In this document: positions 1 through 28,049 of the stretch, in pieces | Numbering within the stretch: position 1 is the stretch's first letter | Layout: every line of letters begins with the position of its first letter | IMG/VR virus record: IMGVR_UViG_3300046018_000060 | Span: 1 to 28,049 of that record | Direction: 5' to 3' (one strand) | DNA: 28,049 nt | Origin: a virus | The notes under the pieces: model-generated | Databases searched by the model: none | What the model saw: only the letters and a program-made list of their open reading frames with translations | Told to the model about the DNA's origin: nothing | Made by a program: the position numbers and the translations under genes

Positions 1-68
1 TTGAACCACACGTTCACCAGCCACGTGGCGCGGTTCGTCCACCCGTTGTATTCGTTGGGGTTAGGCAT
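1..68 (-). CDS. Small phage accessory protein, NGWTN family (partial)
   Basis: Only the first 22 codons lie in the window; the gene runs off the left edge. The start ATG (68-66) overlaps the stop of the upstream leftward gene in a TGATG arrangement, implying translational coupling. The N-terminus contains EYNGWTNRATWLVNVWF, the aromatic signature of a small protein family common in tailed phages and mobile elements (Y-N-G-W-T-N-x-x-T-W). No function is established for the family. It is the last visible member of the four-gene leftward operon. Identification rests on the motif alone. Confidence 0.6.
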   Translation of the reverse strand, partial: MPNPNEYNGWTNRATWLVNVWF

Positions 69-478
69 CAGGCTCTCCAGTCGTCTTGGGTTGGGTCGAT
101 CTCACGCAGGGTTTCGCGGCCCCACTTACCGGGCTCGACGTACTGCAGCCAGCCACCGTAGTACCCGTTGGAGCTGTTGCGGAACACGATATCGGCGTAT
201 CCCTTGTCGGTGGTCAGCTTGGTGCCATACGCGGTGTCGTACTCTTGGCGGCCGCGGCCGTCCGTGATCTCTTCGGGCATGGGCACGCCCTGCGCAGTCC
301 GCACCGTGGCACCGATCAGGCTGGTCACGCCCACGATGTCCGCGAACCACGACTGCGAGCAGCAGTCACCCTCCGCGTAGTAGACGGTCTCGGTGCCGTC
401 GGGGTGCTTGAAGACGAGAAACCCCTCGCCCTCCGACACGTGCATGCTGGCGATGGTCTTGCCGATCAGTTCTTTCAT
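68..478 (-). CDS. Conserved phage hypothetical protein, DUF7448-like
   Basis: A 136-aa protein starting MKELIGKTI; this ATG (478-476) was chosen because it overlaps the upstream gene's stop in an ATGA quartet, whereas the longer frame would run far into that gene. The segment FLVFKHPDGTETVYYAEGDCCSQSWFADIVGV is characteristic of a small phage family in which the GDCC-S-x-S-W-F motif is strongly conserved (I think DUF7448, from memory). The paired cysteines may bind metal, but that is speculation. It is cytoplasmic by sequence, with no signal or membrane segment. It belongs to the accessory operon that is probably expressed apart from the virion genes. Confidence 0.7.
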   Translation of the reverse strand: MKELIGKTIASMHVSEGEGFLVFKHPDGTETVYYAEGDCCSQSWFADIVGVTSLIGATVRTAQGVPMPEEITDGRGRQEYDTAYGTKLTTDKGYADIVFRNSSNGYYGGWLQYVEPGKWGRETLREIDPTQDDWRA

Positions 479-870
479 GGGTTCTCCTTGGGCACGGTGA
501 GGTTGTACTTGCCCGCTACCTTGCGCAGGTTCACGAGCGCTTCGCGCAGCCACTCCTCGCCTTTGTATTCAGCAGCTGCAGCGTCGTCGTGGCACTCCTG
601 CAGTCGGTTGAGAAACTGGGTGTCGTCGAGCTGCGCGCCGATCGCCCCCAGCAGTCCGTAGTCCCGCAGCATGCCCGCGGTCTTGCCCTCCATCTCGGGC
701 ATGTAGCGCTCGTCGGGTATCAGCGCGCCGAGGAAGCACGCGGACAGCCCGTCTTCGGTACGGTACCGGCACGTGCCGGTCTTACTCATTGCAGGGTGTC
801 GCTGCTTGTAGGCGTGGGCGACCACGCGGTCGAGGATGGCCTGGCGGCGGGTGATGGTGTCTTGGGTCAT
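475..870 (-). CDS. Conserved phage hypothetical protein (CFLGALIPDE family)
   Basis: A 131-aa soluble protein. The start at MTQDTI (870-868) is preferred over an upstream in-frame ATG because AAAAGGACC lies just upstream as a ribosome binding site. The core RYRTEDGLSACFLGALIPDERYMPEMEGK followed by LQECHDD resembles a family found in many phages and plasmids, with conserved C-x-x-G-x-L-I-P-D-E-x-Y and M-E-G elements. No biochemical role is known to me. It sits between two other small accessory genes, with a 4-base overlap to the next gene and a 14-base gap from the previous one. Confidence 0.7.
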   Translation of the reverse strand: MTQDTITRRQAILDRVVAHAYKQRHPAMSKTGTCRYRTEDGLSACFLGALIPDERYMPEMEGKTAGMLRDYGLLGAIGAQLDDTQFLNRLQECHDDAAAAEYKGEEWLREALVNLRKVAGKYNLTVPKENP

Positions 871-884
871 GTCGTAGGTCCTTT

Positions 885-1109
885 TCAGTTGGCGGGGTTG
901 AGGGAGGCGACGGTGTCGTCGTATGCACCGAGGGTCTGGAGCCACGTCGCGCGGCTCACGCTGGCACGGGCCAGGTCTACGCTCAGGTCATCGCGGCAGG
1001 CTTGCACGGCATCTGGCCAACCCGTGAGGGTCAGCTCCATTGCGATGAGGGCCATGCCGATAGCGGCATCGATGAGTGCGGGATGGGTGATGGGGTGCGA
1101 GAGGTGCAT
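885..1109 (-). CDS. Hypothetical protein, first gene of the leftward operon
   Basis: A 74-aa, mainly helical, soluble protein that I do not recognise. The start ATG (1109-1107) is supported by AGGAG eight bases upstream on the minus strand. It is the first gene after the palindrome and -10-like element at 1167-1191, about 60 bases away, so it is probably the promoter-proximal gene of the four-gene leftward accessory operon. It contains one Cys and two Trp and no catalytic motif that I can see. Confidence 0.65.
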   Translation of the reverse strand: MHLSHPITHPALIDAAIGMALIAMELTLTGWPDAVQACRDDLSVDLARASVSRATWLQTLGAYDDTVASLNPAN

Positions 1110-1166
1110 GGTGTGCTCCTGGTGAGTGAGTGAAGAGGAGTGCTGCAGGGGGCAGCGGTCGAGGGA

Positions 1167-1191
1167 AGTTTAACGTCTAACATGTTAGACG
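1167..1191 (-). promoter_or_regulatory. Leftward promoter with 18-bp palindromic operator
   Basis: The sequence 1174-1191 is a perfect 18-bp palindrome centred on CTAACATGTTAG. On the minus strand it is followed after four bases by TAAACT (1172-1167), a plausible -10 element. It lies directly upstream of the leftward operon starting at 1109. The same core recurs at six other places in the window. Promoter function is inference from position and recurrence; no good -35 element is seen. Confidence 0.6.
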
Positions 1192-1211
1192 ACAGCTACG
1201 GAGAAACCCGC

Positions 1212-1460
1212 GTTGTGGGTACTACATGTTGTCCCCCCTTACAGGGCGCAAATCGGGGGTGTAGTTTATTTGACACCGAGGTGTCGAAGTCGTCGAATTG
1301 TGGAATGTTAGATAGTTAACAAGTCACAAATCGAGGGGCGGCACGTTGTGTGGGTAACACTAGCGGTGCGGGCGTGCTGCTTTTTGTGGCACGTGTTGTG
1401 CGGCTTAACATGCACGGAGGGTCATTTGTGGAATGTTGTGGGTCTAACAAGTCACAAATG
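1212..1460. repeat. Iteron-like dyad repeat array, candidate origin or control region
   Basis: Two 34-base copies (1298-1331 and 1426-1459) share their first 12 bases (TTGTGGAATGTT) and last 14 bases (AACAAGTCACAAAT) and differ only in the central eight. Each is an inverted repeat: TTGTG-N3-TGTT on one side mirrors AACA-N3-CACAA on the other. A degenerate third copy lies at 1384-1415. A shorter unit resembling GTTGTGGGTCTAACA appears at 1212-1228, 1345-1360, 1395-1412 and 1435-1451. Such arrays typically bind replication initiators or regulators. No gene in this stretch is convincing. Confidence 0.6.
1228..1243 (+). repeat. Direct repeat, left copy (flanks the iteron region)
   Basis: GTTGTCCCCCCTTACA here is repeated as GTTGTCCCCCTTACA at 1604-1618, differing by one C. 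The two copies bracket the dyad-repeat array, 376 bases apart in the same orientation. Confidence 0.55.
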
Positions 1461-1603
1461 GACTGCCCGTTTTGGCCCGTTTTTGTTAAGCCCCTATGCA
1501 AAAGGCTGTGGTCCTAAAACAACATTTGTTGCAGTTGTTGGATTTCTGGATTTTTTAAGGGTAGGGGGTCCCATGGATTTCCAGGTGTGTATAGGGCACA
1601 ACC

Positions 1604-1618
1604 GTTGTCCCCCTTACA
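1604..1618 (+). repeat. Direct repeat, right copy (flanks the iteron region)
   Basis: This is the partner of the repeat at 1228-1243, identical apart from one fewer C. The AT-rich tract at about 1640-1700 begins shortly after it. Confidence 0.55.
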
Positions 1619-1639
1619 CAAAAGAAAAACGCGAAGGAA

Positions 1640-1756
1640 GGTAGCCTTAAAAAAATGAGAAACTCAACAAATACAACAAATCACTCAATCTTATCTATCT
1701 CCCTAACACCTGCCTACCTGCGTTAGATAAACTGCATTACATGCCAGCAGGTGTTA
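1640..1756. other. AT-rich tract with inverted repeat, candidate unwinding element
   Basis: From about 1640 to 1700 the sequence is strikingly A/T-rich with recurring ACAACAAAT-like words, against a GC-rich background. It is followed by a 10-bp inverted repeat, TAACACCTGC (1704-1713) and GCAGGTGTTA (1747-1756). Next to the iteron-like array this looks like a DNA unwinding element of an origin, but that is inference. No gene is supported between 1110 and 1825. Confidence 0.4.
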
Positions 1757-1778
1757 AGGCCCAAACGTGCGATCTGAA

Positions 1779-1806
1779 GGGGGAAAAGCCCGGCTGGTGC
1801 CGGGCT
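1779..1806 (-). terminator. Rho-independent terminator for the 1826-2296 gene
   Basis: AGCCCGGC (1787-1794) pairs perfectly with GCCGGGCT (1799-1806) around a 4-base loop. Read on the minus strand the stem is followed by TTTTCCCCC. It lies 20 bases past the stop of the leftward gene ending at 1826, and would insulate the control region from that transcript. Confidence 0.8.
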
Positions 1807-1825
1807 GAGTGGGGGTTGCAGGGGG

Positions 1826-2296
1826 TCAGGCTGCGAGTGCGTCGCGTAGTTCGCCCAGCAGGCTGTAGTAGAAGGCCTTCTGACCCTTGAGGGTCTTGCC
1901 AGCGTGCAGATTGAGCAGCATCTGGCACAGGGCGACCGCGTTGATCTTGCTGATGTTGCGTGCCGTGCCGAGCAGAGCGTCCGCCACTTCGCGTTGGCTC
2001 TTGGACAGCAGGCCGGACGACAGGGCATCCGTGAGCAGCGGGGTATAGACACCGTTCTCGCACTGCCGGGTATAGATTTGGATGGCCATTGCGGCGCGGG
2101 CATCCTTGCTAGCGAAGACGATCGAGCGCTCGAACCCTACGCGGTTGCCCTTCTTGTCGGTGGTCGCCAGAGCGCCCGTGACTGCGGAGAACAGCTCGAC
2201 CGTGAACGTGCGCACTTCCTTGGCCGACAGCGGGGTGTCGACGGCGAAAGATTGCGTTTCGATGGTGGTGATGTCGTTGGTGGTTTCGGTGGTCAT
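1826..2296 (-). CDS. Hypothetical phage protein, monocistronic
   Basis: A 156-aa soluble protein starting MTTETTNDI. This start was chosen over the upstream in-frame ATG at 2338 because AAAGGA lies about nine bases upstream of it. The N-terminal 20 residues are Thr-rich and probably disordered. The rest looks helical, with the segment LLSKSQREVADALLGTARNISKINAVALCQMLLNLHAGKTL near residues 95-135 reminiscent of a helical bundle, but I cannot assign a family. It is flanked by non-coding blocks and has its own terminator, so it is regulated separately. An early or regulatory role is possible but unsupported. Confidence 0.7.
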   Translation of the reverse strand: MTTETTNDITTIETQSFAVDTPLSAKEVRTFTVELFSAVTGALATTDKKGNRVGFERSIVFASKDARAAMAIQIYTRQCENGVYTPLLTDALSSGLLSKSQREVADALLGTARNISKINAVALCQMLLNLHAGKTLKGQKAFYYSLLGELRDALAA

Positions 2297-2893
2297 GATG
2301 GTTTTCCTTTGATGAATTGAAGCAAGGTTGCAAGGCACCGGAATTGATGCGTTGCAGATTGCCCCCGTAGGGGCATCAAAGGTGGTTGAGTGCCTTTCTC
2401 CGGGCGCACTTGATACCCGGCCCGCACGTCTTTCCGTTTGGGTCTACCCGCAGAGCCGCCTTCGTGGGGGTTGCAGAGTGTCATAAGAAGGTCCGTTCGT
2501 CACCGTTTGCGTCTGTTGTCCGCCAAGCAGTTACCGCAGGTTCGAGGGTCTGTGCGCGCCGTGTGAGGGTCACGCCTAGGGTCGATGGTCTGCAAGCTGC
2601 AAGGGTCGCGCGCTTACTAGGTGCCGGGGATGCTTCCCGACTGTCCGGCCCTGCGTTTACAGGAGAGCCTACTGTGCCGCCTCGCGCGTCACCGCGAGGG
2701 TTGTTCCGGCTTGGATTTTTAAAGAGTGTCGGAGCAGGCTGGGCCGCGCAGTGCGGGGTCTAACGTGCTCACATAGGGGGGATGGCGTCGCCCAGCCGAC
2801 GGGGTGGACGGGGAGGGGGGGTGGGTCCAGGGGTGCGTGGGGGGCCTGGGGCCTTATCACGGGCTCTGGATGGATTTTCAATTTTCAAAAGGG
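2297..2893. other. Gene-free block upstream of the packaging genes, with G-rich tract
   Basis: About 600 bases with no convincing gene on either strand. It contains four AGGGTC words (2545, 2566, 2578, 2602). It also holds a run of eight G-tracts of three or more on the plus strand between 2776 and 2851, including GGGG, GGGG, GGGGGGG and GGG within 2801-2825, enough to form a G-quadruplex. Because it directly precedes the terminase genes it is a candidate packaging (pac/cos) region; that is inference from position. Confidence 0.4.
2360..2375 (-). other. Hairpin in the leader of the leftward gene
   Basis: TGCCCC (2360-2365) pairs with GGGGCA (2370-2375) around a 4-base loop (TACG on the minus strand). 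It lies 64 bases upstream of the start at 2296 and is not followed by a T-tract. It could be an mRNA-stabilising or attenuating structure in the long leader of the 1826-2296 gene. Confidence 0.35.
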
Positions 2894-2917
2894 GATGTAA
2901 ACTATCTAACACGTTAG
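2894..2917 (-). promoter_or_regulatory. Leftward promoter sharing the divergent palindrome
   Basis: On the minus strand the palindrome CTAAC-GT-GTTAG (2917-2906) is followed after six bases by TACATC (2899-2894). This repeats the geometry of the rightward sites at 2906 and 7506. It would drive the gene at 2296 through a leader of roughly 590 bases. Function is inferred. Confidence 0.35.
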
Positions 2918-2929
2918 TTGTGCTATATT
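2906..2929 (+). promoter_or_regulatory. Rightward late promoter for the packaging module
   Basis: CTAAC-AC-GTTAG (2906-2917) is followed after six bases by TATATT (2924-2929), extended by TG at 2921, the best -10 element among the palindrome sites. The first late gene starts 47 bases downstream with a strong GAGGAG ribosome binding site. There is no recognisable -35; the palindrome overlaps the spacer, as expected for an operator or an activator site. Confidence 0.65.
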
Positions 2930-2975
2930 CGGCCCATCTGCGACCCGGCGTACCAGCCACAACGAGGAGCCCTTC

Positions 2976-3122
2976 ATGGCCATGTCACCGAAGATGAAAA
3001 TGTTCGAGAAGTCCCCGAAGGACAAAGAGCCAAAAGGCATGAAGGAGGGCTCGAAGAAGGAAGTCGCCCTCGACAAGAAGCAGGTGCAGTCCATGAACCC
3101 GTTCGCGAAAAAGAAGAAGTGA
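2976..3122 (+). CDS. Small lysine-rich basic phage protein
   Basis: A 48-aa protein beginning MAMSPKMKMFEK and ending NPFAKKKK. The start ATG at 2976 follows GAGGAG (2964-2969) at good spacing; a second ATG two codons later is possible. About one third of residues are Lys, with no Cys, no hydrophobic core and no membrane segment, so it is probably unstructured and may bind DNA. Short Lys-rich proteins upstream of terminase genes occur in other tailed phages, but I know of no assigned function. It is the first gene after the late promoter and is separated from the next gene by four bases. Confidence 0.7.
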   Translation: MAMSPKMKMFEKSPKDKEPKGMKEGSKKEVALDKKQVQSMNPFAKKKK

Positions 3123-3126
3123 TGCC

Positions 3127-3510
3127 GTGCCAGCTACCGAGCTGATCGCAGAACCCCCGCGCCTCACACGTGCGGAGTTCAAGAGCGAGTACCAAGCCGG
3201 GCTGCAAGACCTGGCCGCCGCGGTCAGCAACCGGTACGCTGAAGCCATCCTCACCACAGAGGATCTGCCCGAGCTGCGAAGGGCGATGGAGTTCCTGCGC
3301 GACACGCTAGCCTTGGGTGAAGAGAAGAAAGTCGACCCAAATGCGGGCCTGCCGACGTTCAACATCGTGATCAACGGGGGTAGCGTGCAGATGACCCCCG
3401 CGCTGCAAAACGCCGAAGAGGTGCCACACGCTCTCGAGTTCACCCCGACCGCTGCCATGATGGCCAACCTGGGTGTCAACGCCGATCTGGATGAGGCGCA
3501 TCCGTGCTGA
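3127..3510 (+). CDS. Putative terminase small subunit
   Basis: A 127-aa protein starting at a GTG just after the stop of the Lys-rich gene; the nearby ATG at 3122 gives only six codons. Ribosome binding is weak (AAGAAG). The N-terminal 65 residues look helical (LTRAEFKSEYQAGLQDLAAAV, LPELRRAMEFLRDTLAL), and the C-terminus is extended (TFNIVINGGSVQM). It overlaps the large terminase gene by seven bases. Position and size fit TerS, which recognises the packaging site and recruits TerL, but I see no diagnostic sequence motif, so the call rests on context. Confidence 0.5.
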   Translation: MPATELIAEPPRLTRAEFKSEYQAGLQDLAAAVSNRYAEAILTTEDLPELRRAMEFLRDTLALGEEKKVDPNAGLPTFNIVINGGSVQMTPALQNAEEVPHALEFTPTAAMMANLGVNADLDEAHPC

Positions 3511-4940
3511 ACTTCAACGCGGGGCCCGTCGGCCAGAGCTGCATGCGCAGCAAGAAGTTCGTGAAGGTCATCATGGGCCCGGTGGGCGGCGGCAAGTCAA
3601 CGGTGGGTCTATTCGACCTGCTGGCGCGTGCGACCACACAAGAGCCGTTCAACGGCATCCGCCGCACCAAGTTCGGAATCCTGCGCAACACGTCCAGCCA
3701 GCTCAAGGCGACGGTCAAGCCCATCATCGACCAGTGGTTCGGAACGCTCACGAACAACACGATGGGTCAGTGGCGCATCACGGATGCGACCTTCGAGGCA
3801 AGGTTCAAGCTGCCGGACGGTACCTTCGTGCACAGCGAGTTCATCATGCTGCCTGCGGACACTCCAGAAGACGTTCGACGCCTGCTCTCGCTCGAGCTGA
3901 GTGCCGGGTGGGTGGAAGAAGCGCGTGAGATCGACCCCGAGGTGCTCAACGGGTTCCAGGGGCGCGTGAACCGGTTTCCGAACCGTGCCAGTGGAGGTGT
4001 GACGTATCCGGGCCTGATCTGCTCGACGAACCCGCCACCGGTCGGGGGTTTCTGGCACAAGATGATCACCGAGCCACCTGACAACACAGAAATCTTCATC
4101 CAGCCCCCTGCCATCCTCGAGGACGGTGTGCTCAACCCGGATGCGGAGAACCTCGCGAACCTCGCGCCGGACTACTACGAGAACCTGCTGCCGGGCAAGA
4201 CCGAGGACTGGGTCAACGTCTACCTGAAGAACCAGTTCGGTGCCGGGGATCTGGGCCAGCCGATCTACCGCAGCACGTTCAAGCGCTCGTTCCACGTAGC
4301 CACCACAGCCCTGCAGCCGGTGCCGCAGTCGACCAATCCGCTCATCGTGGGCATGGACAACGGGCTCACCGCAGCGGCGTGTATCGGCCAGCAGGATGCG
4401 AGGGGGCGGGTGAATATCCTCGGAGAGGCGTACGTGCCTGACGGGGAGACGATGGGGGTGGAGACGTTCCTCGACCGGCTGCTGATCCCGCTCCTGCGGG
4501 GCAAGTTCATGATGTTCCGCCCGGAAAACGTGGTGTTCGTGCTGGACCCGGCGTGCTTTCAGCGCAGTCAGGTGGACGAGAAGACGATCGCCCAGGCGGT
4601 GATGAACCGCGGGTACAAGGTGGTCAAGGCCAGCACGAACGACCCCGAGCGCCGGATACAGGCGGTGGAAGGGCTGCTGTCGCGCCAGATCGACGGGGCT
4701 GCCGGGTTCCTGATCGACCCGTGCTGTACGCACACTGTGGATACGCTCGAGTGGGGGCACCGGTACAAGAAGTCCGCCAGTGGCCTGATGACTGCGGTTG
4801 CCGACAAGAACCACTACAGCCACCACGGGGACTCGATCCAGTACCTGGCGCTGCACTACAACGTGCAGATCGAGGGCTCGATGTACCGTCGAAACGCAGG
4901 CCCCCGCAAGATCGCACCGTCCCAGTACGCGTACGTCTGA
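3504..4940 (+). CDS. terL: Terminase large subunit (packaging ATPase/nuclease)
   Basis: A 478-aa motor protein that translocates and cuts phage DNA at the portal vertex. The start is a GTG at 3504 overlapping the previous gene, with GAGG about nine bases upstream. The ATPase domain has Walker A GPVGGGKST (residues 25-33), a Walker B-like segment LSAGWVEEA (132-140) with adjacent glutamates, and the coupling motif STNPP (174-178). The C-terminal RNase H-like nuclease shows GMDNG (D285), VFVLDP (D348) and a late acidic HHGDSIQYL segment. Length is typical for TerL. The order TerS-TerL-portal is the standard packaging layout. Confidence 0.93.
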   Translation: MLNFNAGPVGQSCMRSKKFVKVIMGPVGGGKSTVGLFDLLARATTQEPFNGIRRTKFGILRNTSSQLKATVKPIIDQWFGTLTNNTMGQWRITDATFEARFKLPDGTFVHSEFIMLPADTPEDVRRLLSLELSAGWVEEAREIDPEVLNGFQGRVNRFPNRASGGVTYPGLICSTNPPPVGGFWHKMITEPPDNTEIFIQPPAILEDGVLNPDAENLANLAPDYYENLLPGKTEDWVNVYLKNQFGAGDLGQPIYRSTFKRSFHVATTALQPVPQSTNPLIVGMDNGLTAAACIGQQDARGRVNILGEAYVPDGETMGVETFLDRLLIPLLRGKFMMFRPENVVFVLDPACFQRSQVDEKTIAQAVMNRGYKVVKASTNDPERRIQAVEGLLSRQIDGAAGFLIDPCCTHTVDTLEWGHRYKKSASGLMTAVADKNHYSHHGDSIQYLALHYNVQIEGSMYRRNAGPRKIAPSQYAYV

Positions 4941-4948
4941 TCGCTACA

Positions 4949-4960
4949 CTCACACGTTAG
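4949..4960 (+). promoter_or_regulatory. Degenerate copy of the module-border palindrome
   Basis: CTCACACGTTAG differs from the site at 2906 by one base (A to C at the third position). It lies in the 38-base gap between TerL and the portal gene, like the other copies at module borders. No -10-like hexamer is clear within 4-6 bases downstream, where the portal ribosome binding site already begins, so it may be a weakened site. Confidence 0.35.
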
Positions 4961-4978
4961 ACCTCGGAGACACACCTC

Positions 4979-7120
4979 ATGCAGCTCGGCTTGGCCCCAC
5001 CCCGCACAGCGACCGCACCCCCGATGACCAGTCCGGGGCCGAGCTTTTCCATTGGTGGGCTTATGCAGGCCAAGCCGCTCAAGACGCTGCTGGGCGAGGA
5101 GAAGATGGCCGCGCAGGCGCGCGCGATGGAGGCGAACAACCAGGGGGTCATTCAGGGCCTGGCCGCGCAGATCCGTCGTCACTGGGTGGCCAACAAGCAG
5201 CTGCGCCTGCCGTTCGAGCTGGAGATGCTGGCAGCTCTGCGTGCCAAAAGGGGCGAGTACGACCCGGAAAAGCTCGCGAAGATCAGGAAGCACCACGGCT
5301 CCGAGATTTACATGATGCTGTTCGCCACAAAGGCGCGGCAGTTCAAGGCGCTTATCGGCGACGTGTTGATGGGCACGGGCCAGGACAAGCCGTGGACGCT
5401 GAAGACCACCCCGGTGCCCGAGCTGCCACAGAACGTGCAGGCAGAGATCATGCAAGGTGCAGCCCAGCTGGTGATGCAGGCCGAGCAGTCCGGGGCCCCG
5501 ATGAGTCTAGACGAGGTGCGGCAGATGCTGCGCGACGCGAAGGACCACGCAGAAGCGTCCCTGATGGGTGAGGCGAACGCGCGGTGCGACCGTGCGGAGA
5601 AGAAAGTCGAGGACATGCTCGTCGAGGGGAAGTGGCTCGAGGCCCTGTACGACTTCATCGACGACCTGGCGGTGTTCAAGAGCGCGTTCATCAAGGGGCC
5701 GGTTGTCAGGAAGACGCCCGTGCTGAAGTGGGAGCCCCAGCCCGACGGTACGTTCGAGCCCACCGCGACGTTCGAGAACAAGCCCCAGTGGCACCGGGTC
5801 GACCCGCTGATGCTGTACCCGTCGGAGGACAACAAGACCGGCCACGAAGGAAACCTGATCGAGCGGCACCGGCTGTCTCGGGGCGCCCTGTACGACATGA
5901 TCGGTCTGGAGGGGTACTCGGAGGACGCGATACGCCAGGTGCTCGAGGAGTACGGCACGGGCGGGTTGCACGAGTGGCTGCAGATCGACACCGAGCGCGC
6001 GCAGGTCGAGAGTGGAACGACGTTCCGACAGAACGATGACTTGATTGACGCGCTGCAGTATTGGGGTCGCGCCAGCGGGAAGATGCTGATCGAGTGGGGG
6101 ATGACGCCGGAGGAGGTGCCAGATGAGGGCAAGGAGTACGACGTTGAGGCTTGGCTGATCGGGAACTGGGTCATCAAGGCCGGGATCAACAACGACCCGC
6201 TCGCCCGCCGCCCGTACTACAAGGACTCGTTCGAGAGCGTGCCCGGTGCGTTCTGGGGCACGTCGGTGTACGACAGCATGCGGGATTGCGAGGGGATGTG
6301 CCAGGCCGCGGCTCGCGCGCTCGCGAACAACCTCGGGATTGCCTCGGGCCCACAGGTCTGGGTCAACAACGATCGCCTGCCGACAAACGAAGAGATCACG
6401 GAGATGTTCCCGTGGAAGATCTGGCAGACCCAGAGCGACCCGATGGGTGGCAGTGCGGCCCCGATCGGTTTTTTCCAGCCCTCGAGCAACGCGGCCGAGC
6501 TGATGGGGGTGTACGAGAAGTTCAGCGCACTGGCCGATGAGTACACGGGCATCCCGAAGTACATGACTGGCGTGTCTGGCTCGGAGGGTGGGGCAGGGCG
6601 CACGGCCTCGGGCATGTCGATGATGATCACAAACGCCGGGAAGACGATCAAGAAGGTGATTGCGAGCTTGGACTTCAACATCATCGAGCCTTCGGTCGAC
6701 GGGGCGTTCATGTTCGTCATGCGCTACATTCCGGACCCGGACATCAAGGGCGACCTCCAGGTGCACGCGCGCGGCGCCACCAGCCTGATCGTGAAGGACA
6801 CCGCAGCGGTGCGTCGCAACGAGTTCCTGCAGCTGACCGAAAACCCGATCGACATGCAGATCATGGGCGTGGAGGGCCGGGCAAACATCCTGCGGGCGCA
6901 GTCGAAGGCGCTGGACATGGACGCGGAGATCATCCCGTCGACCACCCAGATCCGGCAGCAGCAGTTCATGGCCGCGCAGCAGGCCCAGCAGGCAGCGATG
7001 GCAGGTATCCCGCCCGGTCAGCCGGGCGCGCAGGAGAGTGGGAAGCCGATGGGCACGAACAAGCAGCTCATGGACGGCGCGCCGGTAACCCAGAACGTCG
7101 GGCCCCGGAGAAGTGCATGA
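4979..7120 (+). CDS. Portal protein
   Basis: A 713-aa head-tail portal, the dodecameric ring at one capsid vertex through which DNA enters and leaves. The start ATG at 4979 follows GGAGA at good spacing. Length and composition fit large podoviral (P22-like) portals. Features are a basic N-terminal helical region, the segment ALYDFIDDLAVFKSAFIKGPVVRKTPVLKW near 225-255, RVDPLMLYPSEDN near 275-290, and a Gln/Ala-rich C-terminal helix (QIRQQQFMAAQQAQQAAMAG, about 655-680) like the barrel of long portals. It follows TerL and overlaps the peptidase gene by an ATGA quartet. Confidence 0.9.
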   Translation: MQLGLAPPRTATAPPMTSPGPSFSIGGLMQAKPLKTLLGEEKMAAQARAMEANNQGVIQGLAAQIRRHWVANKQLRLPFELEMLAALRAKRGEYDPEKLAKIRKHHGSEIYMMLFATKARQFKALIGDVLMGTGQDKPWTLKTTPVPELPQNVQAEIMQGAAQLVMQAEQSGAPMSLDEVRQMLRDAKDHAEASLMGEANARCDRAEKKVEDMLVEGKWLEALYDFIDDLAVFKSAFIKGPVVRKTPVLKWEPQPDGTFEPTATFENKPQWHRVDPLMLYPSEDNKTGHEGNLIERHRLSRGALYDMIGLEGYSEDAIRQVLEEYGTGGLHEWLQIDTERAQVESGTTFRQNDDLIDALQYWGRASGKMLIEWGMTPEEVPDEGKEYDVEAWLIGNWVIKAGINNDPLARRPYYKDSFESVPGAFWGTSVYDSMRDCEGMCQAAARALANNLGIASGPQVWVNNDRLPTNEEITEMFPWKIWQTQSDPMGGSAAPIGFFQPSSNAAELMGVYEKFSALADEYTGIPKYMTGVSGSEGGAGRTASGMSMMITNAGKTIKKVIASLDFNIIEPSVDGAFMFVMRYIPDPDIKGDLQVHARGATSLIVKDTAAVRRNEFLQLTENPIDMQIMGVEGRANILRAQSKALDMDAEIIPSTTQIRQQQFMAAQQAQQAAMAGIPPGQPGAQESGKPMGTNKQLMDGAPVTQNVGPRRSA

Positions 7121-7509
7121 GCGCAGGCAAAGCGCCTGACCTGACCCCGGAGGACAAAGCAGCGTTCGTCGGGTATGTCAAGGACTGGCAGGCGCGTCTG
7201 GGGCTGCAGGGCTGGCGCATCTCCGTCTCGAAAAAGCCCGCGAAAAACGGGAACATGGCAGAACTGGCGTCTACGGATACCCCGTCGCTGCTGGCGGATA
7301 TCCGGCTCGGGGTCAACTGGAAGGGCAGCCCTGTCACTCCTCACGCCTTGGAGCAGGCCGCGGTCCACGAGCTTTTGCACGTTCTCCTGCACGAGCTGGT
7401 CGAACAGGCCCAGAGCAAAGCCGCCACGCACGATGAGCTGATGACTGCGCAGCACCGGATCATCAATGTGCTTGAGGTTTTGTTGGTGCCGGAACACAGT
7501 GAGCACTAA
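7117..7509 (+). CDS. HExxH zinc metallopeptidase-like protein
   Basis: A 130-aa protein with AVHELLHVLLHELVE, giving a zincin motif HELLH at residues 84-88 followed by a second HE at 92-93. The N-terminal half (WQARLGLQGWRISVS, then LADIRLGVNW) resembles the strand framework of small minigluzincin or SprT-like domains seen in phages. No signal or membrane segment is present. It overlaps the portal stop by ATGA, so it is translationally coupled. Similar small HExxH genes occur beside portal or scaffold genes in other podoviruses; a role in processing scaffold or capsid proteins is conceivable but not shown. Confidence 0.75.
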   Translation: MSAGKAPDLTPEDKAAFVGYVKDWQARLGLQGWRISVSKKPAKNGNMAELASTDTPSLLADIRLGVNWKGSPVTPHALEQAAVHELLHVLLHELVEQAQSKAATHDELMTAQHRIINVLEVLLVPEHSEH

Positions 7510-7529
7510 CATGTTAGATGTGGTACATT
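7506..7529 (+). promoter_or_regulatory. Palindromic promoter for the scaffold-capsid module
   Basis: The perfect palindrome CTAACATGTTAG (7506-7517) is followed after six bases by TACATT (7524-7529), extended by TG at 7521. Spacing matches the site at 2906. The predicted start of transcription, about 7 bases past the -10, falls on or next to the GTG start codon at 7537. Promoter function is inferred. Confidence 0.6.
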
Positions 7530-7536
7530 CGCACCA

Positions 7537-7749
7537 GTGAACCAGCAACAGTCACTGCAGCTCTTCGAGCGCCTTGTGCAAAACGAGCCGCAGCTCAAGG
7601 TATGGCTACAGGAACAGCTGGATCGACAGATTGACGTGCTTGTCCTGCAAAACGATGAGGCGCAGCTGCGAAAGGCCCAAGGCCACGCACATTGCCTGCG
7701 AACCCTCGTCGGTCAGCTCGACGACGCCAGAACGCGCTTGACGCGCTGA
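7537..7749 (+). CDS. Small hypothetical protein upstream of scaffold
   Basis: A 70-aa, Gln/Leu-rich helical protein (MNQQQSLQLFERLVQNEPQLK...), probably a coiled coil. The start is a GTG at 7537; there is no Shine-Dalgarno sequence because the preceding bases are the palindromic promoter, so translation may be leaderless. No membrane segment and no enzyme motif. Small helical proteins between portal and scaffold are common in podoviruses; I cannot assign a function. An alternative is a later start at an internal GTG (about 7576). Confidence 0.6.
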   Translation: MNQQQSLQLFERLVQNEPQLKVWLQEQLDRQIDVLVLQNDEAQLRKAQGHAHCLRTLVGQLDDARTRLTR

Positions 7750-7754
7750 AGATC

Positions 7755-7772
7755 ACCCCCCGAAAGGGGGAT
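7755..7772 (+). other. GAAA-tetraloop hairpin between small gene and scaffold
   Basis: CCCCC (7757-7761) pairs with GGGGG (7766-7770) around a GAAA tetraloop. It is followed by ATTTCAACC, not a T-run, so it is unlikely to terminate. It lies 40 bases upstream of the scaffold start and could stabilise or process the mRNA. Confidence 0.45.
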
Positions 7773-7809
7773 TTCAACCCTGAGAGCCAGAAGGCACAGG
7801 AGACAGTAG

Positions 7810-8733
7810 ATGGCATTGCCAAAACAGATTCAGCGACAGCTCGACGCCGCCGAGGCCTTGTACAACCAAGCGCCCGCCTCAGAGCAAAGCGTTGAATCGC
7901 CAGAACCGCAGCCCGAGCCGATCGAGGCCGCGCCCGCAGCACCTGCAGCCCCACCAGCCCCTGCACCGACCCCAGCCCCGTCGCCAGACGAGACTTCCTG
8001 GGAGCACCGGTACAAGACGCTGCAAGGCATGTTTGCCCGTCAGGGCCAGGACATGAAGCAGCTGTCCGCCAAGGTCGAGGAACTGACCCGAGCACAGCAG
8101 CCCAAGCCAGCGGAGCCGCCGAAGTACGAGCCGGACGCGAAAGACGTTGAGGTTTTTGGGACTGACCTTGTCCAGATGGTTCAGCGCGTCGGGGAGCAGA
8201 TGCTCGGAGGCGTGGTCAAGAGCCTGGATGAGAGGTTGAAGATCATCGAGAGCAATTTGCAAGGCACGGCAAAGACCGTTGCGCTGACAGCGGAGGATTC
8301 GTTCTACGCCAAGTTGGCCACCGCGGTGCCGGACTGGGAAGCGCTGAACCAGAACCAGACATGTCTGGACTGGCTGGCACAGGAAGACCCCGTGTTTGGG
8401 GTTCCACGCCAGAACGCGCTCGATGTCGCGAGCCGAACGCTGAATGCTCAAGCGGCGATCAACATCTTCAAGCAGCTCAAGAGCCTCGTGGCCCCCGCTC
8501 CAGCGGCCACAGCCAAGGCGCCCGCGCCTAGCAAGTTGGACAAACAGGTGAGCCCGAACACGTCAGCAACCAATACTGCTCCGGTACAGGCCGACGCCAC
8601 GATCGTCACGCAGGCGCAAATTCAAGCGTTCTACAACGATCTGGCGAAGCGCAAGTACGCGGGACGGCAAGAAGAAGCGGACGCGATCGAGCTGCAAATC
8701 AACCGGGCCCTAGCCGAAGGACGAGTCAGATAA
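7810..8733 (+). CDS. Scaffolding protein
   Basis: A 307-aa acidic, helical protein that would template procapsid assembly and then leave the capsid. The start ATG follows AGGAGA. It has an Ala/Pro-rich linker (about residues 38-60), then WEHRYKTLQGMFARQGQDMKQL (about 63-84), a segment very typical of podoviral scaffolds, followed by a predicted coiled coil. A second Ala/Pro-rich linker lies near 230-245, and the C-terminal helix YNDLAKRKYAGRQEEADAIE is a plausible coat-binding region. It directly precedes the major capsid gene, the usual position for a scaffold. Confidence 0.85.
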   Translation: MALPKQIQRQLDAAEALYNQAPASEQSVESPEPQPEPIEAAPAAPAAPPAPAPTPAPSPDETSWEHRYKTLQGMFARQGQDMKQLSAKVEELTRAQQPKPAEPPKYEPDAKDVEVFGTDLVQMVQRVGEQMLGGVVKSLDERLKIIESNLQGTAKTVALTAEDSFYAKLATAVPDWEALNQNQTCLDWLAQEDPVFGVPRQNALDVASRTLNAQAAINIFKQLKSLVAPAPAATAKAPAPSKLDKQVSPNTSATNTAPVQADATIVTQAQIQAFYNDLAKRKYAGRQEEADAIELQINRALAEGRVR

Positions 8734-8743
8734 GACCGTTCGT

Positions 8744-8768
8744 TGGGGCCCATGAAATTGGAGCCCCA
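8744..8768 (+). other. Hairpin presenting the capsid gene ribosome binding site
   Basis: TGGGGC (8744-8749) pairs with GCCCCA (8763-8768), leaving a 13-base loop that contains TTGGA of the ribosome binding site for the ATG at 8771. The structure could tune capsid translation. It is not followed by a T-run. Confidence 0.35.
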
Positions 8769-8770
8769 TC

Positions 8771-9778
8771 ATGGCAATTACCCGCGACACAACGGCCGTC
8801 TACCCAGTAGCGTCACCGTTTAACACCAACCCCCCGTACTCGGGCAACTTCATCCCGACCGTCTGGTCGGCGAAGCTGAACGCCAAGTTCTACAAGGCGT
8901 CGATCTACGGCGAGATCGCCAACACCAACTGGGAAGGCGACATCTCGGGAACCGGCGACAAGGTGGTTATCAACACCGCCCCGACGCTGACCATCAGCAA
9001 GTACACGGCCGGTACGGCTCTGACGTACCAAGTTCCGACGCCGAACGCGCAGGAACTCAACATCGACAAGGGCCGCTACTTCGCGTTCCAGATCAACGAT
9101 GTGCTCGAGTACCAGGCCAAGCCGAACCTGATGGACATGTTCGCGACGGACGCCGCAGAGCAGATGCGCATCGCCATCGACTCGGAAGTCATCTACAACA
9201 CGATCTTCAACACGGTCGCAGCCAACAAGGGCGCCACCGCGGGTGTCAACTCGTCTGGTTACAACATGGGCACGGACGCCGCTCCGGTGGTCCTGTCGGC
9301 TTCGAACGTGCTGCAGAAGATCCTCGAGATGGCCTCGATCCTTGACGAGCAGAACGTCCCGTCGGAAGACCGCTACCTGCTGATCGACCCGCTGACCCGT
9401 GCGCTGTTGATGCAGTCGAACCTGGCCCAAGCGCAATTCATGGGCGACGACAAGTCCACCGTGCGCAACGGCAAGATCGGCATGATCGACCGCTTCACGG
9501 TCTACGTGACCAACCAGCTGCCGGTCGCCCCCGCTGGTACCGCGACTCCTTGGGTCTCTGGTGACGGCTCGGAAAACTCGGTGACCTCCACCGGTACCGT
9601 GCTCAAGCGCCGGGCGATCTTTGCCGGTCACAAGTCGGCCATCACCTTCGCTTCGCAGATCACGAAGATGGAGACGGTGCGCAACACGACCGACTTCGGC
9701 GACTACATCCGGTCGCTCAAGGTCTACGGCTTCAAGATGATCAAGACGGACGCTTCGGCTCTCCTGGTCGCCGCATAA
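8771..9778 (+). CDS. Major capsid protein
   Basis: A 335-aa coat protein forming the icosahedral shell. The assignment rests on position right after the scaffold, on length, and on sequence features of podoviral HK97-fold coat proteins: ANTNWEGDISGTGDKVVI near residues 51-68, LNIDKGRYFAFQINDV near 98-113, and a helix MFATDAAEQMRIAIDSEVI near 122-141. It is strongly biased to C-ending codons, as expected for high expression, and is followed by a terminator. No protease-processed N-terminal extension is evident. Confidence 0.9.
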   Translation: MAITRDTTAVYPVASPFNTNPPYSGNFIPTVWSAKLNAKFYKASIYGEIANTNWEGDISGTGDKVVINTAPTLTISKYTAGTALTYQVPTPNAQELNIDKGRYFAFQINDVLEYQAKPNLMDMFATDAAEQMRIAIDSEVIYNTIFNTVAANKGATAGVNSSGYNMGTDAAPVVLSASNVLQKILEMASILDEQNVPSEDRYLLIDPLTRALLMQSNLAQAQFMGDDKSTVRNGKIGMIDRFTVYVTNQLPVAPAGTATPWVSGDGSENSVTSTGTVLKRRAIFAGHKSAITFASQITKMETVRNTTDFGDYIRSLKVYGFKMIKTDASALLVAA

Positions 9779-9781
9779 GCA

Positions 9782-9804
9782 CTAACCTGTTAGTGTGATA
9801 CCAT
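9782..9804 (+). promoter_or_regulatory. Palindromic promoter nested in the capsid terminator
   Basis: CTAACCTGTTAG (9782-9793) is followed after five bases by TACCAT (9799-9804), extended by TG at 9796. It lies four bases after the capsid stop codon. A transcript starting about 7 bases downstream would begin inside or after the first arm of the terminator hairpin at 9805-9831. Promoter activity is inferred. Confidence 0.5.
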
Positions 9805-9837
9805 GCCCCGGTCCTTGAAAAAGGTCGGGGCATTTTT
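9805..9837 (+). terminator. Rho-independent terminator after the major capsid gene
   Basis: GCCCCG (9805-9810) pairs with CGGGGC (9826-9831) and, after a small asymmetric bulge, CCTT (9813-9816) pairs with AAGG (9820-9823) around a short A-rich loop. The stem is followed by ATTTTT (9832-9837). It lies 26 bases past the capsid stop and only nine bases before the next start codon. Confidence 0.8.
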
Positions 9838-9846
9838 CTGGAACCG

Positions 9847-10521
9847 ATGACGCCACTCGACGCCTTCTTTTCACGCCTGACACCGATGGTGATCGGCTGC
9901 TCCCAGCCCGCAATGGAACAGGCGCTGGTGGATGCCTGCATCGAGTTTTGCGAAGAGACCCGGATCGTCAACCGCACAAGCGGCCAGCTCGACTGCAAGG
10001 CAGGCGTAACGGATTACCCCCTTGATCTTCCACGCGAGAGCACGACAGTCGCGCTGCTCGAAGTGTTCTACGGCTCGCGAGAGCTTGAGCTGATAGAGCC
10101 AGACGAGTTCGTCATGCCGCTCGAAATCTTTTCCTCTGACGGTGTGAATACCGCGCCGACAGGCGACCCCCGTCGCGCCGCCCTGTTGGACCCCGATGTC
10201 ATACGGGTGTTTCCTGTACCGGACAAGACCGAAGCCAAGAAATTCACCGTGCGCGCGGCGACCAAGCCGAAGCGCAACGCGACGCAGGTTGAGAACATCC
10301 TGTTCCAGAACTGGGCCGAGCCCATCACTGCGGGCGCTGCCGCGCGCCTGCACGCAACGCCCAACCAGCCGTACACCTCGCTGGCCGACGAGCAGCGCGC
10401 TCGGGCCCTGTTCCAGAAAGGCATCAACCGCGCCTCAGTCGAAGCCATTCGGGGCCGGGTGAAAGGTTCCCAGTCGATACAGATGCGCCCGTTCCATGTC
10501 GGAGGCCATAGATGGCTGTGA
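9847..10521 (+). CDS. Head-tail connector / adaptor protein
   Basis: A 224-aa protein starting MTPLDAFFSRLTPMV. The segment VIGCSQPAMEQALVDACIEFCEETRI (about residues 15-40) is typical of podoviral adaptor proteins that attach below the portal: an N-terminal helix with alternating Ala/Cys and acidic residues. The middle is β-rich (DYPLDLPRESTTVALLEVFYGSRELELIEPDEF). The start at 9847 has only a weak TGGAA upstream. Position between coat protein and the second connector supports the role. It overlaps the next gene by ten bases. Confidence 0.7.
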   Translation: MTPLDAFFSRLTPMVIGCSQPAMEQALVDACIEFCEETRIVNRTSGQLDCKAGVTDYPLDLPRESTTVALLEVFYGSRELELIEPDEFVMPLEIFSSDGVNTAPTGDPRRAALLDPDVIRVFPVPDKTEAKKFTVRAATKPKRNATQVENILFQNWAEPITAGAAARLHATPNQPYTSLADEQRARALFQKGINRASVEAIRGRVKGSQSIQMRPFHVGGHRWL

Positions 10522-11168
10522 CCGCGGCATCGATCGTTAAGTCTGCGCAGGAGATCCTGAGCGACTTGGCGGGCGTTCGTTGGCCTGCTGGCGAGCTGGT
10601 GCGGTACCTGAACGAAGCGCAGGGGGAGATTGCCCGCGTCCGGCCCGACCAGAAAACGATTACCCGCAATGAGGCGTTGATCGCTGGAGCTGGCCAGACC
10701 ATCCCTGCCGATGCGCAGGCGCTGATCGACATTCAAGGCAACGCTGCTGGCCGGAAACGGGCCATCCGCAAGATAGATCAGATCCAGCTCGAAGCCGTTC
10801 AGCGTGACTGGCAGAGCCGCGCGCCCGGCCCCGAGATCCTGCACTACATGCACGACATCCGCGATCCACGGACGTTCTACGTGTACCCACCCGCCTCCGA
10901 AGGTCAGCTGGTCAACGTCGTGCTTTCCTTGTATCCGGCTGACGTGCCAGACCCTGTAGGAAGCAACACGTACAACGGCGTCGCCGGTTCGATCGACCTG
11001 CCGGACCACTGGAAGACCTCGATCCTGAACTACATGCTGTACCGCGCGTACGCCAAGGACGCTGAGTACGGCGGGAACGCCCAGATGGCAGCGCAGTACC
11101 TCGCGCTTTTTGACAAAGACACAGGCGCCCAGCTCGCGTCCACGGCCGCAGTGGCCCCGAAGACCTAA
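10512..11168 (+). CDS. Head-tail connector protein, DUF6682-like
   Basis: A 218-aa protein with an N-terminal helical region, AASIVKSAQEILSDLAGVRWPAGELVRYLNEAQGEIARVRP (about residues 5-45), that matches phage connector/tail adaptor proteins (I believe DUF6682, from memory). This is followed by IPADAQALIDIQG and a C-terminal HWKTSILNYMLYRAYAKDAEYG near 175-195, both usual for the family. The start at 10512 is fixed by GGAGG at 10501. It lies directly after the first connector gene, so the two probably form successive rings under the portal. Confidence 0.7.
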   Translation: MAVTAASIVKSAQEILSDLAGVRWPAGELVRYLNEAQGEIARVRPDQKTITRNEALIAGAGQTIPADAQALIDIQGNAAGRKRAIRKIDQIQLEAVQRDWQSRAPGPEILHYMHDIRDPRTFYVYPPASEGQLVNVVLSLYPADVPDPVGSNTYNGVAGSIDLPDHWKTSILNYMLYRAYAKDAEYGGNAQMAAQYLALFDKDTGAQLASTAAVAPKT

Positions 11169-11186
11169 CGCCTACGGAGATACACG

Positions 11187-12068
11187 ATGCCCACTGTTTT
11201 TCCTGGCGCGCTTGATGTCCTGGTGAACCCCACACCAGGCGACAGCCTGAGCACACCTGCCGTCCTGCACAGCTCGCAGCACGCGAACATCAACGACGCC
11301 GTCGAGGCCATTCAAGCACTTATCGGCGTCACCGGCTCCACGGTAACCGGAACACTTATCAAACGTTTGGCGGATGCGGAAGCAAACATTTCCAGCTTGC
11401 AGGCTGTAGTCGCGACCCTTGGGGGCGGCACGAATCCCGGCACGACGCCACAAGCCCCTATCCAATTGACCGCCCCGGCTTTTGCCAGCACGACCGCGCT
11501 TGTCGGCGAAACGATCACAGTCACGCTTGGAACCTACATCGGCAATCCAACGCCGACGGTCACTCGAGTCTGGCGCAAGGACAGCATCATTCTCGCGGGC
11601 GTCACCGGCACGTCGTACACGACGACTGCGGCGGGAACGTACACGGTTGACGAGACGGCAAGCAATGGCGTCGGATCTCCGATCACCCGCAGCACAGTGG
11701 TCGGCGTCACTGTCACGCCTATCCCGGTAATACCGAGCATCCCGCAGGGGTTCTCCGCAGGCACAGCCAGCGACGTTGCTCAGGTTTTGAACTGGGTGGC
11801 CCCGGTAACTGGTTACCCAGCAACGTACACCTACACGATCACCCGTCGCACAGGCGGCGCAGCCTACGGCAATGCGGTCACGACGGCTGCAGGCGCAACG
11901 ACGGTAACGATCACTGGTTTAACGGCATCGACTGCCTACGACTACCTGATCACAGCCACCAACACGACGGGCACTGGTACGGCGGCGTCGATCACCAATC
12001 TTTCGACCACGGCCGCCCCAGGCGGCAGCAGCGTCTACGCAGACAACTACGCAGACAACTACGCATAA
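11187..12068 (+). CDS. Virion protein with Ig-like and fibronectin type III domains
   Basis: A 293-aa modular protein. Residues 25-80 contain LHSSQHANINDAVEAIQALIG, a motif common at the N-terminus of phage fibre proteins, followed by a predicted coiled coil. Residues about 93-177 form an Ig-like domain (GNPTPTVTRVWRKDSIILAGVTG), and 186-275 a fibronectin type III domain ending in TITGLTASTAYDYLITATN. The C-terminus is a short repeat, YADNYADNYA, encoded by a 12-base direct repeat. Such domains often decorate virions and bind weakly to carbohydrates. The start follows CGGAG. It leads the block containing DUF1800 and DUF1501. Confidence 0.8.
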   Translation: MPTVFPGALDVLVNPTPGDSLSTPAVLHSSQHANINDAVEAIQALIGVTGSTVTGTLIKRLADAEANISSLQAVVATLGGGTNPGTTPQAPIQLTAPAFASTTALVGETITVTLGTYIGNPTPTVTRVWRKDSIILAGVTGTSYTTTAAGTYTVDETASNGVGSPITRSTVVGVTVTPIPVIPSIPQGFSAGTASDVAQVLNWVAPVTGYPATYTYTITRRTGGAAYGNAVTTAAGATTVTITGLTASTAYDYLITATNTTGTGTAASITNLSTTAAPGGSSVYADNYADNYA

Positions 12069-12080
12069 GGACTGAACATC

Positions 12081-12470
12081 ATGACTTACACCAAACGAGT
12101 CGGCGCTGCTGGCAACCTCACTGCAGCACAAGTCGATGCCAACTTTGAAAACGTGTCCCGAGGATTGGGCCTTGACCCAGTCACGATCACGGCCACGGGC
12201 AATTTGACCGATACCGCGCACGCGGGTCGCGAGTTGTTCGTCAACAGCGCAACCGCAGTCACGCTGACCATCCGCACGCAAGCCAACGGTGGGCCTGCAA
12301 CGCCGGGAACGCGGATCTACGGCACCAACCTTAACGTGGGCGCGATCACGCTGGCGGCCGAGTCTGGATCAGCCCTTACTGGGGACTCGGCGCTGCCTTC
12401 CACCATCGCCCAGTACGGCGTGTTTGACGTGATCGTCACTGCCGCCAATGCGTACCTGCGGAGGGCATAA
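12081..12470 (+). CDS. Fibre-like virion protein
   Basis: A 129-aa protein. The N-terminus YTKRVGAAGNLTAAQVDANFENV is typical of phage fibre proteins (a Leu-Thr-Ala-x-x-V-x-x-Asn-Phe motif). The rest is β-rich (ITATGNLTDTAHAGRELFVNSATAVTLTI) and resembles in pattern the protein encoded at 16190 (NLTAADNGQTLETTGAVTLTV), suggesting a shared β-sandwich used as a capsid or fibre decoration. GGACTG precedes the start. It sits between the Ig/FN3 protein and DUF1800. No enzyme motif is visible. Confidence 0.65.
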   Translation: MTYTKRVGAAGNLTAAQVDANFENVSRGLGLDPVTITATGNLTDTAHAGRELFVNSATAVTLTIRTQANGGPATPGTRIYGTNLNVGAITLAAESGSALTGDSALPSTIAQYGVFDVIVTAANAYLRRA

Positions 12471-14252
12471 ATGAGCACCATTCTCGCGGGCGCGGTTCGC
12501 AGGAAAACCGCCGCTGCGCTGACGGTCGCAGAGGCCGCGCGCCTGATCCGTCAAGCAACGCTTGGTATCCGTTCGTATACCGAGTTGACCGACATCCAGA
12601 CGGCAGGAACGCGCCGTGAGCAGTGGATCGACGCCCAACTCGCGATCGCCTATCCAGCGTGCATCACAACGACCAAGGCAGACGGTGTAACGCCGTTCGT
12701 TGAGACGCTGCGCAACATGGGGAGCCCCCAGTACGGAACGGCAAAAGCAACTGTTGGTTGGGGCAGCTATCAGGACGGGCGCAGGCTTGCCCAGACTCAC
12801 CGGATGCTCAACCACCCAGACCGCCTGCGGGTGAAGGTTGTTCGCTGCCTGACCGAGTATTTCTCCGTCGGTGACACCGCGGATGGTAGCAGCGCAGATG
12901 GAGGTACTTACATCGCAGACATTCTCTCTGAGCGTGCTTTCGGCACTTTCAAGGATCTGCTGCTAACAGTTACCCGCACATTGGAAATGGGCAACTGGTT
13001 GACGTTCGTCAACAACAAGAAAGCCTCGGGGATTCAGTCGCCCGACGAAAACTACGCACGGGAGATCATGCAGCTCTACACCATCGGGCTGTGGGAACTC
13101 AACCTCGACGGCACGCGCAAGAGGTATCAGGATCTCCCGACAGGGGACTCGCGTTTTCTTGCTGCAGGAACTGCAGGATCAACTGCTGAAGTACCGACAT
13201 ACGGTCAAGATGACATCCGGCAACTGGCGCGGGTGTTTACGGGTATTGGTTCGACATTCCCAAGTGAAGTAATTGGGTTTGATAAAAATATTGACTATAC
13301 TCCCGCTATAGGGTTTCATGAGTTTGGCGCAAAGACTGCTCTCTACGGCACGCAAACTCCGTGGATCAACGTACCCGCCAGCGCCACGACGACAGTTGCT
13401 GTTGCGGATGCGGAACTTGACTATGTGATCGGGAGACTTGTCAGTCACGCATCGTGCGCGCCATTCTTCTGCAAGCGCATGATCGAAATGATGGTGACGA
13501 GCAACCCATCGGCCGGGTATGTAGCCCGAGTGGCAAGCGTTTTTGTGAACGACGGAACAGGCCAGATAGGAAACCTTGCGGCGGTCTTCAAGGCAATCCT
13601 GATGGATCAGGATGCTCGGGCGCCTGCAAGCAAAGGCTTGATTGGTCGCGTATCCCATTTGTACGACATCGGGCAACAGTTGGCGCAAGTCTGCCCGGGA
13701 ACAACTGACACAAGCGGAAACTTGAACTGGCGCCTTGCCAATTTCACTTCGTATCAGTGGCGAAGGGTTCCGCTGTGGTCAAGCGAAACCTACGATAACG
13801 AACCAGTAAAGCAAAAATTCGGTATCCGCAGCATGCGTTCTGTGTTTGGGCGAATACCCGCTCGCTTCAGCCCAGTCGGACCTCTGCAAACTGCAGGTTT
13901 GTCGTCTCCTGAATCGTTCCTGCTGGATGAGTATGGGGCAACGCTTCTGCACAACATGGATGATGGCGGCGCCAAGCGCATTCGTCCGTCAGAGTTGGCC
14001 TACGGGACGGGAGAATGGTCGACCCTCACATCAGGGCTTTCAGCGTCCAACGGCCCGCTTGCAACCCTCATTGACAAATACTGTGTGTTGTTCACTGGTG
14101 ATACCGCTCCGCAGACATTCAAAGACAGCCTGCGGACTATCTACAGCAACGCGACAAACTACCCAATTGCAACAGACCAGAACAAGATGGACCTGTTTAG
14201 CAGCATGGTCACGTCGATCATTGTGAGCCCCTACGGGATGGTACGGACATGA
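12471..14252 (+). CDS. DUF1800 family protein encoded by the phage
   Basis: A 593-aa protein whose sequence follows the DUF1800 family throughout: AEAARLIRQATLG (20-32), QWIDAQLA (51-58), the signature SPDENYAREIMQLYTIGLWEL (190-210), DDIRQLARVFTG (247-258), HEFGAK (283-288) and HASCAPFFCKRMIEMMV (326-342). DUF1800 proteins in bacteria are usually exported and encoded next to DUF1501; their function is unknown. This copy has no signal peptide. The start follows GGAGG (12461-12465). Its end overlaps the DUF1501 start by ATGA. A patch near 13260-13320 is clearly AT-richer than its surroundings, hinting at recent transfer from a bacterium. Confidence 0.9.
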   Translation: MSTILAGAVRRKTAAALTVAEAARLIRQATLGIRSYTELTDIQTAGTRREQWIDAQLAIAYPACITTTKADGVTPFVETLRNMGSPQYGTAKATVGWGSYQDGRRLAQTHRMLNHPDRLRVKVVRCLTEYFSVGDTADGSSADGGTYIADILSERAFGTFKDLLLTVTRTLEMGNWLTFVNNKKASGIQSPDENYAREIMQLYTIGLWELNLDGTRKRYQDLPTGDSRFLAAGTAGSTAEVPTYGQDDIRQLARVFTGIGSTFPSEVIGFDKNIDYTPAIGFHEFGAKTALYGTQTPWINVPASATTTVAVADAELDYVIGRLVSHASCAPFFCKRMIEMMVTSNPSAGYVARVASVFVNDGTGQIGNLAAVFKAILMDQDARAPASKGLIGRVSHLYDIGQQLAQVCPGTTDTSGNLNWRLANFTSYQWRRVPLWSSETYDNEPVKQKFGIRSMRSVFGRIPARFSPVGPLQTAGLSSPESFLLDEYGATLLHNMDDGGAKRIRPSELAYGTGEWSTLTSGLSASNGPLATLIDKYCVLFTGDTAPQTFKDSLRTIYSNATNYPIATDQNKMDLFSSMVTSIIVSPYGMVRT

Positions 14253-15712
14253 CGCAACCCACAGAATGGCAAGCAGTTCGATCTGGTGTAACAACCGCAG
14301 CCGGCGCCACAGGCGGGGGCACGGACAAGCGCGCACTGATCGTCTTGTGGTTGAACGGGGGCATGGACCCCCACAACTTCCTGACCCCGCGAACGGGAAG
14401 TGCGAACAGGGCGATCTACGAGTCGTCCAGGCCGACCGTCAAACTTGCCGACAACGCGACCACGGTCATCAATACAAACTGGCAGTTGCACCCGGCGATG
14501 TACAACGCGACCGCGGCATCCAATTTCATGGGTATCGTGACTGCCGGAAAGGCCGCGGTCTTGATGAACGTCGGGCCGCTGACGCGACCCACGGCGCGCA
14601 ATAACTACTACAGCGGAACGCTTCCGCGCCAACTGTTCAGCCACTCAGACCAGAGCGCCGAATGGCAAACTGGAGATCCGCTGACGCCGAACCTGAAGAC
14701 CGGGTTTCTCGGTCGCTTGACCGACATGCTCCACCCATCGTTCAACGCCAGTTCGACGGTGGGCTCCCTCTACACGTTCGTAGGGAAGGGTGCATTCAGC
14801 GGAACCTACGATCAGAAAGTGTCCGCATTAGCTCCATCAGGGATTGATCTGCGTGCAAGCGGAACTGCCCTGAACATCGCAAACAAGATCGCCCTCGACC
14901 CGATCAGATACCCGGACCCGGCAACCTTGAGCCCGCTTCAGGCTCAAGTCAGTCAATCGCATTTGGATGCGGATACGTTCGTTGGCGCGGTCAAGTCTGT
15001 GCTTGATGCTGCGACCATTACGGGACCGACGTTTGTCGATGACGCAGCCAGCAACAGCACGCTTGCCGCCCTGAAGTTGATCAAGTCAATGGGCAGTCTC
15101 AACCAGCGTAGGCAAATCCACTGGATATCTCAGGGTGGGTTTGACCAGCACGACGGTTTGCTCAGTACCCTGAATGCCAATCTGGCGGGAGACGGCAACG
15201 CTGGAAGTTTCCGCAGGGGCGGGGTGGCTCGGTATATCAAGCAGGTATACGACGCAATCACCGACGCATCGTGGCCCTCTGACACCAAGGTGACCATGCT
15301 GGTGTACACAGAGTTTGGTCGCACCCTGACGCAAAACACGGACGGAACAGACCACGCATGGGGCGGGCACGCAGTTCTTGTCGGCAATGACGTACTAGGA
15401 ACATCCGGCCTGGGCGGATCATGCTTGTTCGGTGCGGAGCCTGACTTCTCCGGGTTCACAAACACGACTGCAACCTCGGGCAATTACTGGGTGCCGATCA
15501 GCCCGGGGACGACAACCACGTCGGACGCTCGCGGCTTGATGATTCCGACCACGCCGAACGACTCGCTGTACATGACCATCAGTAAGTGGATGGGTGTGCC
15601 GGACACGACGATTGCAACCTACAACCCGATGAATCTGGTTGTGCCGAACTACGTTGCAGGCGGGTTCACGGACGCCGGGGTGACCGCGCGCAACCTGGGC
15701 ATGCTGGCGTAA
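14249..15712 (+). CDS. DUF1501 family protein, alkaline phosphatase/sulfatase-like
   Basis: A 487-aa protein of the DUF1501 family, placed in the alkaline phosphatase/sulfatase superfamily. Seen motifs are IVLWLNGGMDPHN (31-43), LHPAMY (80-85), LFSHSDQSAEWQTGDP (129-144), GGFDQHDGLL (296-305), YTEFGRTLTQN (353-363) and GTDHAWGGHAVLVG (366-379). The Asp/His residues in these last three are the likely metal ligands. Bacterial members usually carry a Tat signal; this one does not, starting directly with about 25 flexible residues. It is coupled to DUF1800 by a 4-base overlap. A hydrolase acting on host surface phosphate or sulfate esters is plausible, not proven. Confidence 0.9.
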   Translation: MTQPTEWQAVRSGVTTAAGATGGGTDKRALIVLWLNGGMDPHNFLTPRTGSANRAIYESSRPTVKLADNATTVINTNWQLHPAMYNATAASNFMGIVTAGKAAVLMNVGPLTRPTARNNYYSGTLPRQLFSHSDQSAEWQTGDPLTPNLKTGFLGRLTDMLHPSFNASSTVGSLYTFVGKGAFSGTYDQKVSALAPSGIDLRASGTALNIANKIALDPIRYPDPATLSPLQAQVSQSHLDADTFVGAVKSVLDAATITGPTFVDDAASNSTLAALKLIKSMGSLNQRRQIHWISQGGFDQHDGLLSTLNANLAGDGNAGSFRRGGVARYIKQVYDAITDASWPSDTKVTMLVYTEFGRTLTQNTDGTDHAWGGHAVLVGNDVLGTSGLGGSCLFGAEPDFSGFTNTTATSGNYWVPISPGTTTTSDARGLMIPTTPNDSLYMTISKWMGVPDTTIATYNPMNLVVPNYVAGGFTDAGVTARNLGMLA

Positions 15713-15715
15713 CCA

Positions 15716-16132
15716 ATGTCGTACAACACCGGCAACTACAACGGGAGCGACGGGACGGGAACGTACAACACGTTCGCGACGGGCGCGACCCCCTACATCA
15801 CCGGCCGGGCAAACTACTACATGCGCGTACCTGAACTGACATCGAGCGGCCTACTCGGCGTATTTGACCAGCAGCCCAACGAGGTGCTGGACTACGACAT
15901 TGATTTCACCGACTGGGCCATCGTGCGCAACGACCGCCCGAACTCGGTCACGGTCACGGCAGAAACCGGGCTGGTCGTTCTCGGGTACACGTTCGTCGGG
16001 AATACCGTGCGCGTGGTTTTGGGCGGTGGCGTCACCGGCGGTGCGTACAAGGTCACCGTGCGCCTGAGTACCGACAGCGTGCCCGCCGTCATCAAGGAAG
16101 TCGACTTCCTTGTTCGCGTGAAAGAGATTTGA
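15716..16132 (+). CDS. Phage fibre protein
   Basis: A 138-aa protein starting three bases after the DUF1501 stop. The Tyr/Asn/Gly-rich N-terminus (MSYNTGNYNGSDGTGTYNTF) is low complexity. The core EVLDYDIDFTDWAIVRNDRPNSVTVTAETGLVVLG (from residue 56) is the conserved part of a small β-sandwich found in many podoviral and siphoviral fibre proteins; the Y-D-I-D-F-x-x-W motif is characteristic. It probably forms a decoration or fibre of the virion. A perfect 20-bp palindrome lies in its last codons. Confidence 0.7.
   Translation: MSYNTGNYNGSDGTGTYNTFATGATPYITGRANYYMRVPELTSSGLLGVFDQQPNEVLDYDIDFTDWAIVRNDRPNSVTVTAETGLVVLGYTFVGNTVRVVLGGGVTGGAYKVTVRLSTDSVPAVIKEVDFLVRVKEI
16093..16112. repeat. Perfect 20-bp palindrome at the end of the fibre gene
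   Basis: CAAGGAAGTCGACTTCCTTG is a perfect palindrome; as RNA it could form an 8-bp stem with a TCGA loop. It lies inside the last codons of the 15716-16132 gene and 24 bases before the next module-border palindrome. It is followed by only two T residues, so it is at best a weak terminator or a processing/stability element. Confidence 0.6.
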
Positions 16133-16136
16133 TCAT

Positions 16137-16165
16137 CTAACCTGTTAGACCCCACCAGTTACACT
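16137..16165 (+). promoter_or_regulatory. Palindromic promoter/operator for the fibre-lysis module
   Basis: CTAACCTGTTAG (16137-16148) has the same core as at 9782. The nearest -10-like element is TACACT (16160-16165), eleven bases downstream, about five more than at the other sites. The next gene starts at 16190 after TAGGAGA. It lies five bases after the previous stop. Function is inferred. Confidence 0.5.
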
Positions 16166-16189
16166 ACACCATCTTTCTAGGAGATACCC

Positions 16190-16561
16190 ATGACCGCCGC
16201 AACCACCACCGCTTTGATCAACGCAGGGCTGTCCATCGGCGCCGCCAACCTGGTCGATTCGCGCATCCCCGAGTCGTCTTTCGCGCCCCCGGTTACTGTG
16301 GCTTCCAGCCGCAACTTGACCGCTGCCGACAACGGCCAAACGCTCGAGACCACAGGTGCGGTCACCCTGACGGTTCCGGTCGGCTTGGGCCAGCCATTCA
16401 ATTGCCGCGTGACCCTCGGCGGCGCGCTCTCGGTGGCCTCGGACGGCACGGCGCTTCTGAACGGCGCCACGACCACGCTGACCCGCGCGCTGGCCACCAA
16501 CCCGTTCATCGAGATCCACGGCCGCCTGACCGCCAATTCGTACGCTGTCAACGGCGCTTGA
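16190..16561 (+). CDS. Virion decoration-like β-protein
   Basis: A 123-aa protein starting after TAGGAGA. The N-terminus (MTAATTTALINAGLSIGAANLV) is helical. The rest is a β-sandwich pattern, SSRNLTAADNGQTLETTGAVTLTVPVGLGQPFNCRVTL, widespread in phage fibre and capsid decoration proteins. It resembles the product of 12081-12470 in this pattern. It is the first gene of a new palindrome-bounded unit and may be highly expressed judging by its C-ending codon use. No catalytic motif. Confidence 0.65.
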   Translation: MTAATTTALINAGLSIGAANLVDSRIPESSFAPPVTVASSRNLTAADNGQTLETTGAVTLTVPVGLGQPFNCRVTLGGALSVASDGTALLNGATTTLTRALATNPFIEIHGRLTANSYAVNGA

Positions 16562-16584
16562 TCGTCAGCTGAAAGGGCCTACCG

Positions 16585-16908
16585 ATGTCTCGCGTTCTCC
16601 AGACAGCCACTACCACGGGTACCAGCGACCCTGCGGGCATGCCGCACAACCATACCGTCATGTTCTCGGCACACATATCTGGCGGCGCCCCGGCGGGCAC
16701 CTCAACGGTTGAGATCTACGGCGTTGCCCGTCTGGGCCAGCCGCTCGCCCGAGACCGCCTGCTGGGTACCTTGTCGCTGACCAGTGCGAGCAGCCCCACA
16801 CCGTACGCGGATGTGTTCAAGGTGAGCTATGAGAACTACGACTACGTGTACAGCAAGGTCACCGCTGTCGCCGCGTCGCAGACCGTCGTCGTGGTAATGG
16901 GAGACTGA
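16585..16908 (+). CDS. Hypothetical virion protein
   Basis: A 107-aa β-rich protein (HNHTVMFSAHISGGAPAGTSTVEIYGVARLGQPLARDRLLGTLSL) with no signal peptide or membrane segment. The start follows AAAGGG. It lies two bases before the next structural gene. Its pattern of short strands fits a small capsid- or tail-decorating protein, and it is placed in a series of similar small β-proteins. I cannot name a family. Confidence 0.6.
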   Translation: MSRVLQTATTTGTSDPAGMPHNHTVMFSAHISGGAPAGTSTVEIYGVARLGQPLARDRLLGTLSLTSASSPTPYADVFKVSYENYDYVYSKVTAVAASQTVVVVMGD

Positions 16909-16910
16909 GC

Positions 16911-17360
16911 ATGGCAACCGTCAATCAAGCAGTAGGAACGCGCACCGCGCTAACGGTCACTGGGCTGAGCACGCTGGCCTCGGCGACGTATGTCGCATCG
17001 TCTGCCTACAACTGCAACACGACCAAACCTGTCGACGTGGTGGTCGAGGTTCAGGCCGCAACGACCAACACCGCCACGGGCAACAAGCAGGTGGTGGTGT
17101 TCATTCAAGAGTCGCTCGACGGCACCAACTTCCGCTCTGGCCCAACCAGCGGCACCACGACGACCGATGAGCCGAACCTGCGCCTGCTTGGCATCCTGCC
17201 GATGAACTCGGTCACGACCACCCAGATCGGCATGTTCAGCGTTCTTGGGGCCCTGGGATATGTGCCGCTCCAGTTCAAGATCGTGCTCAAGAACGACCTC
17301 GGTGTCGCTCTGACAGGCGGCAGCGCGTTCACCGCAGAAATCTCGCAGACGGTCGTCTAA
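16911..17360 (+). CDS. Hypothetical virion protein
   Basis: A 149-aa Thr/Val-rich β-protein. The segment KQVVVFIQESLDGTNFRSGPTSG (about residues 59-81) contains a phrase, V-F-x-Q-x-S-x-D-G-x-N-F, that is frequent in small phage structural proteins. GGGAG precedes the ATG at 16911. It is packed between other virion genes with two-base and zero-base gaps. Probably a decoration or tail protein; no enzymatic feature is seen. Confidence 0.6.
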   Translation: MATVNQAVGTRTALTVTGLSTLASATYVASSAYNCNTTKPVDVVVEVQAATTNTATGNKQVVVFIQESLDGTNFRSGPTSGTTTTDEPNLRLLGILPMNSVTTTQIGMFSVLGALGYVPLQFKIVLKNDLGVALTGGSAFTAEISQTVV

Positions 17361-18191
17361 GTGGCTACTTTCGCCCGTCAGCCCCAGTATGTTGGGCCGC
17401 TCGACTGGAGTTCTCCGCTGGCCGTTGGGTTGGCTGATGTCCTCATACCTTCGGAGTTCCGAACAAGAGTCAACAGCGAAGCGGCCTCATCCTTAAATGC
17501 TGGGTTTTCAAATGGCGCTGGCGCTGCGGGCTCGGCGCGCTTGGTAACTTCGGAAACCGCAAACCAAAGAGACATATACAGCGGCGCTTGGTCAAGGGCT
17601 TCGTTCGCTACTGGCTTGACACTGCTGAGTGTTTATCGGCTGACATTTATCCCAGGCGCGAACGCGCGCATCGCGGGAAACTTCCTTGGCGGCGTGGTAT
17701 CGGCGAACGGGTATGCGCATGCACCAAGTACCACCAATTTCCGAGGGATTCTGGGGGCCACGACAACATCCCTCGTGCTCACTGGGACTGCTATCAGCAC
17801 CGCACTCAAGGTTGATGTCCTTGAGGTCAACAGCGCAACTGCCAGCCTTTGGGAAAACGGGGTAAGGACTGTGGCGCCCACAGCGGCTACCACCGCTGTT
17901 ACTGCAACCGGGACATTCGGAATCGGCAGTGACAACGATTTGGTGGGCGTTGCAGCAAGGTCTGAGCAGTTCCTGCATATTTTGTGGAGGCGCTCGCTCT
18001 CCAGCGCCGAGATTGCATCGATATCCGCGAACCCGTGGCAGCTATTCAAGGCGCCCAACAAAAGAGTTCTGTTCTTCGTGGCAGGAGCCGTCGGCGGTAC
18101 TAATCCCATTCGAGCCTCCAACAACATTATTCCCCTCGGGGCTTTCGTTCGAGCATCAGACAACCCCGTGCGTGTCGGTGGCATCGGCTAA
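17361..18191 (+). CDS. LamG/concanavalin A-like lectin-fold virion protein
   Basis: A 276-aa protein beginning at a GTG directly after the previous stop, with no clear ribosome binding site, so coupled translation is likely. Residues about 65-230 fit the LamG/concanavalin A-like jelly roll. Strands are LTLLSVYRLTF, the element DVLEVNSATASLWENGVRTV, and the closing signature RRSLSSAEIASISANPWQLFK (210-230), often found in phage lectin-like domains. The tail (NPIRASNNIIPLGAFVRASDNPVRVG) contains an internal repeat. Such domains bind glycans, so this may be a receptor-binding or decoration protein. Confidence 0.7.
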   Translation: MATFARQPQYVGPLDWSSPLAVGLADVLIPSEFRTRVNSEAASSLNAGFSNGAGAAGSARLVTSETANQRDIYSGAWSRASFATGLTLLSVYRLTFIPGANARIAGNFLGGVVSANGYAHAPSTTNFRGILGATTTSLVLTGTAISTALKVDVLEVNSATASLWENGVRTVAPTAATTAVTATGTFGIGSDNDLVGVAARSEQFLHILWRRSLSSAEIASISANPWQLFKAPNKRVLFFVAGAVGGTNPIRASNNIIPLGAFVRASDNPVRVGGIG

Positions 18192-18206
18192 CTTGAGTAG
18201 TACACC

Positions 18207-18476
18207 ATGACCGACGAATCAAAAGAACCCTGGCACATCAAGCGGGAGATACAGATCGGCCATCTGGTCAGTACGGCAGTAGTGGCGTTCTCCGTTATTT
18301 GGTACGCCGGGAAACTCGAGCAGCGAGTGGCCTTGGTTGAACAGTCGGTATCCCTGCAGAAAGAGCGCGACGCCACGCAGGACATCCAGGCCGCTGCCGC
18401 TCAGGCTCAGATCAACGCCCAGCTGGCGCGCATCGACGCGAAGCTGGATCGAATCATAGAAACGAGGACACGATAA
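18207..18476 (+). CDS. Single-span membrane protein with coiled coil (lysis cassette)
   Basis: An 89-aa protein with an N-terminal cytoplasmic stretch, one transmembrane segment (about residues 17-34, IGHLVSTAVVAFSVIWYAG) and a C-terminal coiled coil (LEQRVALVEQSVSLQKERDATQDIQAAAAQAQINAQLARIDAKLDRI). It overlaps the next gene by one base. Proteins of this shape are common beside phage endolysins and may be holin accessory or inner-membrane spanin-like proteins; the sequence does not decide which. The ribosome binding site is weak. Confidence 0.65.
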   Translation: MTDESKEPWHIKREIQIGHLVSTAVVAFSVIWYAGKLEQRVALVEQSVSLQKERDATQDIQAAAAQAQINAQLARIDAKLDRIIETRTR

Positions 18477-18865
18477 TGATCGAAGAGCAAGTCATCCGCT
18501 ACCTGTGGACCGCGCTTGACGGCGCCAAATACGTCGGCTGGGGCGTGCTCATCGCCTACGCCCTGTGGGTCTACTACCTCGCCGTCATGTCGCTGCGGCG
18601 CGCGAAGGCGGCAGGCACGATCAATCCTGGCGCGTTCCAGACATTCGCTTTGGTACTGGTCGTCGTACCCGGCGTGGCGCTCGACTGGCTCGCAAACTTC
18701 ACCGTCGCGACCGTCATCTTCCTCGAGTTTCCGAAAAGCTGGGGCGAGCTGGTCACCGGGCGCTTGAAGCGCCACTGTGGTCTGCTGACGTGGCGTGGCG
18801 TCTTGGCGAAGTTTGTCTGCACCGAACTCCTTGATCGCTTCGATCTGACCGGGAAGCACTGCTGA
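18476..18865 (+). CDS. Membrane protein, possible second holin
   Basis: A 129-aa protein with two clear transmembrane segments: about residues 18-40 (YVGWGVLIAYALWVYYLAVM) and about 52-75 (AFQTFALVLVVVPGVALDWL). The C-terminal part is soluble and basic (FPKSWGELVTGRLKRHCGLLTWRGVLAKFVCTELLDRFDLTGKHC). The ATG follows GAGGAC. Its stop overlaps the endolysin start by one base. Proteins with this C-terminus occur in other phages near the endolysin. A holin or holin-like role is inferred from topology and position. Confidence 0.65.
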   Translation: MIEEQVIRYLWTALDGAKYVGWGVLIAYALWVYYLAVMSLRRAKAAGTINPGAFQTFALVLVVVPGVALDWLANFTVATVIFLEFPKSWGELVTGRLKRHCGLLTWRGVLAKFVCTELLDRFDLTGKHC

Positions 18866-19332
18866 TGAAATTCGACCAGTCCTTCGAGGCACTGCTCGGG
18901 CACGAGGGCGGGTACGTGAACGACCCACGCGACCCAGGGGGCGAGACGAAGTTCGGGATCTCGAAACACCAGTACCCCGGCGAGGACATCGCCAACATGA
19001 CGGTCGAGCGCGCGAAGCAGATTTACTTCAAAGACTACTGGGGTCCGGCAGGCTGCGATGCAGTGCCTGAGCAGGTCAAGTTCGACCTCTTCGACATGGC
19101 GGTCAACAGCGGCGTGAAACCGGCCATCCGCACCCTGCAGTACGCAGTCGGCGAGACACCAGACGGAGTGCTTGGCCCACGCACCCTGCAAGCAGTGCAG
19201 TCGATGCCCTCCACGCGCCTGCTCGCCCGGTTCAACGGCGAGCGCCTCCAGTTCATGACCAGCCTGCCCACCTGGACGACGTTCGGCAAGGGCTGGGCCC
19301 GTCGCATCGCATTCAATTTGAGGCTCGCGTAA
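18865..19332 (+). CDS. Endolysin, glycoside hydrolase family 108 (N-acetylmuramidase)
   Basis: A 155-aa peptidoglycan hydrolase that would lyse the host at the end of infection. The N-terminal GH108 domain has FEALLGHEGGYVNDPRDPGGETKFGIS, with the catalytic Glu at position 14 in E-G-G-Y and the conserved D-P-G-G-x-T-x-x-G-I-S. The C-terminal half has DLFDMAVNSGVKPAIRTLQ and DGVLGPRTLQAV, matching the PG_binding_3 domain usual in this family. There is no signal peptide, so release requires a holin. GGGAAG precedes the start. It overlaps neighbours on both sides by one base. Confidence 0.93.
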   Translation: MKFDQSFEALLGHEGGYVNDPRDPGGETKFGISKHQYPGEDIANMTVERAKQIYFKDYWGPAGCDAVPEQVKFDLFDMAVNSGVKPAIRTLQYAVGETPDGVLGPRTLQAVQSMPSTRLLARFNGERLQFMTSLPTWTTFGKGWARRIAFNLRLA

Positions 19333-19736
19333 TGGCACTCGACCCCGTCACTGCAATCCTCGACGTTGGCAGCAAGGTCATTGACAGGCTGTGGCCAGAT
19401 CCGGCGCAGGCACTGCAAGCCAAGATCAAGTTGTTCGAGTTGCAGCAGTCGGGCGAGCTGCAAGTCATCGCTGGCCAACTCGACATCAACAAGGAAGAAG
19501 CCAAGAACGCTAACGTGTTCGTGTCTGGTTGGAGGCCCTTCATAGGGTGGACTTGTGGGTCCGCCTTGGTCTACACCTACATCCTGTACCCGCTTCTGCT
19601 GTGGGCTGCCGCCACCTGGGCGCCGCAGATCAAGCCACCTTTGCTGGTCAACGACGGAATGCTGTTCGAGCTGATGCTTGGTATGCTTGGCATGTCCGGC
19701 CTGCGCACCTTCGAGAAGGTGAAGAGCGTTGCATGA
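19332..19736 (+). CDS. Holin, gene-transfer-agent 3-TM type
   Basis: A 134-aa protein matching the GTA_holin_3TM family. The N-terminal amphipathic region (LFELQQSGELQVIAGQLDINKEEAKNANVF) is followed by the signature VSGWRPFIGWTCG (63-76). Transmembrane segments lie at about 70-95, with the last helix ELMLGMLGMSGLRTFEKV at 113-130. Such proteins form pores in the inner membrane through which the endolysin escapes. The ATG overlaps the endolysin stop (TAATG), and its own stop overlaps the next gene by ATGA. Confidence 0.85.
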   Translation: MALDPVTAILDVGSKVIDRLWPDPAQALQAKIKLFELQQSGELQVIAGQLDINKEEAKNANVFVSGWRPFIGWTCGSALVYTYILYPLLLWAAATWAPQIKPPLLVNDGMLFELMLGMLGMSGLRTFEKVKSVA

Positions 19737-21337
19737 GCGTCATCCGCATCGCAGGCTTCTACGGAGAGAACAGGGCGCTGCACCCCAAGGCGCTGCCTGA
19801 CGGCGTCGGCACGGTCAGCCTGAACCAGTACCCAGGTCGCTCGGACTTCCGCCCGATCCAAGCCCCCCTGACAGTCGCGACCGCCGCGGGTGCCGGGTAC
19901 CAGACCATCTACCGGATGGGGCGCGACGCGCCTAGCGACACGGGCGTTTGGCTCGGCTGGAACACGATCGTCCACGCGGTGCGCGGTTTCATCTCGGCGG
20001 ACACGACTGAGCGCACGTACTACACAGGCGACGGCGTGCCGAAGTGGACGGACAACCTCAAGTACCTGACCGCCCCGCGCCCGCTCGGCGTGCCATCCCC
20101 GGTCAACGCGCCCATCCTCACAGCCACTGGCGGCTCGAGCACCACGACAGAGACACGGGTCTACTGCTCCACGTTCGTCACTGAGGTGGGCGAGGAGGGC
20201 GGCCGCAGCCCGATCAGCGCCCCGATCACTTGCAAGATCGACGACACGGTCACCCTGTCGAACCTCGACGACTTCCCTGCGGGCAACTACGGGACCACCC
20301 GGCGTCGCCGGATCTACCGATCGCAGCAGTCGACCTCGGGTGCGGGCAGCTTCCTGTTCGTCAAGGAAATATCGGCCAGCCTCACCACGACGACCGATGC
20401 GGTAGCTGCAGCATCACTGGGTGAGCCTATCGCGTCGCTGACCTGGCTGCCGCCCCCTGCGGACCTGAAGTACCTGACGGGCATGTGGAACGGCATGATG
20501 GCCGGGATCACCGGCCGCTCGGTTCGCTTCTGTGAGGCGTTCCTGCCATACGCCTGGCCGACCACGTACGAGATCATCCCCACCGATGCCACTCCCGTGG
20601 CGCTGGCGACGTTCGGGCAGAACCTGCTCATCCTCACCACCAACCGTCCCCGGATCGTCACTGGTGGCACTCCTGACGCGCTGGACGACCAGCCGATCGA
20701 ATTCAAGCAAGCGTGTGTGGCAGCGCGCAGCGTGGTGAGTCTGGGTCATGGTGTGGTCTACGCGAGCCCGGACGGGCTGGCCTACGTTGGCGGGTCGGGC
20801 GTAAAGATGCTGACCGACGGAGTCATGCTGCGTGAGGACTGGCAGGCGCTTGGCCCCACCACGATCATTGGCACCCAGTACGAGGGCCGGTACGTCGGGT
20901 TCTACCTGAAGAACGGGGTCTACCAAGGCTTTTCGATCGACCCGCGCAACCCGCAGGGGATGTTCTTCTACGATTTCGGCTACCCGGTCACCTACCTCGA
21001 TGACATCAACGATGCGATGTATGTGCTCGACGGCACGGCAATCAAGAAGTGGAACGCGGGCGCGGTAACCACTGCAAAGTTCCGCAGCAAGGTCTTCCGC
21101 ATGCCCAAGCCGATCGTGGGCTTTGCGTGCGCAGAGGTGGTGGCGGATCAGTATCCGTTTTTGTTCACGCTGTTCACGGACGACTTCCGTCGATTCGATT
21201 GGACGGTTTTTTCACGTGCTGCGTTCCGCCTTCCGAGCGGCTACTACGCCAGTGACTTTCAGGTCGAGCTGGTGACTCCATACGCGGTGCAGGGCGTGGT
21301 GCTTGCTAACTCAATGCAAGAGCTAGCGCAGGCATGA
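19733..21337 (+). CDS. Podoviral tail / virion structural protein
   Basis: A 534-aa protein; the start at 19733 (MSVIRIAGFYGENRAL) was chosen because it overlaps the holin stop by ATGA, whereas the open frame extends 204 bases upstream into the holin gene. It is β-rich throughout, with GGSSTTTETRVYCSTFVTEVGEEGGRSP (a fibronectin-like strand pair, about 130-160), RRIYRSQ, and repeats such as GVVYASPDGLAYVG resembling β-propeller blades. The C-terminus ends VELVTPYAVQGVVLANSMQELAQ, a phrase I associate with podoviral tail proteins. It probably belongs to the tail hub that supports the fibre encoded next. Confidence 0.65.
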   Translation: MSVIRIAGFYGENRALHPKALPDGVGTVSLNQYPGRSDFRPIQAPLTVATAAGAGYQTIYRMGRDAPSDTGVWLGWNTIVHAVRGFISADTTERTYYTGDGVPKWTDNLKYLTAPRPLGVPSPVNAPILTATGGSSTTTETRVYCSTFVTEVGEEGGRSPISAPITCKIDDTVTLSNLDDFPAGNYGTTRRRRIYRSQQSTSGAGSFLFVKEISASLTTTTDAVAAASLGEPIASLTWLPPPADLKYLTGMWNGMMAGITGRSVRFCEAFLPYAWPTTYEIIPTDATPVALATFGQNLLILTTNRPRIVTGGTPDALDDQPIEFKQACVAARSVVSLGHGVVYASPDGLAYVGGSGVKMLTDGVMLREDWQALGPTTIIGTQYEGRYVGFYLKNGVYQGFSIDPRNPQGMFFYDFGYPVTYLDDINDAMYVLDGTAIKKWNAGAVTTAKFRSKVFRMPKPIVGFACAEVVADQYPFLFTLFTDDFRRFDWTVFSRAAFRLPSGYYASDFQVELVTPYAVQGVVLANSMQELAQA

Positions 21338-23415
21338 GTGACCCTCGGATCGACATTCCGCCGACGGGCTCTCCGAATTTTGACGAGAAGATTCGTGAGG
21401 CTCTAAGCACGTACCTCGGCAAGCGCGGAGACAAGCTCGACCGCGGGGTTACCGTTCGGGATTTGGTTGATGCAGGGATCGTCACCCTCTCGGACACGTA
21501 CCTGAAATACGGCGGTAGCCCGATCTCTGGCATCGGTGCGGGCATCGGTGCGGGCACTGGCACTACAGGACCGGCGGGCCCCGTAGGCCCACAAGGCCCC
21601 GCAGGCGGCACGTACACCCCAGACCTGACCCCACCCCCCACTCCGAGTGGCACGAGCGTCACAGCAGGGCTCGGGTACATCTTCCTGACCACGGACGACC
21701 CGACGTTCACGCAGGGCCACGGCTACGCGCGCACGCTCGTGTATGGGGTCAGGAACCCGGTCGGCCTGCCGATCTTCAGCGATGCGCAACTGGTGCACTC
21801 GTTCATCGGGCCGGTCGGCTCATTCCCCACCGATCTAGGCACCACGTGGCGCATCTGGATGAAATGGGAGTCGGTCGACGACGTGCTGTCGGTAAACCCC
21901 TCGGGCCTACCCAACGGCCAGGTCGCCACCACAGGGAAGATCGGAAACGCAGATCTGAACCCGCTCATCATCACGGCGAACAACATCGCCAACGGCGCAG
22001 TCACCCCAGCTGCATTTCAGTCGGGCACGAACCCGGTGTTCTTTTCGGCATCCTTGCCGGTGCTGCCGTCTGCGACGTACCCTGCGGGCACCTTGCTTAT
22101 CCGCACGGGCGACTCGAAGCTCTTCCGCTCGAACGGCACGGCATGGATCTCGACGGTCGACGGCAGCGATATCGCGGCCAACAGCATCGTGGCGGGTCAG
22201 GTAGCAGTGGGTGGCTTGGCTGCGGGTGCCATCACTGTGGGTACGGCCGCAATCGCCAACGGGGCCATCGTGAACGCCATGATCGGCGACGCCACGATCA
22301 GCAGCGCCAAGGTCAACGACCTGAGCGTCACGAAACTCACGGGCGCGGCCCTGCGCGTGGGCGCGTTCATCCAGAGCACGAACTTCACCAGCGGCCCCAC
22401 GGGCACAGGCTGGCGGATCAATGCCGACGGCACTGCGGAAATGCAGGCTGCTTTCATCCGTGGGCAGCTCGTGGCCAGCCAGATCGACTCCAAGGGCCTG
22501 ACGATCCGCGACACAGCGGGCAACGCCATCCTGACAGCCGGGGCCTCGGTTGGCGCCTCGACTTTTGGCGGGAACGTGACGGGCTCAGTTGCCGGGGTGG
22601 CAGCGTCTTCTGTCGTGGCCGACGTGAGTAGTGCGCTGTCCGCGCTGCCGGGAAAACTCAGTGCCACAGGCGCTGCCGTCCTCACGGGCCCGGTCACGCT
22701 CAACACCGCCGCAGCGATCCTCGTCGGGACCACGAACGATGGGCTGTACCTCGGGAACACGGGTCTGGTGGGTAGAAAAGCCAGCGCCACCACGTTCGCC
22801 ATCGACGCTGCGGGCAATGCGTTCTTTCAGGGCGCGATCGGCTCGGGCACGAGCATCACGGCACCGACTCTCACGGGCGGCACGATCAACGGCACCACGG
22901 TCACCGCTGCAACGATCAACGGCACGACCATCACTGGCGGCACGATCAATGGCACGACGGGTACGTTCGACGGAGTCCTGAACGCCGCCACGGTAAATGC
23001 GGTCAACACTGTCAACATTGCGGGCAATGCGGTTTCTGCAACCAACAGCGCATCGGGCACAGCAAACACCGTGTCCACCACCCTAGTTGTGCCTTCTGGG
23101 CAGACCATGCGAATCACGGCCATTGGTCTGTTCGACAGCAAAGGCGGCGGCGCTGCGGGGACAGTAGCAAGCCCCGTCGCTAACTACGCGCTCACCATCA
23201 ATGGAGTAACCGTTACGGCTTCGGCCTATGCGACTCAGTACTACGTTGGCACGGCCAGTAATGGCAACTACTTCACCGGGGTGGGGCCAGCTTCAGTAGG
23301 CAACATTGTCAACGTCGCGGGGCCAGCTACCGTGACCATCTCTATTACGGGCAGCGGATTATTGGCCACCAACGACGTGGACAAGACTGTTATCGCTTTT
23401 GGGTTCTTGCGATGA
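21334..23415 (+). CDS. Tail fibre / tip attachment protein with collagen-like and TINGTT repeats
   Basis: A 693-aa fibre starting by ATGA overlap with the previous gene. The N-terminal domain (1-60, GSPNFDEKIREALSTYLGKRGDKLDRGVTVRDLVDAGIV) probably attaches to the virion. A short collagen-like segment GPAGPVGPQGPAG spans 79-91. The middle (about 270-385) has AANSIVAGQVAVGGLAAGAITVGTAAIANGAIV and GWRINADGTAEMQAAFIRG, the pattern of the lambda J-like (DUF1983) tail tip region. Three 10-residue repeats beginning TINGTT lie at 517-546. The C-terminal 130 residues may bind the receptor. It is followed by a DUF4376 protein. Confidence 0.8.
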   Translation: MSDPRIDIPPTGSPNFDEKIREALSTYLGKRGDKLDRGVTVRDLVDAGIVTLSDTYLKYGGSPISGIGAGIGAGTGTTGPAGPVGPQGPAGGTYTPDLTPPPTPSGTSVTAGLGYIFLTTDDPTFTQGHGYARTLVYGVRNPVGLPIFSDAQLVHSFIGPVGSFPTDLGTTWRIWMKWESVDDVLSVNPSGLPNGQVATTGKIGNADLNPLIITANNIANGAVTPAAFQSGTNPVFFSASLPVLPSATYPAGTLLIRTGDSKLFRSNGTAWISTVDGSDIAANSIVAGQVAVGGLAAGAITVGTAAIANGAIVNAMIGDATISSAKVNDLSVTKLTGAALRVGAFIQSTNFTSGPTGTGWRINADGTAEMQAAFIRGQLVASQIDSKGLTIRDTAGNAILTAGASVGASTFGGNVTGSVAGVAASSVVADVSSALSALPGKLSATGAAVLTGPVTLNTAAAILVGTTNDGLYLGNTGLVGRKASATTFAIDAAGNAFFQGAIGSGTSITAPTLTGGTINGTTVTAATINGTTITGGTINGTTGTFDGVLNAATVNAVNTVNIAGNAVSATNSASGTANTVSTTLVVPSGQTMRITAIGLFDSKGGGAAGTVASPVANYALTINGVTVTASAYATQYYVGTASNGNYFTGVGPASVGNIVNVAGPATVTISITGSGLLATNDVDKTVIAFGFLR
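22882..22961 (+). repeat. Three 30-base tandem repeats in the tail fibre gene
   Basis: Units starting at 22882, 22912 and 22942 share ACGATCAA(C/T)GGCAC(C/G)AC and are exactly 30 bases apart, encoding three TINGTT decapeptides. Copy number may vary between related phages by slippage, changing fibre length. Confidence 0.75.
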
Positions 23416-23990
23416 AGTTCACAGCATACACAACAAGCACGGGGCAGGTGCTTTACAGCGGTACCGCGGATGACCCAAGTGCTTTGGTCTCGGATGGGGT
23501 ATCCATCTTTGAGGGTGACGCATTTCCAGCTGCGGGCTGGGTGGCGTCAAATCAATTTCACCCACTTCCTACCCAGCCAAGCTCTAACCATAGATTCGAC
23601 TGGACGGCCAAACAGTGGTCAGATCCCCGCACGCTGCAGGGGCACAAGGACGCGAAGTGGGAGGAAATCAAGCTAGCCCGCACTGCTGCCATCGATGCGC
23701 CCCTCGTGACCAGTTACGGCACGTTCGACTCGGGCCCGGCTGACCGGACCAATATCACCGATGCGGTTCTCATGGCGCAGACGCTCGCGGCTATGGGTCA
23801 GACGGTGTCCATCAGTTTTACCCGCGCGGACAACACGGTCGCCACGCTCAACGCGGCCCAGATGATCGAAGTCGGCCTGACGCTGGGTTCGAAAGTCCAG
23901 ACAGCCTACGCAACCGCGCGGACCCTGCGCACCACGATCGAATCCGCGACAACCATCGCACAGGTGCAGGACGTGACATGGCCTGCGTAG
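23412..23990 (+). CDS. DUF4376 tail fibre accessory protein
   Basis: A 192-aa protein directly coupled to the tail fibre by ATGA overlap. Its C-terminal 110 residues fit DUF4376: KWEEIKLARTAAIDAPLVTSYGTFDSGPADRTNITDA, then VSISFTRADNTVATLNAAQMIEVG, ending in IAQVQDVTWPA. DUF4376 proteins regularly follow phage fibre genes and are presumed fibre assembly or tail fibre accessory proteins. The N-terminal 70 residues (YTTSTGQVLYSGTADD) are the usual short strand-rich lead-in. Confidence 0.8.
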   Translation: MKFTAYTTSTGQVLYSGTADDPSALVSDGVSIFEGDAFPAAGWVASNQFHPLPTQPSSNHRFDWTAKQWSDPRTLQGHKDAKWEEIKLARTAAIDAPLVTSYGTFDSGPADRTNITDAVLMAQTLAAMGQTVSISFTRADNTVATLNAAQMIEVGLTLGSKVQTAYATARTLRTTIESATTIAQVQDVTWPA

Positions 23991-23999
23991 ACCCACGCA

Positions 24000-24021
24000 C
24001 TAACATGTTAGAGCATAATCT
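24000..24021 (+). promoter_or_regulatory. Palindromic promoter for the internal virion protein module
   Basis: The perfect palindrome CTAACATGTTAG (24000-24011) is followed by AGCATAATCT; the likely -10 is TAATCT (24016-24021), four bases downstream, or CATAAT. A small hairpin (23984-23999, TGCGT/ACGCA) abuts it upstream. The next gene starts at 24047 behind TGGAG. Function is inferred. Confidence 0.55.
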
Positions 24022-24046
24022 GAAGTACCCACAACTGGAGACCTGA

Positions 24047-24307
24047 ATGTCTGACAACGTGAACCTCTTCCTGGCCCGTGGCGCGGAATGCGTCGGCGGC
24101 GATCTGATCCTGAAGAACAAGACGCTCGGGCGTTTTCGCGACGGGGAGTTTCAGATCACGGACGAAGGCCGTGCCGAGCTGGATGTCGAGGAGGTCGAGT
24201 TCAAGGAAGTTGTTGAGCCCGCACCCAAGCCGAAGAGGCTCAAGAAGGCCGACGTGGAACCGCCTGTCGAGCAGACCCTCGATGAGCTGCTGGGCCCGAC
24301 CGAGTAA
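24047..24307 (+). CDS. Small acidic hypothetical protein
   Basis: An 86-aa protein starting MSDNVNLFLARGAECVGGDL with TGGAG upstream. The first half looks like a small β-domain (ILKNKTLGRFRDGEFQITDEGRAELD); the second half is a charged, Glu/Lys/Pro-rich tail ending DELLGPTE. No membrane or enzyme signature. It opens the module that carries the GNAT and the internal virion proteins. I do not recognise a family, although short acidic proteins in this position occur in related podoviruses. Confidence 0.6.
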   Translation: MSDNVNLFLARGAECVGGDLILKNKTLGRFRDGEFQITDEGRAELDVEEVEFKEVVEPAPKPKRLKKADVEPPVEQTLDELLGPTE

Positions 24308-24310
24308 CGC

Positions 24311-24715
24311 ATGCCGATCGTCTACGACGTTCCCGAAGTGCTGGCGTTCATTCGCGAGCATATGCCGTTCCATGCGGTCGAGGGGATGCAGGCGATCGGA
24401 TTGAAAAAAGATGGGCAGTTGATCGCTGGAGTCATCTACGAAGGTTTTACCAAGCACAACATCTGGATGCACGTGGCCGCGGTGCCCGGCAAACGCTGGC
24501 TGAACCGGGACTACCTGCGGGCCTGTTTCCGGTACCCGTTCGCGCAGCTGGGCGTGAAAAAAGTGCGTGGGTACGTGGCCGCGAGCAACGCGGCAGCCCG
24601 AAAGTTCGATGAGCACCTTGGCTTTCGCCAAGAGGCAGTCTTGCAGGACGCTGCCACCGACGGAGGTGATCTGATCCTGTACGTGATGGATCGCTCGGAG
24701 TGCAGGTATGTCTAG
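24311..24715 (+). CDS. GNAT family N-acetyltransferase-like protein
   Basis: A 134-aa protein with the GNAT fold pattern. An N-terminal strand-helix (VPEVLAFIREHMPF) is followed by central strands IGLKKDGQLIAGVIYEGF and IWMHVAAVPGKRWLNRDYLRACFRYPFAQLGVKKVRGYVAASNAAARKFDEHLGFRQEA (51-109). The N-x-x-A-x-x-x-x-x-x-x-L-G-F element is a hallmark of motif B. The classical Q/R-x-x-G-x-G/A loop is not evident, as in many phage GNATs. Its substrate is unknown; virion or host protein modification are both possible. It overlaps the next gene by eight bases. Confidence 0.8.
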   Translation: MPIVYDVPEVLAFIREHMPFHAVEGMQAIGLKKDGQLIAGVIYEGFTKHNIWMHVAAVPGKRWLNRDYLRACFRYPFAQLGVKKVRGYVAASNAAARKFDEHLGFRQEAVLQDAATDGGDLILYVMDRSECRYV

Positions 24716-25595
24716 GAGCCACTGGGAATTCGACACACTGCCCCTTGGCGCGTTCCAGCCGCGCCCGTTCGGGGGCATGACCCTCCACGGCGGCAAGGGC
24801 AGCAGCGCACCACCACCCGATCCCCGGCTCATCGAAGCCCAGATCAAGTCGATGGGGATTCAGGACAGCGCGATCCAGCAGATCCTCGCGAACAGCGCCG
24901 AACTTGCTCCCCTTCAGAAGCAGCAGCTCCAGCTCGGGCTCGACGCGACCAAGCGCGGCCAGGAAGAGTCTGCCGCCGATCGCCAGTACGGTCTTGAGCG
25001 CCGGGGACAGTTGAGCACTCAGCAGGACCGCATGATCTCGGACGCGAACAACTTCGACCTGCCGGGCCGCCAGGAACAAATGGCCGGTGAGGCCGTAGGC
25101 GACGTACGTCAGTCGTTCGATGCGGCCCGTGGGATCGCAAACCGGGGTCTGGAGCGCTACGGTGTGAACCCCGGCGACGCGCGCTTCGCTGGCTCGAGCA
25201 TGCAGATGGCCACGCAGGAAGCTCTGGCCGGTGCGAGTGCTGCGAACAAAGTCCGTCAGGCTGCACGTCTGGAGGGCTACTCGCTCACTGACCGGGCTGG
25301 TAACGCGCTGGCTGGATACCCCGCACAAAGCATGGGCGCCACGGCAGCAGGGGTCGGGTACGGCTCTTCCGGTCTGGGCTTGGCGAACGCAGGGCTCGCA
25401 GGGGTCAACAGCGGGTACGGGCAGGCGGGCGGTGCGGCTGGGGCTATGGGTGCAAACGCGACGGGCATGTTCAACGCGCAGGCGAACTACAAGAATACGC
25501 AGGATCAGATCGCTGCCAGCTCTGACCCGTTCAACACGATCCTCGGTGCAGCTACGGGTATCGGCTCCGCGTGGGCTCTCGGAAAGGTGGGCTAA
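24708..25595 (+). CDS. Internal virion (ejection) protein
   Basis: A 295-aa Ala/Gly/Gln-rich protein, largely helical in the first 190 residues (IQQILANSAELAPLQKQQLQLGLDATKRGQEE). The segment GDARFAGSSMQMATQEALAGASAANKVRQAARLEGYSLTDRAGNALAGYPAQS is typical of podoviral internal core proteins of the size of T7 gp14. A hydrophobic, Gly-rich C-terminus (FNTILGAATGIGSAWALGKVG) could insert in membranes. Such proteins are packed in the head and ejected to form a trans-envelope channel. Its start overlaps the GNAT gene's end. Role is inferred from composition and context. Confidence 0.7.
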   Translation: MSRSHWEFDTLPLGAFQPRPFGGMTLHGGKGSSAPPPDPRLIEAQIKSMGIQDSAIQQILANSAELAPLQKQQLQLGLDATKRGQEESAADRQYGLERRGQLSTQQDRMISDANNFDLPGRQEQMAGEAVGDVRQSFDAARGIANRGLERYGVNPGDARFAGSSMQMATQEALAGASAANKVRQAARLEGYSLTDRAGNALAGYPAQSMGATAAGVGYGSSGLGLANAGLAGVNSGYGQAGGAAGAMGANATGMFNAQANYKNTQDQIAASSDPFNTILGAATGIGSAWALGKVG

Positions 25596-25598
25596 CTC

Positions 25599-27023
25599 AT
25601 GGGTGCGTTTCAGTCCGGGTTCTCGCAAGGCGGCCAGATGTACCAGCAGGCGCTGGACAACAAGGACCGTCAGGCAATTCGAGAGCGCCAAGCCATCGAG
25701 GCCCAGCAGCGCGACACGTTGTTCGGTCAACAGCAAGCGGAGTACCAGCGTCAGGTCGGCCTGCAGACTCAGGGGGATGCCCTGCGCGATCAGCTCTTGA
25801 GCCCGAACAAGGGCAACTACGCACTGCCACCCGCCGCCGCACCACAGGGCCTGCGCATGCCCACGGACAGCATGCCAGCAGGGCAGGGCCTCGGCATCGA
25901 CATGAGCGCCCCCGGCGCGGACATCTCGGCACCCCAGAGTACGGGACTTCGCCGTACCACCGCTGCGGCAACACCGGCCACGTTCAACCAAGCGCCGACT
26001 GGCGCGGCCGCGCAGGACATCATTGGTCAGATTGAGGCGCTCAAGGGAAACTTCCAAGGGTACAACCAGGCGCAGGATCGCGGCCGCCAGTTCAAATTCG
26101 AGGACGCGTACAAGTCCGGCTACGAAGGCTTCAAGGCCTCAGACCCTGACGCGCGCAACAAGCTGCTCGACGAGTTCAGCGCCGCGGCGCACCTGCCCGG
26201 TAAGGCGGTCTACGTCCAAGGCACGGGCAAGTCCAAGGGGTACACCCAGATCCTCCTGCCCGACGGGAAGATGCCCAAGCTCAACGACGAGGAAGCCGCT
26301 CAGGTTGCGGGCATGCTGCAGGCCAGTGCGGTAGACCCTCTGCGCGCTCGGGAAATGATCAACAAACTGCAAGGCGATGCGCGCACCGTGGCTATGGCCA
26401 TCGAAGACCACCAGCTCAAGCAAGTGACGGCGAGCAACACGTCCACGTACCAGCAGCAGAACGCCGAGTCCCGACTTGACCGGGCACAGGCTGCAATTGA
26501 CCGAGCAGCCGCCGCGAGTTCTCGTGGGGATCAGTGGCACGCTGTGGGCGGACCCATCCAGACTATTGGCGCCGACGGCAAGCCCGCGCTTGAGATTCCG
26601 ATGATGGGGCCTAACGGCCAAGGCAAGTCGGTCACGATTCCGCTCAACGGCAGCAAGTTCATGAAGATGCCTCCCGAGCTGACCCCCGTGCAGCAGGACG
26701 GGCTCAAAGAAATCAACCGGATGCTGATCCAGAACCCGAACCTGCCACAGGCTCAGGTCGACGCGCTGTACGCGCGTATAGGCGTGCCCAACCCACGCGG
26801 TGGGGCTGGCGGCATCCAAGGATCTTGGGACGGAACTCCCGCGCCAGCGGCACCCGCAGCACCTGCGCAAGCCATCACGCCACCGCGCAAGATGTCTGCT
26901 AAAGAACAGGCGGCTGCCGCGCGAACCGAAGCCCTCAAACGCGCACTGCCGGGCATGCCGAACTTGCCGCAGTCGACGCCCATCGAGGAATACAACCCGT
27001 ACGAGCAGAACCGGGTTCGCTGA
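25599..27023 (+). CDS. Internal virion protein
   Basis: A 474-aa Gln/Ala-rich protein. The first 60 residues form a highly charged helix (YQQALDNKDRQAIRERQAIEAQQRDTLFGQQQAEYQRQVGLQ). A middle part contains GQIEALKGNFQGYNQAQDRGRQFKFEDAYKSGYEGFKASDPD, then a compact domain (KAVYVQGTGKSKGYTQILLPDGKMPKLNDEEAAQVAGML), and a Pro/Ala-rich C-terminal linker. Podoviral ejection proteins have similar composition and lie between the short internal protein and the very large one. The start at 25599 has AAAGGTGG upstream. No enzyme motif is visible. Confidence 0.7.
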   Translation: MGAFQSGFSQGGQMYQQALDNKDRQAIRERQAIEAQQRDTLFGQQQAEYQRQVGLQTQGDALRDQLLSPNKGNYALPPAAAPQGLRMPTDSMPAGQGLGIDMSAPGADISAPQSTGLRRTTAAATPATFNQAPTGAAAQDIIGQIEALKGNFQGYNQAQDRGRQFKFEDAYKSGYEGFKASDPDARNKLLDEFSAAAHLPGKAVYVQGTGKSKGYTQILLPDGKMPKLNDEEAAQVAGMLQASAVDPLRAREMINKLQGDARTVAMAIEDHQLKQVTASNTSTYQQQNAESRLDRAQAAIDRAAAASSRGDQWHAVGGPIQTIGADGKPALEIPMMGPNGQGKSVTIPLNGSKFMKMPPELTPVQQDGLKEINRMLIQNPNLPQAQVDALYARIGVPNPRGGAGGIQGSWDGTPAPAAPAAPAQAITPPRKMSAKEQAAAARTEALKRALPGMPNLPQSTPIEEYNPYEQNRVR

Positions 27024-27026
27024 CCC

Positions 27027-28049
27027 ATGCCCATCTACTCGATCGACGAACTGCGGAGCACAGCCCCCAAAGAATTTCAGGGGATGTCAGACCTCGGTCT
27101 GATCGGGGAGTTCGCGAAGCGGAACAACCAAGACCCGTACGCGCTCGCGGACTACTTCGGTCTCAAGACCGGCAAGGACTCCGGCCCCATCGCTGCGGGT
27201 CTGAAGGTCGGCGGGCGCAATCTGGCGGGTTCGTTCTTGAGCACGGGTGCGGCAGTCGCCGATACGTTCGGAGCCACGGACGCCAGAGACTCACTGAACC
27301 GCGCAGCAGGGCGGCAGCAGACCGAGGCGCAGATGGCCAGTCGGCCAGACCTAGACACGCTCGAACAGATCTCGTCAGACCCGAGCAAGTACCTGCCAGG
27401 TTTGGGATACCAGATCGCCCAGCAGGGCGCGAATCTTGTAGGCGCAGCTGCAGCTACTTTCCTAGCTCCAGAAGTTGCTCTACCCGCTGCCGCTACGCGC
27501 GGTATGGCTCTTCTTCCTCGGCTGGCGGGGGGTGGCGGTCTTCGTGTCGGTATGTCGGAAGCCGAGGCTCTGGCCGCGAACGCGGCGGGCAAGACAACTG
27601 CGCAGGCACTGGTCAAAGGCAGCGCGTTCAACTACGCGCAGGGCGCGGGTTCACTGTATCAAGAGTCGGTCGACGGCGGCGACCCCAACAGCGGGTTCAA
27701 GTCCCTGCTTGGCGGCATCCCGTACGCGCTCGCGGAAACTGCGCCAGAGGCCATGCTGTTTGGTCGTCTCGCTCACGGGTCCGGGTTCGCTGGCGGGATG
27801 CCCAGCCGCATCGCCAAGGCCGCAGGCACACAAGCTCTAGCCGGTGCCACCAGCGAGGGTCTCCAGAACGAAATGGAGATGGCCTACAACGGCACGGTCA
27901 CTCCCGACCAAGCAGCCTCACGACGCCTGAACTCGATCGGTATCGGTGGCCTGGTCGAAGGCGCGCTCGGCGGTCTGGGTGGCATCCGCGGTCGCAGGCA
28001 TGTGCAGCTCGGGAATCAGACGGATCTGCTGCAGACGGATCTGCTGCAG
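27027..28049 (+). CDS. Large internal virion protein (partial)
   Basis: The first 341 codons of an open frame that runs past the right edge without a stop. It begins MPIYSIDELRSTAPKEFQGMSDLGLIGEFAKRNNQDPYALADYFG, a domain commonly found at the N-terminus of large podoviral internal proteins. Ala/Gly-rich, mildly hydrophobic segments follow (LVGAAAATFLAPEVALPAAATRG, about 137-160; GIGGLVEGALGGLGGIRG near 310-327), suited to membrane insertion during DNA ejection. The last ten residues are a tandem TDLLQ repeat. Any lysozyme or transglycosylase domain would lie outside the window. Confidence 0.7.
   Translation, partial: MPIYSIDELRSTAPKEFQGMSDLGLIGEFAKRNNQDPYALADYFGLKTGKDSGPIAAGLKVGGRNLAGSFLSTGAAVADTFGATDARDSLNRAAGRQQTEAQMASRPDLDTLEQISSDPSKYLPGLGYQIAQQGANLVGAAAATFLAPEVALPAAATRGMALLPRLAGGGGLRVGMSEAEALAANAAGKTTAQALVKGSAFNYAQGAGSLYQESVDGGDPNSGFKSLLGGIPYALAETAPEAMLFGRLAHGSGFAGGMPSRIAKAAGTQALAGATSEGLQNEMEMAYNGTVTPDQAASRRLNSIGIGGLVEGALGGLGGIRGRRHVQLGNQTDLLQTDLLQ
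28020..28049 (+). repeat. 15-base tandem repeat at the window edge
   Basis: ACGGATCTGCTGCAG occurs twice in direct succession (28020-28034, 28035-28049), in frame, encoding TDLLQ twice within the large internal virion protein. More copies may lie beyond the edge. Confidence 0.8.

Follow-up and report, generated by a model that had tools for sequence, protein, structure and literature searches.

A DUF1800-DUF1501 gene pair in the tail-fiber slot of an SU10/GP4-like podovirus: evidence for a putative mobile receptor-region module

Results

The DUF1800-DUF1501 locus and its surroundings

The DNA analyzed here, an entire IMG/VR record of 28,049 bp (hereafter, the window), is a fragment of an SU10/GP4-like podovirus in which a phage-type DUF1800 protein and a phage-type DUF1501 protein are encoded by overlapping genes (Table 1). 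Both families had been proposed in a first-pass annotation made from the DNA letters, and the Pfam profile search that it called for returned them in these two genes, DUF1800 with 169.9 bits (gathering cut-off, 26.1) over residues 24-386, and DUF1501 with 59 bits (cut-off, 27) over residues 28-389. The ATGA overlap that it described is also present and couples the two genes. A GGAGG Shine-Dalgarno sequence lies just 5' of the ATG at position 12471, so this start of the DUF1800 gene is credible. As claimed, neither protein has a signal peptide ahead of its domain, the N-termini being MSTILAGAVRRK in DUF1800 and MTQPTEWQAVRSG in DUF1501, the latter with neither an RRxF-type start nor a Tat signal.

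Pfam and PHROG profile searches revealed podoviral surroundings, with a structural block on both sides of the pair, as the annotation had stated; the portal displays 36% identity to that of Rhizobium phage RHph_TM3_14A. From the Ig/FN3, fiber and lectin-like neighbors originally described, the FN3 domain was recovered, while the lectin-like assignment, a weak one, concerned an ORF (17361-18191) for which no Pfam or PHROG HMM match was obtained. Directly upstream of DUF1800 lies a gene for a small protein with a fiber-like beta domain by eye, whose homologues (34-44% identity in the alignment) adjoin DUF1800 in the same position in four other phages; therefore, the module probably includes this protein as a third member.

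Table 1. Features of the window and homologues of the small upstream gene in other viral records.
Feature	Position	Strand	Evidence
TerL	3504-4940		phrog_2 1.7e-17
Portal	4979..7120	+	PF23899 (SU10_portal) 2e-8; phrog_332 7.3e-55
Scaffold-like protein	between portal and major head protein		
Major head protein	8771..9778	+	phrog_267 5.8e-55
Two SU10-type adaptor (connector) genes	9847..11168	+	PF24175, phrog_437, phrog_399
FN3-domain virion-type protein, 5' of module	11187..12068	+	PF00041 6.9e-6; phrog_4971 major tail protein 5.6e-5
Small protein, 129 aa	12081..12470	+	phmmer homologues directly 5' of DUF1800
DUF1800 protein, phage type, 593 aa	12471..14252	+	PF08811 E 1.4e-49
ATGA start/stop overlap, 4 nt	14249..14252	+	read directly
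DUF1501 protein, phage type, 487 aa	14249..15712	+	PF07394 E 6.2e-16
Gp77-like fiber-tail adaptor, immediately 3' of DUF1501	15716..16132	+	PF23148 3e-13
Several small virion-like ORFs	between Gp77 and internal virion protein		
Internal virion (ejection) protein	19529..21337	+	phrog_511 4.4e-129
Further virion proteins	after internal virion protein		
Small-protein homologue	L088 8858-9241		phmmer 3.8e-29
Small-protein homologue	L100 4105-4620		phmmer 4.9e-16
Small-protein homologue	L096 7840-8196		phmmer 2.4e-11
Small-protein homologue	L095 7872-8240		phmmer 1.1e-9

Occurrence of the pair in other viral records

Relatives were reached with profile-derived patterns from alignments that included bacterial homologues from plasmids; scanning viral contigs with the single sequences P0001 and P0002, like a tblastn search against INPHARED phages, returned nothing, and scans with phage-only alignments yielded no extra contigs. 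This survey, which had been suggested as a check, recovered one or both genes in 18 further IMG/VR records, some of them fragments with a single gene at the contig end; carriers are rare, with about 18 among 2.9 million contigs for the sensitivity used. The only INPHARED match, obtained with other queries, was an unannotated 6.9-kb 'Bacteriophage sp.' fragment. The sole clear match in BFVD, a library of viral structures, (E 5.6e-16) was UniProt A0A6J5M742, automatically labeled 'DUF1501 domain-containing protein' of an uncultured Caudovirales phage, for which no description of the pair, its position or its function was found. The 'DUF1501' of Pseudomonas phage ZC03 is not a true relative, being a weak CDD match to a 61-aa protein (PMC5418858).

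Viral copies adjoin TerL, portal, head or tail genes, and in the records showing both genes DUF1800 always comes first and DUF1501 follows on the same strand, the two overlapping slightly or being separated by a short gap. Several carriers are podovirus-like: L089, with TerL and portal homologous to those of the window; L093, with TerL; L094/L108, with an adaptor and the internal virion protein; and L096, with both adaptors, the internal virion protein, and a gene order around the module that is that of the window. L095 is of the siphovirus type (TerL phrog_979, portal phrog_113, head protein phrog_29, a tail terminator and a neck protein), L090 carries TerL phrog_38, portal phrog_15554 and head phrog_1328, and L100 the head protein phrog_371. 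L088 is located in a 322-kb contig with a TerL, where collagen-like tail fibers adjoin the pair; RecA-, tail-tube- and sheath-like ORFs were recognized by eye, and this contig is probably a T4-like jumbo phage.

The pair occupies a tail-fiber slot

In the window, the pair lies between the adaptors and the Gp77/ejection genes. Among 50 MCP relatives of the window, none of which carries DUF1800 or DUF1501, the interval between adaptor and ejection protein contains Peptidase_S74 fibers in L024 and L033, and DUF7483 proteins in L039 and L053; in several cases these contents also flank a Gp77 homologue. The window pair thus occupies the tail-fiber slot. A physical link with a tail protein is seen in a relative, L089, rather than in the window: its DUF1501 continues within a single ORF for 637 residues, 384 of which match phrog_5939 'tail protein' (1.8e-17). 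The DUF1501 of L091 has a homologous extension, ended by the contig end. Furthermore, the DUF1800 of L104 has cadherin/Big_9/DUF4082 domains at its N-terminus, and beta inserts were observed by eye in the phage copies L088, L094 and L098.

A phage lineage exchanged between unrelated phages

In the DUF1800 tree (102 rows), 11 viral proteins, including that of the window, formed one group devoid of bacteria (SH-aLRT 96), and in the DUF1501 tree (96 rows) 10 viral proteins grouped together with one bacterial row, L135 (SH-aLRT 99), an all-viral clade not being rejected (p-AU 0.50). The bacterial set comprised the best 80 of 575 loci; among pattern-matching genomes, it is therefore unlikely that closer bacterial relatives were overlooked. 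Both trees were congruent in their shared rows, recovering the window with L088, L095 with L096, and L089 with L091 and L090. That all viral copies strictly derive from one origin is contradicted by L101, L103, L105, L094 and L110, which fall outside the phage clade, some on long branches; thus, acquisition was not single.

A misassembly joining bacterial chromosomal DNA to a phage contig might be suspected from the dip in GC at 13-14 kb of the window. This explanation is extremely improbable and was rejected, since L096, which comes from another metagenome, repeats the gene order, and since the copies form phage clades; together with the 18 other viral records, these clades also contradict the bacterial chromosomal insertion that the first-pass annotation had considered.

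L095 (GC 42%, siphovirus-type) and L096 (GC 65%, podovirus) display 69% identity in DUF1501 and 56% in DUF1800, and have in common only the small upstream gene, DUF1800 and DUF1501. The same three genes are all that the window has in common with L095, and with the 322-kb phage in the parts compared. Conversely, L092 and L100 have several structural proteins in common (one at 73%), whereas their DUF1800s are just 27% identical and belong to different branches. By analogy, this pattern of exchange is the behavior of host-recognition cassettes.

Bacterial homologues and the loss of export signals

The phage pair has the families, gene order, tight spacing and invariant residues of the bacterial DUF1800-DUF1501 operon (PF08811-PF07394). 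In line with the claim that these families are typically adjacent in bacteria, DUF1501 lies next to DUF1800 in 77 of 80 bacterial DUF1800 loci, and an RRx[FLV] Tat motif is found at the N-terminus of 76 of 80 bacterial DUF1501s (in both cases, the best 80 of 575). Both the twin-arginine motif and the operon linkage have been noted (PMC5122149). The two families, PF07394 and PF08811, also occur in a Caulobacter laboratory strain. The phage-clade proteins differ from the bacterial ones in standing among tail genes as their own clade, and in their N-termini: none of the phage-clade DUF1501s has a Tat motif, their start being M-x-x-P-x-[FYW], and the phage-clade DUF1800s lack the lipoprotein-like signals with which the aligned plasmid-borne DUF1800s begin, those of five phages having a short VRRK-type start. 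A virion part that is assembled in the cytoplasm requires no export signal. Among the neighbors on either side of bacterial pairs, carbohydrate-binding proteins with F5/8 type C (16/67) or PA14 (5/67) domains were found, an association suggestive of extracellular glycans, even if such domains are in part general to surface proteins.

The export signals bear on whether the pair could instead constitute accessory genes (morons or auxiliary metabolic genes) whose products are made in the infected cell but left out of the particle. The GC3 of the pair (0.62 and 0.72) is lower than the 0.70-0.88 of most structural genes, as expected of a later, perhaps recent, acquisition, and the 322-kb phage has a second DUF1800-DUF1501 pair with Sec and Tat signals, which fits an action from within the host. 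However, the phage clade has lost the very signals needed for periplasmic work, the pair is found in the fiber block of unrelated phages, and in L089 DUF1501 is directly fused to a tail protein, making an accessory role rather improbable.

Conserved site and predicted folds

The two motifs that the annotation had reported as kept in DUF1501, GGFDQHD and TDHAWGGH, correspond to residues 296-302 and 367-374. In an alignment of 68 sequences, with all 13 viral rows among them, H132, D299, H301, R358, N363, D368 and H369 are invariant, and E355 is Asp or Glu across the aligned sequences. D40, the presumed first metal ligand, is near-invariant, being Cys in two viral rows (L095/L096) and Asp in the window; the candidate nucleophile, S131, is kept in the window and lacks conservation in 4 of the 13 viral rows. 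The AlphaFold2 model of DUF1501 (pLDDT 86, pTM 0.90) gave as best PDB folds in Foldseek EptA, ICR/MCR, carrageenan and choline sulfatases, and other enzymes of the alkaline-phosphatase superfamily, with modest similarity (best E 1.5e-3, probability up to 0.96, TM-score about 0.4 by target, identity 8-11%); the DUF1501 sequence had no match in the PDB, and a search for sequence relatives with a solved structure found none. Phosphatases and sulfatases belong to the alkaline-phosphatase superfamily, as do LPS phosphoethanolamine transferases, and the ligands of this superfamily are arranged successively as Asp, nucleophile, Asp-x(n)-His, Asp-His. The conserved residues of DUF1501 (D40, S131/H132, D299xH301, D368-H369) follow this order, and the protein is predicted to fold as a divergent member of the superfamily, distinguished by its pairing with DUF1800.

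In DUF1800, residues N182, D192, N194, R197, E198 and Q201 are invariant in 72 sequences including the window; the window protein has the PDENYARE-x-MQL core, of which the DENYARE motif is invariant. Its model is predicted to be all-helical (pLDDT 81, pTM 0.89), and a comparison with PDB folds gave no match above noise.

An alternative reading of the DUF1501 site is that of a virion adhesin, namely an enzyme fold turned into a receptor-recognition scaffold with little or no catalysis. The Cys at D40 in L095/L096, the variability of S131, the beta inserts, and the fusions to a tail protein (L089) and to cadherin/Ig domains (L104) would agree with this. On the other hand, D40 and S131 are both kept in the window copy, and the invariance of the other seven residues despite great divergence is hard to explain without catalysis; we regard an adhesin as unlikely.

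A purely assembly-related role, as a chaperone or structural filler (e.g., a fiber hinge) unrelated to the host surface, could account for the position of the window pair beside the adaptor and Gp77 genes, and for a DUF1800 devoid of a known catalytic fold. Nevertheless, close MCP relatives assemble without the pair, a metal-type site is conserved, and exchange between siphovirus- and podovirus-type phages with divergence in one slot is typical of host-recognition genes; such a role is improbable.

Discussion

Our results favor, at a probability of roughly 0.57, a reading in which the pair and the small upstream gene constitute a mobile receptor-region module encoding a tail-associated surface enzyme used at adsorption. 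Recruitment of the pair as a virion-associated surface enzyme had been put forward in the first-pass annotation; its phage-borne nature, the lost signals, the fiber slot and the L089 fusion support much of that proposal, and from them we infer the remainder with graded confidence. On the basis of gene context, association of the pair with the virion is highly probable, catalysis by the window copy is likely, and a phosphate, sulfate or phosphoethanolamine chemistry is slightly favored. The assignment of a substrate is indirect. Between the phosphatase/sulfatase and depolymerase activities formerly suggested, the predicted DUF1501 fold agrees with the former, as the removal or transfer of a phosphate- or sulfate-type group fits the model better than a glycan-backbone hydrolase, which the fold does not suggest.

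According to the mechanism we propose, both proteins, which lack export signals, would be synthesized at a late stage in the phage cytoplasm and mounted on the tail or fiber apparatus. DUF1501 would belong to the alkaline-phosphatase superfamily and depend on metal for its activity, and DUF1800, whose role as partner we infer, would be its obligate helical companion, acting as a scaffold or supplying part of the active site. During adsorption, an envelope or capsule glycan would be modified by this complex, which would thereby expose or recognize the receptor; removal or transfer of a group of the phosphate, phosphoethanolamine or sulfate type is the most likely modification. The complete scheme, in which a two-component DUF1800-DUF1501 tail enzyme edits phosphate- or sulfate-type glycan decorations at adsorption and its cassette is exchanged among podo-, sipho- and jumbo phages, is put forward tentatively, at somewhat less than even odds.

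Several known systems resemble parts of this module. The portal, adaptors and Gp77 of the window are those of phage SU10/GP4-like podoviruses, with the difference that none of the 50 MCP relatives searched has either DUF. The slot is that of tailspike and tail-fiber cassettes for receptor binding and depolymerization (e.g., the S74 endosialidase-chaperone fibers, as in L024/L033), which are likewise exchanged between unrelated phages; however, these are homotrimeric spikes, whereas the window encodes a two-protein metalloenzyme-like unit in which no beta-helix or S74 domain match was found. By analogy, the module may function as a tail-fiber enzyme cassette does, though built from a new pair of proteins. 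The alkaline-phosphatase superfamily (EptA/MCR, sulfatases) provides the closest folds and a similar Asp/His order to the predicted site. The suggestion that this is a previously undescribed phage module agrees with our searches: no isolated phage described as carrying the pair was found, and the literature, in the portions of text available, contained neither a description of the pair in phages nor a paper joining DUF1501, DUF1800 and 'phage'.

Among known phage tail enzymes, glycan-backbone hydrolases, lyases and esterases predominate. If true, an alkaline-phosphatase-type metalloenzyme pair in the receptor slot would represent a new chemistry for host recognition, and would provide the first functional handle on DUF1800 and DUF1501, two widespread bacterial families without assigned function. 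As these are paired across many bacterial phyla, the signal-less phage version may constitute a simple system for purification of the complex and the search for its substrate.

Insertions, substitutions and flanking proteins

At three viral loci (L088, L094 and L098), the enzyme domains of the DUF1800/DUF1501 ORFs contain large, beta-rich inserts of the type 'HGLTTGDxVY...TFT'; by eye, these are similar to insertions in phage structural proteins, and they gave no HMM match. In the DUF1501 of two further viral loci, L095 and L096, the presumed first metal ligand, D40 of the window protein, is replaced by Cys (motif GGSCxHN), and this substitution suggests an altered metal or chemistry. In the window, two small proteins located on either side of the pair and the Gp77-like fibre-tail adaptor resemble each other in their C-terminal halves, which are of beta type (identity in the alignment, 27%), and possibly have a fibre domain in common. 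The ORF at 17361-18191 shares the low GC3 of the pair, with a value of 0.60; its product gave no HMM match, and its C-terminal end appears lectin-like by eye.

Coordinates of the features described in the window and at other loci
Sequence	Coordinates	Feature
Window	12081-12470	Small protein
Window	16190-16561	Small protein
Window	17361-18191	ORF with end lectin-like by eye
L092	393-3730	Viral locus
L095	10001-11299	DUF1501
L096	9932-11239	DUF1501
L101 (G051)	7683-11242	DUF1800-DUF1501 pair
L088 (G051)	9245-14384	DUF1800-DUF1501 pair
L135	5863-8912	Chromosomal pair

Genomic contexts of the pair

The phage carrying L092 and that carrying L100/L201 have structural genes in common, including a major head protein with 73% identity, and despite this their DUF1800s are very unlike, a pattern that resembles a module exchange. 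G051, a 322,512-bp contig of a probable T4-like jumbo phage, harbors two pairs: that at L088 is phage-type, with signals absent and tail fibres alongside, and that at L101 is bacterial-type, with Sec and Tat signals and adjoining glycan-related ORFs. The infected host may export the L101 pair. A chromosomal pair was also identified in Aquariibacter albus (L135), with no obvious prophage around the locus; its DUF1501 lacks the Tat motif and is placed within the phage clade. Finally, both families are listed among the 'orphans' in a table that gives the contents of type VI secretion clusters for X. oryzae pv. oryzicola CFBP7342 (PMC6653060), and this listing possibly hints that DUF1800-DUF1501 could be a delivered effector.
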